Shown: piece after piece, positions 1 to 64,000 of the stretch | Position numbering within the stretch: the stretch's first letter is position 1 | How the letters are laid out: the number at the start of each line of letters is the position of its first letter | NCBI RefSeq assembly: GCF_009695745.1 | Contig: NZ_VUNH01000014.1 | Coordinates: 1 to 64,000 of the forward strand | Reading direction: 5' to 3' | DNA length: 64,000 nucleotides | From: Pyramidobacter porci | GTDB taxonomy: Bacteria > Synergistota > Synergistia > Synergistales > Dethiosulfovibrionaceae | Made by a program: the position numbers and the translations under genes | The notes under the pieces: model-generated | The model's input: the letters and a program-made list of their open reading frames with translations, nothing else | What the model was told of the DNA's origin: nothing | The model's database searches: none

Positions 1-41
1 TCCTCAATCTCCGCCAGCAGTTCCAGAAATGTCTGGTTCAT
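1..41 (-). CDS. N-terminus of an unidentified protein, cut by the window edge
   Basis: An ATG at 41-39 on the minus strand opens a reading frame that continues off the left edge. Only 13 codons are visible, reading MNQTFLELLAEIE. A good Shine-Dalgarno sequence (AGGAGG, about positions 54-49) sits the usual distance upstream, which is why I accept this as a real start. The peptide is too short to assign to a family. Its promoter would lie in the gene-free stretch to the right. Confidence 0.6.
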   Translation of the reverse strand, partial: MNQTFLELLAEIE

Positions 42-548
42 TCTCGTACCTCCTGTCGGGGTTTTGGGGCGTTTTCGGTGTTTCTTTGTATTCTACCGCA
101 GGGAAGGCTTTCTTGGGATGAACTTACACTTCTGAGTTGCCGTTTCCTCTCTTTTCGATTTACAGGGGCCTTGTCAATTTACAGGAACCTTGCTCGGAAG
201 ATTTTTCGTAAGCGATTGACCTGCCAGAGCAGTGACCGGATCTCCGTGCGCCGGAACGGAAACGCAACATCTTCTTCGGTATGCTTGGTTTGAATATTTG
301 CTCGTAGAACACCAGTGGACACAACTGATGAAGATAATTTTACAATGGGGCTATCTTACAACTAAATATTTGAAACAGATCGCTCATTATAGCCAAGTCC
401 CATTGTTTTTATTGCAAAAATTTTGAGATAGCTTAAAATAAGCACCAAGAATAGACACACTCTCCAATTAATCGAATAAAAATGATCTTCTTGTGTCCAG
501 AGCCAAAGAAATATTCAAATGGAACGATACATGACGGGAGGCTCGCTC
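42..548. other. Gene-free AT-rich stretch between divergent genes
   Basis: This roughly 500-bp stretch separates the leftward gene at the window edge from the rightward LysR gene. It is visibly richer in A and T than most of the window. Two short open frames inside it have no ribosome binding site and no recognisable protein, so I read them as noise. It should hold the promoters of both flanking genes. The only clear structure I see is the pair of direct repeats at 158-192. Confidence 0.6.
158..192. repeat. Pair of 16-bp direct repeats
   Basis: ATTTACAGGGGCCTTG (158-173) is repeated as ATTTACAGGAACCTTG (177-192), with two mismatches and a period of 19 bp. Same-face direct repeats close to two turns of helix apart are common in regulator-binding regions. 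These lie about 120 bp upstream of the leftward start at 41. No function can be assigned. Confidence 0.5.
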
Positions 549-1484
549 ATGGAGCTACTTCAGCTACAATATTTCATTAAATTAGCGCAAAGGCAACATT
601 TGACCCAGACTGCGAAAGAACTCATGATCTCAGCCTCCTCTCTCAGCGCCACAATCAGAAAGCTGGAAAAAGAGCTAAATGTCGAGCTTTTTGAGCGTAA
701 GGGGCGCAACATCCGCTTAAGTGCCAGCGGTAAAACTTTTTATAAATATATCAGTCAAGCTCAGGCTTTGTTTGACACTGCAGTAGCGGAAGCACAGCGC
801 AGCCGCCAATCGCAAACGCTGCTGATCTTTGTAGAAAATACGCATATCTGGGCAGAGACTTTCCTTGACTTCAAAAACAAATTCACAAATATTCAACTTA
901 ATATTACTCCGCTTGTCGACTTTGGCCAATTAACAGAGCCTTTTGACTTTTATCTAGGGAATGTATATAACGTCACCGATAACAAATTTAAATACCACAT
1001 TTTATTCAAACCGGAGAAGTACTATGTCCTCATGAGCAGTGGTCATCGTCTTGCCAAGCGTGAAAGCGTCAGTCTCAATGATCTGAAAGATGAGACCTTT
1101 TTTCAGTATTACAAAAAAGCTAACCCACGTAAATACCAGCACTCACTCACGATTTTTCGAGACAATGGAATCAATCAGCCCAAGATTCTTGAAAGCGATG
1201 AAATACTACGATACGATCTGATTCGAGCTCAAAAATGTGTTTTTATTACGACGAACGTTGGGCTGGGTGCTAATTTCTCGCGTCTTGAAGGGCTTACCGC
1301 CGTTCCTTTTACCTCCCTCATTCGTGAACCTCGAACACAGGTTATTGCATGGAATAAAGCGATTGAACTGACGAACATTAGGCGCACTTTTTACACTTTT
1401 ATCGTAAACGCAGCGCTATCCCTTGAGAAAAAATTTCACATCGACAGCTTCAAACCACTAGTCTTCCCCAATTCGTCAAGTTAG
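549..1484 (+). CDS. LysR-family transcriptional regulator
   Basis: This is a 311-residue protein of the usual LysR length (about 300). The N-terminal winged helix-turn-helix is clear: a MELLQLQYFIKLAQ opening, then TQTAKELMISASSLSATIR as the recognition region and LEKELNVELFER leading into the wing. The rest is the effector-binding domain, which I cannot match to a ligand. An in-frame ATG at 519 is possible, but ATG 549 has GGGAGG (536-541) seven bases upstream and gives the canonical LysR start. The gene is followed by the permease and dehydratase genes on the same strand, so it probably controls that pair. Its codon use is AT-richer than most of the window, which fits transfer from outside. 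Confidence 0.85.
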   Translation: MELLQLQYFIKLAQRQHLTQTAKELMISASSLSATIRKLEKELNVELFERKGRNIRLSASGKTFYKYISQAQALFDTAVAEAQRSRQSQTLLIFVENTHIWAETFLDFKNKFTNIQLNITPLVDFGQLTEPFDFYLGNVYNVTDNKFKYHILFKPEKYYVLMSSGHRLAKRESVSLNDLKDETFFQYYKKANPRKYQHSLTIFRDNGINQPKILESDEILRYDLIRAQKCVFITTNVGLGANFSRLEGLTAVPFTSLIREPRTQVIAWNKAIELTNIRRTFYTFIVNAALSLEKKFHIDSFKPLVFPNSSS

Positions 1485-1942
1485 GGAGGCGTCAAGAGCG
1501 CTGACTTCAGTTTCTGGAATGTCAGTAGATATCATCTTGGGCAGAATGAGATTTTTGAGAAAATGCCATTCATCAGCGCTTTCCTAAAAATATCCTGGAG
1601 TGCCTTTAGCGTCTTGCAGCTGGAAAAGATCCAGATTCTGCAAGATGTTTTTATTTTTCTCTACAAGACTGTCCCACTCAAAAACTGTTTCATAAAGCAA
1701 GAATATTACGTAATAGAGAATTGATGATTATCAAGCTTTATCCTTGTCATAACATGAAATGCACATCGAATCCTAATGAGATCAAAAAATAATTTTCGTT
1801 TGAGGTCAAAGCAGTTATGATTTGACCGTGGCCACGATGACGATATCCTTGAATACCTGCGCAGGCTACTTACTAGTCGCGACTTCGCAAAACGTACAAC
1901 ATTCTTTTGACAATCAGTGGATTGGATGGAGGTGTTTTCCGG
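1485..1942 (+). other. Intergenic region between lysR-type gene and permease
   Basis: These 458 bp hold a terminator-like hairpin (1612-1657) and no convincing gene. The permease promoter and LysR operator should lie downstream of the hairpin. TTGACC near 1822 followed 16 bp later by TATCCT is a possible but weak promoter. I could not pick a LysR box (T-N11-A) with confidence. Confidence 0.4.
1612..1657 (+). terminator. Probable terminator of the lysR-type gene
   Basis: TCTTGCAG (1612-1619) pairs with CTGCAAGA (1638-1645). An inner CTGG/CCAG stem closes around a short loop, and TTTTTATTTTT follows. The hairpin lies about 130 bp after the regulator's stop codon, which is rather far, but no other candidate lies closer. 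Confidence 0.5.
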
Positions 1943-3259
1943 ATGGAGAATAATATCAGCAAACTTACCCTGTCTCAGCTGGTGTGGTTGGCGACGGGAC
2001 AGGTGGTCGGCGCCGGCGTTGTTACAATTGTGGGGGCAGCCCTTGGCGTTACGGGATATTCGGCATGGTTCGCTTATTCTGCTGCAGTAGTTATGGGGCT
2101 TGCCCGAATCTTCCCGCAAATTTTCTTTTTCAGCACGGAGGTTGTTCCCGGCGGCATTTACGGAATGGTGACACGTACTTGTGGACGTCAGTACGGCGGC
2201 ATGATTACCATCTCATCGCTGGTTAACTGGATGGCACGCGGTACAGCTGTCCTTTCCATAGGTAATTATTTGGCGGCCATGTATCCCTCGCAGAATCGCA
2301 TCGTCATGGCTATTGCCGTATGGGGAGTACTGACATTGGCCAACCTTTTCGGTGTCGATGTGATGGCCAAGATTCAGTCATTTGCGACTCCCTGCTTGTT
2401 GATTTGCTTGTTTACATTCTCTGCTGTCTGCTGTTTCCAAATTCAGCCCGGTTATCTGGATTTTGATAGTCCAAAGATGTTTACCAATGGCTTGATGGGC
2501 TGGCTTTCAGCGGTTGTGTTACTCAACTACTCAACTAACGGACATTCGCTGGTCGCAAATTTCGCGCCACGGGCGGAAAACCCCAAAAGGAACATTCCGC
2601 TTGCCATGCTCATTACGACGGGTATTATCTTTCTACTTTATACCGCCGTAGGATTCGCATCAGGCGCCGTGCTTCCTCTTGAAAAAACAGCCAACGGTAC
2701 TATGACTGATACCGCCAGGGCCATATTACCGACGTTCTTGTATTATATGTTCATGTTTGGCGGTCCCATTTTTGCTCTACTGACAACGATGAATTCTGGC
2801 ATCATGAACTCTGCTCTGCCTGTTCTGGCAGGTGTCAAAGAAGGCTGGCTGCCGAAGTTTTTAGCAAAACAGAACCGCTTTGGCGCGTATTGGGTCGCGA
2901 TTATAATTATTTTTGTTATCGGTTGCTTGCCTATCTGTACGGGGATGAGCGTTAAACAGATTACCAACTCAACATTGATTCTCAGCGGTTTCCAGAATGC
3001 TCTGATAATTATGTCGGGATTTATCTTCCCCATAAAATTTGCAGAGAATTGGAAGAGGTCTTGGCTGCATATGCCAAATTCTGTCTATTATGTTTTGATG
3101 TTTATCAGCGGCTGCGCTCAGGCATATATTATTTACAAGTCCGTTATCGATCTTAATATGCAATTGGCCGTCATCAATGTATGCGTTCTTGCTGCAGCTG
3201 TTATCTACGGTATCATTCGCATGCGTACCACAAAGATTACTGAAACGGATTTTGTATGA
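1943..3259 (+). CDS. APC-superfamily amino-acid/organic-cation permease
   Basis: This 438-residue polytopic inner-membrane protein opens with LTLSQLVWLATGQVVGAGVV, the glycine-rich first helix typical of APC permeases, where substrate is bound. Around a dozen hydrophobic segments follow, including an unwound-helix type region near LVANFAPRAENPKRNIPLAM in the loop after helix 6. The start at 1943 is chosen because GGAGGTG (1928-1934) precedes it; an ATG at 1907 has no such site. The next gene begins 60 bp downstream, so permease and dehydratase are probably co-transcribed and the substrate may be related to that enzyme's product or substrate. Which amino acid or acid it carries cannot be told. 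Confidence 0.8.
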   Translation: MENNISKLTLSQLVWLATGQVVGAGVVTIVGAALGVTGYSAWFAYSAAVVMGLARIFPQIFFFSTEVVPGGIYGMVTRTCGRQYGGMITISSLVNWMARGTAVLSIGNYLAAMYPSQNRIVMAIAVWGVLTLANLFGVDVMAKIQSFATPCLLICLFTFSAVCCFQIQPGYLDFDSPKMFTNGLMGWLSAVVLLNYSTNGHSLVANFAPRAENPKRNIPLAMLITTGIIFLLYTAVGFASGAVLPLEKTANGTMTDTARAILPTFLYYMFMFGGPIFALLTTMNSGIMNSALPVLAGVKEGWLPKFLAKQNRFGAYWVAIIIIFVIGCLPICTGMSVKQITNSTLILSGFQNALIIMSGFIFPIKFAENWKRSWLHMPNSVYYVLMFISGCAQAYIIYKSVIDLNMQLAVINVCVLAAAVIYGIIRMRTTKITETDFV

Positions 3260-3319
3260 ATCATTTCATTCGAGCACTAAGCATCTCCAAAATCATAGAA
3301 CGGAAAGGGGTTATGAGAT

Positions 3320-4510
3320 ATGAAAATTACGAGTATGAAGGTCTTTCTAACAGAATATGATCGTTCCAAAACTCCGGAATTCCCTAAGAAAAGTAAGGTT
3401 GTTGGCGTCCGTATTTTTACCGACGAGGGGATTTACGGCGATGGTGAAGTCGCCGGCATTCACGCAACGTATGCGGCCTATGGAATGATTCGCGATCTGT
3501 GGCCTCTGATCGTGGGGCAAGATCCTTTTTCCAACGAAGTCCTTTGGGATCACATGATGCTTCGCACCTTTTGGGGGCAGAACGGCGGCGCTTTTTGGTA
3601 CAGCGGCGTAAGCGCCATCGACATCGCGCTGTGGGATATCAAAAGCAAAGCACTGAAGATGCCCCTGCATAAGTTGCTGGGGGGCAAGCGTCGTAACAAG
3701 GTTCGCTGCTACGCAAGCCAGCTGCAATTTGGCTGGGGAGAGTACGACTCGCCCGCCGTCACGGTGGAAGACTATGTCGAGCGCGCTAAATTGGCACTTG
3801 CTGATGGTTACGATGCCATCAAGATTGACTTCTTGAACTGGGACGATAAAGGTAATATTCTTCGCGAAGACGGTCGTCTCGGTCTTCTGTCTCCTTACTA
3901 CGTCAATATGTATTCCGAACGCGTTCACGCGGTTCGAGATGCTATCGGTCCCAATGTCGATCTGATCATTGAGAACCATGCCGGTACCAACACACAATCG
4001 GCTATCCAACTGGCTGCGGCTGTCCAAGATTGCAATATATACTACTTCGAAGAGCCCAATACGCCTGTGTTCTACAACAACAAGAACGTTAAAGACAACA
4101 TTAAAATGCCAATTTCGCATGGCGAACGCATCTTTGGCCGCTGGGAATATCTCCCCTATTTCCTGAACAAGTCGGTGCAGGTCATTCAACCTGACCTTGG
4201 TAACGCCGGAGGTATTACCGAGACAAAGCGCGTCTGTGACCTTGCCTACGTGTTTGATATTGGAGTTCAAATTCATACCTGCGCTTCGCATCTGCTTACG
4301 CCTCCGTCAGTACAGATCGAGGCCTGTCTGAATAACTTCGTTATCCATGAGCAGCACGTGCGCAGCAAGAATCCAACCAACATGGAGTTGACCGACAAGA
4401 TCATCATGCCCAAAAACGGTTACTTAGAAGTTTCCGATGACCCCGGACTTGGTATCGAATGGTCTGAAAAAGCGCTCGCTAGCCCCGAACAATATACCTT
4501 GGAAGCATGA
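3320..4510 (+). CDS. Enolase-superfamily sugar-acid dehydratase (mandelate racemase/galactonate dehydratase type)
   Basis: This is a 396-residue, full-length member of the enolase superfamily. It has an N-terminal capping domain to about residue 125, then a TIM barrel. Visible barrel motifs are a KID strand near residue 167, the acidic residue in LIIEN near 217, FEEP near 243, HGER near 267 (the three metal ligands), the QPDLGNAGGITE strand, and a histidine in IHTCASH near 318 that would act as base. The pattern matches the mannonate/galactonate dehydratase side of the mandelate-racemase group, which removes water from a sugar acid after taking the proton next to the carboxylate. Exact substrate is unknown. 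It follows the APC permease and probably shares its LysR control; a ribosome site GGAAAGGGG lies upstream. Confidence 0.8.
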   Translation: MKITSMKVFLTEYDRSKTPEFPKKSKVVGVRIFTDEGIYGDGEVAGIHATYAAYGMIRDLWPLIVGQDPFSNEVLWDHMMLRTFWGQNGGAFWYSGVSAIDIALWDIKSKALKMPLHKLLGGKRRNKVRCYASQLQFGWGEYDSPAVTVEDYVERAKLALADGYDAIKIDFLNWDDKGNILREDGRLGLLSPYYVNMYSERVHAVRDAIGPNVDLIIENHAGTNTQSAIQLAAAVQDCNIYYFEEPNTPVFYNNKNVKDNIKMPISHGERIFGRWEYLPYFLNKSVQVIQPDLGNAGGITETKRVCDLAYVFDIGVQIHTCASHLLTPPSVQIEACLNNFVIHEQHVRSKNPTNMELTDKIIMPKNGYLEVSDDPGLGIEWSEKALASPEQYTLEA

Positions 4511-4567
4511 AAAAAAGTTTTGTGTTAGAAAATATTTAGAATTTGTTTGCTATAGTATATAAAAACT

Positions 4568-4610
4568 TTCCCTGGAACAGTCCATAGTTCTGTTTCAGGG
4601 GAAATTTTTT
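4568..4610 (+). terminator. Rho-independent terminator after the dehydratase gene
   Basis: A 13-bp stem with two G-T pairs (4568-4580 with 4590-4602), a 9-base loop and a following AATTTTTT run. It closes the AT-rich lysR/permease/dehydratase block. Confidence 0.85.
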
Positions 4611-4658
4611 ATAAGTGACATGGGTATTTATAAAAGGTCTCCCCAAACTAAAACTGTA

Positions 4659-4779
4659 ACACTAATACTATTTCTTAATTAAGAAGCCGAACGCAAGGGC
4701 GTTGTAGGGGGGATTCACAAAACGAGCTGCGCAGCAGTCGAGGTAGTTCTGAGCGACTGAACTCCCCCAGCGGCGCCTG
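4659..4779 (+). repeat. Truncated copy of the 172-bp MITE-like repeat
   Basis: The left end (4659-4676) matches 16 of 18 bases of the inverted end of the intact copy at 39019-39190. The interior (GCCGAACGCAAGGG, the CACAAA-CGAGCTGCGCAG block, and CTGAGCGACTGAACTCCCCC) follows in the same order. Similarity stops around 4779, one base before the aroQ stop codon, so the right-hand end with its inverted repeat is missing. The copy sits exactly between the AT-richer island on its left and the GC-rich aro operon on its right. Confidence 0.75.
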
Positions 4780-5214
4780 TTATCCCCGATTCCGGTTCAG
4801 CAGCAGGTCGACGGCGTCGAGGTAGCCTTTCAGGCCGCGCCCGGCGATCTGGGCGACGCAGGCTTCGCGGGTGTAGGAATGGCGGCGGAAATCCTCGCGC
4901 GACTGGATGTCGCTGACGTGGACTTCGACGGCGGGGATGCCCACGGCGCGCAGCGCGTCGGGAATGGCAACGCTGGTATGGGTGTAGGCGGCAGGATTGA
5001 TGACGATGCCGTCGACGTTCCCATAGGCTTCCTGGATGCGGTCGACGATCGCGCCCTCGTGGTTGCTCTGGAAGAATTCCACGTCCGCGCCGGCGGCGGC
5101 GCAGTGGGCGCGGATCATTTTCTCCAGGTCGGCCAGCGTGGCGCGGCCGTAGATTCCCGGCTCGCGCACGCCGAGCATGTTCATGTTGGGGCCGTTGACG
5201 ACGAGGATCTTCAT
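4780..5214 (-). CDS. aroQ: Type II 3-dehydroquinate dehydratase
   Basis: The enzyme (144 residues, normal length) dehydrates 3-dehydroquinate to 3-dehydroshikimate, third step of the shikimate pathway, in the cytoplasm as a dodecamer. The family motifs are all present: NGPNMNMLG at the start, the catalytic tyrosine in GIYG near residue 22, [30 protein letters not shown], the catalytic histidine in VEVHVSD, and FRRHSYT with the conserved arginine. It is the last gene of the aro operon. Its ATG overlaps the stop of the preceding aroE/K gene by four bases (ATGA), so translation is coupled. The stop codon lies directly beside a truncated repeat element. Confidence 0.95.
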
Positions 5215-6428
5215 AGCTGCAAAGCCTCCTTGATTTTTGCGGCGGCATCCTGCGCCGACGACGCGGAAACGGTCAGGTCGGCCCAGGCGCGGTACAGCGG
5301 CAGACGCCGGCGGCGCAGTTCTTCCACGCCGACGGACTGCGACAGGGGCCGTCCGTCGACGGGCAGTTCGCCAGGGCGGTCAAGCCAAACGCAGACGCCG
5401 TTCTGACGAAGCAGCGGACGGTTGCGCGGCTGCGTGACCACGCCGCCGCCGGTGGCGATGACGATGCCGCTCTCCTTGGAGACGCCGGCCAGCGCTTCGG
5501 TCTCGAGCCTGCGGAAGGCGGTTTCGCCGCGTCGCGCGAAGATTTCGGCGATCGGACGGCCTTCGCTCGCCTCGATCAGCTGATCGATGTCGCGCACGGG
5601 GCGCCCCGTCAGCCGGCCGAGCGCCCGCGCCGTTGTGGTCTTGCCGCAGCCGGGCATGCCGATGAGCGCGACGTTGCCGGTACGGCGGGCGATGGCTGCG
5701 GTGATGCGGTCTGCCAGTGTCGCGGGCAGTTCGCGGCCGAGGAACAGTTCGCCGGCGCGCACGGCCTGGGCAGCCAGCATCGCCAAGCCGCCGCGCGCGG
5801 GGAGGCCGAGCTCTTCGGCCTGAAGGAGCAGCGCCGTGCGCAGAGGGTTGTAGATCACGTCGAGCACGAGCCGGCATCTGGGAAAGAGCCGCAGGTCCAC
5901 GGGGGAGGCGCCGTTTTTCGGGTACATTCCCACGGGCGTCGTGTTGACGATCAGTTCGGCGTCGGCGTGTCGTTCGAGGGTGGCATAGGTATCGTCCCCC
6001 GAGCGCGAGATCACGGCGAAGGGAATGCCGCAGCTTGCCAGCACAGCGCGCACGGTGCGCGAAGCGCCGCCGTTGCCCAGCACGAGCGCGGGACGGCCGC
6101 GCAGGCGTTCCGCATCTTCCCCGAGCAGATGCAGAAAACCGTCCCAGTCTGTGTTGTCGCCGCGCCATTCCCCGTCGGGCAGGCGCGTCACGGTGTTGAC
6201 GCAGCCGATGGCGCGGGCGCGCTCCGACAGCTCGCGGCAGCTTCGCATCGCGTCGATCTTGTAGGGAATGGTGACGTTGAAGCCATCGCCGTCGCTTGCG
6301 CGCAGAAAGCCGTCCAGCGCTTCCGGCTCCAGGGGATAGAGCTTGTACTCATAATCGCCGATCAGGGCGTGGATAGCGGGCGAGAAACTGTGGCCGAGCG
6401 CGCGGCCGATCAGGCCGAAGCGCCCCAT
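5211..6428 (-). CDS. aroE-aroK: Fused shikimate dehydrogenase - shikimate kinase
   Basis: One 405-residue chain carries two consecutive shikimate-pathway enzymes. Residues 1 to about 250 are AroE: the substrate loop [16 protein letters not shown] with the catalytic lysine, DNTDWDGF, the NADP-binding GNGGASR and NTTPVGMYP. From about 252 the shikimate kinase begins with Walker [11 protein letters not shown], then the DIDQLIE acid motif and ATGGGVV. It would reduce dehydroshikimate and phosphorylate the product without release from the polypeptide. Separate genes are the norm in bacteria; this join is unusual but in frame and motif-complete. The start directly abuts the pheA stop with no gap, and the end overlaps aroQ by four bases. 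Confidence 0.93.
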
Positions 6429-7574
6429 TTACACCACCTCGGAGTAGCTGCCCAGATATTTGAGCGTGGTGACGGCGCCCTGCAGGTCGTCGAAGACGCG
6501 CAGGAAGGAATCGTTATAGACGGAGGAGTCGAGGTCGAAATAGAACATGAATTCGAAATCGCTGTTGGCCAGCGGCCGGCTCTCCAGTTTGAGCAGATTG
6601 ATGTCCAGGGCCTTGAAACGAGACAGCACGTGCGACAGCGAGCCGCGCTTGTGCGGCAGCACCATCATCAGGCTGGTGCGGTTGGCGCCGGGATAGATCT
6701 CCAGATCTTTGGCGATGCAGATGAAGCGCGTGAAGTTGCTGCCAGCGTCCTGCACGGAAGCTTTGAGGCAATCCAGACCATAGAGTTCGGCGCAGCTGCG
6801 CGACGACAGCGCCGCCAGATCTTTGCGCCCCGACTCGCGCACCATCTGCGCGGCGACGGCCGTGTTCTTGACGGGCGTGACCTTGACCCCCAGCGACTTG
6901 AGGAAGCTCTGGCTCTGCGCCAGCGCCTGCTCGTGAGAGATGATCTCTTTGATGTCGCCGATGGAAACGCCGGGATTGGCAAGCAGGCAGTGGTCGATCT
7001 TGACGCGGCAGCTGCGCACGATGTAGCAGCTGTGCTCCATCATCAGATCGTAGATGCGGTTCACCGAGCCGGCCGTGCTGTTCTCGATGGGCAGCACGCC
7101 GTAGCGGCACAGCCCCTGCTCGACGGCGGAGAAGACGTTTTCGAAGTACTGAAAGTACATGATGCTGCCCGAGGGGAAAATGCGCTCGCAGGCCATCTGC
7201 GAATTGGCCCCTTCCACGCCCTGGCAGGCGACCGCAGAACGGACGGGAAACTGCGCCGGCGTATTGGCCAGCGCCAGCGAGATCTGCTGTTTGAGCGGCG
7301 AGCCGCCGGCGATGATGCGGTGCTGCTCGGAACGGCTCAGGTCGAAGATCAGCGAGAACAGCGCGTCCATGGACGGCGCCAGCTCTTCGCCGACCGAATC
7401 GGCCAGATCGTTGAGCTTCTGACGTTCGCGGGCGGGATCGTGGATGGGAATGTTGTTTTTGGCCTTGTAGGCGGCGATATCGCGCACGACGGCGAAGCGT
7501 CGCGTGATCAGGTCGACCAGGCCGCGGTCGATCTCGTCGATTTGAGTGCGAAGATCTTTCATGTCCATTTTCAT
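6429..7574 (-). CDS. pheA: P-protein: chorismate mutase - prephenate dehydratase
   Basis: This bifunctional enzyme turns chorismate into prephenate and then phenylpyruvate, the committed route to phenylalanine. Residues 1 to about 85 are an AroQ-type chorismate mutase (LRTQIDEIDRGLVDLITRR). Roughly 105-285 is prephenate dehydratase, with the NSTAGSV segment and SNFTRF, whose Thr-Arg-Phe is essential in the family. About 295-375 is an ACT domain with the LESRP motif that binds phenylalanine for feedback inhibition. Length (381) is typical. AAAGGAG inside the end of aroC serves ATG 7574, which overlaps the aroC stop by four bases; further ATGs two and four codons on are possible. Regulation is therefore likely double: allosteric here and attenuation at the operon head. 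Confidence 0.95.
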   Translation of the reverse strand: MKMDMKDLRTQIDEIDRGLVDLITRRFAVVRDIAAYKAKNNIPIHDPARERQKLNDLADSVGEELAPSMDALFSLIFDLSRSEQHRIIAGGSPLKQQISLALANTPAQFPVRSAVACQGVEGANSQMACERIFPSGSIMYFQYFENVFSAVEQGLCRYGVLPIENSTAGSVNRIYDLMMEHSCYIVRSCRVKIDHCLLANPGVSIGDIKEIISHEQALAQSQSFLKSLGVKVTPVKNTAVAAQMVRESGRKDLAALSSRSCAELYGLDCLKASVQDAGSNFTRFICIAKDLEIYPGANRTSLMMVLPHKRGSLSHVLSRFKALDINLLKLESRPLANSDFEFMFYFDLDSSVYNDSFLRVFDDLQGAVTTLKYLGSYSEVV

Positions 7575-8674
7575 TCGGCTCCTTTGAGCGGTTCATAGTT
7601 TCCCGGAAGCAAGGCGTCGCAGAGGGCGACGGCGGCGGCCGCTTCGACGGCGGGGACGGCGCGCACGGCCACGCAGGGATCGTGACGGCCTTTGATATTC
7701 AATTCCGTGAGCTGCATGGCGCTGAGGCTGAGGGTCCGCTGCGCGCGGGCGATGGAAGGCGTCGGTTTGAAGGCGGCGCGGAAGATCAGCGGCATGCCCG
7801 TGGAAATGCCGCCGAGAATGCCGCCGGCGTTGTTCGTGGCCGTGACTACGGTGCCGTCCCGCAGCGCGAAAGGATCGTTGTGCTCGCTGCCCCTCATGGC
7901 CGCGGCCGCGAAACCGCTGCCGAATTCCACGCCCTTGACGGCGGGAATGCCGAAGACCAGGGAGGCGATCCTGTTTTCAAGCCCGCCGAACATCGGCTCG
8001 CCGAGCCCCGCCGGCAGGCCGGCGGCGGCGCATTCGACCACGCCGCCGAGCGAATCCCCCGCGGCGCGGGCGCCCTCGATCGCCGCGGCCATGCGTGCCC
8101 CGGCGGCCGCGTCGAGCACCGTCAGCGGCGAGAAGAGGCGTGCGTCGAAGTCGGCTCGGGAGACGGACACGGCGTCGAAAGCGCAGTCCTCCACGCCGCC
8201 GACGCTTCTAAGATGCGCACCGACGAAAATTTCCCGCGCCTCGAGAATTTGCAGACAAACGCCGCCGGCCGCGGTCAGCGGCGCCGTGAGCCGGCCGGAA
8301 AAATGGCCGCCGCCCGAGGCGTCCTGAAAACCGCCGTATTTGACGGAACTCGTGTAGTCGGCGTGCCCCGGCCGCGGCACGTCCCGAAATTCGGAGTAAT
8401 CGCCGGGACGCGCGTCGGCGTTGCGAATGATCAGACAGAGCGGAGAACCGCACAGCCGCCCGCCGGCAAGCCCCGAAAGGAACTCGATCCGGTCGTCTTC
8501 GCGGCGCGGCGTCGCCAGCGGGCCGCCGGGCGCGCGGCGTTTCATGAAGGCGTCCAGACGCTCCATGTCCACGCGGAACCCGGCCGGAAGCCCCTCGATT
8601 ACGGCGCCGACGGCGGCCGAATGGGACTGCCCGAAGATGGAGAGACGGATGCGTTCGCCCCAGCTTGAACTCAT
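7571..8674 (-). CDS. aroC: Chorismate synthase
   Basis: Chorismate synthase (367 residues) eliminates phosphate from EPSP to give chorismate, using reduced FMN. Family motifs are seen: the GQSHSAAVGAVIEGLPAG opening (a known variant of the GESHG start), RRAPGG, RPGHADY, GRLTAPLTAAGGV and, near the C-terminus, the NIKGRHDPC segment. Two ATGs are available, 8680 and 8674. GGAGGT (8686-8681) abuts the first with no spacing, so ATG 8674 is preferred; the first would give an ATGA overlap with aroA. The end overlaps pheA by four bases. The upstream open frame is much longer but that part is out-of-frame aroA DNA, not protein. Confidence 0.95.
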   Translation of the reverse strand: MSSSWGERIRLSIFGQSHSAAVGAVIEGLPAGFRVDMERLDAFMKRRAPGGPLATPRREDDRIEFLSGLAGGRLCGSPLCLIIRNADARPGDYSEFRDVPRPGHADYTSSVKYGGFQDASGGGHFSGRLTAPLTAAGGVCLQILEAREIFVGAHLRSVGGVEDCAFDAVSVSRADFDARLFSPLTVLDAAAGARMAAAIEGARAAGDSLGGVVECAAAGLPAGLGEPMFGGLENRIASLVFGIPAVKGVEFGSGFAAAAMRGSEHNDPFALRDGTVVTATNNAGGILGGISTGMPLIFRAAFKPTPSIARAQRTLSLSAMQLTELNIKGRHDPCVAVRAVPAVEAAAAVALCDALLPGNYEPLKGAE

Positions 8675-8676
8675 GA

Positions 8677-9942
8677 TCATACCTCCGTTCTGACGACGCC
8701 GCCGAGCGCGGCGAAATCGTCGAAAAAGCCCGGATAGGATTTGTCCACCGCTTCCGCGCCCGTGATCGTGACCGTCTCGGAACACAGCACCGAGGCGGCC
8801 GCGCCCAGCATGGCGATGCGGTGATCGCCGCACGCGTCGACGATGCCGCCGCGCAGCGAGCCGCACCCGTCGATGAGGATGCAGTCGCCGTCGGGTACCG
8901 CGTGCCCTCCCAGCGCGTTCAGCGCGCCGCAGACCGAGGCGACGCGGTCGCTTTCCTTGAGGCGCAGCCGCCCGACGTTCACGATCGCCGTGCGCCCTTT
9001 GACCGCGGCGGCGGCGACGGCCAGCGCGGGCACCAGATCGGGCGTGTCGCCCACGTCGATGCATGTTTCGCGCAGCTCCGCCGGCGCCACCGTGATGGAA
9101 TCGCCGGCGATCGAGACCTTGGCGCTCATGCGCCGCAGAATTTCCGCCACGGCGCTGTCGCCCTGCAACGACGGCAGCGCCAGCCCCGTGACGGCGAGCT
9201 TTGCGCCGGCCGCTCCGGCGCAAAGCCAAAAGGCCGCGTTGGACCAATCGCCTTCGGCTCTCAGCCCGGCGGGGGCGACGTATCGCTGCGCGCCGGAGAC
9301 GGAGAACCTGCCGGCGGAACGGCCGATGACGATGCCGAAGGCGGCCAGCGCCGCCAGCGTCATGTCGACGTAACCGGCCGATTCCAATCGGTCGGCGATG
9401 AGGACGCGGCTGCTGCCTTCGAGCAGCGGCAGCGCAAAGAGCAGTCCCGTGAAAAACTGCGACGACACCGTGCCGGGCAGACGGTACCGGCCGGCCGTCA
9501 GCCGTCCCTCGACGACGGGGTGATCCGTTCCCTTGCCGGCGATGACGACTCCATGCCGCTCCATTTCGTTCCACAGATCGTCCATCGGCCGCGACGGCAG
9601 TTTGCCGTGCAGCGTGAAGCGCGCCTTTCGCCCCAGCGCGGCCGCCAGCGGCGTCATGAAACGGTACGTGGAGCCGCTTTCCCCCGGGTCGAGTTCGACC
9701 GCGCCGCTCGCGTTCCGGTCCAGCGGCGTGACGGCGATGACGCTGCCGTCGACGGCGATCTCGGCTCCCAGCGCTCTCAGGCAGCGCATTGTGGCTTCGA
9801 TGTCCTGCGAGACGACGCGGCAGGGCAGCGTCGCCGGCCGGTCGCCCAGCGCGGCGCAGATCAGCAGGCGGTGGACGTGCGACTTCGAGGGAATGGCGGC
9901 GATCGTGCCGCTCAGCTTGCGGGGCGTGATGGTGACGATCAT
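8677..9942 (-). CDS. aroA: 5-enolpyruvylshikimate-3-phosphate synthase
   Basis: EPSP synthase, 421 residues, joins phosphoenolpyruvate to shikimate-3-phosphate. It has the two-domain inside-out barrel motifs: IPSKSHVHRLLICAAL (substrate lysine), LDPGESGSTYRFM, DRLESAGYVDMT, LRLKESDRVASV and GDHRIAMLGA. The PEP-binding loop reads ESGSTYRFM, where the usual GNAGTxxR is replaced. That places it outside the plant/E. coli-like class I enzymes and makes it a candidate for the class with lower glyphosate sensitivity; this is inference. ATG 9942 is served by GGAGGTT inside aroB and overlaps the aroB stop by four bases. Confidence 0.94.
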   Translation of the reverse strand: MIVTITPRKLSGTIAAIPSKSHVHRLLICAALGDRPATLPCRVVSQDIEATMRCLRALGAEIAVDGSVIAVTPLDRNASGAVELDPGESGSTYRFMTPLAAALGRKARFTLHGKLPSRPMDDLWNEMERHGVVIAGKGTDHPVVEGRLTAGRYRLPGTVSSQFFTGLLFALPLLEGSSRVLIADRLESAGYVDMTLAALAAFGIVIGRSAGRFSVSGAQRYVAPAGLRAEGDWSNAAFWLCAGAAGAKLAVTGLALPSLQGDSAVAEILRRMSAKVSIAGDSITVAPAELRETCIDVGDTPDLVPALAVAAAAVKGRTAIVNVGRLRLKESDRVASVCGALNALGGHAVPDGDCILIDGCGSLRGGIVDACGDHRIAMLGAAASVLCSETVTITGAEAVDKSYPGFFDDFAALGGVVRTEV

Positions 9943-11036
9943 GCCGTGACAACCTCCGTTTCGTCCGCGGACAGGGCTTCGAGCCCGTCCGCGAGGAACG
10001 CGCGCGCCTCTTCGAGCATGACCTTGCGCCGTTCCACGCTGCCGATGCTGCGGGGAAGCACGAGCGTGACCGTGTCGGAAGCGCGCTTTTTGTCGGCGAG
10101 CATGCCTGCGAAGAGTTCGTCGGCTTCGAATCGGGTCGTCTGCGGCAGGCCGCGCAGCCGCAGCGCGCCGGACAGCTGGATAAGGGTCTCCGGCGCGCAG
10201 ATGCCGCGTTTGGCGCAGGCGGCGGTGACAATCATCATGCCGATGGCGACGCAAAAACCGTGCGGGATCGAAAAGCCGCTGCACTTTTCCACGGCGTGGC
10301 CGAACGTATGCCCGAAGTTGAGGATCTGGCGCAGCCCCGTCTCCTTCTCGTCGCGGCGCACCACGTCGCGTTTGATCTCCACGCAGCGGTGCACGATTCC
10401 GGCGATTTCGGCGGCGCCGAGGTTGGGCTTGCGCGCCGCGTCGAAGAGTTTGGCGTCGCGGATCATGCCCGTCTTGATGATCTCGCCGAAGCCGTTGGCC
10501 AGCTGCTCTTTCGGCAGCGTCGCCAGCGTTTCCGTGTCGTAGAGCACGAGATCGGGCTGGTAGAAGGTTCCGACCAGGTTTTTGCCTGTCTCGAGGTCGA
10601 TGGCCGTCTTGCCGCCCACCGATGAGTCGACCGCGGCCAGCAACGACGTCGGCAGTTGTACGAGGCCGATGCCGCGCATATACAGCGAGGCCGCCAGCCC
10701 GCCCAAATCGCCGACGACCCCGCCGCCGAGGGCGAAGAGCGTGTCGCTGCGGATCATGCGCAGGGCGGCCATGCGGTTGAGCAGGTCAAAGAGCGAACGC
10801 ATGTTCTTGTTCTGCTCGCCGGCGGGAACGACGTGCAGAGTCGGCCGGAAACCGGCGTGTTCCAGCGAGTCGACGACGCGCCGCGCGTAGAGCGGCGCCA
10901 CGTTGGCGTCGGAGACGATCAGCGCCTGCCCGGCACCGCGCAGGGGCGCGGCGATCTCGCCGGCGGCGCTGAGCAGATCGGCGCCGGTGTGAACGTAGTA
11001 CTTCTTCGAAGGCGTGGAAACTGTGACGCTGTTCAT
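9939..11036 (-). CDS. aroB: 3-dehydroquinate synthase
   Basis: The enzyme (365 residues) cyclises DAHP to 3-dehydroquinate using NAD and a divalent metal. Motifs are GGGVVGDLGGLAAS (NAD and metal site), LPTSLLAAVDSSVGGKTAID, KNLVGTFYQP and the metal-binding NFGHTFGHAVE. Full length for the family. The ATG at 11036 follows the tyrA stop with no spacer, and the end overlaps aroA by four bases, so it is embedded in the chain of coupled aro genes. Confidence 0.95.
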   Translation of the reverse strand: MNSVTVSTPSKKYYVHTGADLLSAAGEIAAPLRGAGQALIVSDANVAPLYARRVVDSLEHAGFRPTLHVVPAGEQNKNMRSLFDLLNRMAALRMIRSDTLFALGGGVVGDLGGLAASLYMRGIGLVQLPTSLLAAVDSSVGGKTAIDLETGKNLVGTFYQPDLVLYDTETLATLPKEQLANGFGEIIKTGMIRDAKLFDAARKPNLGAAEIAGIVHRCVEIKRDVVRRDEKETGLRQILNFGHTFGHAVEKCSGFSIPHGFCVAIGMMIVTAACAKRGICAPETLIQLSGALRLRGLPQTTRFEADELFAGMLADKKRASDTVTLVLPRSIGSVERRKVMLEEARAFLADGLEALSADETEVVTA

Positions 11037-11876
11037 TTATCCGTCCACCTCTTCCTTTCTCCGGCGTCCCTCCTCGAGCAGCCGCCAAAGCCGTTTTTCG
11101 TCGCCGGCGGCGATGGCGTCGCGATACTGTCGCAGTTCGCCGAGAATCTGGTCGATCTCGAAGAGCAGATGGTCGCGGTTCTCGAGGAACAGGTCCGTCC
11201 ACATCGTCGGGTTCAGCCAGGCCACGCGGGTCAGATCGCGGTAGGAGCCGGCGGAGAAGCCGTGGTGCTCGCGCGCTGTCGGGCTTTTCACGTAAGCGTT
11301 CGAGACCACGTGCGCCAGCTGCGACGTGAAGGCGATCAGCCGGTCGTGATTCTCCGCCGTCGTCACGGCGAGGCGTTGGAACCCCGCCGGCATCACGAAA
11401 CTCCTGACGCGCTCCAGCAGCGTGACGTCGTCGTACACTCGCGGCACCACGACAAAACTGGCGCCGCGGAACATGTCGGCGCGACTGTTTTTGAATCCCC
11501 AACGGTGCGTGCCCGCCATCGGATGGCCGCCGGCGTACTCGAAACCGTACTGCCTGGCGAGCCGGAAGCCGAGCTCGCAAATGCGGCGCTTGGTGCCGCA
11601 GCAGTCCATCGCCAGCGCCGATGCCGGAATGAAGGGCGCGTTTGCCTCCAGCCACTGGCAGGAAAGTTCCGTGTGCAGGCAGACCAGCACGCCGTCGCAT
11701 TTCCCCAGCGTCTCGCGGTTCAGTTCGCCGTCGATGGCTCCCAGCAGCCGGGCGAATTGCAGCGTGGACTGATCTTGTTCGGCGGCGTAAACGACAAACG
11801 TCTCGTCGGCCGCCTTGTAAGCGCGCGCGAACGAACCGCCGATCAATCCCAGTCCGACGATGCCGATCGTCTTCAT
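11037..11876 (-). CDS. tyrA: Prephenate dehydrogenase
   Basis: This 279-residue NAD(P)-dependent enzyme decarboxylates prephenate (or arogenate) toward tyrosine. The Rossmann motif GLGLIGGS lies at residues 7-14. The catalytic region GGHPMAGTHRWGF holds the conserved histidine, and the all-helical dimerisation half follows with SQLAHVVSNA and SAGSYRDLTRVA. No ACT domain is attached, so feedback by tyrosine, if any, is not through that fold. ATG 11876 overlaps the aroF stop by four bases. With pheA in the same operon, both aromatic branches are made from one transcript. Confidence 0.93.
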   Translation of the reverse strand: MKTIGIVGLGLIGGSFARAYKAADETFVVYAAEQDQSTLQFARLLGAIDGELNRETLGKCDGVLVCLHTELSCQWLEANAPFIPASALAMDCCGTKRRICELGFRLARQYGFEYAGGHPMAGTHRWGFKNSRADMFRGASFVVVPRVYDDVTLLERVRSFVMPAGFQRLAVTTAENHDRLIAFTSQLAHVVSNAYVKSPTAREHHGFSAGSYRDLTRVAWLNPTMWTDLFLENRDHLLFEIDQILGELRQYRDAIAAGDEKRLWRLLEEGRRRKEEVDG

Positions 11877-12874
11877 GCCAGCGCCTCGCGTACCCGCCGC
11901 ACCTTCCGCGCCACCTCGTCGAACTGCCCGGGCGTCAGCGATTGGGCGCCGTCGCACAGCGCGTGGGCGGGATCGTTGTGGACCTCGATGATCAACCCAT
12001 CGGCGCCGGCCGCGGCGGCGGCATAGGACATCGGCGCCACGTAGCGCGAGTAGCCCGTGGAATGACTGGGATCGATGATCACGGGCAGGTGAGTGAGCTC
12101 GTGCAGCACGGGCACGGCGGAAAGATCGAGCGTGTTGCGCGTGTAGGTTTCGAACGTGCGGATGCCGCGCTCGCAGAGAATGACGTTCCCGTTGCCGCCG
12201 GCCATGATGTACTCCGCGCTCATCAGCAGTTCCTTGAGCGTGTTGGCCAGCCCCCGTTTGAGCAGAATCGGCTTGCGGCAATGCCCCAATTCCTTGAGCA
12301 GGTCGAAGTTCTGCATGTTGCGCGCTCCCACCTGAAGCACGTCCACCTCGGCGAACAGGTCGAGATCGTTGATGTTCATGATCTCCGAGACCAGCGGCAG
12401 CCCCGTTTCCTTCTTGGCCTCGAGCAGCAGCCCGATCCCCTCGCCGTGCAGCCCCTGGAACGCGTAAGGCGACGTGCGCGGCTTGAACGCGCCGCCGCGC
12501 AGCATCGTCGCGCCCGAAGCCTTGACGGCTTTGGCGACGGCGATGATCTGCTCGCGGCTTTCCACCGAGCAGGGACCGGCGATGATCTGGAAATGGCCGC
12601 CGCCGATCTTGACGCCGCTCACGTCGACGACGGTGGGCTCCTCGTGGAACTTGCGGTTCGCCTTTTTGAACGGATCGCTGATGCGCGTGACGCGCTCGAC
12701 GATGGACAGGCTCTCGAGCATCTCGATATCGACTTTGCTGACGTCGCCGATGAGGCCGATGATGGTGTGGAACTCGCCCTGCGAAACGTGGCAGGAAAGC
12801 CCCATGCTCTCGAACCATTTGCAGAGACTGTCGCGCTGCTCCGGGGTGGTGCCGTTTTTCAAGACTGCGATCAT
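11873..12874 (-). CDS. aroF: 3-deoxy-7-phosphoheptulonate synthase (DAHP synthase, type I-beta with N-terminal regulatory domain)
   Basis: First enzyme of the pathway: condenses PEP and erythrose-4-phosphate. Of 333 residues, the first 70 or so form a ferredoxin-like ACT-type domain (from MIAVLKNGTTPEQRDSLCKW) as in Thermotoga DAHP synthase, where it binds Phe and Tyr. The barrel then shows AGPCSVES, GGAFKPRTSPYAFQG, VGARNMQNF, LLKRG and IIDPSHSTGY. A strong ribosome site (AAGGAGGAG) precedes ATG 12874. As first structural gene it sits directly behind the Phe/Tyr leader and terminator, so the whole operon is probably controlled at that point as well as allosterically here. Confidence 0.95.
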   Translation of the reverse strand: MIAVLKNGTTPEQRDSLCKWFESMGLSCHVSQGEFHTIIGLIGDVSKVDIEMLESLSIVERVTRISDPFKKANRKFHEEPTVVDVSGVKIGGGHFQIIAGPCSVESREQIIAVAKAVKASGATMLRGGAFKPRTSPYAFQGLHGEGIGLLLEAKKETGLPLVSEIMNINDLDLFAEVDVLQVGARNMQNFDLLKELGHCRKPILLKRGLANTLKELLMSAEYIMAGGNGNVILCERGIRTFETYTRNTLDLSAVPVLHELTHLPVIIDPSHSTGYSRYVAPMSYAAAAAGADGLIIEVHNDPAHALCDGAQSLTPGQFDEVARKVRRVREALA

Positions 12875-12926
12875 GCAAAACTCCTCCTTAAAAAATCGTC
12901 GAAACCGTCTCGTCCTCTGCGGACGG

Positions 12927-12963
12927 AAAAAAACAAGGCCGTGCAGCGATTCTGCACGGCCTT
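12927..12963 (-). terminator. Attenuator (terminator) of the aro operon
   Basis: On the minus strand a perfect 12-bp stem (AAGGCCGTGCAG pairing with CTGCACGGCCTT) closes a 5-base loop and is followed by GTTTTTTT. It lies between the Phe/Tyr leader reading frame and aroF, so a transcript that ends here lacks every operon gene. There is no complete upstream gene for it to terminate, which makes a conditional role the simplest reading. Confidence 0.88.
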
Positions 12964-12988
12964 ATGACTCCCCGAAAAAAACTGCGTT

Positions 12989-13087
12989 TTACCGATCAGC
13001 TTTTTGGCAGCACAAAATCACTTTTCTGGAAGCTCCAAAAAAGTAAAAGTAATAGTATTCGGCTGCAAAAAAGCTGACGTTCATCAT
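12989..13087 (-). CDS. Phe/Tyr-rich leader peptide of the aro operon
   Basis: A 32-codon frame starts ATGATG at 13087 on the minus strand with CGGAG eight bases upstream, and ends with TAA at 12991-12989. Residues 6-17 read FFAAEYYYFYFF: five Phe and four Tyr in twelve codons. The stop lies 26 bases before the terminator stem. This is the arrangement of the E. coli pheL and trpL leaders: scarcity of charged tRNA-Phe or tRNA-Tyr should stall a ribosome in the codon run and change folding of the RNA ahead. The leader bases TCAGCTTTTTTGCAGC can pair with GCTGCCAAAAAGCTGA further on (one mismatch), spanning the codon run. No known protein resembles the peptide; its role is regulatory. Confidence 0.85.
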   Translation of the reverse strand: MMNVSFFAAEYYYFYFFGASRKVILCCQKADR

Positions 13088-13138
13088 CAGGAACGCTCCG
13101 TCATGCCTCTGTGGGCAAGATACTTTTCGATGCTGCTA

Positions 13139-13168
13139 AGTATACAGCGCCTCCCCCGAAATTGTCAA
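13139..13168 (-). promoter_or_regulatory. Sigma-70-type promoter of the aro operon
   Basis: On the minus strand, TTGACA (13168-13163, perfect -35) and TATACT (13144-13139, five of six) are 18 bp apart. Transcription would begin near 13132 and produce a leader of about 250 bases holding the Phe/Tyr peptide and attenuator before aroF. It points away from the PDZ gene that starts at 13276. Confidence 0.8.
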
Positions 13169-13275
13169 TGAATATTGCGAAGATTGCGGGATGATCGTAG
13201 TGCCGGTGGCGTTTGCCGCGTTTCTGCCTTACAATAGTCTCAGTTTTTCCCAACGACTTTCAAGGAGGCATGCTG

Positions 13276-14400
13276 ATGAAAAAATTTTTGGTCTGCACGG
13301 CTGTTTTTCTGAGCGTCGCGGCGCCGGCGGCCGCGTCCGAATCGATCACGGTGTACGGTTTCGACGCCGCCCAGCTGCAGACGTTTATCCTGGCGACCTA
13401 CGACGGCGCCGGTCAAATGGATGTGATCGAGCGGAACGACGCCACCATGGCGATGGCGAAAGAGATTCCCGCGTCCCGCGTGGAACATTTGATGCCGGAG
13501 TACCGCGTCCCCTCGCGCGACCCCCTCGTTCCCGACCGCTGGGAACGCGAGCCCGTGGACTTCGCCGAGGAGCGGGCCACGTTCAACTTCCGTCCCTCCC
13601 GCGACGGCGGCCTGACCGTGAGGATGCGCGCCGACCTGGTCGCCAATCCCGGCATGTGGCGCCGGGAGCGCACCGTATCGCGCGACTGCGGCGACTTCCA
13701 CGCCTACGTCCGCTACGCCCAGGCCTTCTTCACGGGCGGCTGGGGCTCGGGGCTGGACCTCGAAGCGCGGAACGGCCGCATGTACGTGGCCGACGTGCTC
13801 GAAGGCAGCTCGGCCTGGGACGCCGGCATCCGCGCCGGCGACCGCATCCGCATCATCAATAAGACCCCGGCCGACAGCGTGGCGCTTGATTATTTCGGCC
13901 GCAAATACCAGTGGAGCGACTACGGCAAGCCCTTCACCGTCGAGATGGAGCGTCCCAACGGCGAACGCTACCACGCCGAGCTGAGCAACGACTACATCCC
14001 CGCCCAGACGGCGCGGCTCGAACGACTCTTCGGGGTGAGCGACGTCTGGCCGGGCTGGACGCGCGAAGAAGTGGAAGCCTCGACGCGGCGCTGGGTCTCC
14101 CCCGAAGAGAAGAAAGCGCGCGAGGCCGCCCTCGCCGTTTCGTCCAGCGGCATGGAGTTCGACGACGCAGGGCGCGTCATGTCGGTGGCCTCTGGTTCGC
14201 CGGCTGAGACCGCGGGCGTGAAGCCTGGCGACGAGATCGTCGAAATCAATTTGGTCACGTTCGGCGACATGGGCGCCGCCAAAGCTCGCGAAACCATCGA
14301 AAAGCGCGTTGCCGGCGGTCTGACGGCCATCCTCGACCTGAAGCGCGGCGGCTCGACCGTCACCGTCCGGGTGAAAAAGCCCGCTTCGGGCAAAAAATAA
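13276..14400 (+). CDS. Exported protein with two PDZ domains
   Basis: This 374-residue protein starts with a Sec signal peptide (MKKFLVCTAVFLSVAAPAAA, cleavage after ASE or AAA). A novel N-terminal half of about 130 residues follows, then a PDZ domain (about 150-200, AGIRAGDRIRIINKTPADS) and a second at the C-terminus (about 295-365, AGVKPGDEIVEINLV). There is no protease catalytic triad, so it is probably a periplasmic scaffold or substrate-binding protein, not a DegP or Ctp protease. AAGGAGG at 13262-13268 sets the start at 13276 over an upstream ATG at 13270. It is transcribed away from the aro operon, with ridA 16 bp downstream. Confidence 0.75.
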   Translation: MKKFLVCTAVFLSVAAPAAASESITVYGFDAAQLQTFILATYDGAGQMDVIERNDATMAMAKEIPASRVEHLMPEYRVPSRDPLVPDRWEREPVDFAEERATFNFRPSRDGGLTVRMRADLVANPGMWRRERTVSRDCGDFHAYVRYAQAFFTGGWGSGLDLEARNGRMYVADVLEGSSAWDAGIRAGDRIRIINKTPADSVALDYFGRKYQWSDYGKPFTVEMERPNGERYHAELSNDYIPAQTARLERLFGVSDVWPGWTREEVEASTRRWVSPEEKKAREAALAVSSSGMEFDDAGRVMSVASGSPAETAGVKPGDEIVEINLVTFGDMGAAKARETIEKRVAGGLTAILDLKRGGSTVTVRVKKPASGKK

Positions 14401-14416
14401 AAGGAGCGTGCGTTCA

Positions 14417-14794
14417 ATGAAAGAAATCATGCGGGTCAAAGGGCTGAAACCGCGCGGACATTACGCGCTGGCGCTGATTCACGACGGACTGATCTTCATT
14501 TCCGGCCAGCTCTCCAAAGATCCGGAAACGGGCGAGAACCGCCCCGGGTCCATGAAAGAGGAAACCATGCGCGCGTTGAACAACGTCGACCTCATCCTCA
14601 GAGAGTGCGGCTCCTCGCGCGACAAAGTGCTGAAGACCACCGCCTTCGTCGGCAGCCAGGACGACTGGGCCGCAGTGAACCAGTGCTACGCCGAGTTCTT
14701 CGGCGACCGCCATCCGGCCCGCTCGATCGTCCCCGTCGGCGCACTGAACGCCGGCCTGAAAGTGGAGATCGAAGTCATCGCCGCCGTCGAGTAA
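14417..14794 (+). CDS. ridA: RidA/YjgF-family enamine/imine deaminase
   Basis: At 125 residues this has normal RidA length. Family features are HDGLIFISGQLSKDPETGE, the NVDLILRECG helix, the VLKTTAFV strand with its conserved lysine-threonine, and PARSIVPVGAL, which carries the arginine that binds the substrate carboxylate, ending VEIEVIAAVE. RidA hydrolyses reactive enamines formed by PLP enzymes such as threonine dehydratase. AAGGAG (14401-14406) serves ATG 14417; a GTG at 14408 lies too close to it. It is in one transcription unit with the PDZ gene. Confidence 0.88.
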   Translation: MKEIMRVKGLKPRGHYALALIHDGLIFISGQLSKDPETGENRPGSMKEETMRALNNVDLILRECGSSRDKVLKTTAFVGSQDDWAAVNQCYAEFFGDRHPARSIVPVGALNAGLKVEIEVIAAVE

Positions 14795-14914
14795 AACAAG
14801 ATCCGCCGCGGAGAAGCGGCGAAGCGGAGAAAAGCGAAAAACGGTTTCATGGAAATACGGCGTCCGCGGATTTTTCCGCGTCGTTGTGTCCGCGCGGCGT
14901 TTTTTGTTTTCCGA

Positions 14915-14930
14915 TGTTCCACGTGGAACA
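14915..14930. promoter_or_regulatory. parS: parS-like ParB-binding site 1
   Basis: TGTTCCACGTGGAACA, a perfect 16-bp palindrome, matches the parS sequence known from Pseudomonas and differs from the Bacillus consensus (TGTTTCACGTGAAACA) only at one symmetric pair. The flanking A and T extend it to 18 bp. It sits between genes, as do the other three copies in this window. Confidence 0.85.
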
Positions 14931-14974
14931 TTTTTGCGCAGATCGTTGCGGCATAACGGTTTGGTTTGTATGAG

Positions 14975-15011
14975 AAAAGGAGGATCACCGGAAATCGGCG
15001 ATCCTCCTTTT
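14975..15011. terminator. Bidirectional terminator between ridA and the autotransporter
   Basis: AAAAGGAGGAT (14975-14985) pairs with ATCCTCCTTTT (15001-15011), with a short continuation inside. The T-rich arms allow it to act on both strands, for ridA from the left and for the autotransporter gene from the right. Confidence 0.75.
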
Positions 15012-15048
15012 GTCGTGTCGCGACGTCTTTGCGATTTCGCGTCGCGTG

Positions 15049-18000
15049 CTAGAAGTCCCAGCGCACCGTGGCGCCGACGCCGAGATCCTTCTGGTTGCTC
15101 GAGAACTGCCCCGACAGGTTCAGTCCCAGCGTCATGTTCCTGCGCTTGCCTTCCAGCTGCAGTGCCGTGCGGAAGCTGTTCTCGTCCGTCACCGCCGAGG
15201 TGAAGTCCATGGCCGGCAGCGTCGAGCCGCTGCCGAGGAATCTCAGGCGGGAATCGATGTCCGTGTCGCCGAAAGCGCGCACGTAGGCGATCTCCAGCGA
15301 CGGTTTCAGCTCCCAGTCGCCCCGGTTCTTCAGGTTCCAGTCGAAGCGCACGCCCAGAGGCAGCGTCCACTGGTCGACGGAGGAGTCTTCGGAGCGGATC
15401 TTCTGCTCGATGAAGCTGCCCTTCATGTCGTAGGCGTCCTGGTCGTAGCGGCTGAAGCGCAGGCCGAGGAACGGCGTCACCTGCACGGAACCGCGGGCCG
15501 GCAGATGCCAGTTGGCGCGTACGCCCGCCGTCGCTACGTGTCCCTTGACGCCGTCGGCGCTGAACGAGCCGCCCGACAGATTCGCCGTCACGTCCGTGTC
15601 GAACCAGTTGTAGCCGAGGTCGCCCGTGAACTCCCAGGCTCCGCGTTTGAAGCCGCCGTACAGGCCCACGCCGATGAACTTGCCGTCGGCGTCGGAGCCG
15701 TACGCGCCGTCGATGTCGTACTTGCCCAGCTGCACGGCCAGACCCGTGGTGAAGCCGCGGCGCGTGAAGTCGCCGCCGATCGTGGCCCCGTAGGACTTGG
15801 TGGTGCTGTCCTGCTCGAAGACGCCCTTGGCGCCGGCCACGGTCATGCCGTCCACGTCGCTGTGCCCGTACCAGATCGAGCCCCACACGCCCTTGTCGGC
15901 CGCGGGAGCGCCGGCGTCAGGCACGAAGTTCATGCGCCCGAGACTGCTCAGGTCGCCGGTGGCGTTCTGGCGGCTGGAAGCGCGCGCGTTGAGCGTGCCC
16001 GCGAAGGAACGCGAGAGCGTCAGCGCCGTGTTGGCCAGCGACAGCAGCGCGGCCGGATCGGATTCCATGCGGAAGCGGTCGGTGAACGTCACCGTTCCCT
16101 CGTCCCACAGCGTCACGTAGCCTTCCGTGATCGGATCCCACGCGCCTTCGGGCGCGTAGGCGAGCGCCGCCTCGTCGAAGATCGCGCCCGCGTAGGGCTG
16201 CGTGTGCCAGTTCATGACGGGGCCGTAGCCGGCGAAGCCGTCGACGATGCGGTAGGGGATGTTCAGCTCCGCCTTCTGCACCATCAGCGCCGCGCCCTTT
16301 TCGACGTTCAGCGCCGCGCTTCCCGTGCCGCGCACGACGGCCATGCCGCCGGCCGTCCGCGTCCCGTCGGCGACCAGCTGCGAAGCCGCGCCGGCCGTGA
16401 AGGACTCCGTCACCGCCACGTCGAGATTGGCGAAGGCCGTCTTGCCCGATCCCGTCAGCGCCAGCGCCGGCGTGCCGATCAGATGCGGCGCGCCCGCCGT
16501 CGAGACGAAGGCGTAATCCTTTGCCCCCGCCACGGTCATCGCGCCGGGCAACACCACGGGATCGACCACGTCCACGACGTATTCTTTCGCCGTATCGTCA
16601 AAGGCGACGCGGTCGGCGTTAAAGAATTTCTCGGCGGCGCCGTTGCCGTCTTTCCAGTTTTGCGTTGCGTCGATGTCCCAATCGGCGTTGGTCGTGCCGT
16701 TCCAGACCAGATCCTTGCTGTCCTTCACGTCGAGGTAGTAGTGCCGCGCGTCGCCGTCCACGTCGAAGCCGACGGAGGCGTTGCGGTATTTCGTCGCCTT
16801 GAAGGCGCCGCCGCCGGTGATGGCCGGGCTTTCCACGGTCATGAAGTAATGTTTGCCGTCGCCGGAAGCGCCGAGGACCATCGCTTCGGAATCGTTTTTC
16901 AGGTCGACCGTATCGGCGGCGATGCGGAACAGTCCGCCCGGCTCGCCCTTCTCGCCGACGAACGCTTCGACCGCCGTCAGGTCGGCCGCGCCGCCCGCCG
17001 GAGTGAAGATCTTGGCGACGGCGTCGGGAACGCCCGCCTCGCTCAGCGCCAGCTTCTGGTCGACGAGTTCTGCGCCTTTGACGCCCAGCAGCGTTTCGCT
17101 CTCGATCGTCAGCGTGCCGCGGAAGACCGCGTCGTCGCCGGCGCTCATGAAGGCGACGCGCCCCTGCGGGGCGATCAGATTCAGATCACCGAACGTGTAG
17201 ACCGCGCCGCCCAGCGCCAGCGTGCTGCCGGAAACCTTGTTGCCGGCGAAGGTGACGTTGCCGTCCGACTCGATGTCAACGTTGCCGAAGCCCGTCACCG
17301 CGCCGCCCAGCGCCACGCCCAGGTCGCCCTCGGCGGCCGCTTCGTTGGCGACGAAGTTGACCTCGCGCCCGGCGAAAATGTCATCGGGCATGAACGCCGC
17401 GCCGCCCGCCGCGAAGGCGATGGAGCGCGCGCTCAGCGCCGCGTTCGCCAGCGCCTTGAGCCCTTCCTCGTTGGCCGGGTCGAGCGAACCGACCAGGTTC
17501 ACGGCCAGCTCCTTGAGCGCGTCGCCCTCGATGCTCAGCGGGATGCCCGTGCTGTTGCGGGCCAGCGCCCGGTTGCGGGTGAAAGCGACCTCGTCGGGAT
17601 AGTTCGTATTGTCCGTGGAGAAGTCCGCCGTCGCGCCGCCCAGCGCCGCCGCCAGCGAGCCGTCGGCCGACGCCCGGTTGTCCGCGAACAGGACCGCGCC
17701 GCCGTTGGGAAGCGTGTCGGCGGTGACGATTCCCGCGCCGCCGATCGCCGCCGCGACCGAGCCGCTCAAACTCGTCGTCCCTTCGCCGAACGGCGTCATG
17801 CCGCCCAGCTTCAGCCCCGCGACGCTGAGCGAGATCTTCTCGCTGCCCAGCGCCTCGGCGCGGTTGCCGCGGAACTGCGCCGACACAGGATTGCCCGTGC
17901 CGGGATCAGCGACGGTCGTCATCCCGACGCCGCCGATGGCCGCGGCCAGGCCGCCCTGCGCCAGCGCGGCGTTGTCCGATACGACGAGCTTCTCGGTCTC

Positions 18001-20817
18001 GATCCAGCCGTCTCCGGCGATCGCGCCGCCGAACGCCGCCGCGATCGGGGCGCGCCCTTCCAGTTTGCCGAGCGAGACGGGCTGCGGAAGGAAGCCCGGC
18101 AGAGCGAGTTCAAGCCCTTCAACGTTCAGCTCCGCACCGCCCGCGGCCTTGGCAAAGGCCGTGTTGTTCGCGAGCGAGACGCGCTGCGGCGCGATCAGGT
18201 CGATGTAGCCAAGGCCGGCCAATCCGCCGCCCAGCGCCGCGGCGATGCCGCCGGACGCCGAGGCCGAGTTGCCCGACAGTTCGATCGTCTCCGCGGCTTT
18301 GGCTTCGATGCCGCCGATGCCCGCCCCCGCGCCGCCGATCGCCGCCGCCACGGGCAGCTTCAGCGCGAAGGCGCCGAGCGAAACTTTCGCGCCGGGAGCG
18401 GCGAAGCCGAGGTCGAGCGACAGGCCCTTCGCCTCGAGCGACAAACCGCCTTCCGCCGTCGCGGAAACGGCGTTGTCCTTCATCTCGACGGTTTTTCCCT
18501 TCAGCGCCGCGCTGCCGAAATCGGCGAAACCGCCGCCGGCCGCCGCCGCGAGACCGCCGGAAGCCGCCGCCGCGTTGCCGTTCAGGGCGAGCGTTTCGCT
18601 CCCCGCGTCAAGATACGTGCCGACGCCGAGCACGCCGCCGCCCAGCGCCGCGGCGAGGGAACCCTGCAGCGACAGGGAATCGAGCGACTGCTTGTAGTTC
18701 GGCGTCGCCGGGTCGGCGTCGTCGTCGTAAACGACGGAGACGCCCTCCAGTCCCAGCAGCTCGAAGTTCTGCGCCGTCGCCTGCGCGGCGTTGCCCGTGA
18801 CGGAAACGCCCTTCGGCCCGATCAGATCCACGTCGTCGAAGCCGGCCAATCCGCCGCCCAGCGCCGCGGCGATGCCGCCGGACGCCGCAGCCGTATTGCC
18901 CGACAGTTCGACCGTCTCGTCGGCGGTGACGTCGATATCGCTGACGGACGCTCCCGCGCCGCCGACCGCCGCCGCCAGGGGCAGGCGCAGCGCGCCTTTT
19001 TGCAGTTTCAGCTCGGGGAACGGAGGCAACACGCCGTCAAGCGCCAGCCCTTCGACGGTCAGCGCCACGTTTCCGTTTGACGCCGCCGACGCCGAATTGC
19101 CCTTCAGCGCCGCGGATTTACCGGTGATCTCGATCTCTTCGACCGCAGCCAGACCGCCGCCGGCCGCCAGAGCGAGCGCGCCCGACGCCGCCGCCGAGTT
19201 GCCCGACAGCAGAACAGCGCCGTCGTTGCCTTTTACTTCGATCCAGCGGCCGGAGAAAGCCGCGCCGCCGGCCGCCATGGCCAGAGAACCTTCGAGGGAA
19301 ACGCCGTCGAGGATCTTTTTCGGTCCCGGCAGCGCCACGGCCCCGACTTTCAGACTCAGCGGGCTGTTTACCTGGGCCGAGGCCGAGTTGCCCGCGAGAG
19401 CGACGCCCTGATCGCCGTCGAAATCGACGTTCCCCATCACGCTGAGGGCTCCGCCGCCCAGCGCTGCGGCGATGCCGCCCGACGCCGTAGCCGAGTTGTT
19501 CGAAAAGTCCACCGCGCCGCTGTTGCTGACGATTTCCGCCGGTCCCGTCATGGCCGCCGCCGCGCCGCCGCCGGCAAGCGCCAGCGAGCCTTCGAGAGCG
19601 ACGTTTTCAACCGTGGCGACGCCCGTTACCTCGAGTTTTTCGACAGACGCCTTGAGCGGGGCGCTTACGTGCGCCGCAGCAGAGTTGCCCGCGACGCTGA
19701 CGTCTTTGTCGCCGTCGACGGAGGCGTCGCCCATCACGCTGAGAACGCCGCCGCCCAGCGCCGCGGCGATGCCGCCCGACGCCGAGGCCGAGTTGTTCGA
19801 AAAGTCCACCGCGCCGCTGTTGCTGACGATTGCCGCCGGTCCCGTCATGGCCGCCGCGCCGCCGCCGGCAAGCGCCAGCGAGCCTTCGAGAGCGACGTTT
19901 TCAACCGTGGCGACGCCCGTTACCTCGAGTTTTTCGACAGACGCCTTGAGCGGCGAGGCGACCTGCGCCGAAGCGGAGTTGCCCGTGACGCTGACGTCTT
20001 TGTCGCCCGCGACAAAGACGTCGCCCATCACGCTGAGAGCGCCGCCGCCCAGCGCCGCGGCGATGCCGCCCGACGCCGAGGCCGAGTTGTTCGAAAAGTC
20101 CACTGCGCCGTTATCGCTGACGATTGCCGCCGATCCCATCATGGCCGCTGCCGCGCCGCCGCCGGCCACGGCCAGCGAGCCTTCGAGAGCGATAGCGTCG
20201 GCTTTGACGGAGCCCGCGTCCAGCGCCTCAACGGAAGCTTTGAGCGGCGAGACCACCTGAGCCGAAGCGGAGTTGCCCGTGACGCTGACGCCGGTCTGGC
20301 CTTTCAGCGTACTGCCTCCCCTGACGCTGAGCACGCCGCCGCCGAGCGCCGCGCTCAGCGCGCCGGTCGCGGAAGCGCTGTTGCCGGAGACGTCCAGCGC
20401 GTGCGTGGCGCTTTCGGCGTTGACGTTATCAAGGGCCGCCAGCCCGCCGCCGCCGGCCGCGGAGAGATTCAATTCTCCGCTCAGGGTGCCCGTAACCAAT
20501 CCCGTCAGCGGCGGAATGTCTTCCAGCTTGAGCGAGAACGGCGCGAGGGCGGCCGAAGCGCCGGCAACGGCGTGATTGCCGGTGACGGAAAGGGCCTCGC
20601 CGGTCACGCTTTCGTTCACGTCGCCGGTGATGTTGAGCGCGCCGCCGCCGGCGGCGAAGTTGACAATGCCGAGCTCGATCGCAAAAGGATTGTTGTTGTC
20701 GATCGTCTTGGCCGCCGCCGGCAGCGACGAGGCGGCCAGCAGCAGCGAGGCGGCCAGCGCCTTGGCGGCCAGCCCGCTGCGGTAACGCGCGATTTCCTGT
20801 TTTCGGTTCTTTTTCAT
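15049..20817 (-). CDS. Large type V autotransporter with Pmp-like repeat passenger
   Basis: The 1922-residue protein has a signal peptide at about residues 15-45 (hydrophobic AAKALAASLLLAASSLPAAA after a basic start). A long alanine- and glycine-rich passenger follows to about residue 1640. The C-terminal barrel of about 280 residues begins near GVWGSIWYGHSD and ends in VRWDF, with the terminal aromatic residue that outer-membrane barrels need. The passenger repeats units such as FSNNSASASGGIAAALGGG and FAGNKVSGSTLALGGAVYT, recalling the FxxN and GGA(I/V/L) motifs of chlamydial polymorphic membrane proteins, and so a parallel beta-helix. It is probably surface-exposed and may serve adhesion or antigen display. 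ATG 20817 has AAGGAGGTT upstream. Confidence 0.88.
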   Translation of the reverse strand: MKKNRKQEIARYRSGLAAKALAASLLLAASSLPAAAKTIDNNNPFAIELGIVNFAAGGGALNITGDVNESVTGEALSVTGNHAVAGASAALAPFSLKLEDIPPLTGLVTGTLSGELNLSAAGGGGLAALDNVNAESATHALDVSGNSASATGALSAALGGGVLSVRGGSTLKGQTGVSVTGNSASAQVVSPLKASVEALDAGSVKADAIALEGSLAVAGGGAAAAMMGSAAIVSDNGAVDFSNNSASASGGIAAALGGGALSVMGDVFVAGDKDVSVTGNSASAQVASPLKASVEKLEVTGVATVENVALEGSLALAGGGAAAMTGPAAIVSNSGAVDFSNNSASASGGIAAALGGGVLSVMGDASVDGDKDVSVAGNSAAAHVSAPLKASVEKLEVTGVATVENVALEGSLALAGGGAAAAMTGPAEIVSNSGAVDFSNNSATASGGIAAALGGGALSVMGNVDFDGDQGVALAGNSASAQVNSPLSLKVGAVALPGPKKILDGVSLEGSLAMAAGGAAFSGRWIEVKGNDGAVLLSGNSAAASGALALAAGGGLAAVEEIEITGKSAALKGNSASAASNGNVALTVEGLALDGVLPPFPELKLQKGALRLPLAAAVGGAGASVSDIDVTADETVELSGNTAAASGGIAAALGGGLAGFDDVDLIGPKGVSVTGNAAQATAQNFELLGLEGVSVVYDDDADPATPNYKQSLDSLSLQGSLAAALGGGVLGVGTYLDAGSETLALNGNAAAASGGLAAAAGGGFADFGSAALKGKTVEMKDNAVSATAEGGLSLEAKGLSLDLGFAAPGAKVSLGAFALKLPVAAAIGGAGAGIGGIEAKAAETIELSGNSASASGGIAAALGGGLAGLGYIDLIAPQRVSLANNTAFAKAAGGAELNVEGLELALPGFLPQPVSLGKLEGRAPIAAAFGGAIAGDGWIETEKLVVSDNAALAQGGLAAAIGGVGMTTVADPGTGNPVSAQFRGNRAEALGSEKISLSVAGLKLGGMTPFGEGTTSLSGSVAAAIGGAGIVTADTLPNGGAVLFADNRASADGSLAAALGGATADFSTDNTNYPDEVAFTRNRALARNSTGIPLSIEGDALKELAVNLVGSLDPANEEGLKALANAALSARSIAFAAGGAAFMPDDIFAGREVNFVANEAAAEGDLGVALGGAVTGFGNVDIESDGNVTFAGNKVSGSTLALGGAVYTFGDLNLIAPQGRVAFMSAGDDAVFRGTLTIESETLLGVKGAELVDQKLALSEAGVPDAVAKIFTPAGGAADLTAVEAFVGEKGEPGGLFRIAADTVDLKNDSEAMVLGASGDGKHYFMTVESPAITGGGAFKATKYRNASVGFDVDGDARHYYLDVKDSKDLVWNGTTNADWDIDATQNWKDGNGAAEKFFNADRVAFDDTAKEYVVDVVDPVVLPGAMTVAGAKDYAFVSTAGAPHLIGTPALALTGSGKTAFANLDVAVTESFTAGAASQLVADGTRTAGGMAVVRGTGSAALNVEKGAALMVQKAELNIPYRIVDGFAGYGPVMNWHTQPYAGAIFDEAALAYAPEGAWDPITEGYVTLWDEGTVTFTDRFRMESDPAALLSLANTALTLSRSFAGTLNARASSRQNATGDLSSLGRMNFVPDAGAPAADKGVWGSIWYGHSDVDGMTVAGAKGVFEQDSTTKSYGATIGGDFTRRGFTTGLAVQLGKYDIDGAYGSDADGKFIGVGLYGGFKRGAWEFTGDLGYNWFDTDVTANLSGGSFSADGVKGHVATAGVRANWHLPARGSVQVTPFLGLRFSRYDQDAYDMKGSFIEQKIRSEDSSVDQWTLPLGVRFDWNLKNRGDWELKPSLEIAYVRAFGDTDIDSRLRFLGSGSTLPAMDFTSAVTDENSFRTALQLEGKRRNMTLGLNLSGQFSSNQKDLGVGATVRWDF
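19380..20270 (-). repeat. Tandem ~99-codon repeats inside the autotransporter gene
   Basis: Three nearly identical DNA units occur in the passenger-coding region; the shared string CGAAAAGTCCAC appears at about 19501, 19798 and 20092. Spacings are 297 and 294 bp, that is 99 and 98 codons, the difference being one alanine codon. Units keep the reading frame. Such recent duplication allows length change by recombination or slippage. Confidence 0.85.
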
Positions 20818-21180
20818 GCGAACCTCCTTGAATGGGATGGATTGTGCCGCCGCGGCTTTTGAAACCGAAAACGGCGGCTTCTGACGAAACGGAAAAAAAC
20901 GCAACAAAGATAAACGCCCTTTTGTGTGTAAAATTTAAACCGATTTTTACTGTTTTTGCAAGACATCACGAAGGCATACCCCCACCCCGAAGCGTTCTTT
21001 TAGTTATCATTCAAAAGTAAAGTCCCGATTTTTATGCGCCGACCTTTTTTGGATAATCAAGTATTATTTGTTAAAAACTTTGCCGACAGCGCCGGAGCAC
21101 GGCAAAAAAACGACGAGGGCGTCATCGCCGCGAGAGGACGTCGCTCCCGTGGAGGGGCCCCGCCGCCCGCGCCGACAAGA
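20818..21180. other. Intergenic region upstream of the autotransporter
   Basis: The part next to the autotransporter gene is AT-rich and must hold its promoter. On the minus strand TTGCAA, 17 bp, then TTAAAT (around 20970-20942) is a weak candidate. Short open frames nearer 21.1 kb are GC-rich and carry no recognisable protein or ribosome site. I see no RNA gene here. Confidence 0.35.
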
Positions 21181-21218
21181 CGAAAGCGGCCCTCCGCCGA
21201 CGCGGAGAGCCGCTTTCG
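21181..21218. terminator. Strong compound hairpin, terminator-like
   Basis: CGAAAGCGGC (21181-21190) pairs with GCCGCTTTCG (21209-21218), with an inner CTCCGC/GCGGAG stem. No long T run follows on either strand, so it may be a weak terminator or an RNA stabiliser. It lies just beyond the stop of the minus-strand gene relic ending at 21233, consistent with that gene's old terminator. Confidence 0.5.
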
Positions 21219-21232
21219 TTATCGCCGATATT

Positions 21233-21535
21233 TTATCGCCGCCCGTTGGAGCCGCCTCCCGGAACTTCCGCCGCCGTCACGCGCGCCACAGTTCCCGGGG
21301 CCGCGTAACCGATCCGGCAGCGCCGGCCGAGCTCGGGGACCGAATCCAGCGTGTCGATCCGGTGCTGGACGAGACCGCTCCCGGTCTGCTGGTACAGCAC
21401 GCCGACGGTTTCGTTGACGGCGGCGACGGCGCCTTCGCAACTCCCCGGAGCCAAGGCTTTTCGGATCGGAAGCTCCGCATACAGCGCGGCGGTGTGCCGC
21501 GCGCTCGAGGAACCAGCTGACGATTGTGGTTTTCG
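21233..21535 (-). pseudogene. C-terminal relic resembling a KfrB-type domain
   Basis: A minus-strand frame open from a stop at 21538-21536 down to 21233 encodes about 100 residues without a good start codon or ribosome site. It includes ALYAELPIRKALAPGSCEGA and then VLYQQTGSGLVQHRIDTLDS followed by RRCRIGY. The pattern of a strand, QQTGxGxxxxHR, and a spaced CRIGY strand recalls the small KfrB domain found at the C-terminus of plasmid and integrative-element proteins. The C-terminus looks intact and is followed by a hairpin, whereas the N-terminal part is absent. I read it as the remaining end of a lost mobile-element gene; it could also be a short gene with a TTG start at 21454. Confidence 0.4.
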
Positions 21536-21604
21536 TCAATGTGGGAGATGTACGCGCAGTGCTAAAATAATCTACACTCATTTCAGACAGGAGGTCCATC
21601 GTTC

Positions 21605-24502
21605 ATGAAAGTTTTCCCCTTGACTCTTTTTTGTGCCGCGCTGCTGGCTCTTTTCGCCGGGCCGGGGTACTGCGCGGGCGGGAAGCAGCACGGCGTGCCT
21701 CGTCAGACTGAATTGCCCGACATCGTTCCCCGCCTTCCTCTCCTTCCGCCGGTCCGGCTTGAGGTGAAGGGCGCCGAACGTCCCGTGGAGCTTCGGGAGC
21801 TTGCCTTTAAGGCGGAGATCGTGGGCAGTCTGGCGCGGACTGCCGTGGAGATGACCTTTTACAACCCCAACAGCCGCGTCCTTGAAGGGGAGCTGCAGTT
21901 CCCCCTGCTGGACGGTCAGACAGTGACGGGCTTCGCTCTGGACATGGACGGCGCCATGCGCGACGCCGTGCCCATCGAGAAGGACAAGGGGCGGCAGGTC
22001 TTCGAAGACGTGATACGCCGGAAAGTGGACCCCGCGCTGCTGGAGGTCACTCAGGGCAACAGCTTCAAGCTGCGCGTCTATCCTATTAACCCCGGCACGG
22101 CGCGGAAAGTGCGCCTCGTCTACGCTGAAAGTCTCGGCAGGACCGACGGCCGCGGGCTTTATGTCCTGCCCATGGCTTACGCTCAGCAGCCCGAAAAGTG
22201 TTCTCTCGAGGTGTCGGTGAGGGGCGGGGGCGACGCGGAAATCCTCCGGAATCCCTTTGGCGCCCTGAACGTGAGCGAGGCGGGGGGCGTCCACGTCATG
22301 AAGGCCGAGGCTGAAGGGGTTTCTCTGACGGGCCGCGCCTTTGAAGCGGCCTTTTCAGGGCAGAAAAACGTCGCCGTCCTGGGGCATCGCGGCGGCGACA
22401 GGTGGCTCTACGCCGAGATCCCCGACGCGCCGGCGGCTGAAACGTCATTCCGCCCGAGGAACCTTACCATCCTCTGGGACGCTTCCATGTCGGCGCTGAA
22501 GCGGGACCGCGAGGGCGAGCTGGCTTTTTTGGACGCTCTGTTTCAGGAGCTGAAAGACCTGGACGTGCGGCTTCAGGTGGTTCGCGATGCGCCGTTGCCG
22601 CTTCGGGGGTTCAAGGTCGCCGGCGGCGGCTGGCACGACCTTCGCGCGGCTTTGGAATCGGAGCCTTGCGACGGTGCTACGTCGCTGGAATGTTTTGACA
22701 CTCAGTCCGATGGTTCTGAACTGTATCTTCTCTTCACCGACGGGCACGACAACTACAGCGCCGGTGCCGTGAAGGCTCCGCGGGTTCCTCTTTACGCCGT
22801 GATGTCCGCGGCCGGCGGCGACGCCGTCAAGCTCCGCGGCCTGAGCGAGGAGAGCGGCGGAACTCTTGTTGACCTGACGAAACTGACCGCGGCTGACGCG
22901 GCGCGGCGTCTTTTGAGCTTCACGCCCCTGCGGGTCAGCGTGTCGGGGCTCTCCGACGCGGCGGTCCGGAGGGAGGCGGGGCGGTTTATCGCTGTGGCGG
23001 GAGCGCTGAAAGACGCGCGCCCCATCACGGTGACGCTCTGGGGCCCCAAGGGCGAAAAGCTGGGGGAGACGGCGCTTTCTGTGCCCTCTGACGGTTCGCC
23101 GTCGGACTTCGTCCCTCAGATCTGGGCTTCCATGAGGATCGACGAGCTTTCCCGCGAATACAGGCTGAACAGGGGCGAGATCCGCCGGCTGGGCAAGGCT
23201 TTCGGTCTGTCCACGCGGGAGACGTCGCTCATCGTGCTCGACAGCGCCGAGGACTACGCGCGCTATGATATCACGCCGCCCGCGGAGCTGAAAAAAGCCG
23301 TGGAGGCGCTTCGCGCCAAGGGCGTGCCGGCGGCGCAGACTGAGAAAAACAAGCTGGCGCGGGTCCTCGCTGAATGGACTGATTACCAGAAGTGGTGGGA
23401 AAAGGAATTCCCCAAAGGCCCCTACATTCCGAACCTGATAAAGGCGAAGCTGCCGGCGCTGGACGGTGCTCCCGGCGTAGGCCAGGCGCTCTTCAGCGCA
23501 CGCCGCAACGCCGGGACGGTGGAGAGGAGTATGCTGCGCTCCGAGTCGGCGCCCTCCTCGCCCGAAGCGGAGGACGCTCGGGCCGCGGCCTCGGGCGCTG
23601 TGATTCGGATTCAGCCCTGGACGCCCGACAGTCCCTACAGGGACCGCATGAAGGCCGCCCGCACGGAGGACCTTTACAGGATTTATCTGGACGAGCGTCC
23701 CGACAGGCAGTCCAGCGTGGCCTTTTTCCTGGACGTCTCGGACCTGCTGGCCGAGCGCGGGCTGAATGACCTGGCTCTCAGAGTGCTCTCCAACCTGGCG
23801 GAGATGGACCTGGAAAACCGCCAGATCCTGCGCGTTCTGGGGTATCGTCTGCTCCAGTCAGAGCAGGCGGCGCGGGCCGTCATGATTTTCAGGAAGGTGC
23901 TTGAACTGTGCAGCGATGAGCCTCAGTCGTTCCGCGACCTTGGCCTGGCTCTCGAGCGCAGCGGGCATCCCCAGGAAGCGGTGGAGACGCTCTACGAGGT
24001 GGTGCGCCGTACTTTCGCCCGTCAGTTCCCCGGCATCGAGGTGATCGCCCTGTCGGAGATCAACGCCATCGCATCACGCCACGAGGAAATGGACCTCGCC
24101 TTCATGGACCGTCGCTTCGTCAGGGCCATGGCTCTTGACTTGCGCGTCGTGCTGACCTGGGACAGCGACAACACGGACATCGACCTGCACGTCATCGACC
24201 CCAACAAGGAAGAGGCTTACTATGGCCACGCTCTGACCTATCAGGGCGGCCGCGTCTCCAAGGACAACACGCTGGGCTATGGCCCCGAGGATTATTCTCT
24301 CAGGATCGCCAAGCCGGGGATCTACCGCGTGGAGGTGAACTTCTACGGCCACGGACAACAGGTTATCAGCGAGGCCACGACGATACAGCTGGACTTTTTC
24401 ACCGACTGGGGCCGCGCGAACCAGAGCCGCCAATCAGTCACAATGCGCCTCAAGGACAGAAAGGACCGCATCTTTGTGGGCGAGTTTGAGGTGAAAAAAT
24501 AA
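21605..24502 (+). CDS. Exported VIT-domain protein with vWA-like, TPR-like and DUF2135-like regions
   Basis: This is a 965-residue protein with a signal peptide (hydrophobic LFCAALLALFAGPGYCA). A VIT (vault/inter-alpha-trypsin) domain occupies about 45-180, with VEMTFYNPNSRVLEGELQFP and the KGRQVFEDVIRRKVDPALLE stretch. A degenerate von Willebrand A-like region starts near 285 (TILWDASMSALKRDREG). Helical repeats resembling TPRs fill about 690-810, and the C-terminal beta domain (about 840-960) begins LRVVLTWDSDNTDIDLHVID. The last resembles DUF2135, often joined to VIT domains in bacteria. Role unknown; an envelope-associated, possibly metal-dependent adhesion protein is plausible. AGGAGG upstream and ATG 21605 set the start; it appears to be a single-gene unit. 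Confidence 0.75.
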   Translation: MKVFPLTLFCAALLALFAGPGYCAGGKQHGVPRQTELPDIVPRLPLLPPVRLEVKGAERPVELRELAFKAEIVGSLARTAVEMTFYNPNSRVLEGELQFPLLDGQTVTGFALDMDGAMRDAVPIEKDKGRQVFEDVIRRKVDPALLEVTQGNSFKLRVYPINPGTARKVRLVYAESLGRTDGRGLYVLPMAYAQQPEKCSLEVSVRGGGDAEILRNPFGALNVSEAGGVHVMKAEAEGVSLTGRAFEAAFSGQKNVAVLGHRGGDRWLYAEIPDAPAAETSFRPRNLTILWDASMSALKRDREGELAFLDALFQELKDLDVRLQVVRDAPLPLRGFKVAGGGWHDLRAALESEPCDGATSLECFDTQSDGSELYLLFTDGHDNYSAGAVKAPRVPLYAVMSAAGGDAVKLRGLSEESGGTLVDLTKLTAADAARRLLSFTPLRVSVSGLSDAAVRREAGRFIAVAGALKDARPITVTLWGPKGEKLGETALSVPSDGSPSDFVPQIWASMRIDELSREYRLNRGEIRRLGKAFGLSTRETSLIVLDSAEDYARYDITPPAELKKAVEALRAKGVPAAQTEKNKLARVLAEWTDYQKWWEKEFPKGPYIPNLIKAKLPALDGAPGVGQALFSARRNAGTVERSMLRSESAPSSPEAEDARAAASGAVIRIQPWTPDSPYRDRMKAARTEDLYRIYLDERPDRQSSVAFFLDVSDLLAERGLNDLALRVLSNLAEMDLENRQILRVLGYRLLQSEQAARAVMIFRKVLELCSDEPQSFRDLGLALERSGHPQEAVETLYEVVRRTFARQFPGIEVIALSEINAIASRHEEMDLAFMDRRFVRAMALDLRVVLTWDSDNTDIDLHVIDPNKEEAYYGHALTYQGGRVSKDNTLGYGPEDYSLRIAKPGIYRVEVNFYGHGQQVISEATTIQLDFFTDWGRANQSRQSVTMRLKDRKDRIFVGEFEVKK

Positions 24503-24508
24503 CAGCGT

Positions 24509-24540
24509 GGGCCGGAGGGGGCGCGGCTTTCCTCCGGCCC
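24509..24540 (+). terminator. Hairpin after the VIT-protein gene
   Basis: GGGCCGGAGG (24509-24518) pairs perfectly with CCTCCGGCCC (24531-24540). It lacks a T run, so it is a weak terminator on its own; the stronger hairpin at 24632 lies behind it. Confidence 0.5.
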
Positions 24541-24631
24541 GCCGACGCGGAGATTTCTCAAGGCGGGACGTTTGCTGCGGAAAATCCTGTACTCGCGTTC
24601 TCCTGCTACCCACGCGGAATAACGGGGAACC

Positions 24632-24682
24632 AAAAAGCCGTTCCCGTCTCTGCCTTGCGGCGCGAGCGGGAACGACTTTTTT
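24632..24682. terminator. Bidirectional terminator
   Basis: AAAAAG-C-CGTTCCCG (24632-24646) pairs with CGGGAACG-A-CTTTTTT (24667-24682), one mismatch. T runs on both strands let it serve the VIT gene on the plus strand and the methionine-sulfoxide reductase gene on the minus strand. Confidence 0.8.
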
Positions 24683-24692
24683 CGTTTGGGGC

Positions 24693-25184
24693 TTACAGGC
24701 GCGCGGCCTGTGCTTCGATCTGGGCGGCGATCTTTTCCAGCGCGGCGCGGTCCGTTTCGTCGAAGCGGGCCGGTTCGGGGCTGTCGAGGTCGAGCACGCC
24801 CCATGTCCGGCCGCCGACGGTCAGCGGGATCACCAGCTCGGAGCGGGAGGCGTCGTCGCAGGCGATGTGCCCGGGGAAGGCGCGCACGTCAGGGACGAGC
24901 TGGCTCTTGCCGGCGCGGACGGCGGCGCCGCACACGCCCTTGCCGGGCGCGAGGCGCGAGCAGGCAGGCTTGCCAGCGAAGGGGCCGAGCACAAGCTCGC
25001 CGTCGCGCAGGAGATACAGCCCGACCCAGTTGACGCCGCCCACGGTCCAGTACAGATAGGCCATGAAGTTGCACAGGTTGGCGAGCGGGTCGCGTTCGGC
25101 GGCGGCCAGGGCGGCCAGCCGGGCGGAAATGAGGCGGTAGCGTTCGTCCTTCGTCAGTTGGGCGGGGATTTCGACGGGGATCAT
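24693..25184 (-). CDS. msrC: Free methionine-(R)-sulfoxide reductase (GAF domain)
   Basis: This 163-residue single GAF domain of the YebR/fRMsr type reduces free Met-R-sulfoxide. The three conserved cysteines are present: ACSRL, GKGVCGAAV and GHIACDDASRSE, the last being the catalytic site. Earlier family features include NLCNFMAYLYW and NWVGLYLL. ATG 25184 is preferred over longer starts because AAAGGAG lies at 25199-25193. The gene is divergent from the threonine-synthase-like gene, with about 140 bp between the starts. Confidence 0.88.
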   Translation of the reverse strand: MIPVEIPAQLTKDERYRLISARLAALAAAERDPLANLCNFMAYLYWTVGGVNWVGLYLLRDGELVLGPFAGKPACSRLAPGKGVCGAAVRAGKSQLVPDVRAFPGHIACDDASRSELVIPLTVGGRTWGVLDLDSPEPARFDETDRAALEKIAAQIEAQAARL

Positions 25185-25326
25185 TTTACAGGCTCCTTTC
25201 GCAGCGGGCGCTTTTGCGCCGCGTTTCTGCCGGCATTGTACCATGAAAGGGCGGACAGGCGGCGGGAAAATATTGTACAATAAGGCCACACCGGGAAAAA
25301 AACGGCGCGAGGAGGAACGGGAAACC

Positions 25327-26421
25327 ATGAAGTACGTCTGTTCGAGATGCGGGAAAGAGGAGGACGCCGCAACGCGAAAGCCGCGCTGCGAGTGCGGCGG
25401 GCTGTGGAACCTCGAGTTCGAGAGGCCGAAGTTCAGCCTCGACCTCGTCGACCGGGACGAATGGAGCATTTTCCGCTACCGCGCCTTCATGCCGCCGCTC
25501 GGCGACGCGTGGAGAGCCGTCAGCCTCGGCGAGGGGCTGACGCCCGTGGTGCGCCTCGACGACGATCTGTCGCTGAAAATGGATTATTTCATGCCGACGC
25601 TGTCGTTCAAGGACCGCGGCGCCGCCGTGCTGGTGTCGCACTGCCGCGCCGTCGGCGTAGAATCGGTGGCGCAGGACAGCAGCGGCAACGCCGGCAACAG
25701 CGTGGCGGCCTACTGCGCGCGGGCCGGCATCGCCTGCGAGATCTTCGTACCCGAAGGCACCTCGCCGAAGAAGATCGACATGATCCGCGCCCACGGCGCC
25801 GTCGCCAACGTGATTCCCGGCTCGCGCGACCACTGCGCCGACGTGTGCCGCGCCGCCGTGCGCGAGCGCGGGCTGTATTACGCCAACCACGTCTACAATC
25901 CCTTCTTCTACGAAGGGACCAAGACCTACCTGTACGAGATTTACGAACAGCTGGGGCGTGTGCCGCGGAACATCTTCGTCCCCGTCGGCAACGGCACGCT
26001 CTATCTCGGCATCGTCAAAGCGCTGGAAGAGTTCCTCGCCGCCGGTCTGATCGCGGGAATGCCCAACGTCGTCGTCATGCAGAGCGAAAACTGCGCGCCG
26101 CTGCTGGAAGCCTGGCGCAGCGGCGAGGAGCGGCCGGCGCGGATCGTCCCCCGCCCCACGCTGGCCGAAGGCATCGCCATCGGGCGACCGATGCGCGGCG
26201 AGGCCATCCTCGCTTCGGTGCGCAAATACGATTTCAAGATCGTCGCCGTACCTGAGGACGCGATCCTCGCCTGCCGCCGCGAGCTGGCCGCGAAAGGCAT
26301 TTACTGCGAGCACACGACGGCCGCCAATTACGCCGGCTACCGACGCTACTGCGAACTGTACGGGAGAACGCCCGACAGCGTCATCCCCATGTGCGGCGCG
26401 GGGCTGAAGTCGGATCATTGA
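25327..26421 (+). CDS. Threonine synthase-like PLP-dependent enzyme
   Basis: This 364-residue enzyme of fold type II starts with a small zinc-ribbon-like segment (CSRCG then CECGG), seen in many archaeal-type threonine synthases. The PLP lysine is in PTLSFKDRGA near residue 96; SSGNAGNSVAAY binds the cofactor phosphate region, and FVPVGNGTLYLG is the glycine-rich loop. Threonine synthase (O-phosphohomoserine to threonine) is the best guess, but cysteate synthase and related paralogues share this layout. ATG 25327 has GAGGAGG upstream. No other threonine-pathway gene lies nearby. Confidence 0.72.
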   Translation: MKYVCSRCGKEEDAATRKPRCECGGLWNLEFERPKFSLDLVDRDEWSIFRYRAFMPPLGDAWRAVSLGEGLTPVVRLDDDLSLKMDYFMPTLSFKDRGAAVLVSHCRAVGVESVAQDSSGNAGNSVAAYCARAGIACEIFVPEGTSPKKIDMIRAHGAVANVIPGSRDHCADVCRAAVRERGLYYANHVYNPFFYEGTKTYLYEIYEQLGRVPRNIFVPVGNGTLYLGIVKALEEFLAAGLIAGMPNVVVMQSENCAPLLEAWRSGEERPARIVPRPTLAEGIAIGRPMRGEAILASVRKYDFKIVAVPEDAILACRRELAAKGIYCEHTTAANYAGYRRYCELYGRTPDSVIPMCGAGLKSDH

Positions 26422-26503
26422 GGCGCGAAAACGACGTCCGGCATGAAACGGTGAAAACGGAGATGTCGCGCCGACACGGAAAACATCGGCGTCAAGCGCG
26501 CAA

Positions 26504-26519
26504 TGTTCCACGTGGAACA
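26504..26519. promoter_or_regulatory. parS: parS-like ParB-binding site 2
   Basis: Second exact copy of TGTTCCACGTGGAACA, with the same flanking A/T as site 1. It lies in the short gap between the threonine-synthase-like gene and the cytidine deaminase gene. Confidence 0.85.
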
Positions 26520-26551
26520 TTGCGCGTCGCGCATCGAGAGGAGTGAAACGC

Positions 26552-27328
26552 ATGGAACGGAACGGCGGGAAAACGGTTATTCAGTTGGATGTGAGTCGGG
26601 ACAAGGCATGTGTGTACGCCGAACTCGCTGCGTTTCTGGACGAGGCGGCGCGGGCCGCGCGGACGCCGCTGAGCGGCTTTCGCGTCGGCGCGGCGGCGCT
26701 TGGAAATTCGGGGCGCGTCTATCTGGGCGCCAATCAGGAATTCGCCGCGCTGCCGCTGAACTTCACCGTCCACGCCGAACAGGCCGCGGTGACCGCCGCC
26801 CGCGCGGGCGGCGAAACGCGGCTGATCGCGCTGGCCGTGTCGGCCGCGCCCTGCGGTTACTGCCGCCAGTTTTTGACGGAGCTGAAAGCGCCGCTGGATA
26901 TCGTCCTGAACGGCGAAGCGCGCCCGCTTGCGGAATACCTGCCGCACGCCTTCGCGCTGGAAAGCGGCGGCGAGAATCTGCTTACCCGCGCCGCGGTTCT
27001 GAAAGCGGCCGGTTTGGACGAGCTGGCGCGGGCCGCGGCCGCGCACAGCTACGCCCCCTACACGGGCACGCGCAGCGGCCTGGCGCTGCGCACGGCTTCC
27101 GGCCGGGTCTACGCCGGCTGGCTGCTGGAAAGCGGCGCCTACAACCCTTCGCTGACGGCGCTGCAAACGGCCCTGACGCTGCGCGCCCTCGACGGCGCGG
27201 CGGACGACCCTATCGCCGCGGCCGTATCGGCCGAAACCGGCCCCGCGCCCCTGGCCCCGCTCCTGCCCGCCCTGCTGGCGCGTATCGCCCCGCGCGCGGC
27301 GATACGGACGCTTCCTTTGAACGACTGA
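26552..27328 (+). CDS. cdd: Cytidine deaminase, two-domain form
   Basis: This 258-residue enzyme hydrolyses cytidine or deoxycytidine to uridine. The catalytic N-terminal domain has the zinc site HAEQAAV (histidine and proton-shuttling glutamate) and PCGYCRQF (two cysteines). The C-terminal half repeats the fold without a zinc site (YAPYTGTRSGLALRT), as in the E. coli-type dimeric enzyme. The start at ATG 26552 is served by AGAGGAG (26537-26542); a GTG at 26543 overlaps that site. The gene is monocistronic and followed by a terminator. Confidence 0.88.
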   Translation: MERNGGKTVIQLDVSRDKACVYAELAAFLDEAARAARTPLSGFRVGAAALGNSGRVYLGANQEFAALPLNFTVHAEQAAVTAARAGGETRLIALAVSAAPCGYCRQFLTELKAPLDIVLNGEARPLAEYLPHAFALESGGENLLTRAAVLKAAGLDELARAAAAHSYAPYTGTRSGLALRTASGRVYAGWLLESGAYNPSLTALQTALTLRALDGAADDPIAAAVSAETGPAPLAPLLPALLARIAPRAAIRTLPLND

Positions 27329-27450
27329 ACGACGTTTCATAAAAGACAAGCCTGTCTCAAAGCTCGCGTAAGGCGAACCGGGAGACGGGCGGAGTCACCT
27401 TCGCCCCGCCGAGAATGCCACGGTGAGCGCGGCTCCCGCGGAAAGGCGCG

Positions 27451-27499
27451 CACAAAGAACCGCCCGGCCAGTGAATTCGGCCGGGCGGCTTTTTGTGCG
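27451..27499. terminator. Bidirectional terminator between cdd and the dipeptidase gene
   Basis: CCGCCCGGCC (27460-27469) pairs with GGCCGGGCGG (27479-27489 region), and outer CACAAA/TTTTGTG arms extend it. The plus strand ends GGCTTTTTGTG. It lies between convergent genes and can serve both. Confidence 0.8.
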
Positions 27500-27511
27500 T
27501 GGATACGTTTG

Positions 27512-29119
27512 TTACTTGGCGGGACGGGTGATCGGGCCGTAGCCGATGAAGTCGTTCCACTCCTGCGGATAGGGCGTGGTCTTGAAGTTGACGTAGCCGA
27601 GCGCGTACTTGCCGAGCAGCACGTCGCCGAGGGTCTGCCAGCGCTGGTTGAAGTCGACGGCGTTGGCGTAGGCGAAGTCGGTGATCAGGGAGACGGCTTC
27701 GTCGCGCTTGCCGGCCTTGATCAGCTCGGCGGCCTTGTCCTGGACCATGGGCGTCAGCACGTAGAGAGGCTGGAGCTTCTCGTCGCGGGCGGCGTGGATG
27801 TCCTTGCGGGCGTCCTGATAGTGCAGGCCGGCGATCTCCTGGACGCGGGTGTTGACCCACCAGCCGGACTTGCTGTCGTAGGGATGGAAGCGGTCGCCGG
27901 TATTGTAAAAATCGGGCAGCTTCTTCATGATGGGCCAGAGCGGCGTGATGTAGGTGGTGTCGGAAGCGCCGTAGCCGAACCAGCTGATGCCGCGGATCTC
28001 CTCAGGCAGATCGCCGCGGACCTGGGCGATGTGCACGTAGCAGGTGCGCATCATGTTGATGGAACGCTCCCACGTCGAATCGGGCTTGGTCTTGCTGCTG
28101 TTGGCGAAGCGGATCGGATTGCCCCAGGGGCCGGCGGCGGGACCCTTGCTGAGGTCGTAGGGTGTGTCCGCGTACCAGTCGCCGGTGATCGTGAAGATGT
28201 CCTGAACGCTGACCTTCTTGTCGGGAACGATGGACATGGGCAGCTCCATGGCGTTGGCGTCGAACGTCTTGCTGGGGGCGATCAGCGACAGCACGCGCCA
28301 CTCGCGGCGCATGGCGTACAGCTCGGTGCTGGGGCAGTACACGTCGGCGGGGCTGAAGTTCTTGCGGTCGACCTTCTTGGCGTCGACGAAGCCGTTCTTG
28401 ACGGCGAAGTCGACGATGTCGGGGCAGGCCATGACGTTTTCCTTGTCGTCGAGGTTCAGATTGCGCAGGCGGGCGCGGTTGGCGGCCACGAAGATGTGGT
28501 CGTCGGGCATGCGCCAGGCGGCCCAGATGCCGTTGCCGTAGACTTCGAAGATCCAGACTTCGTTGCCGTCGGTGATGGGCATGGTCTCGCTGGCGTCGTA
28601 GAAGCCGTGCTTCTCGACCATCTCCCCCATGACCTTGACGGCCTCGCGGGCGGTGGAAGCTCGTTCGAGGGCGATGTCCTGAAGGCTCCAGGCGTCGAGG
28701 GAGCCGACGGCGTCCTTCTCCATGATCTGCTTGACCTTGAGTGCGCGCTCGTCGGTGTCGTCCACGCCGTTGGTGGCTTCGCTCATGGCGACGCCCTTCT
28801 CGTTCATGAAGGAGTAGCGGGAAGAGAAGTAACGGTAGGTGTGCTTGACCTGAGGCGTCTCGTCGAGCTTTTGCTGTTCGCCCGGGTAGCCGTGCTGGTC
28901 CTTGACGATCGGGCGCATCGAGCCTTCGGGCCAGTCGGCCTCGGGCACGATGTACAGGCGCGAGTTGGCCGTGCGCGAGTCGTCGTTGTGCGTGATCATG
29001 GCGCTGCCGTCGACGCTGGCCTTCTTGCCGACGGCGATGACGGTGCAGGCGAGTGACGCCTGAGCGGTCAGCGACAGGGCGAGCAGTGCGCCGACGAGAA
29101 CTTTGCGGTTCAGTTTCAT
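27512..29119 (-). CDS. pepD: C69-family dipeptidase, exported
   Basis: This is a 535-residue N-terminal-nucleophile hydrolase of family C69. A signal-like N-terminus (KVLVGALLALSLTAQASLA) leads straight into CTVIAVGKKASVDGS. The cysteine at residue 25 is the expected nucleophile, freed by cleavage after LA. Also seen are ITHNDDSR, the SRYSFMNEKGVAMSEAT block and the GNEVWIFEVYGNGIWAAWR strand. It would release amino acids from dipeptides in the periplasm. It is the last gene of a minus-strand run with an AstE/AspA-like hydrolase and a permease, which points to a peptide-use role. RBS GGAGGGAT precedes the ATG. Confidence 0.88.
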   Translation of the reverse strand: MKLNRKVLVGALLALSLTAQASLACTVIAVGKKASVDGSAMITHNDDSRTANSRLYIVPEADWPEGSMRPIVKDQHGYPGEQQKLDETPQVKHTYRYFSSRYSFMNEKGVAMSEATNGVDDTDERALKVKQIMEKDAVGSLDAWSLQDIALERASTAREAVKVMGEMVEKHGFYDASETMPITDGNEVWIFEVYGNGIWAAWRMPDDHIFVAANRARLRNLNLDDKENVMACPDIVDFAVKNGFVDAKKVDRKNFSPADVYCPSTELYAMRREWRVLSLIAPSKTFDANAMELPMSIVPDKKVSVQDIFTITGDWYADTPYDLSKGPAAGPWGNPIRFANSSKTKPDSTWERSINMMRTCYVHIAQVRGDLPEEIRGISWFGYGASDTTYITPLWPIMKKLPDFYNTGDRFHPYDSKSGWWVNTRVQEIAGLHYQDARKDIHAARDEKLQPLYVLTPMVQDKAAELIKAGKRDEAVSLITDFAYANAVDFNQRWQTLGDVLLGKYALGYVNFKTTPYPQEWNDFIGYGPITRPAK

Positions 29120-29210
29120 AAATGGATCCCTCCTGAAAAATTATTTTCTCTCCGGCAGCCGGAGAGAGCGGTGCAAGGGCGGCCGAAGACCGCCCGAAAA
29201 ACCAATCGCG

Positions 29211-30395
29211 TCAGTTGAGGAACACTTTCTTGGGATCGGCCGTGGCCGGATCGTGCAGGAACGCGCCCAGCCCCTTTTCCTTCAGATCGGGATGACGTGG
29301 GAACTCCACCAGCAGCTCCTTTTCCGGCTCGTCGGTCAGAAAATCGTTCATCTGGTTGATCATCTCGAGCGCGCCCGAAAGGTGACGGCCGACGCGGTCC
29401 CACATCGGGTAGCCGACTTTGATGTCGTAGTCGCAGTAGAGCAGGCCGTGATCCGCCGCCGTCTGCAGAAATTCGTCCTTGCCGTCCATCATCAGCTTCT
29501 CGGTGATCTTGCCGGCGACGCGGTCGATAAACGGTTCCGGCGTCTCCATCAGCACCACGTAGGAGTCGCAGAAGTCGCCCGCGTCGCGGTGGCTCAGGCC
29601 GCGCAGACTCTTGGGCGAGGCTTCGCACTTCATCGGGAACTCGGAAGCCGTCAGCACCATCGAAGCCATCATGGCCATGTCCAGCGAACGGTCGTGGGCC
29701 ACGTAGGTGGCGACCACGGGGTACATCAGCGACGCTTCGTGCGAATCGACGAACAGCGTGATGTTTTCCTTGCGGTTCACTTCCATGATCGCCCAGGTCA
29801 GCTGCTCGGTCAGGTTGCCGTCGGGGCGTCCCGGATAGGTGCGGTTAAGGTTGCGCGAGTCCGTGTAGTCAAGGTTCTGCCCCGAAGGATAGTGCACGTA
29901 GGTGAACGGATCGGGCCACTGATCCACCGGCGCCGTGTTGCGGTCGCCGATGCGGTAGCGGCGCAGACCGTGACCGGTCTCCACGTGGAAGAACTTGGGA
30001 TAGGCGTTGCCCAGCATGCCCACGGTGGAGGCGCTGTAGTTGGCGTGCGGCGCGATCAGCACGCGCCCTTTCTTGACCTTGATGTTTTCCATCATCACGT
30101 AGGCCGACATCGACGTGGCCGGCTCGTAGGGGTGCGTGCCGCCGAGGTAGAACATGCTGCCGCCGGGCACGCCCGAGTCGAACACATAGACGGGGGTGTC
30201 CACGCCCGTGCCCTTGATCGGCGGGAACCAGTCGGAGAGCATCTTCTTCTCCGTGAACGAATCGGAAACGACCACCTGCTCCTTGTAGTTGCGAAGCTCC
30301 AAAAATTCTTTGCCGCCCATCCAGGCCATGACGCCCGCGACGGCAAGAAACGCCAGCTTGCGCACGACGGCGCCTTTTTCGTAGTTGAAAGCCAT
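29211..30395 (-). CDS. AstE/AspA-like zinc hydrolase, membrane-anchored
   Basis: This 394-residue protein has one N-terminal hydrophobic segment (about 13-28) that would anchor it outside the inner membrane. The catalytic domain resembles succinylglutamate desuccinylase/aspartoacylase and zinc carboxypeptidases: GGTHPYEP supplies histidine and glutamate ligands and FVDSHEAS a further histidine. RNLNRTYPGRPDGNLTEQ contains the conserved Asn-Arg substrate-binding region. It probably removes an acyl or amino-acid group from small amides. It lies 16 bp after the small membrane protein gene and 91 bp before the C69 dipeptidase gene, so all appear to be one operon. Exact substrate unknown. Confidence 0.7.
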   Translation of the reverse strand: MAFNYEKGAVVRKLAFLAVAGVMAWMGGKEFLELRNYKEQVVVSDSFTEKKMLSDWFPPIKGTGVDTPVYVFDSGVPGGSMFYLGGTHPYEPATSMSAYVMMENIKVKKGRVLIAPHANYSASTVGMLGNAYPKFFHVETGHGLRRYRIGDRNTAPVDQWPDPFTYVHYPSGQNLDYTDSRNLNRTYPGRPDGNLTEQLTWAIMEVNRKENITLFVDSHEASLMYPVVATYVAHDRSLDMAMMASMVLTASEFPMKCEASPKSLRGLSHRDAGDFCDSYVVLMETPEPFIDRVAGKITEKLMMDGKDEFLQTAADHGLLYCDYDIKVGYPMWDRVGRHLSGALEMINQMNDFLTDEPEKELLVEFPRHPDLKEKGLGAFLHDPATADPKKVFLN

Positions 30396-30407
30396 TTGTC
30401 CGACCTC

Positions 30408-30593
30408 CTACTTGATGCGCAGCGCGCGCAGGATGAAGGGGATCAGCGTGTACGCGTAGACAATGTCGTAAACGATCGACCGGCGCGTTTTCCTGAAAAA
30501 CAGCCCTCTCAGCAGGACGAGGCCGCAGACGCCGGCCATGCCGAAGTAGATGTAGTGGATGATCTCATTGGCGTTGCGCATGAATTCGTCCAT
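30408..30593 (-). CDS. Small membrane protein of the permease operon
   Basis: This 61-residue protein has two hydrophobic stretches, IIHYIYFGMAGVCGLVLLRG and IVYDIVYAYTLIPFIL, around a basic RKTRR turn, so it probably spans the membrane twice. ATG 30593 has GGGAGG about ten bases upstream; a TTG at 30599 is possible. It starts 15 bp after the permease stop. Its position beside a DctM-like permease is that of a small TRAP subunit, but it is much shorter than DctQ (about 160 residues). I do not recognise the family. Confidence 0.65.
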   Translation of the reverse strand: MDEFMRNANEIIHYIYFGMAGVCGLVLLRGLFFRKTRRSIVYDIVYAYTLIPFILRALRIK

Positions 30594-30608
30594 GTTCAAC
30601 CATCCTCC

Positions 30609-31904
30609 CTAGTAAACGATGAGCCAGCTCAGCTTGTTGGCGTAGATCAGCATGAGCACGGCGACGACGGCCATGAAAACGCAGGGGACGAGAATGGCCC
30701 CAAGGAACGACATGTAGCTGCCCTTGTAGCCCGAAACGTCGACCGCGACGCGGCCGGAGATGCGCGAAGGCGGCAGGCAGTCGCCCAGCGGGTAGAGCAG
30801 GCTCAGCGCCGTGGCGATGATCGTCACGTTGACGCCCACCGAATTGAACAGGAAGATCAGCGGTGTGCCGAGGATGATGCCGCTGCTGTAGCTCAGCGAG
30901 CCCTGCGCGAGGGGCAGCACGAACGGCGCGAAGACGTAGATCAGCACCACCGGCAGCGTCACGAACGTGATCGCGATCAGGCCGCGCACGCCCGTGGCGG
31001 TCATGATGTTGACCAGCACGCCGACGCTGATGACTGTCGCCAGCAGCGGGAAGACCTGCTCCGACGTGTTGGCGAGCACCTCGTACCAGCGCCTGAAGCC
31101 GCTCTTCTTGGGCGAGACCAGCATGGCCACCAGCGTGCTGATCAGAAAGATCAGCGGGATGCCCAGCGTCGGGATGCTGAAAGCCGCGTACTTGGAGAGC
31201 AGCAGCAGCACGATGAAAACCGCCAGCGGCGCGAGGATGCGGAACCAGTTCATGCCCGCGGGCACTTCGGGCAACTCGGCCAGGATCTGTTCCTTGGATT
31301 CGGGCTTGCCGCCGCGCAGCAGATAGAACACCGTGAAAATCGTGATGAGAACGATCGGCGCCAGCAGCGGCACGTCGAAGCCCACGTAGGGCATGTTGGC
31401 CTGGGCGCACATCAGCATCACCCACAGGTTGATGGGCGGCGCCACGGCGGCTAGCATCGAAGTGACGTAGATGAAGGCGACGATCTTCCTGTCGCCGATG
31501 CCCATGAAGCGCAGCACCGTCGCGACCATGCCGCCGACCACGAACATGGAGACGCTGCCCGCGCCGGTCAGCGCGCCGGGGATCAGCATGATCACCGCCA
31601 GCAGGAAGAAGAGCACCCACTTGGAGGCGTAGAAGCGCTCCACCATCTTGCGCACCAGCGCGTCCATGGCGCCGGTCTCGGAGTAGAAGTTGATGAAGAT
31701 CGAAGCGGTCAGGAACGTGAAGGCCACGTCGAAATACGTGAACGTGCCCTCCACGAAAAGGCGGACGGGGAACCCCAGACCGCCGGCCAGAGCTCCGGCG
31801 ATGGCCGTGACGACCATGGAGAGCTCGGGCGATTTCAGCTTCCAGCTGGCCAGGGCGAAAACGATCACCATGACCGCCAGAACCATAGAAGTTTCGGCGT
31901 ACAT
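30609..31904 (-). CDS. IT-superfamily permease (TRAP DctM/anion-carrier like)
   Basis: This 431-residue inner-membrane protein has about twelve hydrophobic segments arranged in two halves. The strongest cues are IFINFYSETGAMDALVRKM, the GALTGAGSVSMFVVGG re-entrant-type loop and, in the second half, SYSSGIILGTPLIFLFNSVG followed by LLYPLGDCLPPSR. These place it with ion-transporter carriers such as TRAP large subunits and SLC13-like anion carriers. Neighbours are a periplasmic protein upstream and two peptidase-like enzymes downstream, so its cargo may be a small acyl-peptide or dicarboxylate. GGAGGTTCGTA precedes the ATG. Confidence 0.72.
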   Translation of the reverse strand: MYAETSMVLAVMVIVFALASWKLKSPELSMVVTAIAGALAGGLGFPVRLFVEGTFTYFDVAFTFLTASIFINFYSETGAMDALVRKMVERFYASKWVLFFLLAVIMLIPGALTGAGSVSMFVVGGMVATVLRFMGIGDRKIVAFIYVTSMLAAVAPPINLWVMLMCAQANMPYVGFDVPLLAPIVLITIFTVFYLLRGGKPESKEQILAELPEVPAGMNWFRILAPLAVFIVLLLLSKYAAFSIPTLGIPLIFLISTLVAMLVSPKKSGFRRWYEVLANTSEQVFPLLATVISVGVLVNIMTATGVRGLIAITFVTLPVVLIYVFAPFVLPLAQGSLSYSSGIILGTPLIFLFNSVGVNVTIIATALSLLYPLGDCLPPSRISGRVAVDVSGYKGSYMSFLGAILVPCVFMAVVAVLMLIYANKLSWLIVY

Positions 31905-32014
31905 TACGAACCTCCTGTCACAATAAAGAGCGCTCGACCGGCGACGCGGGGGGAAACGAAAACTTTTCTCTCACAGGCCGGAATCCAGCGCTCAGCTTCT
32001 GGTGCCGCGAAATT

Positions 32015-32608
32015 CTACTTGGCGTACATCGTCTTGACGAATTCGCCCAGATCCATGGCGCTGTCAAGATAGGTGATGGGGATGTTCTTTTCCTTGGCGA
32101 GGTTCGTGAACTTGCCGTCGGTGTCGCCTTCCGTGTTGACCACGATCTGGTCGGCCAGGGGGATGATGGCGTCGATGGAACGCTCGTCGGCGCTGCCGGG
32201 TTTGCCGCGGCGGGCCTTGCCCTCGATGTGGGCGGCGATGACCTGGATGCCGAGCTCCTTGGCCTTGGCCATCATCGCGTCGAGACGCACGATCTCCTGA
32301 TCGATGGTGATGCCGGACGCGCCCAGCCCCTTGGCGGACGAGCCGATCACCACGATCATGGTCTTGAAGCCGCCGGCGACCAGGTCTTCGGGCTTGGGCT
32401 CGGCGTTGTAGGTCAGGTCCTCCACGGCCTTGGCGCGGCGGATCAGCAGACGGCCCATCTTGCCCCCGGGGCCTTGGCCGGCGTTGGTCACAAGCAGCGG
32501 CAGATCGCCCTTGGGCGCTTCGGCGCCGGTCACGGCGGCGAACGAGCACGCCGCGAGCGCAAGGCACAGCAGCATGGTCAGAAGCAGCGACAACGAAATT
32601 TTCTTCAT
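32015..32608 (-). CDS. Periplasmic protein of unknown function (DUF6305-like)
   Basis: This 197-residue protein starts with a clear signal peptide (LSLLLTMLLCLALAACSFA). The mature part has alternating helices and strands: LPLLVTNAGQGPGGKMGRLL at the start, then TMIVVIGSSAKGLGASG, IQVIAAHIEGKARRGKPGSA, DQIVVNTEGDTDGKF and ITYLDSAMDLG. It looks like a small Rossmann- or flavodoxin-like fold and lacks known catalytic motifs. I think it is the DUF6305 family seen in Synergistota, from memory. As first gene of the operon with a permease, a small membrane protein and two hydrolases, a substrate-binding role is the natural guess. A cysteine near the signal end (AACS) could instead be a lipobox. Confidence 0.7.
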   Translation of the reverse strand: MKKISLSLLLTMLLCLALAACSFAAVTGAEAPKGDLPLLVTNAGQGPGGKMGRLLIRRAKAVEDLTYNAEPKPEDLVAGGFKTMIVVIGSSAKGLGASGITIDQEIVRLDAMMAKAKELGIQVIAAHIEGKARRGKPGSADERSIDAIIPLADQIVVNTEGDTDGKFTNLAKEKNIPITYLDSAMDLGEFVKTMYAK

Positions 32609-32703
32609 GAAAAAAGCCTCCTCACAAAAAATTGCGGCCAATCTTTTCTCCGGCGTCGTTTCGCCGGGAAATTGGCGCAGCCTGCACTACAGCATACTGA
32701 ACT

Positions 32704-32732
32704 TTTATAAAGCGAAAATGCTTTTTCATCAA
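32704..32732 (-). promoter_or_regulatory. Promoter of the periplasmic protein/permease/peptidase operon
   Basis: On the minus strand, TTGATG (32732-32727) and TATAAA (32709-32704) are separated by 17 bp, about 95 bp before the start at 32608. The gene-free stretch 32733-32934 behind it is AT-rich and holds no other feature I can support. Confidence 0.6.
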
Positions 32733-32934
32733 GAAGAAAATCAATGCAATATTGTATACTCGCGACTGCGCCGCGCGTCTTTTGAGCGTGTTGGGGACGC
32801 AAATCGAACAAAAACGTACAAAATCTTGCCGGCATCGAGCGGAATCTTTTGTAAATCATAGGGAGTGGAATCGACAAGGCTTTGAGTTCATGAAATCTCC
32901 CGAATTTTGTTCGCGCGCGAAACGGACGGCAAAC

Positions 32935-32982
32935 TATAAAAAATATCCGGCCTTCTTCCCCGCGGAAGAAGGCCGGATATTT
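32935..32982 (-). terminator. Terminator of purC
   Basis: A perfect 19-bp stem (32941-32959 with 32964-32982) with a CCGC loop is followed on the minus strand by ATTTTTTATAG. It begins 41 bp after the purC stop. A shorter T run on the other strand gives weaker activity there. Confidence 0.9.
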
Positions 32983-33022
32983 TCTGCTGCCTTTTGCGGC
33001 AAAAGCGGCATTTTGCCGCAGC

Positions 33023-33892
33023 TTAAAGTTCCTGGCCGGTAAGAAGTTTATAGGCCTCTTTGTACTTGCCGATCGTCTTGGCGACGATGTCGGGCGGCAG
33101 CGTGCCGTCGTTGTCGGGATGGGCCTTGTACCAGTCGCGGGCAAACTGCTTGTCGAACGACGGCTGGCCGTGCCCCGGCTCGTAGCCGGCCAGCGGCCAG
33201 AAACGGCTGCTGTCGGGAGTGAGTACTTCGTCGCCGAGCACGACGCGGCCGTTTTCGTCGACGCCGAACTCGAATTTGGTGTCGGCGATGATGATGCCGC
33301 GCGACAGCGCGTAGGCGGCGCACTTCTCGTAAAGGGCGACCGTGCTGTCGCGGATCGTGCGCGCGTATTCCTCGCCGCGGCCGGGGAAGACCTTTTCGAG
33401 CAGCGCCGTGCTCTGTGCGAAGTCGATGTTCTCGTCGTGATCGCCGATCTCGGCCTTGGTGCTGGGAGTGAAGATCGGCTCGGGCAGCTTTTCGCACTCT
33501 TTGAGGCCCGCGGGCAATGCGACGCCGCAGACGGATCCGTCCCTTCGGTAACTGGCCCAGCCGCTGCCGGTGATGTAACCGCGCACGATGCACTCGACGG
33601 GAATCATCTTCAGCTTTCTGCACAGCATGACGCGCCCCTGGAAGCGGGGCGCGCGGAAAAATTCCGGCAGCGCCGCGTTATCGGTGCTGATCATGTGGTT
33701 GGCGATGATGTCCCGCGTGAAGTCGAACCAGAACCGGCTCATCTGCGTGAGCACGGCGCCCTTGCCGCGCACCTCGTTTTTGAGGATGACGTCGAAGACG
33801 CTGATGCGGTCGGTGGCGACCATAACGAGATTTTCGCCGAGGTCGTAGATCTCGCGGACTTTCCCTTCTTTTACGGGCACGAACTGCTGCAT
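33023..33892 (-). CDS. purC: SAICAR synthetase
   Basis: The enzyme (289 residues) ligates aspartate to CAIR in the eighth step of purine synthesis, using ATP. Motifs are EGKVREIYDLGE with the ATP-binding lysine, VATDRISVFDV, VECIVRGYITGSGW, the metal-binding EIGDHDENI and IADTKFEFG, and DEVLTPDSSRFW. A GTG at 33904 overlaps the ribosome site AGGAG (33908-33904), so ATG 33892 is the better start. No other pur gene is adjacent; it is a single-gene unit with its own promoter and terminator. Confidence 0.95.
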   Translation of the reverse strand: MQQFVPVKEGKVREIYDLGENLVMVATDRISVFDVILKNEVRGKGAVLTQMSRFWFDFTRDIIANHMISTDNAALPEFFRAPRFQGRVMLCRKLKMIPVECIVRGYITGSGWASYRRDGSVCGVALPAGLKECEKLPEPIFTPSTKAEIGDHDENIDFAQSTALLEKVFPGRGEEYARTIRDSTVALYEKCAAYALSRGIIIADTKFEFGVDENGRVVLGDEVLTPDSSRFWPLAGYEPGHGQPSFDKQFARDWYKAHPDNDGTLPPDIVAKTIGKYKEAYKLLTGQEL

Positions 33893-33944
33893 CGTTTGTA
33901 TCACTCCTGATTTTTAAGGATGGAAAATCTTAATTTCAGCATTT

Positions 33945-33972
33945 AGTATAAAACAAATCCCGCAGGATACAA
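33945..33972 (-). promoter_or_regulatory. Promoter of purC
   Basis: On the minus strand, TTGTAT (33972-33967), 16 bp, TATACT (33950-33945). Initiation near 33938 gives a leader of about 45 bases before ATG 33892. Confidence 0.6.
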
Positions 33973-34034
33973 GAGATAAGTAAGAAATGCGAATGAAAAT
34001 TTTTTGCATCCGCCCGCGCCGGAACGCCGGCGCG

Positions 34035-34063
34035 TTGCTCTTTGCCCGGACAGATTCTATAAT
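34035..34063 (+). promoter_or_regulatory. Promoter of the hydF/ABC transporter operon
   Basis: TTGCTC (34035-34040), 17 bp, and a perfect TATAAT (34058-34063). Transcription would start near 34070, about 80 bases before hydF. Confidence 0.65.
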
Positions 34064-34150
34064 AAAACCGATGGCGACGGCCGGGCACGTCGCGCGACGA
34101 CGCGCCGCCGAAGCTGAAAAAGGTCCTTTCAGCGGAAGGGAGCGAGTTCA

Positions 34151-35362
34151 ATGAGCCTGAACGACACGCCGCGCTCCGAGCGGCTGCACATCGGTATTTT
34201 CGGACGGCGGAACAGCGGCAAGTCGTCGCTGGTCAACGCGCTGACCGGGCAGGCGGCGTCCATCGTCAGCGACGTGCCGGGCACCACCGCCGACCCGGTC
34301 TACAAGGCCATGGAGATCCGCGGCGTCGGCCCCGCGGTGCTGATCGACACGGCCGGCTTCGACGACGAAGGCGGGCTCGGCGCGCTGCGCGTGGCCAAAA
34401 CGCGCGAGGCCGCCGACAAAACCGACGTGGCGCTGATGGTCTTCACCGGCGCCCCATGCGCCGAAGAGCTGGAATGGACCGCCCTGCTGAAAGTGAAGGG
34501 CGTCCCCGTGATCGCCGTCCTGAACAAGACCGACCGCATGAACGGCGGCGAGCGGGAGGCGGCGCTGCGAAGCGTCAAGGCCGCGACGGGCCTCGACGCC
34601 GTGCCCGTCAGCGCCGCGAACGGCGAAGGCGTGGCGGCGCTGCGCGAAGCGCTGCTGACGGCGCTGCCCGAATGGGAAGACCTGAGCATCACCGGCTCGC
34701 TGTGCCGCGCCGGCGACACGGTGGTGCTGGTAATGCCGCAGGACATACAGGCCCCCAAGGGGCGCCTGATCCTGCCGCAGGTGCAGACGATCCGCGAACT
34801 GCTCGACAAGAAATGCCGCGCCCTCTGCGCGACATCCGACGGTTTTTCGGCGGCGCTGGCGTCGCTGAAGGAGCCGCCGGCGCTGGTAATCGTTGATTCG
34901 CAGACGTTCGCCGAAATTTATCCGCAGGTCCCGCCGGGCGTGAAGCTGACGTCGTTCTCGATCCTGTTCGCCGGCTACAAGGGCGATATCGCCGCTTTCG
35001 CCGCCGGGGCGCGGGCGCTGGAAAAACTGACCGCGCGGTCGCGCGTGCTGATCGCCGAAGCCTGCACGCACGTGCCGCTGGAGGAGGACATCGGCCGCGT
35101 CAAGATCCCGCGCCTGCTGCGCAAACGTTTCGGCGCGGAGCTGACGATCGACTTTGCGCGCGGCGTCGATTTTCCCGCCGATCTCGGCGGCTACGACCTC
35201 GTCATCCACTGCGGCGCCTGCATGTTCAACCGCCGTTTCGTGCTGGCGCGTATCGACGAAGCGTGCGCGCAGGGCGTGCCCATCACCAACTACGGCATCG
35301 CGCTGGCATGGCTGACGGGCATCCTCGACAAAGTCAGCCTCGGCGCGGAGGTTCGCCCATGA
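34151..35362 (+). CDS. hydF: [FeFe]-hydrogenase maturation GTPase HydF
   Basis: This 403-residue scaffold protein carries and hands over the two-iron subcluster to [FeFe]-hydrogenase. The N-terminal GTPase domain shows G1 GRRNSGKSS, G2/G3 VPGTTADP and DTAGFDDE, and G4 NKTD. The C-terminal domain keeps the cluster ligands: EACTHVPLEEDIGRVKIPR and HCGACMFNRR, giving the CxH and HCxxC pattern typical of HydF. Its presence implies an [FeFe]-hydrogenase with HydE and HydG elsewhere, fitting a hydrogen-producing anaerobe. Its stop overlaps the next gene, an ABC permease, by four bases, an unexpected partner. Confidence 0.93.
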   Translation: MSLNDTPRSERLHIGIFGRRNSGKSSLVNALTGQAASIVSDVPGTTADPVYKAMEIRGVGPAVLIDTAGFDDEGGLGALRVAKTREAADKTDVALMVFTGAPCAEELEWTALLKVKGVPVIAVLNKTDRMNGGEREAALRSVKAATGLDAVPVSAANGEGVAALREALLTALPEWEDLSITGSLCRAGDTVVLVMPQDIQAPKGRLILPQVQTIRELLDKKCRALCATSDGFSAALASLKEPPALVIVDSQTFAEIYPQVPPGVKLTSFSILFAGYKGDIAAFAAGARALEKLTARSRVLIAEACTHVPLEEDIGRVKIPRLLRKRFGAELTIDFARGVDFPADLGGYDLVIHCGACMFNRRFVLARIDEACAQGVPITNYGIALAWLTGILDKVSLGAEVRP

Positions 35363-36120
35363 AGTGCCGGATTTTCGCCAAGCGCTGCGTCCTGCCGGCG
35401 CTGCTGCTCGCGCTCTGGTGGTGGGGAAGCGCCCGTCAGTGGTGGAGTTCGTACGTGCTGCCGTCGCCCGCGCAGGTGTGGCGCGCTTTCTGGTCGATGA
35501 CACGCAGCGGCGCATTGATCGGCGATCTGTGGGCCAGCGTGCGCCGCGTCGCCGTCGGATTTTCCATCTCCTTCGCTCTGGCTTTCACGTTGGGGTTGGC
35601 GTCGATCTGGACGCGTCGTGCCGAGTACTACGGGCACATCGTCGAGTTCTTGCGCCACGTGCCGCCGCTCAGCCTGATCCCGCTGCTGATCCTCTGGTTC
35701 GGCATCGGCGAGAGGTCCAAGACCGTGCTGATCGTGCTGGCGACGTTTTTTCCCATCTACATGAGCGTCCACAAGGGCTTCGTCACCGCCAACGCAAAGC
35801 TGATGGAGGTGGGGCGCACGATGGGATTTTCCAAATGGCAGCTGTTTTCGCGCATCATGTTCCCCTGCGCCGTGCCCGACATCCTTGTGGGGATGCGCAT
35901 CGGCATCGGCTACAGTTGGCGCGCGATCATCAGCGCGGAGATGATCGCCGCCGCCAGCGGGCTCGGTTACATGATCCTCGACGCCCAGCAGATGTCGCGT
36001 TCCGACAAGGTCGTGGCCGGTGTCTTCGTGATCGGCCTCGTCGGCTATCTGACCGACGCGGCGCTGGCGGCGCTGATCGCCCGCGCCGCGCCCGGAGCGG
36101 GAGGCGACGACGTTGGCTAG
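35359..36120 (+). CDS. ABC transporter permease (SsuC/TauC type)
   Basis: This 253-residue inner-membrane subunit has about six hydrophobic segments. The conserved cytoplasmic loop that docks to the ATPase reads EVGRTMGFSKWQLFSRIMFPCAVPDILVG in two adjoining pieces, the EAA-type motif of the nitrate/sulfonate/taurine group. ATG 35359 forms an ATGA overlap with the hydF stop and has GCGGAGG upstream. With the following ATPase and binding proteins it forms an importer for an organic anion or thiamine-precursor-like compound; the substrate is not evident. Confidence 0.85.
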   Translation: MKCRIFAKRCVLPALLLALWWWGSARQWWSSYVLPSPAQVWRAFWSMTRSGALIGDLWASVRRVAVGFSISFALAFTLGLASIWTRRAEYYGHIVEFLRHVPPLSLIPLLILWFGIGERSKTVLIVLATFFPIYMSVHKGFVTANAKLMEVGRTMGFSKWQLFSRIMFPCAVPDILVGMRIGIGYSWRAIISAEMIAAASGLGYMILDAQQMSRSDKVVAGVFVIGLVGYLTDAALAALIARAAPGAGGDDVG

Positions 36121-36826
36121 GTACGAGATCGTCGGCCTGCGCAAGAGCTTCATCCTCGGCGGCGAAAAGCTGCCCGTGCTGCGCGGCCTGGACCTGACGC
36201 TGGAAGACGGAGACTTCGTGGTCGTGGCCGGACGCAGCGGCTGCGGCAAGACCACGCTGCTGCGCATCCTCGCCGGGCTGGAATCCTACAAGGGGGAAGT
36301 GCGCGCGCCGGAGCGCGCCCGCGTCGGCATGGTCTTTCAGGAACCGCGCCTGATGCCGTGGCTGAGCGTGTACGACAACGTCGCTTTCGGCGTCGAAAAG
36401 CCCGAAAGGGAGCGCATCATGGAGCTGATCCATGCCGTGCGCCTCGACGGCTTCGAAAGCGTCAGGCCGGCGCAGCTTTCCGGCGGCATGCAGCACCGTG
36501 CCGCGCTGGCCCGCGCACTGGCGCTCGAACCGGGCGTGCTGCTCATGGACGAGCCATTCGCGGCGCTCGACTACTTTACGCGCATGTCCATGCAGGAACT
36601 GCTCGTCGAACTGTACCAGCGCACCGGCGTCACCGTGGTGTTCGTCACTCACAGCATCGACGAGGCGCTGCTGCTCGGGCGCCGCGTCGTCGTCCTCGAC
36701 CGCGGCGTCATCGACGCCCACTACGACCTCGGCTCGCTGCCCTATCCGCGCGACCTTTCGTTGCCCGAGGTGGGCAGGCTGCGCCGGGAGATCCTGGCGC
36801 GCATCATGAAGCAGAATCTTCATTAA
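36113..36826 (+). CDS. ABC transporter ATPase (SsuB/TauB type)
   Basis: This 237-residue nucleotide-binding subunit has Walker A GRSGCGKTT, Q-loop FQEPRLMPW, signature LSGGMQHRAALARAL, Walker B VLLMDEP and the H-loop VTHSIDEA. The start is a TTG at 36113, supported by GGGAGG nine bases upstream and lying inside the end of the permease gene (8-base overlap). It energises the importer with the permease at 35359. Confidence 0.88.
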   Translation: MARYEIVGLRKSFILGGEKLPVLRGLDLTLEDGDFVVVAGRSGCGKTTLLRILAGLESYKGEVRAPERARVGMVFQEPRLMPWLSVYDNVAFGVEKPERERIMELIHAVRLDGFESVRPAQLSGGMQHRAALARALALEPGVLLMDEPFAALDYFTRMSMQELLVELYQRTGVTVVFVTHSIDEALLLGRRVVVLDRGVIDAHYDLGSLPYPRDLSLPEVGRLRREILARIMKQNLH

Positions 36827-36842
36827 GGAAAGAAGGAAAACG

Positions 36843-37526
36843 ATGAAAAAATACGTATGCTTGTGCCTGTTATGGCTCGCCTCCGCCGCGCCCCTCGCGG
36901 CGGTCCCCGCGCCGCTGGAGCGGCTGCGCGTCGCCTTCGCGCCGGGGGCGGGGAACCTTTCCGTGCTGGCCGCCGCGCCGGAATCGCTGTGGCGCGACCA
37001 TCTTGGCCTGCCGGTGGAGAAAGTTTTCTGCGCCGGCGAAGAAGAGCAGCTGACGGCGCTGGCCGAAGGGCGCGTCCACATCGTCGCCTCGATCCGCGCC
37101 TCGAAAGTCCTCGCGGCTGCCGCCCGGGGCCAGGCGCTGCGCATCGTCACCGTCGCCTGCCGCCCGCGGCCGGAACTCGCCGGCCACGCGGCGGAAGACG
37201 ATGAACTGGTCTCTGTCACGACCGGCCAGTTCATCATGGATCACAACGACGCCGTGCGCGCTTTCATGGACGCGCAGGCCGACGCGGCCGAATGGCTGGA
37301 ACGGGACGGAGGAGCGGCGGCGCTTCTGGCGCGGGCTGCCGACCTTGACGCCGCTCAGGGCGAAGAGCTGCGCCGCGGACGTTCCTTCTCGCCGCAGCTG
37401 ACCGACAAGGACTTCGACGCGCTCACGCGCACGCAGGCGCGCCAAAGAGCGCTCGGCCTCGCCGGGCCGCAGGCCCTGCGCTCGCTTATTTACTATCGCC
37501 AACTGCGCCTGCTGACGCCCAGCTGA
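36843..37526 (+). CDS. Shortened ABC substrate-binding protein, core missing
   Basis: This 227-residue product has a signal peptide (CLCLLWLASAAPLAA) and the opening of an SsuA/NMT1-like binding protein (LRVAFAPGAGNLSVLAAAP, then LAEGRVHIVASIRASKV). After VTVACRPRPE near residue 110 the sequence jumps to DDELVSVTTGQFIMDHNDAV, a segment that normally comes some 75 residues later. The stretch matching KTVAGPRGTILHELL through the hinge region of the intact neighbour at 38005 is absent. The frame is kept, so it may still be made, but ligand binding of the normal kind is unlikely. It follows the ATPase by 16 bp with a good ribosome site. Confidence 0.7.
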   Translation: MKKYVCLCLLWLASAAPLAAVPAPLERLRVAFAPGAGNLSVLAAAPESLWRDHLGLPVEKVFCAGEEEQLTALAEGRVHIVASIRASKVLAAAARGQALRIVTVACRPRPELAGHAAEDDELVSVTTGQFIMDHNDAVRAFMDAQADAAEWLERDGGAAALLARAADLDAAQGEELRRGRSFSPQLTDKDFDALTRTQARQRALGLAGPQALRSLIYYRQLRLLTPS

Positions 37527-37609
37527 TGCAGCGAATGATCTCCGGCGGAGATCGTACAGCTGCAAAAAATCGCGCCGCAGCGCGGCGCTCGCGCAAAGGA
37601 GGTTACCTC

Positions 37610-38008
37610 ATGCGCATCGCGGACTTTGATCATCTCGTTCTCACCACGGCCGATCCCGAATCCTGCCGCCGTTTCTACTGCGGCGCGCTCGGCATGGAGT
37701 ATCGCGAACGGGACGGGCGCGGCGCCTTCTATTTCGGCGCATGCAAGATCAACGTTCACGCTCGCCCCGCCGAGTTCCTGCCGGCGGCGGAACGCCCCCT
37801 CCCCGGCAGCCTCGACTTCTGCCTGATCACTGCGGACGACATCGAAACCGTCAAAGCCGAACTCATCGCCAGAGGCGTGCCTATCGTCGCGGGGGTCGTC
37901 GGCAGGAACGGCGCCCGCGGTCCGATGCGGAGCGTTTACGTGCGCGACCCCGACGGCAATCTCGTGGAGATCGCTCAATACGCCCATCGACAAGGGGGCC
38001 GACGATGA
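37610..38008 (+). CDS. VOC-superfamily (glyoxalase-like) protein
   Basis: This 132-residue protein has two beta-alpha-beta modules of the vicinal-oxygen-chelate fold: FDHLVLTTADPESCRRFYCG with the first metal histidine, and VYVRDPDGNLVEIAQY with the C-terminal glutamate. KINVHARP supplies a further histidine. It may be a lyase or dioxygenase acting on the transported compound. ATG 37610 is preceded by AAAGGAGG. It lies between two binding-protein genes and overlaps the second by four bases. Confidence 0.78.
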   Translation: MRIADFDHLVLTTADPESCRRFYCGALGMEYRERDGRGAFYFGACKINVHARPAEFLPAAERPLPGSLDFCLITADDIETVKAELIARGVPIVAGVVGRNGARGPMRSVYVRDPDGNLVEIAQYAHRQGGRR

Positions 38009-38937
38009 ACGGACATCTGAAAAAGCTTGCCGCCGCATTGCTGCTGTCGCTCGCCGCTCTGTCCGCGCGCGCCGGCGGCAAGATCGCCGTGACCTACATC
38101 ACGCCGCCGCTCAACGTTCCCTCCATGGTCGAGAAACGCCTCGGACTGTTCGCAAAGCATTTCGGCCGGCCTGTGGAATACGTTGTCCTCAGGAACGGCC
38201 CCGAGCAGGCTCACGCTCTCGCGGCCGGCGACGTCCAGTTCCTGCCCGCGACCGGTTCCACCAGCGTGTTCCTGTCCGTCGCCAGCGGCGCGCCGTTCAG
38301 GATCCTCGGCATCTTCGCGCGTTCGCCGCGCAGTTTCAAGATCCTCGCGCCCAAGGATTCGCCGCTGGCGCGCCCCGAAGACTTGCGCGGCAAAACCGTC
38401 GCCGGACCGCGCGGCACCATCCTGCACGAACTGCTCGCCCTCTGGCTGGCCGAAGCCGGCATGACCGTCAAAGACGTGAACTTCGTCTCCATGAATGTGC
38501 CCGCGGCGGCCGCGGCCCTCGCCGCCGGCAGGATCGACGTTGCGCTCGTCACCGGCGCGCCGGCCTGGCGGATGGCCCGCGCCGGTTACGCAGTGCTGCG
38601 CGACGGCGACGGTCTGGTCGGCGGCGAAGTGCTCTCCGTCACCACGGAAGCGATGCTGCGCGATCACCCCGACCTGGTGGAAAAATTTCTCGCCGCCCGC
38701 CGCGAAACGCTGCAATGGATCGCCGATCATCGCGGCGAGGCCGTGCGCATCGCCGCCGAGGAGCTGGACCTGAACCCCGAAGACGTGGAAGCGCAGCTGC
38801 CGCTCTACGATTTCTCCATGGAGATCACCCCCGCCGACGCCGACGGCCTGCAGCGCACCGCGGACTTCATGGCCGCGCAGGGCATGATGGAGCGCGCCGT
38901 CGACGTGCGCAGCCTGTTCGCTGCGCCGCGGCCGTAA
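38005..38937 (+). CDS. ABC substrate-binding protein (SsuA/TauA/NMT1-like)
   Basis: This 310-residue periplasmic protein has a signal peptide (AAALLLSLAALSARA). The two lobes are typical: GKIAVTYITPPLNVPSMVEK leads in, then LAAGDVQFLPATGSTS, the domain-2 start LRGKTVAGPRGTILHELL, and AAGRIDVALVTGAPAW. The helical tail follows LVEKFLAARRETLQWI. It is the intact counterpart of the short gene at 36843 and most likely serves the permease/ATPase pair upstream. Translation is coupled to the VOC gene through an ATGA overlap. Confidence 0.85.
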   Translation: MNGHLKKLAAALLLSLAALSARAGGKIAVTYITPPLNVPSMVEKRLGLFAKHFGRPVEYVVLRNGPEQAHALAAGDVQFLPATGSTSVFLSVASGAPFRILGIFARSPRSFKILAPKDSPLARPEDLRGKTVAGPRGTILHELLALWLAEAGMTVKDVNFVSMNVPAAAAALAAGRIDVALVTGAPAWRMARAGYAVLRDGDGLVGGEVLSVTTEAMLRDHPDLVEKFLAARRETLQWIADHRGEAVRIAAEELDLNPEDVEAQLPLYDFSMEITPADADGLQRTADFMAAQGMMERAVDVRSLFAAPRP

Positions 38938-38971
38938 AAAAGCGCGAGGATGCAAATTCCCGCTCATCGAA

Positions 38972-39005
38972 AAATCCCCTGCAGCCTGGCGACTGCAGGG
39001 GATTT
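38972..39005 (+). terminator. Terminator of the hydF/ABC operon
   Basis: A perfect 13-bp stem, AAATCCCCTGCAG (38972-38984) with CTGCAGGGGATTT (38993-39005), followed by CTTTG. It lies 35 bp after the last operon gene. Confidence 0.8.
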
Positions 39006-39018
39006 CTTTGCGCATGCG

Positions 39019-39190
39019 ATACTGATACTATTTCTTAATTAAAGAGCCGAACGCAAGGGGGCCGCGGGGGAGATTCACAAAGCGAGCTGCGCAGACCGCG
39101 CAGCGGTCGAGGTAGTCCTGAGCGACTGAACTCCCCCGCAGCGCCCTGCAAACTATGTGAGTGCTTTTTATCAAGAAATAGTATCAGTAT
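39019..39190. mobile_element. 172-bp MITE-like element with perfect 18-bp inverted ends
   Basis: ATACTGATACTATTTCTT (39019-39036) is exactly inverted at 39173-39190. The 136-bp interior has no gene but contains nested complementary blocks (GGGGGAGATTCAC against TGAACTCCCCC; CTGCGCAGACCGCGCAG). A truncated relative lies at 4659-4779 and a diverged core at 51106-51142. A short, non-coding, palindrome-ended dispersed repeat is the definition of a MITE, moved by a transposase encoded elsewhere. I could not identify a clear target-site duplication. The right end overlaps the 3' end of the chromate-transporter gene. Confidence 0.8.
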
Positions 39191-39744
39191 CCGTATGCGG
39201 CGATGCCGAGGGAGGCTGACAGAATGATCAGCGCGATCGGCGATATTCTCCGCCGATGCGGCAGGACGGGAAAGAAAAACGCTGCCGCCAAAAGAGCCGA
39301 AAGAGCCATGGCCTTTACGTCGGCTCCGCCCGCCTCCCCGCGCAGGCAGTTACGAACGGTCATGCTGACGCCGGCCGCGAGGACGATGCCGATCACGGCA
39401 GGTTTCAGGCCGGATAAGACGGATTGGAAACGTTGGTTGCGAAACGCGGCGCTGAAAAAGCCCATGACCAGCAGGATCATGACGAAAGACGGCAGCACGA
39501 CGGCGGCAGTGGCGACAAGCGCTCCCGGAATGCCGGCCTGTTGGCTGCCGACGCAAGTCGCCAGATTGACCATAATGGGACCGGGCGTGCTTTCGCTGAC
39601 GGCGATCCAGTAGGTTAGCCTCTCCTCGCTAAGCCAGCCGTAAGACAGAACGACGTCGCGGATGAGAGGGATGGCTCCGTAGGCGCCGCCGAAAGCGAAA
39701 AAGCCCACCTTGAGAAACGCGCACAGCAGATCGGCAAGGATCAT
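39184..39744 (-). CDS. chrA: Chromate transporter, second half-size subunit
   Basis: This 186-residue half-size CHR protein has GGAYGAIPLIRD near the start and SESTPGPIMVNLATCVG, the signature of the family, then four or so further hydrophobic segments. It pairs with the preceding half-size gene (41% of such systems in name only; here shown by overlap), and together they would make one bidomain chromate/anion carrier. ATG 39744 overlaps the preceding stop by four bases. The last codons, TAC and the TGA stop, lie inside the inverted end of the MITE-like element, so the insertion replaced the original C-terminal end. Confidence 0.85.
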   Translation of the reverse strand: MILADLLCAFLKVGFFAFGGAYGAIPLIRDVVLSYGWLSEERLTYWIAVSESTPGPIMVNLATCVGSQQAGIPGALVATAAVVLPSFVMILLVMGFFSAAFRNQRFQSVLSGLKPAVIGIVLAAGVSMTVRNCLRGEAGGADVKAMALSALLAAAFFFPVLPHRRRISPIALIILSASLGIAAYGY

Positions 39745-40325
39745 TTTTCTTCTCTCCCGGCGCGGAGAAGATTTCCCGCTGAAAACAGCGCGAGGCTCAG
39801 CAGGGCGGCACACGACAGAAGCGCGATCGAGGAGATTTTCAGCGCGAAAATTTCCGACGCCCCCATGGTTAAAAACGCGCCGGCCATGAACAGGCGGGGG
39901 CGCGCCTTTCTCGGCATCTTCCGAACCATGCGGATCCCCGCGTCCAAAACAAGAAGGCCGACAGACAGCTTGATGCCCTGAAACGCGGACGACACGGCTT
40001 TTATTGCGAGAAAACGGTCGAAGCGGGAGGCGATGAGATAGATCACCGCGAAAGACGGCAGCACGATCCCCAGCGTCGCCGCCAGCGCGCCGCCGAGACC
40101 GGCCTGGCGGTAACCGACGAAGGTGGCGCAGTTGATGGCGATCGGTCCGGGCGTCGACTCGGCGATGACGACGACGTTCATCATGTCGTCGTGAGTGATC
40201 CAGCCTTCTCGCTCGACGCAGAGATGTTCAATCAGGGAAATCATGGCATAGCCTCCGCCAAACGTGAAGAAACCGACTTTCATGAAGACGCGCAGCAGCC
40301 GGAGCAGAATGCCGGGCTTTTTCAT
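39741..40325 (-). CDS. chrA: Chromate transporter, first half-size subunit
   Basis: This 194-residue CHR-family protein has FFTFGGGYAMISLIEHL and AESTPGPIAINCATFVGYRQAG, the two conserved blocks, followed by hydrophobic helices. Half-size proteins work as pairs with opposite membrane orientation; the second is the next gene. The ATG overlaps the stop of the arsR-type regulator by four bases. In organisms of this kind the natural substrate may be another anion such as sulfate; resistance to chromate is the named activity of the family. Confidence 0.88.
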   Translation of the reverse strand: MKKPGILLRLLRVFMKVGFFTFGGGYAMISLIEHLCVEREGWITHDDMMNVVVIAESTPGPIAINCATFVGYRQAGLGGALAATLGIVLPSFAVIYLIASRFDRFLAIKAVSSAFQGIKLSVGLLVLDAGIRMVRKMPRKARPRLFMAGAFLTMGASEIFALKISSIALLSCAALLSLALFSAGNLLRAGREEK

Positions 40326-40690
40326 TGCCTCTCCTCCTTCGTCTCGCGCCCGTCGTCAGTTGAAAAGTCCGATCGACAACGAGCGCCCGCGTTTGGGCAG
40401 CTCCGTTCGTCGGGCGGGCATGCCCGTCCGACGGCGCCCAGGTCTCCGATTCCCCGGGCCAGGTCTTGAAGAGTCCGACGGTCGACGTCGTAATGCATAA
40501 AATATCCCCGTCTCTGCCCTATGACGATGTCGGCCTCCCGCAGCACTTTCAGATGCTGGGATACGGCGGCTTCGGAAAGCTCCAGCTCGCGGGCCAGCGC
40601 GCGTACGCAGCGGCGATGTTCGAGCAGCAGCCTGACGATTTTCAGGCGTGTTCCATCCGCAAGCGCTTTGAAAAGAACCAGATGTTCCAT
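40322..40690 (-). CDS. ArsR/SmtB-family repressor
   Basis: This 122-residue winged helix-turn-helix regulator has LFKALADGTRLKIVRLLLEH and the recognition helix LSEAAVSQHLKVLREADIV, followed by the wing GYFMHYDVDRR. The C-terminal tail has cysteines (ACPPDERSCPNAGARC) that could bind metal or sense redox state. It is first gene of the operon with both chromate transporters and presumably represses it by binding the palindrome just upstream. Stop and next start overlap. Confidence 0.85.
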   Translation of the reverse strand: MEHLVLFKALADGTRLKIVRLLLEHRRCVRALARELELSEAAVSQHLKVLREADIVIGQRRGYFMHYDVDRRTLQDLARGIGDLGAVGRACPPDERSCPNAGARCRSDFSTDDGRETKEERQ

Positions 40691-40706
40691 TTTGAAGGCT
40701 CCTTTA

Positions 40707-40724
40707 ATTAAGTGTATACTTAAT
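40707..40724 (-). promoter_or_regulatory. Probable ArsR operator
   Basis: ATTAAGT-GTAT-ACTTAAT, a perfect 7-4-7 inverted repeat 17 bp upstream of the arsR-type start. The size and AT-rich symmetry fit an ArsR dimer site, and its location overlaps the expected promoter (TATACA on the minus strand lies within it), which suits autorepression. Confidence 0.65.
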
Positions 40725-40779
40725 CAGATTTTAGCGGGAGCTTTTGATGAAGTCAACGATAAAAACGTGGCGGATGCAA

Positions 40780-40822
40780 ACCGGGCTGCGGCGAAAGGCT
40801 TTTTCTTTCGCCGCAGCCCGGT
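40780..40822. terminator. Long hairpin after the diaminopropionate lyase gene
   Basis: A perfect 18-bp stem (40780-40797 with 40805-40822) and a 7-base loop. The T run on the minus strand is short (GGTTTGC), so termination is likely but not assured. It lies 30 bp beyond the stop of the minus-strand lyase gene. Confidence 0.65.
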
Positions 40823-40851
40823 CGTACAGGTTTTCGATTTAACCTTATCAA

Positions 40852-42069
40852 TCAAGAGACTGAACGGTCCCGCGCGAACGCTCCGTCCCAGACGATGCGG
40901 CGGTAGTTGGCGCGGTCGGTGGCGCCTTCGGTGGAAAAGCAGAGCACGCGCGAGTTTTCGTCCAGGCGCAGCTGCTCCTTGAGCCATTTCAGCCCGGGGT
41001 TGCGCAGGACCTCGGTCACCAGGCCGAAGGCGGAAGCGCCGCTTTCGCCGCTGATCACGCGCGGGTCGCCGGGCAGCGGCGCGCCGAGGATGCGCATGCC
41101 CTGCGCGGCCGGATAGTCGGGCATGGAGACGAAGTTGTCGGCGCAGCGCCGCAGCAGCTCCCAGGCCGTCATGCCCGGCACGCCGCAGGCCAGCCCGGCC
41201 ATGATCGTGCGCATGTCGCCGTTCACGGCATGGATCTTGCCGTCCCGCGCCGCGGCGGTGTGGTAGATGCAGTCGGCCTGATTCGACTCGACGATGGTGA
41301 CGATCGGGCGTTCCGCGCCGTACAGATTGGCGAAGAACGCCGCCGCCGCGGCCGGCATGGAGCCGACGCCGGCCTGCAGGAACACGTGCGTGGGCTTTTC
41401 GCCGTCCAGCTGCTCCGCGGCTTCCAGCGTCATGGTCAGATAACCCTGCATGATCCGCAGAGGGATCTCCTCGTAGCCCGGCCACGACGTGTCCTGCACC
41501 AGCGTCCAGCCGTTCTTCGCGGCGGTCTCGCGGGCCAGTTCCACCGTGCGGTCGTAATTGAACTCGGTGATCGAAGCGTCGGCGCCCGTCCTGCGGATGT
41601 TCTCGAGGCGTTCGGCGGCGCTGCCCTTGGGCATGTAGACGACGCAGCGCTGCTTCAGCTTCGCGGCCGTCCAGGCCACGCCGCGGCCGTGGTTGCCGTC
41701 GGTGGCGGTGACGAAGGTGGAGCCGTCGATCTTCGCCAGCACTTCGGGGCTGGTCAGCTCCGCGAAGGTCAGCGAATCGGGCTCGAGCCCGAGGCGTTCG
41801 GCGACGCAGCGGCCAAGGCAGTAGCTGCCGCCGAGCACTTTGAAAGCGTTGAGGCCGAAGCGGCAGCTTTCGTCCTTGACGCGCAGCGCGGCGATCCCCA
41901 GTTCGCGCGCCAGGCGCGCCAGATCGGCCAGCGGCGTGGGCGCGTACTCGGGAAAGCTGCGGTGGAAGGCGCGCACCTTCTCCGCTTGAGCCAGGCCGAA
42001 TTGTTCCGCCGCCGCGTGATCGACGCCGGCGCCGCGCTCGTAATGAACCGCCTTGAACAGTGATTCCAT
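40852..42069 (-). CDS. dpaL: Diaminopropionate ammonia-lyase
   Basis: This 405-residue PLP enzyme (YgeX family) converts 2,3-diaminopropionate to pyruvate and ammonia. The PLP lysine lies in FGLNAFKVLGGSY; TATDGNHGRGVAW binds the cofactor, LQAGVGSMPAAAAAF is the glycine loop, and ISGESGASAFGL completes the active site. ATG 42069 has AAGGAGGAA upstream; longer starts have no such site. It is paired with a YgeY-like M20 enzyme 38 bp upstream, as in the E. coli yge cluster, which has been linked to anaerobic purine or nitrogen-compound breakdown. Confidence 0.92.
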   Translation of the reverse strand: MESLFKAVHYERGAGVDHAAAEQFGLAQAEKVRAFHRSFPEYAPTPLADLARLARELGIAALRVKDESCRFGLNAFKVLGGSYCLGRCVAERLGLEPDSLTFAELTSPEVLAKIDGSTFVTATDGNHGRGVAWTAAKLKQRCVVYMPKGSAAERLENIRRTGADASITEFNYDRTVELARETAAKNGWTLVQDTSWPGYEEIPLRIMQGYLTMTLEAAEQLDGEKPTHVFLQAGVGSMPAAAAAFFANLYGAERPIVTIVESNQADCIYHTAAARDGKIHAVNGDMRTIMAGLACGVPGMTAWELLRRCADNFVSMPDYPAAQGMRILGAPLPGDPRVISGESGASAFGLVTEVLRNPGLKWLKEQLRLDENSRVLCFSTEGATDRANYRRIVWDGAFARDRSVS

Positions 42070-42107
42070 TTTCGTTCCTCCTTGAATGAACATCCTCGCA
42101 CCCTTTT

Positions 42108-43274
42108 TCAGAGCGTCTCGATCAGATGGATATAGAAGCAGCATGCTTCTTCAACCTTTGCGAGAGCGCAGCGCTCGTCGGTCATGTGCGCCAGTTTGTA
42201 CTTGCCGGGACCGAAGCCGATCGTGGGCACGCCCATCGCCACGGGAACGACGGCGTTGGTGCCGAAGTCCCAGAAGTCGTAGCGAGCGGGCGCTTCGCCG
42301 AACGTCTTTTCGTACGCGGCGTTGCAGGCGAGCGTAAGCGGGTGGCTCTCGTCGATTTTCCAGGGATCGTGCTCGGGCCGATAAACGAGCCGCGCGCCGT
42401 TCCAGCTGGTATGGATCAGCGTGCCGGGCTCGACGGAAGCGCGTTTGCCGGCGGCCAGCGCCGCCAATTCCGTCGCGACCTGCGCGGTGGTCTCGCCGAG
42501 GCGCAGGCGCCGGTCGAGATAGATCTCGCAGCGGTCGGGCACGGCGTTCAGCGACGCCGTCTGGCAGGAGATGTGCGACAGCACGATGGTGCCGCCGCCG
42601 TTCTCGCGCAGTTTGGCGTTGAGGGCTTCGACGCGCTGGATGATCTCCGCCATCTCGTAGACGGCGTTGACGCCTCTTTCCGGCGCCGAGCCGTGCGCCG
42701 AGACGCCGTGCGTGACAACGCGCGCTTGCACTTTACCGGCGTGACCGAGCGTGATCACGTTGTCGGACGGCTCGCAGATCACGCAGAAGTCGGGGCTGAC
42801 GCCGCTGTCGCGGTAAAAATGTTCAAGGCAAACGCCGTCGCAGTACTCTTCGCAGACGGAGCCCGTCACCCAGACAGTCTTGCCTTCGAGCAGGGCGAGC
42901 TTTTTCGCCGCTCCCGCCGCGCAGATCGACGCAGTCAGGCCGCCTTTCATGTCCACGGCGCCGCGGCCGTAGAGCATGCCGTCCTCGATCTCGCCGGCAA
43001 AGGGCGGATGCTTCCATTCGGCCGCGTTCTCGGCCAGCACGGTGTCCATGTGCGAATCGAAGTGAATAACCTTGCCGCCGCAGCCGACGCGGCCGCAGAC
43101 GTTGCCCGCGGCGTCGACGTATGCCTCGTCATACTCCAGCTCCTTCATTTTGGCGAGGAGTTTCTGCGCCAGTTCGCCCTCCTGATCGGAATAGCTGCGC
43201 GTTTTCACGGCCTCGACGTAAAAATCCAGCAGGTCGCGGCGGTGCGTTTCGTCCCAGAATTTCTGAGCGATCAT
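42108..43274 (-). CDS. ygeY: YgeY-like M20 metallohydrolase
   Basis: This 388-residue M20-family enzyme has metal ligands in FDSHMDTVL, GRGAVDMKGG and VCEEYCDG (the catalytic and ligand glutamates), and a distal histidine in HMTDE. The dimerisation domain includes HGVSAHGSAPERG. YgeY proteins occur next to diaminopropionate ammonia-lyase and probably hydrolyse an amide or carbamoyl bond to release its substrate; this is inference from gene pairing. ATG 43274 follows GGAGGC. A TATACT sequence near 43318 may be the -10 of the pair. Confidence 0.85.
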   Translation of the reverse strand: MIAQKFWDETHRRDLLDFYVEAVKTRSYSDQEGELAQKLLAKMKELEYDEAYVDAAGNVCGRVGCGGKVIHFDSHMDTVLAENAAEWKHPPFAGEIEDGMLYGRGAVDMKGGLTASICAAGAAKKLALLEGKTVWVTGSVCEEYCDGVCLEHFYRDSGVSPDFCVICEPSDNVITLGHAGKVQARVVTHGVSAHGSAPERGVNAVYEMAEIIQRVEALNAKLRENGGGTIVLSHISCQTASLNAVPDRCEIYLDRRLRLGETTAQVATELAALAAGKRASVEPGTLIHTSWNGARLVYRPEHDPWKIDESHPLTLACNAAYEKTFGEAPARYDFWDFGTNAVVPVAMGVPTIGFGPGKYKLAHMTDERCALAKVEEACCFYIHLIETL

Positions 43275-43435
43275 AAAAAAGCCTCCTTCGCGAATGATGT
43301 TCCCGAACTGATTCAAGTATATTGATTTTCGCGCCGCAAAGTATCACAATAGAAGCGAAAAATGCAACGTCATTGCGCAAAAACTTCCCCAAACGGTATG
43401 AGAGCGCATTGTGCGGAAAGATTCGGAGGAAGATC

Positions 43436-44059
43436 ATGAGATCCGCCAGGGAATACCCAAACATCGTTTTCGACATGGGACACGTGCTGTCCGAGTACGA
43501 CTCGCGCCGCGCCATCGCGCAGTTCACGGACGACGAGGCCGTGATCAGGGAGATCCGTTACGTGCTGTACTGTTCCTGCGAGTGGCAGATGCTCGACACG
43601 GGGCTCATCGACGAGGACACGGCGCTGCGCTACACGCTGCGCCGCCTCAGTTCCGACGCCGTGCGGGAGATCGCGCGCCGCAGCTTCGAGCATTGGGAGG
43701 ATTACAACCTGTGGCCCAAGCCCGGCATGGAAGAAGTGGTCAAAGCCGTCAAGGCACGCGGCCAGCACGTCTACGTGCTTTCCAACGCGGGGATGCGCTT
43801 GACGCGGTGCTGGCGGCGCGTGCTGCCCTGTCCGGATCTGTACGACGGCGTCGTCTTCTCCGCGCCGGAAAAGTGCGTCAAGCCGCAGAAGTGGATCTAT
43901 CGGCTCTTCTTCGAGCGTTACGGCCTGAACCCGTCCGACTGCCTGTTTATCGACGACCTGCCCTGGAACGTGCAGGGCTCCGTCGACTGCGGCATGGACG
44001 CCTGGCAGTTCGCCAGCGGGGACGTGGCCGAACTGCGCCGCGTGCTGGAGCTGGACTGA
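43436..44059 (+). CDS. HAD-superfamily phosphatase (YihX-like)
   Basis: This 207-residue protein has the four HAD motifs: I FDMGHVLSEYD with the nucleophile aspartate (the FDxGxVL form of YihX-type sugar phosphatases), II VLSNAG, III the lysine of CVKPQKWIY, and IV FIDDLPWNV. A helical cap lies between motifs I and II. It would dephosphorylate a small sugar phosphate. CGGAGGA precedes ATG 43436. The gene is divergent from the ygeY/dpaL pair. Confidence 0.83.
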   Translation: MRSAREYPNIVFDMGHVLSEYDSRRAIAQFTDDEAVIREIRYVLYCSCEWQMLDTGLIDEDTALRYTLRRLSSDAVREIARRSFEHWEDYNLWPKPGMEEVVKAVKARGQHVYVLSNAGMRLTRCWRRVLPCPDLYDGVVFSAPEKCVKPQKWIYRLFFERYGLNPSDCLFIDDLPWNVQGSVDCGMDAWQFASGDVAELRRVLELD

Positions 44060-44232
44060 AAAATCCCCGCTCCGCCGCTCGCGATTCGCGCGGCCGCTGA
44101 CCGGCGAAGCGGAGATTGTCTTTCGGCCGGGCTGAAAGCGTTTGGAAAATTTTCTTGTAAAGCCGCCCGCAGCGGACTATGATTCGGGCAGGTTCAAAAT
44201 TCAAACGGAATTTTTCGAAGGAGCCCGTTCCC

Positions 44233-45015
44233 ATGAAACGAATGCCGACAATTTTCCTCGGTCACGGCGATCCGATGATCGCGCTGGCCGACAACGAGCT
44301 GACGCGCCGCTTCCGCGCGCTGGGGGAGCGGATCGTCGCCGGGTTCGGCAGGCCGAAAGCGATTCTGGCGGTTTCCGCTCACTGGTACAACGCGCGCACG
44401 TTCGTGCAGACCGATCCCGAGCCGCGCCAGATCTACGACATGACGGGCTTCCCGAAAGAACTGTGCGAGGTGAAGTATCCCGTCCGCGGCGACGCGGGGC
44501 TGAGCGCCCGCGTGCTGGGCGCGCCGGGGCTCGACGCGCGCGTCGACGACAGCTGGGGCATTGATCACGGCGTGTGGTCGGTGCTGGTGCACGTGTTCCC
44601 CAAAGCCGACGTGCCGGTGGTGCAGCTGAGCGTGAACCGCTTTCTGGACGCGGCGGCGTCCTACGAAGCCGGCAAAAAGCTGGCCTTCCTGCGCGACGAG
44701 GGCTACCTGATCCTCGCCAGCGGCAACGTGGTGCATAACCTGCGCCGCGTGGACTGGAACAACCCCGCCGGAACGCCCGAAGCCGACGCTTTCGACGAGT
44801 GGATCCGCGCGCAGGTGGAAGCGCGCCGCGACGACGCCGTGATCGACTACAGGCGGCACGACGACGCTGCCTACGCCGTTCCGGCTCCCGATCACTTCCT
44901 GCCGCTGCTCTACGCGCTGGGCGCGTCGGCCGGCGAAAAGCCCTGCGCGTTCAACGCCGTGCGCACACTGGGCGCCATCTCGATGACCAGCTATGCGTTC
45001 GGCATGGATGTTTGA
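44233..45015 (+). CDS. ygiD: YgiD/DODA-type extradiol ring-opening dioxygenase
   Basis: This 260-residue member of the class III extradiol dioxygenases is related to plant 4,5-DOPA dioxygenase. The metal and catalytic histidines are seen in FLGHGDP, SAHWYN, GIDHGVWSVLVHVFP and ASGNVVHNLR. Bacterial relatives open catechol rings, but the natural substrate is usually unknown. GAAGGAG about ten bases upstream supports ATG 44233. In a strict anaerobe the oxygen-using activity would be puzzling; the protein may work on traces of oxygen or do something else. Confidence 0.85.
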   Translation: MKRMPTIFLGHGDPMIALADNELTRRFRALGERIVAGFGRPKAILAVSAHWYNARTFVQTDPEPRQIYDMTGFPKELCEVKYPVRGDAGLSARVLGAPGLDARVDDSWGIDHGVWSVLVHVFPKADVPVVQLSVNRFLDAAASYEAGKKLAFLRDEGYLILASGNVVHNLRRVDWNNPAGTPEADAFDEWIRAQVEARRDDAVIDYRRHDDAAYAVPAPDHFLPLLYALGASAGEKPCAFNAVRTLGAISMTSYAFGMDV

Positions 45016-45039
45016 GCCCGCCCGAAAATTTTTCGATAA

Positions 45040-45080
45040 AAATATCCAGCCCCTGCGTTCGCAAGGGCTGGATATTTTTT
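45040..45080. terminator. Bidirectional terminator between ygiD and pyrG
   Basis: AAATATCCAGCCC (45040-45052) pairs with GGGCTGGATATTT (45065-45077) and is followed by TTT on the plus strand and an A/T-rich run on the minus. It separates two convergent genes. Confidence 0.85.
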
Positions 45081-45092
45081 CGCCTGAAGGGC

Positions 45093-46703
45093 TCACCGCG
45101 CGGCGGAATGTTTTTCCATCGCCGCGGCGATGAAGGACGCGAACAGCGGATGAGGACGGACGGGGCGGGATTTGAACTCGGGGTGGAACTGTACGCCCAC
45201 GAACCAGCGGCAATCGACATTCTCCATGATCTCCACCTGTCCGCCGCTTGGACAAATGCCGGCCACTTTCATGCCGGCGGCTTCGTAACGGGCGCGATAG
45301 CGCTCGTTGAACTCGAAGCGGTGACGGTGGCGTTCGCTGACGGCGGCGACGCGATAGATTTCGTCTCGCGCCTTCGAACCGGCGACGAGATCGCAGGGAT
45401 ACGCGCCGAGGCGCATGGTGCCGCCGCGCACGGCGACGCCTTTTTGAGCCTCCATAAGGTGGATCACGGGATCGGGCGTGTTGGGGTTGAACTCGCAGCT
45501 GTCGGCTTCGGGGAGGCCCAGCACGCCGCGGGCGAACTCGATGGCGGCGACCTGCATGCCCAGACAGATGCCGAGGTAAGGCACGTCGTGCACGCGGGCG
45601 AAGCGGGCGGCGAGGATCTTGCCGGGAATGCCGCGGGCGCCGAAGCCGCCGGGCACGAGGATGCCGTCGGCGCAGCCCAGCGTCTTGTCCACGTTTTCGG
45701 GCGTCAGTGTTTCCGAGTCGACGGGAACGATCGTGACGGCAGCGCCGTTGGCGATGGCCGCGTGAGACAGTGCCTCGTTGACGCTCAGATAAGCGTCCCT
45801 GTTTTCGGTGTATTTGCCGACGAGCGCAATGGTCACGGTTTGGGCGGCGGCATCGCGCCTTCTCAGGAACTGGCTCCAGTCGCTCAGATCGGGATCCTTG
45901 GTGCCGTCGAGCCCGAGACAACGCAGCACGAGCGCGTCGAAGTTTTGGGCGCGGAGTACCTCCGGCACGCGGTAGATCGTGTCGGCGTCGCGCTCCTCGA
46001 TGACGTTCTGCGGCGGCACGGAGCAGAACAAGCCGATCTTCTCGCGCGTCTCCGCCGTCACGGGAAGGGGCGAGCGGCAGACGATGACGTCGGGCTGGAT
46101 GCCGAGACGGCGCAGCTCGTTGACGCTGTGCTGGGTGGGCTTGGTCTTCAGCTCGCCGGAGGCGTCGATGTAGGGCAGCAGCGTCACGTGGCAGTACAGC
46201 ACATTGCCCTTGCCGACGCGCGCGGGCAGCTGACGGATGGCTTCGAGGAAGGGCTGTCCCTCAATGTCGCCGACGGTGCCGCCGATTTCGGAAATGAGCA
46301 CGTCGCACGCAGCGCCGAGCGCGGTAATGCGGCGCAAAATCTCGTCGGTGACGTGGGGAATGACCTGTACGGTGCGGCCGTCGTAATCGCCGCGGCGCTC
46401 GTTGCTGATGACCGACAGGTAGACCTTGCCGGAGGTGCAGCTGTTGGCGCCGCTCAGGTTTTCGTCGATGAAGCGTTCGTAGTGGCCGAGGTCGAGGTCG
46501 GTCTCGGCGCCGTCGTCGGTGACGAACACTTCGCCGTGCTGGAACGGGCTCATGGTCCCCGCGTCAACATTCAGATAGGGATCCATCTTGAGGATGCCGA
46601 CGTTCAAGCCGCGCTGTTTCAGCAGCATGCCCAATGAGGCCGCGGTGATGCCCTTGCCGAGCGACGAAACGACGCCGCCGGTGACGAAAACGTATTTTGC
46701 CAT
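45093..46703 (-). CDS. pyrG: CTP synthase
   Basis: The enzyme (536 residues) aminates UTP to CTP with glutamine. The N-terminal synthetase domain starts [20 protein letters not shown], and [12 protein letters not shown] and [13 protein letters not shown] are family blocks. The class I glutamine amidotransferase domain holds the nucleophile cysteine in LGICLGMQ and the His-Glu pair in [11 protein letters not shown]. The usual [10 protein letters not shown] Met/Val start sets ATG 46703, with GAAGGAG upstream. Regulation by CTP through reiterative transcription, as in Firmicutes, was looked for but the leader lacks the GGGC start signal. Confidence 0.96.
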
Positions 46704-46790
46704 ACAGATCTCTCCTTCGATGGCGGCGCAACCCTTATCTCCACTGCGTGATTCGGCTTTGCGCCGCCGTGGTTGCGTCTCGAAAACGCT

Positions 46791-46825
46791 TGAAAAATAA
46801 AAACGCCCCCGCGGAGACGGGGGCG
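46791..46825 (-). terminator. Terminator of the HAD-like gene upstream of pyrG
   Basis: CGCCCCCG (46804-46811) pairs with CGGGGGCG (46818-46825); the minus strand continues into GTTTTTATTTTTC. It begins nine bases after the stop at 46834. Confidence 0.85.
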
Positions 46826-46833
46826 CGTGACGC

Positions 46834-47652
46834 TTAGACGACGCCGAGGATCGCCCTGAGGGCGTCGGCGGCGCTTGGGAATTTGACGACATTGTGGTTG
46901 AGCTGCGTACCGACGGAAATGAAGTCGCCGCGGCCGAGGCTTTCCATCAGCTCGAGGTCGGCGGGAAGACTGCCGAGATAGAGCGGCCAGCGGCAGCCCA
47001 ACGATCTGCACAGGTTCTCGAGACCGGTAGCGTCGGGTTTGCGGACAATTTCCGACGTGATGCAGCGTTCCTTGGGCAGATCCTGCCAGCCGAGCGTCCG
47101 TAAGGCGCAGTCAAGCTCGTCTCGGTCGCGCGAGGTGCAGATGCCCACGGGAAGAGGCAGTTTGTCCCAGCGGGTCGAGAAAAGCGGCCTTTCAAGGACA
47201 CGGGCTCCTTCCGGCAGGTCTTCCAGCAACGGCGCCTTGTCGTCGGTCGGTCCGAAGTAGATGTCGTTGTAAAGGGCGACGATGGTGCGGCAGTCGGTGG
47301 CGGAGATCGTGGACGTGAAATCCTCCATGCCGTGTCCGTTTTCAGCGGCGATCAGACGGGCCTCCCATTGTTCCGGGGTGGGCAGCGCCTCGGCGAGACG
47401 CTGCCGTTCGGTTTTCATGGCCAGGGACAGAAGCGCCCAGGCTATGTCGCCGCGGCTGCCGAAAATGTTGTGCCGGCGCGCCGCCTGCAGGTAGGGCGCC
47501 GCGTCGACCGGCTCCGACGCTTCCCGCTTCAGCAACTCGCTCCAGCTGAGCGAGAGCGCGCGGGAAAGGGCGGCGGAGATGCCGGCGCCGTCGACGAGAA
47601 CGCCGTCGACGCTGAAGACAATACAGTCCGCGCGGCTGGGACTTAGCAGCAT
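46834..47652 (-). CDS. HAD-like protein lacking the nucleophilic aspartate
   Basis: This 272-residue protein begins [20 protein letters not shown], the position and shape of HAD motif I (normally FDVDGVLVD). The first, nucleophilic aspartate is serine. Later [13 protein letters not shown] fits motif [15 protein letters not shown] the lysine of motif III, and [14 protein letters not shown] a weakened motif IV (D-rich GDxxxD replaced by GSLPADL). The helical cap between motifs I and II is long. It resembles a group of HAD proteins sometimes linked to histidinol-phosphate metabolism. Loss of the nucleophile implies no ordinary phosphatase activity; a binding or regulatory role is possible. Confidence 0.7.
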
Positions 47653-47789
47653 GGCTCACACTTCCTTTCGCAAAGGCTTCTCAAGTGAAAACCCCCTTGC
47701 CGTCAGCGGGGGCAATTTCCCACGGGAAATATCATACCACATTCTTGAGCGGCTGAGGAAAACAGCTCCAAAAATTTGCGGAGATGGCT

Positions 47790-49280
47790 CTAGGTGTCGT
47801 CACTGTTCTGGGATTCTTCGCGCAGCTTGCGGCGCAGGATTTTGCCGAGGGCGTTGCGGGGCAGATCGGTGACCAGCTTGATGCTGCGCGGCACTTTGTA
47901 GTGGGGCAGGCGCTCGCGGCACCATTCCGCCAGCTCGGAAGACGAGCAGGTGACGCCTTCCTTGAGGATGACGAAGGCGCGCACGATCTGTCCCGTAACC
48001 GAGCGCGACACGCCGACGGCGGCCGATTCCCTGACTTTGGGATTGGCGTTGAGCACGGTTTCGACTTCCTGCGGGTAGACGTTGAAGCCGCCGACGATGA
48101 TGAGGTCGCTGACGCGTTCCTGGATGAAGACGTTGCGCTTCTCGTCGACGCGCACCATGTCGCCGGTGTTGAACCAGCCGTTTTGAAATTTCTCGGCCGT
48201 GATCTGCGGCGCGTTGAAGTATCCCGACGCGACGTTGGGCCCTTTGACCCAGAGCACGCCTTCGTCGCCGGTCGCGGGGGAGCCGTCGATGTCGCGCAGC
48301 TGGTATTCGATGTCTTCGAGCAGCGGCCCGACGGAACCTTCGGGAGAACCGCCCGTTGCCTGCGCTGCGAGGATGGGCGAGCACTCGGTCAGGCCGTACC
48401 CCTCGATGGGCTTGCCGCCGAGAAGCTGAGCGATGCGGTCGCGCAGCGAGGGCACGAGGCGGTCGCCGCCGGAGACCACGTATTTGACGCGGCGGGGCTT
48501 CCAGCCGGTCTTGGCCGCGGCGCCGCAAAGAAAGTGCAGCAATGTGGGCACCGTCACCAGCAATGTGGCGCCGCCTTCGTCGATGGCGCGCATGGTGCCT
48601 TCGACAGGCAGGAAGTTGCTGCGGATCACCTGAGGAATGCCGACGAAGAGGGGCATGAAGCCGGAAACGACGCAGCCGAGCGTGTGAAAGTTGGGCAGCA
48701 CGTTGAGCATGGTCTGTTCGCCGATGTCGGGAAGAACCTGTTTCAACGCCTGATCCAGACAGGTGAGGATGTTCATGTGAGTGAGCGGCACGCCCTTGGG
48801 CGTGCCCGCCGTGCCGGAGGTATAGAAAATCGAGCAGCAGTCTTCGCTGGATTTGAGCGAAGGCACGGCTTTGAACTCGGGCAGCGAGCCCGTGGCTTCG
48901 AGAAACACGAGCGGGACGGGCAGCCCTTTCAGCCCTTCGGCATGTTCCTTCAACGCCGGAGCGGCGACGATCACCGCCGGCATGGAGTGCTTGATCAGCG
49001 CGCCGAGCGCCTGAGGTCCGGCCAAGGTGTTGAGCGGGGTTACTGAACCGCGCATTTTCCAGGCCGCCATGCACAGCGCCAAAAACGACGGACTGTTGGG
49101 CAGCATCGTCACGATGCGGTCTCCGGCGCCGAAACCGGCTGCCTGCAGCCGCTTTACGTTTTCCCCTACGAGACGGAACACGCGCTCCGCGGTCCACCAT
49201 TCGCCCTCGTACCATGCCATCTGCCGAGGCGCCGACCAGTGAGCCGCAATAACGTCTTCCAGTCTCAATTTCTCTGCCAT
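47790..49280 (-). CDS. Acyl-CoA synthetase / AMP-dependent ligase
   Basis: This 496-residue ANL-superfamily enzyme has the P-loop-like FYTSGTAGTPKGVPLTH (A3), the EGYGLTECSPI block (A5), GWFNTGDMVRVDEKRN (A7), RVSDLIIVGGFNVYPQEVE (A8) and the catalytic lysine in RNALGKILRR (A10). It activates a carboxylate as the acyl-AMP and passes it to CoA; the class is that of medium/long-chain fatty-acyl-CoA ligases. ATG 49280 has CAGGAGGGG upstream. There are no beta-oxidation genes beside it, so the substrate is open. Confidence 0.85.
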   Translation of the reverse strand: MAEKLRLEDVIAAHWSAPRQMAWYEGEWWTAERVFRLVGENVKRLQAAGFGAGDRIVTMLPNSPSFLALCMAAWKMRGSVTPLNTLAGPQALGALIKHSMPAVIVAAPALKEHAEGLKGLPVPLVFLEATGSLPEFKAVPSLKSSEDCCSIFYTSGTAGTPKGVPLTHMNILTCLDQALKQVLPDIGEQTMLNVLPNFHTLGCVVSGFMPLFVGIPQVIRSNFLPVEGTMRAIDEGGATLLVTVPTLLHFLCGAAAKTGWKPRRVKYVVSGGDRLVPSLRDRIAQLLGGKPIEGYGLTECSPILAAQATGGSPEGSVGPLLEDIEYQLRDIDGSPATGDEGVLWVKGPNVASGYFNAPQITAEKFQNGWFNTGDMVRVDEKRNVFIQERVSDLIIVGGFNVYPQEVETVLNANPKVRESAAVGVSRSVTGQIVRAFVILKEGVTCSSSELAEWCRERLPHYKVPRSIKLVTDLPRNALGKILRRKLREESQNSDDT

Positions 49281-49625
49281 GGAAATACCCCTCCTGAAAA
49301 ATTCCTTTGAACTCTCACAAATTTGCCGTGAAAAGCATAAGAAGACCTGCGGGAAGAACTTCGCTGCATAAAAAACGGCGTTTCGACCGCAAGCGGCAAA
49401 CGTCGTAAAATCGCCTTTCGGCCGCAGCGATTGTCCCTTGGCGTGCAAAAAAAGAAAAAAGAGACGCATTTTCCCCCTGAAAAAAATGTCCCGATCGTGT
49501 CTCAAATGCCAGGCAATAGTGTATCATATGCAGGACAAAGTGGAGCGATTTTTTTGAAATCTTTTCGCCCTTTCGTGGGATAATGGGCGACGGACGAAAA
49601 TATTCAGCGTAGGAGGCTGATTGCG
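49281..49625. other. Intergenic region between the acyl-CoA synthetase and asnS
   Basis: A 345-bp gap between divergent genes. It holds the asnS promoter candidate (49554-49584) and must hold the ligase promoter. No gene, strong hairpin or T-box element (the AGGGTGG sequence expected before aminoacyl-tRNA synthetase genes) was seen. Confidence 0.5.
49554..49584 (+). promoter_or_regulatory. Possible promoter of asnS
   Basis: TTGAAA (49554-49559), 19 bp, GATAAT (49579-49584). The hexamers are good but the spacer is longer than ideal. It lies about 40 bp before the gene. Confidence 0.45.
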
Positions 49626-50933
49626 ATGGCAGCACCGTGGGTATACATCAAGGATCTGAAAGAACACGTGGGCGAGAGCGTCTGCGTGAAGGGATGGATG
49701 TACAACAAACGCAGCTCGGGAAAGATTCACTTCCTCCAGCTCCGCGACGGCTCGGGAACCGTTCAGGGCGTGATGGTGAAAGGCGAAGTCCCCGACGAAC
49801 AGTTCGACGCCGCCAAAGGGCTGTGGCTCGAAGCCAGTCTCGAAGTCACCGGCGTCGTGCGCGCCGACAGCCGCGCGCCCTCCGGCGTGGAGCTGACCGT
49901 GGCCGACCTGAAAATCCTTCAGAACCCCAGCGAAGAGTATCCCATCGGCAAGAAGGATCACGGCATCGACTTCCTGCTCGATACTCGCCATCTCTGGCTG
50001 CGTTCCAGCCGCCAGAACGCCCTGATGAAGATCCGCAACGAGATCATCTGGAGCTGGCGCTGCTTCTTCCACGACCGCGGCTTCATGCTCATGGACAGCC
50101 CCATCCTCACCGGCTCCATCGGCGAAGGCGCCGACGGCCTGTTCGAACTCGATTACTTCGATCAGAAAGCCTATCTGGCCCAGACCGGCCAGCTTTACGC
50201 CGAAGCCGCGGCCATGGCTTTCGGCAAAGTCTACTGCTTCGGCCCCACTTTCCGCGCCGAAAAGTCGAAGACGCGCCGCCACCTCACCGAGTTCTGGATG
50301 CTCGAGCCGGAAATGGCCTTTTATGACAACAAGATGAACATGCAGCTTCAGGAAGACCTGGTTGTCGACACGGTGAAAAACGTGCTCGCAAACTGCGAGA
50401 AAGAACTGGGCGCGCTCGAACGCGACGTCGAGCCGCTCGAGAAAGTCGTTGCCGGCCCGTTCTACCATCTCAACTACCGCGACGCCGTCAGGAAACTCAA
50501 CGAGCTGGGCAGCGACATCAAATTCGGCGACGACCTCGGCGCCGACGACGAAACCGTCCTCACCCAACAGTACGACCGCCCCGTCTTCGTCGAGAACTAT
50601 CCCAAAGACGCCAAGGCCTTCTATATGAAAGCCAACCCCGAAGACAACGGCGAGACCGTGGTCTGTTCCGACCTGCTCGCACCCGAAGGCTACGGCGAGA
50701 TCATCGGCGGCTCCCAGCGCGAAGAGGATTACGGCCGGCTGCTGAACCGCATGAAGGAACTGAAGATGAACCCCGCCGACTACGACTGGTATCTCGACCT
50801 GCGCAAGTTCGGGTCCGTGCCCCACAGCGGCTTCGGCATCGGCCTCGAGCGCACCATCACGTGGATCTGCGGCCTGCCCCACATCCGCGAGGTCATTCCT
50901 TTCCCCCGCACCATCTACCGCCTCAAGCCGTAA
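49626..50933 (+). CDS. asnS: Asparaginyl-tRNA synthetase
   Basis: This 435-residue class IIb synthetase charges tRNA-Asn. The N-terminal OB fold binds the anticodon (VCVKGWMYNKRSSGKIHFLQ). Motif 2 is FRAEKSKTRRHLTEFWMLEPE, split here as FRAEKSKTRR and LTEFWMLEPE, and motif 3 is GFGIGLERTI. The GGSQREEDY block binds the amino acid and matches AsnRS, not AspRS. A TAGGAGG site precedes ATG 49626. Presence of a direct AsnRS means asparagine is not solely made on the tRNA. Confidence 0.95.
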   Translation: MAAPWVYIKDLKEHVGESVCVKGWMYNKRSSGKIHFLQLRDGSGTVQGVMVKGEVPDEQFDAAKGLWLEASLEVTGVVRADSRAPSGVELTVADLKILQNPSEEYPIGKKDHGIDFLLDTRHLWLRSSRQNALMKIRNEIIWSWRCFFHDRGFMLMDSPILTGSIGEGADGLFELDYFDQKAYLAQTGQLYAEAAAMAFGKVYCFGPTFRAEKSKTRRHLTEFWMLEPEMAFYDNKMNMQLQEDLVVDTVKNVLANCEKELGALERDVEPLEKVVAGPFYHLNYRDAVRKLNELGSDIKFGDDLGADDETVLTQQYDRPVFVENYPKDAKAFYMKANPEDNGETVVCSDLLAPEGYGEIIGGSQREEDYGRLLNRMKELKMNPADYDWYLDLRKFGSVPHSGFGIGLERTITWICGLPHIREVIPFPRTIYRLKP

Positions 50934-51105
50934 ATCGGAGCGAAAAGCAGCGAGATTCCTCTCCACGAAAATGGGGCCGCTTTCACACGCTAAAAATTTG
51001 GCGGGCGTCACGTGTGAGACTCTTACGATGACCTCCGCCGGCAAATTCTTATGCTGTTTTTTGATAGAAAACGGCAAAATAGCCTGCTTCGCTCGCCTTC
51101 CGAGT

Positions 51106-51142
51106 GAGTCCAGTCGCTCGGGATTGCCTTGACCGCTGCGCG
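51106..51142 (-). repeat. Diverged core fragment of the MITE-like repeat
   Basis: GAGTCCAGTCGCTCGGGA and the following bases to 51142 match the reverse complement of the core of the 39019-39190 element at about 31 of 36 positions, all differences being transitions. No inverted ends are left. The rest of the 50934-51229 gap shows no gene; it must hold the promoter of the tannase-like gene. Confidence 0.55.
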
Positions 51143-51229
51143 ACTGACGTTGCGGATCTCTCTCGGAGCGCGCGGGGATCATTCGTCGTTTGAGTCAAGA
51201 ATTTAGTATTGCAACGCGGGAGGACGATC

Positions 51230-52960
51230 ATGAGTTGCAGAATATCGTGGATTGCGGCGTTGCTCTGCCTGACGGCACTGAACGCCGCCGCTCGGGCGGA
51301 ACCGGCGGGGATCGACATGACGCGGTGGCGGTATAACGCCGAAGACAACGTGTATTATCAGCTGGGGATCCCTTACTGCGAAAGGCCCGTGGATCTGAAT
51401 TACCAGACGCTGGCGCTGTTCGTCCCCGGCTCGTATCTGAAGGGCAGCCCCAACGGCGACGGCACCTATCGCTGCGTTATCGACGAAAAAGGTTCCGCGG
51501 GCGGGTATCGGGCGGAAAACGCCCCGATCGTGGTTCCCGTGGAGACGCCCGGCTACATGGCTATGCCCGCGCTGACAGACTACGCCAGTGTCAAAGCCTA
51601 CGCCGACGCGGGCTTCGTGCTCGTTTATGCGGGCTGCCGCGGACGCGCTCACGGCGCGCCGTTGGGCGTCGTGGATCTCAAGGCGGCTGTCCGTTTCGTA
51701 CGGCGCGAAGCGGAACGTTCAAAGGACAGCGCCGAGCGGTTGCCGGGAAGTGTTGACCGCATCTTCACGTTCGGCATGAGCGGCGGCGGCGCTCAGTCGG
51801 TCCTGATGGGAGCTGCAGGCGACAGTCCGCTCTACGCGCCTTACCTGACGGCCATTGGCGCGGTCCAGGGCGTCAGCGACGCCGTTGCCGGAGCCATGTG
51901 CTGGTGCCCGATCACCAACCTCGACTGGGCGAACGAAGCTTACGAATGGAATCTCGGCGTTTCGCGCACGGGGTTGAGCGCCGAAATGCGCGAACTTTCC
52001 GGCAAGATGGCCGAGAGCTACGCCGCCTACGTGAACGCCGCCGGTTTCAAAGACAGCCGCGGCAACGTGCTGACTCTGGAACAGTCGCCCGACAGGCGCT
52101 GGCAGTCGGGCAGTTATTACGACATGATTAAGGCCGAGGTGGAAACGTCGCTCAACCATTTTCTGGCCGACACGCCCTTTCCCTACGATGCCGGCGCGGC
52201 TGCTCGGCAGCGGGGCATGAGCGTCATCGGGCGGCTGGATCTGCCCGCCGCGGGCGGTTCCCGGGCGGAAGCGTCCGGCGCGATCGAAGAGCGCGACCAT
52301 GTCGTCCGCCGCAGCGCGGCGGGCAGCGTGACGCTTTCCGGCGTCTACCGGACCGCGCAGGACTACATAGACGCGCTGAACGCCGCCGGAACGTGGGTGA
52401 GCTACGACGCCGCGGCGAACACTGCCACGATCTCCGGCCTGGACGATTTTGTGAAGGCCCTCAAGCCTGCCGCGAAAGCGGTGGGAGCCTTCGACGACCT
52501 TGGCGCCAGCCAGGGGGAGAACATGCTCTTCGGCGTCGGCGATGGACAGGGCGCCCATTTTGACGCGCACATGGCCGAGCTGCTCGACGGCACGGAGTAC
52601 GGCCCCGCGTTCGCCGCCGATCTCGCCAAGACTGACGCGCTGGGTGTCGGCGTGCAACAGCGTCTCGACATGTACACGCCGCTTTATTACCTGCTGGAAA
52701 GCTCCGCCGGCTTCCGCACGTCCAACGTCGCGTCCTGCTGGCGCATCCGCACCGGCATCGAACAGGGGGACACGGCGCTGAACACGGAAATCAACCTCGC
52801 CCGTGCGCTGGAAAACTGTGAAAGGGTCCGGAGCGTGGACTTCGCCATGGTCTGGGGTCTGAAACACGTCGAGGCCGAGCGCCGGGGCTCCGGCACGGAG
52901 AACTTCATCCAGTGGGTCAACGCCTGCCTGGCGGAGGGCGCCGCGCCGCCGGCGCGGTGA
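51230..52960 (+). CDS. Tannase-like alpha/beta-hydrolase, exported
   Basis: This 576-residue protein has a signal peptide (WIAALLCLTALNAAARA). The serine nucleophile lies in FGMSGGGAQS, as in bacterial tannases and related feruloyl-type esterases. The fold then shows a large insertion (about 230-430), an aspartate region near MYTPLYYLL, and a late histidine in MVWGLKHVEAE. The SCWRIRTGIEQGDTALNTEI stretch before it is characteristic of the subtype B tannase group. It may release gallate or other aromatic acids from plant esters in the periplasm. GGGAGG precedes ATG 51230; a VOC gene follows after 22 bp. Confidence 0.72.
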   Translation: MSCRISWIAALLCLTALNAAARAEPAGIDMTRWRYNAEDNVYYQLGIPYCERPVDLNYQTLALFVPGSYLKGSPNGDGTYRCVIDEKGSAGGYRAENAPIVVPVETPGYMAMPALTDYASVKAYADAGFVLVYAGCRGRAHGAPLGVVDLKAAVRFVRREAERSKDSAERLPGSVDRIFTFGMSGGGAQSVLMGAAGDSPLYAPYLTAIGAVQGVSDAVAGAMCWCPITNLDWANEAYEWNLGVSRTGLSAEMRELSGKMAESYAAYVNAAGFKDSRGNVLTLEQSPDRRWQSGSYYDMIKAEVETSLNHFLADTPFPYDAGAAARQRGMSVIGRLDLPAAGGSRAEASGAIEERDHVVRRSAAGSVTLSGVYRTAQDYIDALNAAGTWVSYDAAANTATISGLDDFVKALKPAAKAVGAFDDLGASQGENMLFGVGDGQGAHFDAHMAELLDGTEYGPAFAADLAKTDALGVGVQQRLDMYTPLYYLLESSAGFRTSNVASCWRIRTGIEQGDTALNTEINLARALENCERVRSVDFAMVWGLKHVEAERRGSGTENFIQWVNACLAEGAAPPAR

Positions 52961-52982
52961 AAGCGGGACGGGAGGAAAAATC

Positions 52983-53345
52983 ATGGAAGCGATTCTCGGC
53001 AACGTGATGGTCGATTGCAACGACGAAACGGAACTGCAAAATTTTTACGCGGAGCTGCTGGGTTGGGAAAAGTGCGTGCTGTTCGGGCGGCCGGCGGTCA
53101 GGAGCTCGGGCGGCGTCGTCTTCCTGTTCACCGGGGAAGAGGATTACGTCCCGCCCGTGTGGCCGGAGGAAAAGGGAAAGCAGCAGAAGCAGATGCACTT
53201 CGATTTTCAGGTGGAAAACGTGCCGGAAGCGGTGAAAAAGGCCGAAGCGCTGGGCGCGGTCAAAGCCGCAGCGCAGTTCGGCGGCGGCCAGTTCGTGACC
53301 ATGCTCGACCCGGCCGGACACCCGTTCTGCCTGTGCCGGAAATGA
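52983..53345 (+). CDS. VOC-superfamily (glyoxalase-like) protein
   Basis: This 120-residue protein of the vicinal-oxygen-chelate fold begins ILGNVMVDCNDETELQNFYA (first module, the usual metal histidine replaced by aspartate or asparagine) and continues with MHFDFQVENVPEAVKKAEAL (second module with histidine). It ends in MLDPAGHPFCLCRK, typical for the group of small VOC proteins of unknown activity. GGGAGG precedes the ATG. It probably shares a transcript with the tannase-like gene. Confidence 0.75.
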   Translation: MEAILGNVMVDCNDETELQNFYAELLGWEKCVLFGRPAVRSSGGVVFLFTGEEDYVPPVWPEEKGKQQKQMHFDFQVENVPEAVKKAEALGAVKAAAQFGGGQFVTMLDPAGHPFCLCRK

Positions 53346-53411
53346 GTCCGACGTCAAAGAGGAAAAATAATATTCGGTGCAAACTAGGTTTCCGCAATGA
53401 TCCGCAGAAAA

Positions 53412-53427
53412 TGTTCCACGTGGAACA
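53412..53427. promoter_or_regulatory. parS: parS-like ParB-binding site 3
   Basis: Third exact copy of TGTTCCACGTGGAACA, in the gap between the VOC and EamA genes. All four copies lie outside coding regions. Confidence 0.85.
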
Positions 53428-53599
53428 TTTTGCGTCGAAAAAACGGGCATTCTGACGTCGCGGCTTTTCGGCGGCGCCTCCGCGCCCTTGGGCGGACCGG
53501 CGCTGCGCTTTTCGGAGCCTGCGCGGCGCGCCCTTCGCTCTGGTATCGTGAGACGGTCTTTTCTGGCTCGCGCCCCTCGTGCCAAAGGAAGTGCTGCTG

Positions 53600-54457
53600 A
53601 TGAATTCAATGAAATGGCTCATGGCCGGAGCCATGCTGATCTTCGGCTCGATCGGCCTGTTCGCGCGCCGCGTTCCGCTTTCGTCGGCGCAGATCTCGCT
53701 GTGGCGCGCCGCCGTCGGCGGCCTTTGCCTGCTTGCCGCGGCCGTGACGGTGGGCAATGGACTTTCATGGAAGAGAATCCGCACCAACGCCAGATACTTG
53801 CTCATGGCCGGCGTTTTTATAGGCATGAACTTGATTTTGTTCGTCGAAGCTTTCCGCTGGACGTCGATTGCCACGGGCACGATCTGTTATTATCTGGCAC
53901 CCGTGTTCATGCTCTGTCTTGCGCCGTGGCTGCTGCGCGAAAAGCTGGAAAAGCGTACGGCCGTCTGCGTCCTCGTCTCGCTGTGCGGTCTGGCCTGCGT
54001 CGCAGGCGGCAGCGGCGGCGCGGGGAGAAACGACCTGCTCGGCGTCGCCTGCGGCGTCGGCGCGGCCGTCTTCTACGCCTGCGCGGTCATGGCCAATAAA
54101 TTCCTGAGCGGCGTCACGCCGTACGAGTCCACCGCGGCCGAGCTGCTGCTCGCGGCCGCTTTTCTCGCCCCCTACGTGCTCGTCAAAGGGGGCCCCCCGC
54201 TGGCCAGTCTGGACGGCATGGGCTGGCTCTGCCTGGCGGCGCTGTGCCTGATCCACACCGGGCTGGCCTATCTGATGTACTTCACGGCGCTGCGCCGCCT
54301 GCCTGCCCAGACTACGGCGGCGCTGAGCTATATCGACCCGCTCTCGGCGGTTCTCATGAGCTGGCTGCTCCTCGGCGAGTCGATGACGCCGCTGCAGCTC
54401 GCCGGCGGCGCCCTGATCCTCGGCGCGACGTTCCTGAACGAAATGAAAACGGGCTGA
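53600..54457 (+). CDS. EamA-family metabolite exporter
   Basis: This 285-residue inner-membrane protein has ten predicted helices in two EamA repeats. The first repeat includes GSIGLFARRVPLSSAQISLW and FRWTSIATGTICYYLAPVF; the second contains YESTAAELLLAAAFLAPYV and the closing block LPAQTTAALSYIDPLSAVL. Members export amino acids or other small metabolites. ATG 53600 is supported by AAAGGAAG about ten bases upstream; in-frame starts at 53579 and 53609 are possible. Confidence 0.85.
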   Translation: MNSMKWLMAGAMLIFGSIGLFARRVPLSSAQISLWRAAVGGLCLLAAAVTVGNGLSWKRIRTNARYLLMAGVFIGMNLILFVEAFRWTSIATGTICYYLAPVFMLCLAPWLLREKLEKRTAVCVLVSLCGLACVAGGSGGAGRNDLLGVACGVGAAVFYACAVMANKFLSGVTPYESTAAELLLAAAFLAPYVLVKGGPPLASLDGMGWLCLAALCLIHTGLAYLMYFTALRRLPAQTTAALSYIDPLSAVLMSWLLLGESMTPLQLAGGALILGATFLNEMKTG

Positions 54458-54460
54458 CGC

Positions 54461-54498
54461 AAAAAGTCCCCGCTTCCAAACGGAAGCGGGGACTTTTT
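54461..54498. terminator. Bidirectional terminator between the EamA and M20 genes
   Basis: A perfect 17-bp stem (54461-54477 with 54482-54498) with an AAAC loop. AAAAAG and CTTTTT at its ends give T runs on both strands, fitting two convergent genes. Confidence 0.92.
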
Positions 54499-54510
54499 GC
54501 GCGCTGCGCG

Positions 54511-55707
54511 CTATTGATTGAGGAACGCCCAGGCGCAGGCGGCTTCGAAGGCCGCGCCTTTGCAGAGCTGGGATTCGTCGATGGTGAACTTACAGTGGTG
54601 GTGCGGCCAGTCGGTCCCTTTAGCGGCGTCGCCGCAGCCGATGAAGAAGAACGCGCCGGGGATTTTTTCGAGGTAGAAACTGAAATCCTCGCCGCCCATG
54701 GTCGGCGGTACTTCGCGCACCATGTCGGCGCCGAAGATCCCGCGCCCGCTCTCCGCGCCCAGCCGCGCCATGGCCGGATCGTTGACGGTGGGCGGCAGGT
54801 TGCGGCGGTAATCCAGCTCCGCCGTACAGCGAAAGGCCGCGCCGATGTTCTCGGCCATGCGGCGGATGAACGCCTCGCAGTCACGGCTGATCTGCGGTTC
54901 GAAGGATCGGGCTGTGCCGGTCAGCTCCACTTCCGAGGGGATGACGTTGAACGCGCCGCCGGCCTTCATGACGCCGGTGGAGAGTACGGCGCATTTCAGA
55001 GGGTTAACCTCGCGGCTGACGAACGTTTGCAGCGCGCAGATCAGCTGCGCTGCCGCCACGGTCGGGTCGTGCGTCTGGTGGGGCGAAGCGCCGTGCCCGC
55101 CTTGGCCGTGCAGCTTCACCGTCCACGAGTCGGAACAGGCCATCATCGGCCCGGCGCGCCAGCCCAGCACGCCCGACGGCAGCGGGCTCCACAGGTGCAC
55201 GCCGAAGATCGCGTCCATGCCGTCGAGCGCGCGGCCGTCCTCCACTACGGCCCGAGCGCCCTGCACGAATTCGGCCGATTCCTCAGAGGGCTGGAAGATC
55301 AGCCGCACCGAGCCGCGCAGCCGCGCCTTTGCTTCGCAGAGCATCCGCGCCGTGCCCAGCAACATGGCCATGTGGCCGTCGTGGCCGCAGGCGTGCATGA
55401 CGCCGGGACGCTGCGAGGAAAACGGCAGCCCCGTTCCCTCCGCGACCGGCAGCGCGTCGATGTCGGCGCGCAGGGCGACTCGCCGCCCGGGGAGTCCGCC
55501 CACAATGTCGGCGATGACGCCGGTGGGCCGTCCGCGCGTGCCGACGGCGACGTTCTCGCAGCCCATCTCCGACAGCGCCGCGGCGATGGAATCGCTGGTC
55601 TTCACTTCGTCGAAAGAAAGCTCGGGAAACGAATGAAAATGCCGCCGCCAGGCGACGACGGCACTTTCAAGTTCTTGGGCGCGGGCTTTGAAATCAGGCG
55701 TTTTCAT
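54511..55707 (-). CDS. M20D-family N-acyl-amino-acid amidohydrolase
   Basis: This 398-residue enzyme resembles hippurate hydrolase and aminobenzoyl-glutamate hydrolases. Metal and catalytic residues lie in HACGHDGHMAM, FQPSEESAEF (two glutamates) and the end block PTMGGEDFSFY; the dimerisation domain has GQGGHGASPHQTHDP. It would split N-acyl or N-aroyl amino acids in the cytoplasm. It starts three bases after the stop of a YfcC-type carrier gene, which suggests that the carrier imports its substrate, as AbgT does for AbgAB. Confidence 0.88.
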   Translation of the reverse strand: MKTPDFKARAQELESAVVAWRRHFHSFPELSFDEVKTSDSIAAALSEMGCENVAVGTRGRPTGVIADIVGGLPGRRVALRADIDALPVAEGTGLPFSSQRPGVMHACGHDGHMAMLLGTARMLCEAKARLRGSVRLIFQPSEESAEFVQGARAVVEDGRALDGMDAIFGVHLWSPLPSGVLGWRAGPMMACSDSWTVKLHGQGGHGASPHQTHDPTVAAAQLICALQTFVSREVNPLKCAVLSTGVMKAGGAFNVIPSEVELTGTARSFEPQISRDCEAFIRRMAENIGAAFRCTAELDYRRNLPPTVNDPAMARLGAESGRGIFGADMVREVPPTMGGEDFSFYLEKIPGAFFFIGCGDAAKGTDWPHHHCKFTIDESQLCKGAAFEAACAWAFLNQ

Positions 55708-55710
55708 GAC

Positions 55711-57108
55711 TTAATTCCAGCCGATGGCGATTCCCACGCACATGAAAACCCAGCCGAGCAGCACTACCTTGACGACCAACGGGAACACGAAGCGGAACCA
55801 GCGGTCGAAGGGCACGCGCGTCAGAGCCAGCATGGCCAGCATGCCGCCGACGGTGGGATAGCACAGGTTGGTGACGCCGTCGCCGATCTGGAACGCCATC
55901 ACGGAAACCTGGCGGGTCATGCCGACGAGGTCGGAAAGCGGGATCATCACGGGCATCGTCGCCATCGCCTGGCCGGAGCCGGAAGGGATCAGGAAGTTGA
56001 TCAGGCAGTGGGCGAGCGACATCAGCACGGCCGAAGCGTAGACGCCGAGCCCCTGCAGCGGCGTGACCAGTCCGTGGATGACGGCGTCGGTGATGTTGCC
56101 GTCCTTCATGACGACCTGAATGGCGAGCGCCACGCCGATGGCCAGCGCGCCGCCGGCGACCGACTTGGCGCCCTCGATCATCAGCTCGACCATCCGGTTG
56201 GGGCGAATGCCGCCCACAAACGCGCCGACGATGCCGATGAGCAGGAACAGCCCGGCCATCTCGTTCAGATACCATTTCCACCTGAGCACGCCGAAGATCG
56301 TGAAGGCCATGCCGGCGACGAACACCGACAGGACGGCCTTGTCGCGGCCGGTCAGCTCGTACTCCTCGATTGGACGCGTCAGCGTCAGTCCCGAAGTGTC
56401 CGCATCGGGAACGAGACTCTGGGAAGGATCGCGGCGGATTCTGTCCATGTAGCCGGTGACGTGGAAGCCCGTGAGGATGATGGCGCACAGGCAGTAGAGC
56501 GAGCGGAAGGCGATGCCCGAGTAGATGGGCAGCTGGGCGATGGCATGGGCCGTGCCGACCGTGTAGGGATTGATCGGCGAAGTGGCGAAGCCGATGCCGA
56601 TACCGGCGATGGCCATGCCCGCGCCGACCATCACGTCGCCGCCGAGAGCCAGCGCCACGAACACGGCGATGGGCGTGACGGCGATGTTGTTCTCGAAGCC
56701 GACGGTGGCGCCGAGGAAGCCGAAGATGAGCATGACGATCCAGATCAGCTTCCTGTAGTTGCCGACGCCGATCCGTTTCACCGCGTAGCCGACGCCGTGC
56801 TCGATGGCGCCGGTGCTCTGCAGCACGTTGAACATGGCGCCGGAGATGAACGTGATGACGACGACGATGCCGGCGTTGACGATGCCGCGGGGAATGGCCG
56901 TGAGGAACTGCATCAGCGTCACCGGCGTGGGATCGACCGCATGGTACGTGGTGGGATCGACGACCTTGCGTCCGTTCACGACGACGCGGTCATACACGCC
57001 CGGCGGCAGGAAATACGTCAGGACCGCCACCGCGACGACGATCAGGAACAGCAGGATATAAGGATGGGGCAGTTTTTCATACCAGCGCTTCCGTGCAATT
57101 TCTGTCAT
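55711..57108 (-). CDS. YfcC-family carrier (DcuC/arginine-ornithine antiporter related)
   Basis: This 465-residue inner-membrane protein has about twelve hydrophobic segments. Family cues are LPHPYILLFLIVVAVAVLTY at the start, FLGATVGFENNIAVTPI, ATSPINPYTVGTAHAIAQLP and the late NFLIPSGSGQAMATMPVMIP, which is the most conserved block. YfcC proteins are thought to carry carboxylates, amino acids or peptides. ATG 57108 has AAAGGGG upstream and lies behind a promoter at 57158-57186. The downstream amidohydrolase points to an acylated amino acid as cargo. Confidence 0.85.
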   Translation of the reverse strand: MTEIARKRWYEKLPHPYILLFLIVVAVAVLTYFLPPGVYDRVVVNGRKVVDPTTYHAVDPTPVTLMQFLTAIPRGIVNAGIVVVITFISGAMFNVLQSTGAIEHGVGYAVKRIGVGNYRKLIWIVMLIFGFLGATVGFENNIAVTPIAVFVALALGGDVMVGAGMAIAGIGIGFATSPINPYTVGTAHAIAQLPIYSGIAFRSLYCLCAIILTGFHVTGYMDRIRRDPSQSLVPDADTSGLTLTRPIEEYELTGRDKAVLSVFVAGMAFTIFGVLRWKWYLNEMAGLFLLIGIVGAFVGGIRPNRMVELMIEGAKSVAGGALAIGVALAIQVVMKDGNITDAVIHGLVTPLQGLGVYASAVLMSLAHCLINFLIPSGSGQAMATMPVMIPLSDLVGMTRQVSVMAFQIGDGVTNLCYPTVGGMLAMLALTRVPFDRWFRFVFPLVVKVVLLGWVFMCVGIAIGWN

Positions 57109-57157
57109 AGGAAATTCCCCTTTCCGAAAATAATGACGGACTATGAAACTAAACAAT

Positions 57158-57186
57158 AGAATAGCACCGCAAGAAGCCGAAATCAA
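57158..57186 (-). promoter_or_regulatory. Promoter of the YfcC/M20 operon
   Basis: On the minus strand, TTGATT (57186-57181), 17 bp, TATTCT (57163-57158), about 50 bp before the start codon at 57108. Confidence 0.55.
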
Positions 57187-57272
57187 GAATAAAACTGCAT
57201 GGTGATCAAAAAGAATCAAGTAAAAAACATTTTAAGTCATCAAAACGCCTAAAACTACGGAGAAAAAACAAG

Positions 57273-57338
57273 CCGCGAAAAAACGCGGGCGGATGACCGG
57301 ACAGAAGCCGGGCCTTCGCTCCCGCATTTTTTTCGCGG
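57273..57338. terminator. Large terminator after the GNAT/DJ-1 gene
   Basis: CCGCGAAAAAA-C-GCGGG (57273-57289) pairs with CCCGC-A-TTTTTTTCGCGG (57321-57338) around a 31-base loop. On the minus strand the A-rich arm supplies TTTTTT. It follows the minus-strand gene ending at 57369. Confidence 0.7.
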
Positions 57339-57368
57339 CGTCCGGCGCGGGATTCCGCGCCGGCAAAA

Positions 57369-58466
57369 CTAACGCCGGGAATTCTCCGAAAAAGGATCGT
57401 CGTCCGGGTCGTCGTTCCATCGGTACTCGATCTGTCGCGCGATCTCCGCCGCCCGTTCGCGGCCGAATCGGTCGGCGACGAAGCCCAGCGCCATGTCCAT
57501 GCCGGCGGAAACGCCCGAGGACGCGTAGAACTTGCCGTCCGTCGTCCAACGCGCCGTGTCGCGCCACAGGACTTTTCCGCCGCACGACTTGGCCCAGTCC
57601 AGCGCGCGCTTGTTCGACGTGGCTTCGCGCCCGTCCAGCGCGCCGCACCCGGCCAGCAGCGCCGAGCCCGTGCAGACGGACAGGCAGTAGGCGGAGGCGT
57701 CGGCCAGCTTCCGCAGCAGGGCGAGAAACTCTCCGTCGCCGGCCAGCGGCCGCGTGCCCCGGCCGCCCGGCAGCAGCAGCGCGCCGCGCGGGTCGGCCGC
57801 CGAAACCGGTTCGGTGAGGACGCGCACCCCCTGGGCGTTGACCACCTCGCCGCCGCCGCGCGAGAACCAGCGCAGCCGGTAGTCGCCGACGTGGGCGAGG
57901 ATCTCCGCGGGGCCGAAGACATCGAGCGTCTCGTAGCCCGCAAAGAGCAGGACGTTCACGTCGAACGGGCGCCCGGGCAGGTCGGTCTTTTCGCGGCGCA
58001 CGCCGTGATAGGGGCCGTCTTCCACGGTCCCGGCGGCGCGGAAGCCGAGATTCTCGTAAAAACGGTTCAGTTTCGTGTTGTCCGCGGCGCAGTCGAGACG
58101 CAGCGCGCGCTTGCCGAGCGCCGCCGCCCGCTCGCCGGCCAGCCGCAGGAACTCGCGCCCCGCGCCGCGCTCGCGCAGCGACGAAGTCAGATTGTGCACG
58201 TACAGCGCCGGCAGCGTCGAGTCGCGCCAGCGCGGATCCTCTTCGAGCAGCACCGCCGCGGCGGCCGCTTCGCCGCCGTCTTCGAGCGCGAACAGTTTGC
58301 CCTCGCGCAGCATCCGCTCGTAATAGCCGCGCGGGGAGGCTTCCCGGTAGTTCGCGACGTTCCGCTGCCGGATGCCCGTTTCGTCCATCCAGCGGAGGCG
58401 CGCCTCGATCAGCGCCTCGATCCGTTCCAAGTCGCCGCCGCGGGCGAGACGAAGCCGATACGTCAT
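57369..58466 (-). CDS. GNAT acetyltransferase - DJ-1/PfpI fusion
   Basis: This 365-residue chain has two unrelated domains. Residues 1 to about 160 are a GNAT fold: YRLRLARGGDLERIEALIEA opens, LYVHNLTSSLRERGAGREFL is the acetyl-CoA loop region, and LDCAADNTKLNRFYENLGF is the C-terminal signature. Residues about 167-345 form a DJ-1/PfpI domain like that of AraC-type amidases: VLLFAGYETLDVFGPAEIL, then the nucleophile cysteine in LSVCTGSALLAGCGAL and the W-T-D-G-K region. No stop or frame change separates them. The combination suggests linked modification and repair or amidase activity; function is unknown. It is followed upstream by a flavodoxin gene 28 bp away. Confidence 0.82.
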   Translation of the reverse strand: MTYRLRLARGGDLERIEALIEARLRWMDETGIRQRNVANYREASPRGYYERMLREGKLFALEDGGEAAAAAVLLEEDPRWRDSTLPALYVHNLTSSLRERGAGREFLRLAGERAAALGKRALRLDCAADNTKLNRFYENLGFRAAGTVEDGPYHGVRREKTDLPGRPFDVNVLLFAGYETLDVFGPAEILAHVGDYRLRWFSRGGGEVVNAQGVRVLTEPVSAADPRGALLLPGGRGTRPLAGDGEFLALLRKLADASAYCLSVCTGSALLAGCGALDGREATSNKRALDWAKSCGGKVLWRDTARWTTDGKFYASSGVSAGMDMALGFVADRFGRERAAEIARQIEYRWNDDPDDDPFSENSRR

Positions 58467-58494
58467 GGAAGATCCTCCCGTTTGCTCACGTTCC

Positions 58495-58950
58495 CTATTC
58501 CGTCCCCAGCCACGCCGCGATGCCCTCGTCCGTCAGCTTGTTGGCGTCGAGGCAGTCTTTGACGTCGCTGGCGCAGTGGGCGCGGATCTTCCCCGCGCTG
58601 TTGCGCGGGCCGCTGCCGCCGTGCGTGCAGAACGGCCAGACCGTCTTGCCGGAAAAGTCGTACTGCGACAGGAAGCTGACGACGGCCTGCGGGCAGGTGA
58701 ACCACCATACGGGGAACCCCAGCGCGATGCGGTCGTAAGCGGCGAAGTCCTCCACTCGCCCCGTCAGCGTGGGCAGCTCGCCCGCGAGCTGTTCCTTTTT
58801 GGCGACGATCACCGTGCCGGCGTAGCTGCGCGGATAGACCTTCTCCGTTGCGATCTCGAACAGGTCGCCGCCCGTGACGCGCGCGATCTGTTCGGCTTTG
58901 GCCCGGGTGGTGCCCGATTTGGAGAAATAGGCGATCAAAAGTTTAGCCAT
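58495..58950 (-). CDS. Flavodoxin
   Basis: This 151-residue protein starts LLIAYFSKSGTTRAKAEQIA, whose SKSGTTR loop binds the FMN phosphate, and continues with IALGFPVWWFTCPQAVVSFL and PFCTHGGSGP, the loops that hold the isoalloxazine ring. It belongs to the short flavodoxin_4 type common in anaerobes. ATG 58950 is preferred to an ATG three codons earlier on spacing from AAAGGA. It is probably co-transcribed with the GNAT/DJ-1 gene. Confidence 0.88.
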   Translation of the reverse strand: MAKLLIAYFSKSGTTRAKAEQIARVTGGDLFEIATEKVYPRSYAGTVIVAKKEQLAGELPTLTGRVEDFAAYDRIALGFPVWWFTCPQAVVSFLSQYDFSGKTVWPFCTHGGSGPRNSAGKIRAHCASDVKDCLDANKLTDEGIAAWLGTE

Positions 58951-59307
58951 GAAAACCATCCTTTCCGGAAAAAATTTTCGCAGCGCGGCGGACGTTTGAG
59001 GGCGAAAAAGCCCGTTCTGCCGCGCCTTTATTGTATCATGCGGGCGTTTTTTTCCGTGCCTGCCGGCTGCGGGAGACTTTTCCACCGCGAGCGGTCCGTT
59101 CCGTCTTTTTCGACCGACGACAAAAGCTCTTGCCGTCAAGCCTGCCGCGATAGGTTGATTGTCGGCGGAGATATGCACAGCGCGCAGCCCGCGGGGCGTG
59201 GAAAATCCGCTCGGTTTTGCCGGAGCCGCGCGGACTTTTGAAACCGCGGCGCGAAAGGTATCCACAAAAGAGGCGCGTTGTCCACAAGAAAATGTGAATA
59301 AGTCGGC
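58951..59307. other. Region without a supported gene
   Basis: These 357 bp separate the flavodoxin start from the truncated ATC-hydrolase frame. They must contain the promoter of the flavodoxin operon on the minus strand (a TACAAT lies near 59035, without a matching -35). I could not find the missing N-terminal half of the hydrolase in any frame here. Confidence 0.4.
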
Positions 59308-59715
59308 TTGATTGTTGATCGTCTTTCCGCAATAATGCGGAAGCTTCGGCCGGCGAAAGTTTTTATACCCCCGCTCCCTCCGCCGGAAAACGAGCCGCCG
59401 CTTCGATATTTTTTCGGTGAGAAGGTTTCCGGAGGGAGGCGGTCCCTTGCAGAGATCGAAAAAAATTTCCGGCGCGCCGGCGGGGACGGAACGATGAGAC
59501 GCGAAGACGTCGCTCCCTTTTTGCCCGTGCTGCGCGGCCTGCGGCGCTTCGCCGCCTGGTTCTGCCGCGACGACGATCCGCTCCACGCCGCCATGGGCGT
59601 CCGCCTCGAACGGGCGCGGACGCTCGCCGACGGCGACGACCACTGCGATTTTCGGCTCAGCTTCTGCGGAAAGTCATTCACGAAGGTCATGGAGCAGCCG
59701 CCGCGTTTTGCTTGA
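59308..59715 (+). pseudogene. Truncated ATC-hydrolase-like gene (C-terminal part)
   Basis: The frame encodes 135 residues, of which the last 75 (from the ATG at 59494) are recognisable. RREDVAPFLPVLRGLRRFAA, then MGVRLERARTLADGDDHCDF, match the end of L-2-amino-thiazoline-4-carboxylate hydrolase family proteins, which finish with a G-x-x-CDFR motif. Family members are usually over 200 residues, and the upstream 60 residues here are basic and unlike the family. It looks like a gene whose 5' half was deleted. The next gene starts 71 bp on. It could instead be a genuine short protein from 59494. Confidence 0.5.
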
Positions 59716-59786
59716 CAAGGGCTCGCCGTTTGGTTATCTTAAAACGGCGAGAACATCTTTTGACTTTTTATCGGGAGGCGATTTGT

Positions 59787-60653
59787 TTGAAGAACCTGAA
59801 ACGGCTTTTGGGAGCGCTGGCCCTGCTGACGATTCTGGCGGCTTCCGCCTGGGCGGCGCCTAAGAACGTGACGCTGGTGCTGCTCCGTCACGGCGAGAGC
59901 GAATGGAATCTCGAAGACCGCTTCACCGGCTGGTCCGACGTGCGCCTGACCCGCAAGGGCGTAAAAGGCGCGTTCAACGCCGGCATCGCCATGAAGAACG
60001 CCGATCTGACGTTCGACGTCGTGCACACTTCGCTGCTGAACCGCGCCATCGCCACCGCCTGGCTGGCCATGAGCGCCCTGGACTGCCGCTGGCTGCCTGT
60101 GGAGAAGTTTTGGCGCCTGAACGAGCGCTGCTACGGCGACCTCGAGGGCAAAACCCGCACGGAAGTGGCCGAAGCCGTCGGCAAAGAACAGGTCGACATC
60201 TGGCGCCGCAGCTACGACGTGCCGCCCCCCGCCCTGGCTTACGATGACCCGCGCTCGCCCGTGCACGATCCCCGCTATGCCTGCATTGACCGCCGCTTCA
60301 TCCCCCAGGCCGAGAGCCTCAAGGACGTGATCGCCCGCGAAGCGCCCTATTGGAGCGATACGCTCGCCCCCACGCTCCGCGCCGGCATGGATGTGCTCGT
60401 GGTCGGCCACAGCACCGCCCTGCGCGCCCTCTCCTCATGGGTCGAGCCGAATCTGACCCCGGAAGAGCTGCGGAAGCTCGAGATCCCCAATTCCACGCCC
60501 GTGGTCTATAATCTCGAGATCACCGACGACGGCTTCAACGTCGTCTCCCGCGAAGTCATGAAGGTCGAGGATATTCCCCTGCCGCCGCCCCCCGAGGCTG
60601 ACAAACCCGCGGAAAAGCCCGCCGAAGCGCCCGCTCCGGCCGCCGGCAAGTGA
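59787..60653 (+). CDS. Exported phosphoglycerate-mutase-like protein (dPGM fold)
   Basis: The 288-residue product starts at TTG 59787, eight bases after GGGAGG. It opens with a signal peptide, MKNLKRLLGALALLTILAAS, ending AWAA. The mature part is a histidine phosphatase close to cofactor-dependent phosphoglycerate mutase: LRHGESEWNLEDRFTGWSDV with the catalytic histidine, LNERCYGDLEGK, and VVGHSTALRAL, where most mutases have HGNSLRAL. A proline/alanine-rich tail (PPPPEADKPAEKPAEAPAPA) ends it. Glycolytic mutase is cytoplasmic, so an exported copy implies a periplasmic phosphatase or other role. If the first codon were later, after AWAA, it would be an ordinary GpmA. Confidence 0.78.
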   Translation: MKNLKRLLGALALLTILAASAWAAPKNVTLVLLRHGESEWNLEDRFTGWSDVRLTRKGVKGAFNAGIAMKNADLTFDVVHTSLLNRAIATAWLAMSALDCRWLPVEKFWRLNERCYGDLEGKTRTEVAEAVGKEQVDIWRRSYDVPPPALAYDDPRSPVHDPRYACIDRRFIPQAESLKDVIAREAPYWSDTLAPTLRAGMDVLVVGHSTALRALSSWVEPNLTPEELRKLEIPNSTPVVYNLEITDDGFNVVSREVMKVEDIPLPPPPEADKPAEKPAEAPAPAAGK

Positions 60654-60679
60654 CCGCAGGCACAACTGAAAACATCGAA

Positions 60680-60734
60680 AACAAAAAAGCGGCCGAGGGG
60701 CGATGAGTTGGAATTCATCGCTCCTCGGCCGCTT
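60680..60734. terminator. Bidirectional terminator
   Basis: AAGCGGCCGAGG plus GGCGATGA (60688-60707) pairs with TCATCGC-T-CCTCGGCCGCTT (60715-60734). The minus strand reads GCTTTTTTGTTTTC, so it fits the ABC operon coming from the right best, and it also closes the gene on its left. Confidence 0.8.
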
Positions 60735-60804
60735 CTATCGTTTTATGATATCCATTTTTGATCATATCATCTGAATGCCGATAGCGAACGCTCTTAAGAC
60801 AAAA

Positions 60805-60820
60805 CGTTCCACGTGGAACA
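60805..60820. promoter_or_regulatory. parS: parS-like ParB-binding site 4
   Basis: CGTTCCACGTGGAACA: the 14-bp core GTTCCACGTGGAAC is perfect, and only the outermost base differs from the other three sites. It lies between the terminator and the end of the ABC ATPase gene. Confidence 0.8.
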
Positions 60821-60861
60821 TTTTTTTGCGAATCCGTTTTTCAGGCTCCGCTGCGTTTCCG

Positions 60862-61926
60862 TTACGACAGGATCTGCGTCTGGTCTGCGCCGTCGTCCTC
60901 GAAGACGAGATACTCGTCGAAGTCGAGCCACAGCTCTTCGCCCTCGGGGATCTGGCCGTAGGTGCGGCCGGCGGCGATCACGCGCACGTCGGCGGCGCCG
61001 ATGCGCACGCGGCAGTCGTTGGCGTCGCCCAGATAATAGGCTTTGGCCAGCGTGCCTTTGAGCACGCCGCGGTCGCGGCGCATGAGCATGTCTTCCGGCC
61101 GCACCGCTACCGCCACGGGGCCGCGCCGTGGCCCGCCGTAAGCCATCCACTGCCCGCCGGGAAAGTCGATGCGCCCGTCCGAGGCGAAGCCGCGGATGAA
61201 GTTGATCTTGCCGACAAAATCGGCCACGAACTGATTGGCCGGGCGGCGGTAAATGTTCGTCGGCGTGTCCATCTGCTGCACCGCGCCTTTGTTGAAGACG
61301 ATGACGCGGTCGCTCATGGCCATGGCCTCGGTCTGGTCGTGGGTGACGTAGACCACGGTGATGCCGAAGCGGCGCTGCATGTCCTTGATCTCGAAGCGCA
61401 TCGACTCGCGCAGCTTGGCGTCGAGGTTGGAAAGCGGCTCGTCGAGCAGCAGCACGCGCGGGCTGCACACCAGCGCGCGCCCCAGCGCGACGCGCTGCTG
61501 CTGGCCGCCGGAAAGCTCGTTGGGCAGGCGCTTGACGTACTGCGTCAGGTGGACGGCCTCCAAAATGTCGAAGACGCGCTTTTTGATCTCGCCGCGGGAC
61601 AGGCCCTGGATCTTGAGCGGATAGGCGACGTTGTCGAACACGTCCATGTGCGGCCACACGGCGTAGGACTGAAAGACCATGCCGATGTTGCGGCGGTTGG
61701 GCGGCACGAACTGACCGCGGCCGCTGACCACGGCGTCGTCGATGAGGATCTCGCCCGAACTGGGCTTCTCGAAGCCGGCGATCATGCGCAGCATCGTCGT
61801 CTTGCCGCAGCCGGAAGGCCCCAGCAGCGTCACGAACTCGCGGTCGCAAAAGACGCTGCTGAACTTTTGGATCACCTGCACGCTGCCGTAGGATTTTGTC
61901 ACTTCGTTCAACGTAATCGAGGACAT
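60862..61926 (-). CDS. Iron(III)/polyamine-type ABC transporter ATPase
   Basis: This 354-residue ATPase of the FbpC/PotA class has Walker A GPSGCGKTT, Q-loop FQSYAVWPHM, signature LSGGQQQRVALGRAL, Walker B VLLLDEPLSNLDAKLR and switch VTHDQTEA. A C-terminal TOBE-like regulatory region (about 240-354) includes VAVRPEDM. ATG 61926 follows the permease stop by 18 bp. With the two-domain permease and a binding protein at the window edge it forms an importer of ferric iron or a similar cation complex. Confidence 0.88.
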   Translation of the reverse strand: MSSITLNEVTKSYGSVQVIQKFSSVFCDREFVTLLGPSGCGKTTMLRMIAGFEKPSSGEILIDDAVVSGRGQFVPPNRRNIGMVFQSYAVWPHMDVFDNVAYPLKIQGLSRGEIKKRVFDILEAVHLTQYVKRLPNELSGGQQQRVALGRALVCSPRVLLLDEPLSNLDAKLRESMRFEIKDMQRRFGITVVYVTHDQTEAMAMSDRVIVFNKGAVQQMDTPTNIYRRPANQFVADFVGKINFIRGFASDGRIDFPGGQWMAYGGPRRGPVAVAVRPEDMLMRRDRGVLKGTLAKAYYLGDANDCRVRIGAADVRVIAAGRTYGQIPEGEELWLDFDEYLVFEDDGADQTQILS

Positions 61927-61944
61927 GCGAAAAGCGCTCCTTGT

Positions 61945-63711
61945 CTAAATCGAGAACTCGCCCTTGGTGAGCTTGTTGAGGATCCAGTTGACGACCGCCA
62001 CCAGCCCGAGGATCCCCGTGGCGATGGCCGCGGCGGTCTGCTGGCTGTGGTAGGTCTGATAGGTGAACAGCTCGTAGCCGATCGTCTTGGTGTCGGTGGA
62101 GTAGAGCAGCGTCGACATGGTCAGCTCGTAAAAGCTGGGCATGAAGATCAGAAACCAGCCCGCCACGATCGACGGCGCGATCAGCGGCAGCGTCACGTCC
62201 CTGAAACCGCGCAGCCCGCCCGCGCCGGAGATCAGCGACGCCTCCTCCAGCGAGGGATGGATCTGGCTCATGGCCGACACCACCGTGCGCATGCCCATCA
62301 GCAGATACTTGATCATGTAGGCGACGGTCATGATCGTCAGCGTGTTGTAGATATTGATGCCGAAACGTCCCGACATCGTCATGATCAGCGCCAGGGCGAT
62401 GACCACGCTGGGCGTGCCGCTGCCGACCGTGATCAGAAAGTCGGGGATGCGCCGCCCCTTGGCCCGCGTGCGCGTCAGCAGCCAGGCCATCGCGCAGGAG
62501 ATCGCCATGCCCGCCGTGGCCGCCGCCGAGGCGGCCACGAGGCTGTTCTTGGCCGTATCGAGGATGCCCTTGCGCGTGAAGAGGACGTGCCAGTAGCGCG
62601 TCGTGAAGTTGGACGCCGTCAACGCTTTGCCGAGGTTCTTCGTGAACGACGTCATCGCCACCGTGACGAACGGCAGCACCACCACGACCAGCGCGAACAG
62701 CGCCACCAGAACCGTGACCGGCAGACGCCAGCGCCCCAGCTCGACGATGTTGGGACGCGTCGACTTGCCCGACACGGTGATATACTGCTTTCTGCCGCAC
62801 AGGAACGTCGACGCGTACAGCACCAGATTGGCGATCAGCATCAGCGACACCGCCAGCGTCGTGGCGTCCGTCAGCCCTTCCGCCGAGCCCACGTACACGT
62901 AGTCGATGATGCGCGTCGTCACCGTGTCGATCTGCCCCGGCGCGCCGATGATGGAGGGGATTCCGTAACACGACGCCGCCGAGACGAAGACCAGCAGCCC
63001 CGCGGCGACGACCGACGGCAGCATGATCGGGAAGGTGACCGTCAGCACCGTCTTCAGCGGCGAGGCGCCCGAGATCTTCGAAGCCTCTTCCAGCGAGGGA
63101 TCCATCTTCTCCATGGCGCGCGAGATGGTGATGAAGGCGTAGGGATAGTAGAACGTCGTCAGCACCCAGACCAGCCCGCCGATGCTGTAGATGTTGAACG
63201 GGTTTTCCGCCAGGCCGAAGAGCCGCGCCAGCCACACGTTCAGCGTGCCCACGCGCGGGTTGAGCAGCCGCAGCCAGGCCATCGCCCCCACGTAGGGCGG
63301 CACCATGTACGTCGTCACGAACAGCGTGCGGAAGAACCGCCGTCCGTACATGTCGGTGCGCCCCACCAGCCACGCCAGCGGAAAGGCGATCAGCACGCCG
63401 AAGACCATCGACAGCCCCGCCGTCGCCAGCGTGTTGCGCAGCGCCTCCCAGTTCAGCTGGTACGTGTAGATGCGCTCGAACGCGGCCAGCGAGAAGGAAC
63501 CGTCGGCGAAGAACGAACGGACGACCAGATAGCACATCGGAAACACGTTGAACAGAACCAGAAAGCCGACGATCGCGAGGATCAGCAGCGCCTTCGCGTC
63601 GAACCGGAAACGGCGCGGATTTTGTATTGTTGGTGGATTCCCGCTCGCAAGCACCCGAACAGCCCCGCCTTCAGGAGATTTTTGTCCGCGCGCCCCGCGG
63701 ATGCCGGGCAT
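61945..63711 (-). CDS. Iron(III)-type ABC permease, two permease domains in one chain
   Basis: This protein of up to 588 residues contains two tandem ABC membrane domains, as in FbpB/AfuB. Each has the EAA loop: PSLEEASKISGASPLKTVLTVTFP in the first half and HPSLEEASLISGAGGLRGFR in the second. About twelve hydrophobic segments are visible. The start is uncertain: ATG 63711 lies just behind a TATAAT at 63729-63724 and would have almost no leader, while GTG 63654 has GAAGGCGGGG upstream. Both keep the first helix. It lies between the binding-protein gene at the edge and the ATPase gene. Confidence 0.85.
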   Translation of the reverse strand: MPGIRGARGQKSPEGGAVRVLASGNPPTIQNPRRFRFDAKALLILAIVGFLVLFNVFPMCYLVVRSFFADGSFSLAAFERIYTYQLNWEALRNTLATAGLSMVFGVLIAFPLAWLVGRTDMYGRRFFRTLFVTTYMVPPYVGAMAWLRLLNPRVGTLNVWLARLFGLAENPFNIYSIGGLVWVLTTFYYPYAFITISRAMEKMDPSLEEASKISGASPLKTVLTVTFPIMLPSVVAAGLLVFVSAASCYGIPSIIGAPGQIDTVTTRIIDYVYVGSAEGLTDATTLAVSLMLIANLVLYASTFLCGRKQYITVSGKSTRPNIVELGRWRLPVTVLVALFALVVVVLPFVTVAMTSFTKNLGKALTASNFTTRYWHVLFTRKGILDTAKNSLVAASAAATAGMAISCAMAWLLTRTRAKGRRIPDFLITVGSGTPSVVIALALIMTMSGRFGINIYNTLTIMTVAYMIKYLLMGMRTVVSAMSQIHPSLEEASLISGAGGLRGFRDVTLPLIAPSIVAGWFLIFMPSFYELTMSTLLYSTDTKTIGYELFTYQTYHSQQTAAAIATGILGLVAVVNWILNKLTKGEFSI

Positions 63712-63723
63712 TGGGACGCCATT

Positions 63724-63763
63724 ATTATACAGGAAATCGGAGCGCGAAAGATTTCCGCGCTCC
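63724..63763 (-). promoter_or_regulatory. Possible internal promoter and hairpin before the permease gene
   Basis: On the minus strand, TATAAT at 63729-63724 is a perfect -10, but no good -35 lies 17 bp upstream. Just upstream, GGAGCGCG (63739-63746) and CGCGCTCC (63756-63763) form an 8-bp inverted repeat that could be an operator or hairpin. Confidence 0.4.
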
Positions 63764-63823
63764 CCGACCGATTCATCATACGTTCATCGCCGGATTCCGT
63801 CAAACAGAATCATTACTGCCAAT

Positions 63824-63864
63824 GCACAAAGCCTGACGGTCGTTTCGGCCGTCAGGCTTTGTGC
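63824..63864 (-). terminator. Hairpin between binding-protein and permease genes
   Basis: A perfect 16-bp stem (GCACAAAGCCTGACGG with its complement, 63824-63839 and 63849-63864) and a 9-base loop. No T run follows on the minus strand, so partial termination or protection of the upstream message is more likely than full termination. Confidence 0.6.
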
Positions 63865-63940
63865 GTAATCCGCTTTATTGTGGGGCGGAATTTCTGTTTT
63901 TTTCGATGTTCCGTCCCGCAGTGATATTTTTTGTTTGACC

Positions 63941-64000
63941 TTATTTAGCGGCGTTCTTGACGCGCTCTTCGAAGTTGGTTCTCAATTCGGCGCGCTCGTC
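63941..64000 (-). CDS. C-terminus of a gene entering from the right, probably the ABC binding protein
   Basis: The last 19 codons and a TAA stop (63943-63941) are visible on the minus strand, reading DERAELRTNFEERVKNAAK. The amphipathic helix is the kind that ends many periplasmic binding proteins, and the gene order binding protein, permease, ATPase is usual for iron(III) importers. Identity rests on position alone, since too little sequence is in the window. Confidence 0.55.
   Translation of the reverse strand, partial: DERAELRTNFEERVKNAAK

Follow-up and report, generated by a model that had tools for sequence, protein, structure and literature searches.

Background

What switches on the synthesis of aromatic amino acids in Pyramidobacter porci? 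The stretch of DNA analysed here, 64,000 nucleotides long and called the window below, contains an operon of aromatic genes. In front of it lie a promoter, a translatable leader with a ribosome site, a run of codons for the end products and a terminator, together with a predicted antiterminator that excludes this terminator. We consider this feature to be, very probably, a ribosome-mediated transcription attenuator of the trpL/pheL type. An earlier note, made from the letters of the sequence, had proposed this as well. The antiterminator, a key part which that note lacked, was found in the present analysis.

In E. coli, aroF is under the control of the TyrR repressor. The earlier note called it unusual for one leader to read two amino acids. 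This was overstated: multi-amino-acid leaders are known from ilv and thr, and Phe/Tyr leaders of shikimate genes have been reported elsewhere. In E. coli, the leader ORFs of pheL/pheA, pheM/pheST and trpL carry codons for the end product (also PMC11802643).

The nearest precedent is aroR of Corynebacterium glutamicum, a leader with Phe-Tyr-Phe before aroF (Mentz 2013, PMC4046766). Transcription of this aroF is reported to go up under Phe limitation, and the availability of Tyr to be without effect (Neshat 2014, reviewed in PMC11802643).

The operon and its end products

NCBIfam models gave an identity to each of the eight downstream ORFs, all of them on the minus strand. They are aroF (DAHP synthase, 11873..12874, TIGR01361), tyrA (prephenate dehydrogenase, 11037..11876), aroB (3-dehydroquinate synthase, 9939..11036), aroA (EPSP synthase, 8677..9942), aroC (chorismate synthase, 7571..8674), pheA (chorismate mutase-prephenate dehydratase, 6429..7574), an aroE-aroK fusion (shikimate dehydrogenase and shikimate kinase, 5211..6428) and aroQ (type II dehydroquinase, 4780..5214). 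The models confirm the eight-gene aromatic operon that had been described, with aroE and aroK in one fused ORF and a chorismate mutase domain in pheA. All junctions among the eight overlap or abut, which makes it likely that aroF to aroQ are on a single transcript.

Searches for trpE, trpD, trpB and any chorismate-binding enzyme gave no match in the window genome, which is 98.4% complete. Each of the same searches matched 13 to 14 of 14 control genomes. Since no chorismate-binding enzyme was found, Phe and Tyr are the main visible outlets of chorismate, and they look like its main end products in this genome. This suggests an outside source for Trp at least.

The divergent neighbour of the operon, at 13261-14400 on the plus strand, encodes a PDZ-type protein that weakly resembles processing proteases. 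It is adjoined by a RidA-like gene (14408-14794, plus strand). Further on, positions 19370-20290 hold about three tandem repeats of 294 bp, 88-89% alike, which sit in an ORF of 1952 amino acids (15049-20907, minus strand), an autotransporter-type surface protein by appearance. A tRNA scan of the window found no tRNA.

Promoter and leader peptide

The promoter is of the sigma-70 type (13139..13168, minus strand). Its -35 hexamer TTGACA (13168-13163) and its -10 hexamer TATACT (13144-13139) are separated by 18 bp, and are present as the earlier note had them. The pair is the sole sigma-70-like match between positions 4000 and 14000, where 1.4 are expected by chance, so on its own it proves little. 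In the genus alignment, both hexamers are identical in all six members and the flanks differ. Transcription probably starts near 13132.

The leader ORF (12989..13087, minus strand) has 32 codons, MMNVSFFAAEYYYFYFFGASRKVILCCQKADR, followed by a stop codon. GGAG serves as its ribosome site, 8 nt upstream of the ATG. The frame opens with tandem Met codons, and the start is possibly codon 2. Frame and aromatic run are kept in the six genus members.

The regulatory codons 6-17 (13037..13072, minus strand, FFAAEYYYFYFF) read F F A A E Y Y Y F Y F F. This means five Phe and four Tyr within twelve codons, and Trp is absent. Such a density had been claimed for this leader, and it is beyond chance: in 2000 dinucleotide shuffles of the intergenic region, the maximum was 8 and 9/12 was never reached. 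Of the window's 300 small ORFs that begin with ATG, the leader alone has at least 7 Phe/Tyr codons in 12.

A scan of both strands of the window for leader-like ORFs with a terminator returned the leader and four weak others. These four appear to be pieces of longer frames and were rejected. No second copy of the leader was found in its own genome.

Terminator, antiterminator and hairpin

The intrinsic terminator (12927..12965, minus strand) sits between the leader and aroF, which starts at 12874. Here too the earlier description holds: there is a perfect 12-bp stem (12963-12952 with 12946-12935) with the loop AATCG, followed by a T7 run (U7 in the RNA, 12933-12927) and then aroF. If the A-U and G-U ends are counted, the stem has 14 pairs. 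In one relative (L035), the pairing is maintained despite a change from A-U to G-C. Because the upstream neighbour at 13261-14400 is divergent, the terminator cannot belong to an upstream minus-strand gene.

The antiterminator arm, or region 2, comprises leader codons 23-28 (13006..13021, minus strand, GUGAUUUUGUGCUGCC). Its partner, region 3, is the 5' arm of the terminator plus the loop (12946..12961, minus strand, GGCCGUGCAGAAUCGC). When 13021-13006 is aligned with 12961-12946, 15 of the 16 positions are paired, four of them as G-U. The duplex has a predicted energy of -20.8 kcal/mol, versus -12.8 +/- 2.2 for shuffled leaders, of which 0 out of 300 did as well. All 16 nt of region 2 are identical in the six genus members, and the adjoining spacer has diverged.

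Antiterminator and terminator share the terminator's 5' arm, which makes them mutually exclusive. And since the antiterminator arm lies inside the leader ORF, a translating ribosome masks it.

A third structure is the codon-bearing hairpin (13018..13046, minus strand, TTACTTTTTTGGAGCTTCCAGAAAAGTGA), of the region 1:2 type. Its 5' arm carries Y15-F16-F17, and its 3' arm extends into the start of region 2. Regions 1:2 of trpL are arranged likewise. Within the genus, the hairpin is unchanged except for one change in the Y13 codon and one A/G change.

Covariation in the genus yields few pair-keeping changes in terminator and antiterminator, as the sequences are too alike. Neither the window nor any of six relatives has an Rfam match at the gathering threshold. 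When the leader was searched at E<=1, the sub-threshold matches were noise.

Predicted folding and proposed mechanism

The free RNA of each ribosome state was folded stepwise as the polymerase advances, using equilibrium calculations on partial transcripts. With a ribosome stalled in the run, the antiterminator has a predicted probability of 0.98-0.99 until the polymerase is at about 12941. If the ribosome covers region 2, has arrived at the stop codon, or is missing, this probability is predicted to be 0.00-0.01, and that of the terminator reaches up to 1.00.

The position of the stall was also scanned codon by codon, with the leading edge of the ribosome assumed to be 9 or 12 nt beyond the A site. 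A-site codons 11-18 lead to antiterminator probabilities of 0.91-0.99, and codons 4-10 to 0.29-0.91. Two codons further on the fold flips: from codon 20, the probability is at most 0.06. The effective-stall window is thus predicted to coincide with the main Phe/Tyr run, and stalls at Phe and at Tyr codons are predicted to act alike.

Once both its arms are complete, the terminator is the more stable fold even in the stalled state. As the completed terminator is always favoured, antitermination is a kinetic claim, as it is in any such attenuator.

The proposed mechanism would work as follows. RNA polymerase would start near 13132, with a ribosome translating the leader behind it. A shortage of charged tRNA-Phe or tRNA-Tyr would make this ribosome stall within codons 11-17, where it would mask the codon-bearing hairpin and leave codons 23-28 unmasked. 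The free codons would then pair with the nascent 5' arm and loop of the terminator, which could not nucleate, and aroF-tyrA-aroB-aroA-aroC-pheA-aroEK-aroQ would be transcribed. With both tRNAs in their charged form, the ribosome would cover codons 23-28 on its way to the stop. With the antiterminator arm masked, the terminator would fold and transcription would end near 12927. Should there be no translation, the leader would fold on itself and the terminator would form as well. We infer that ribosomes stall at the Phe/Tyr run in vivo, and that both Phe and Tyr are sensed.

Relatives with the same leader

An AroF relative at E<=1e-60 is present in 75 of 188 Synergistota genomes, and 70 further loci were retrieved. 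Class A consists of 19 loci including the window, and all 19 have a Phe/Tyr-rich leader, for example MKQFAAYQFFFGYFYFFSNQS (L043) and MRSLNLTAGYFSNYFRFTYYWGKANSCLAGPGID (L048). Nearly all have the gene order of the window, as far as the contigs extend. Relatives that have the operon and lack the run, which the earlier note had named as the case against its reading, were looked for and none turned up. Loci with aroF in the interior of another operon (L053-L064) or on its own (L045, L049) have no class-A leader. One locus (L041) is cut by a contig end.

The six genus members keep the aromatic run, with one or two codons differing. Their 5' UTR and the stretch after the leader stop codon have strongly diverged. 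Across the genera of class A, the peptide retains aromatic character only.

Compared to shuffles, the antiterminator has p 0-0.023 within the genus and p 0.003-0.01 in g22 and G155. It is weak or not above chance (p 0.08-0.60) in L043, L046, L047, L048 and L050-L052. For the two leaders of the deepest family, f11, the antiterminator was equalled in 0 of 300 shuffles. Taken together, the antiterminator, the stall folding, the invariance of region 2 and the run in 19 class-A loci support ribosome-mediated attenuation.

The two f11 leaders (L097, L099) are very short, MNIVVSKVGACWYYYFFFE and MNIWADRIRDFGYYYFFFE. Their antiterminator starts with the stop codon, and its pairing takes in the terminator's entire 5' arm and the loop, with E about -42. 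Another aroF-tyrA locus (L042) has a promoter-like sequence and a terminator, and in between a frame of five codons (ATGTATAGTTTTGCTTGA, MYSFA), possibly a reduced leader.

A second leader class

Most other Synergistota families have a different leader, here called class B, with Tyr/Phe codons in the loop of a conserved hairpin, plus Trp. Their operon order is aroF-tyrA-aroA-aroC-aroK-aroB, with variations. The leader has about 45-60 codons with the pattern YYF..GQWRYYASG...RGNP; L084, L077 and L066 are among the examples. The hairpin is GGCCAGUGGCG-(Tyr/Phe codons)-CGCCAGUGGCC, and the length of its loop varies in steps of three. An arm 3' of the hairpin, CGUGGAAAUCCG, is complementary to the upper stem and loop of the terminator.

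Covariation was assessed on 27 aligned sequences (A1), with shuffles that carry no correction for relatedness. On that uncorrected basis, 93% of cells pair in the antiterminator, with 23 double changes versus a shuffled mean of 6.3 (0/500). The terminator, likewise uncorrected, has 91.9% pairing and 38 double changes versus a mean of 9.1 (0/500). For the hairpin, 92.6% of cells pair across the 27 sequences. Slid versions, used as controls, score far lower. Terminator and antiterminator share alignment columns and are therefore mutually exclusive.

R1, a covariance model of the class-B hairpin region, matches 39 of the 188 Synergistota genomes. It has no match in the window genome (G000) or in any genus member. 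The pathway is split in genomes of g26, g32 and g40, and there R1 has weaker matches (E 1e-9 to 6e-5) in front of aroA-aroC and in front of aroE. These sibling leaders (L162-L171) have in-frame Tyr runs of two to five codons in the hairpin loop, and their antiterminators have p 0.000-0.065. Such leaders before separate aro operons likely form a shikimate RNA regulon. One further R1 match (L172), in front of a truB-like gene, was judged a false positive.

A genome-wide pattern scan for the class-B motif returned 47 stretches, and only those in Synergistota have leader context. The stretches outside this phylum come without aroF, and appear to be chance. Rfam has no family that matches the class-B leader. 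A search for aroF relatives in viral contigs gave two distant matches. In Thermovirga lienii, the aroF operon and its leader (L070) are off the chromosome, on plasmid CP003097.1 of 31,872 bases.

In a tree of AroF, the leader types track aroF lineages, with 6 changes versus 33 for shuffled labels. Class-B leaders carry a Trp codon, and trpD is present in 27 of 30 class-B genomes. Within class A, the match between Trp codon and trpD is poor: the leader of G155 has Trp without trpD, and G142/G143 are the reverse. Because leader class follows aroF descent, the relation of Trp codon to trpD is a correlation only. The idea that the Trp codon tracks the trp genes, clear between the classes and not within class A, is confounded by descent and was not retained.

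Alternative explanations

It is conceivable, though we doubt it, that the window's attenuator senses Phe only or mainly, and that the Tyr codons are passengers. This is what has been reported for aroR, where Tyr availability has no effect (PMC11802643), and the five Phe codons of the window do bracket its Tyr codons. However, Y11-13 and Y15 are inside the stall window that frees the antiterminator, and their predicted outcome is that of Phe stalls. Tyr codons are also kept in all class-A relatives, and the class-B loop is built of Tyr/Phe codons, with variation in multiples of three.

The leader ORF could also be incidental, with the RNA structures binding a ligand or a tRNA, as in a riboswitch or T-box. 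The sequence of the class-B hairpin is indeed more conserved than its stem alone requires. We nevertheless consider this very improbable: Rfam has no riboswitch, T-box or leader family in the window or six relatives, loops differ in length by multiples of three and in every case by Tyr/Phe codons, the leader frame is kept, and the predicted fold in the window is set by the position of the stall.

Marginally less credible still is arrest by the nascent peptide, in which the peptide itself stalls the ribosome when a free aromatic amino acid is present. The window peptide does not have the class-B sequence, and the class-A genera retain aromatic character only. It is the class-B peptides that appear conserved (GQWRYYASG...RGNP), but hairpin and antiterminator account for the conserved DNA. 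GQWRYYASG was accordingly rejected as an arrest peptide, as the DNA beneath it is constrained by these structures instead.

That a chance ORF precedes the ordinary terminator of a different transcript is extremely improbable, given 0/2000 shuffles, a divergent upstream gene and conservation across genera, even if the promoter hexamers taken by themselves do not exceed chance.

Relation to earlier work

The mechanism of ribosome-mediated attenuation is already known, from trpL/pheL and from aroR. What is apparently new is its occurrence in the aromatic operons of Synergistota. In the searchable, open-licence literature no description of an aromatic leader attenuator in this phylum was found, and the earlier note knew of none in this bacterial group either.

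Like pheL, pheM and trpL of E. coli, the window has a leader ORF with end-product codons and a mutually exclusive antiterminator and terminator. The E. coli leaders differ in serving one amino acid, and one terminal branch or synthetase. With aroR the window has in common a leader ORF upstream of aroF that contains Phe and Tyr codons and, very probably, ribosome-mediated attenuation. Unlike aroR, it has 9 Phe/Tyr codons in 12 instead of Phe-Tyr-Phe, its operon holds the shared pathway plus both terminal branches, and it is from a different phylum.

The candidate uORFC-13-1, before aroF of Acholeplasma, has a uORF with at least one Phe codon and a terminator (Brewer 2021, PMC8632094). In this it resembles the window. 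Its antiterminator is undefined in that paper's text, and it is restricted to Acholeplasma and environmental sequences.

In Stav 2019 (PMC6429828), Fig. 6b presents two candidate uORFs that contain Phe and Tyr codons and precede shikimate genes, from a set of five genomes with T. lienii among them. In codons and position, they are like the window's leader. The T. lienii input given there is chromosome NC_016148.1 only, and the aroF leader of this species is on CP003097.1, so that overlap between the two is unlikely, if unproven.

Class-B leaders have the same order of parts as the window, with aromatic codons in a hairpin and a downstream arm that pairs with the terminator's 5' arm and loop. 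They differ from it in their distinct conserved hairpin and peptide, and in the Trp codon.

Significance

Class B, with leaders placed ahead of several operons, would amount to a new RNA family that still works by the same mechanism. It would give a new Rfam family, and also a handle for annotating short leader genes.

On balance we lean towards a phylum-wide picture, in which Synergistota control the shikimate pathway chiefly by aromatic leader attenuators instead of a repressor. There would be one leader where there is one operon, and, for a split pathway, several sibling leaders that make up an RNA regulon. Phe/Tyr codons would be common to all of these leaders, and a Trp codon would mostly accompany a retained trp branch.

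For the window, a single leader would read both main products of the whole pathway. Its attenuator would be a concrete, testable circuit for the control of aromatic synthesis, in a phylum for which almost no such regulation has been described.
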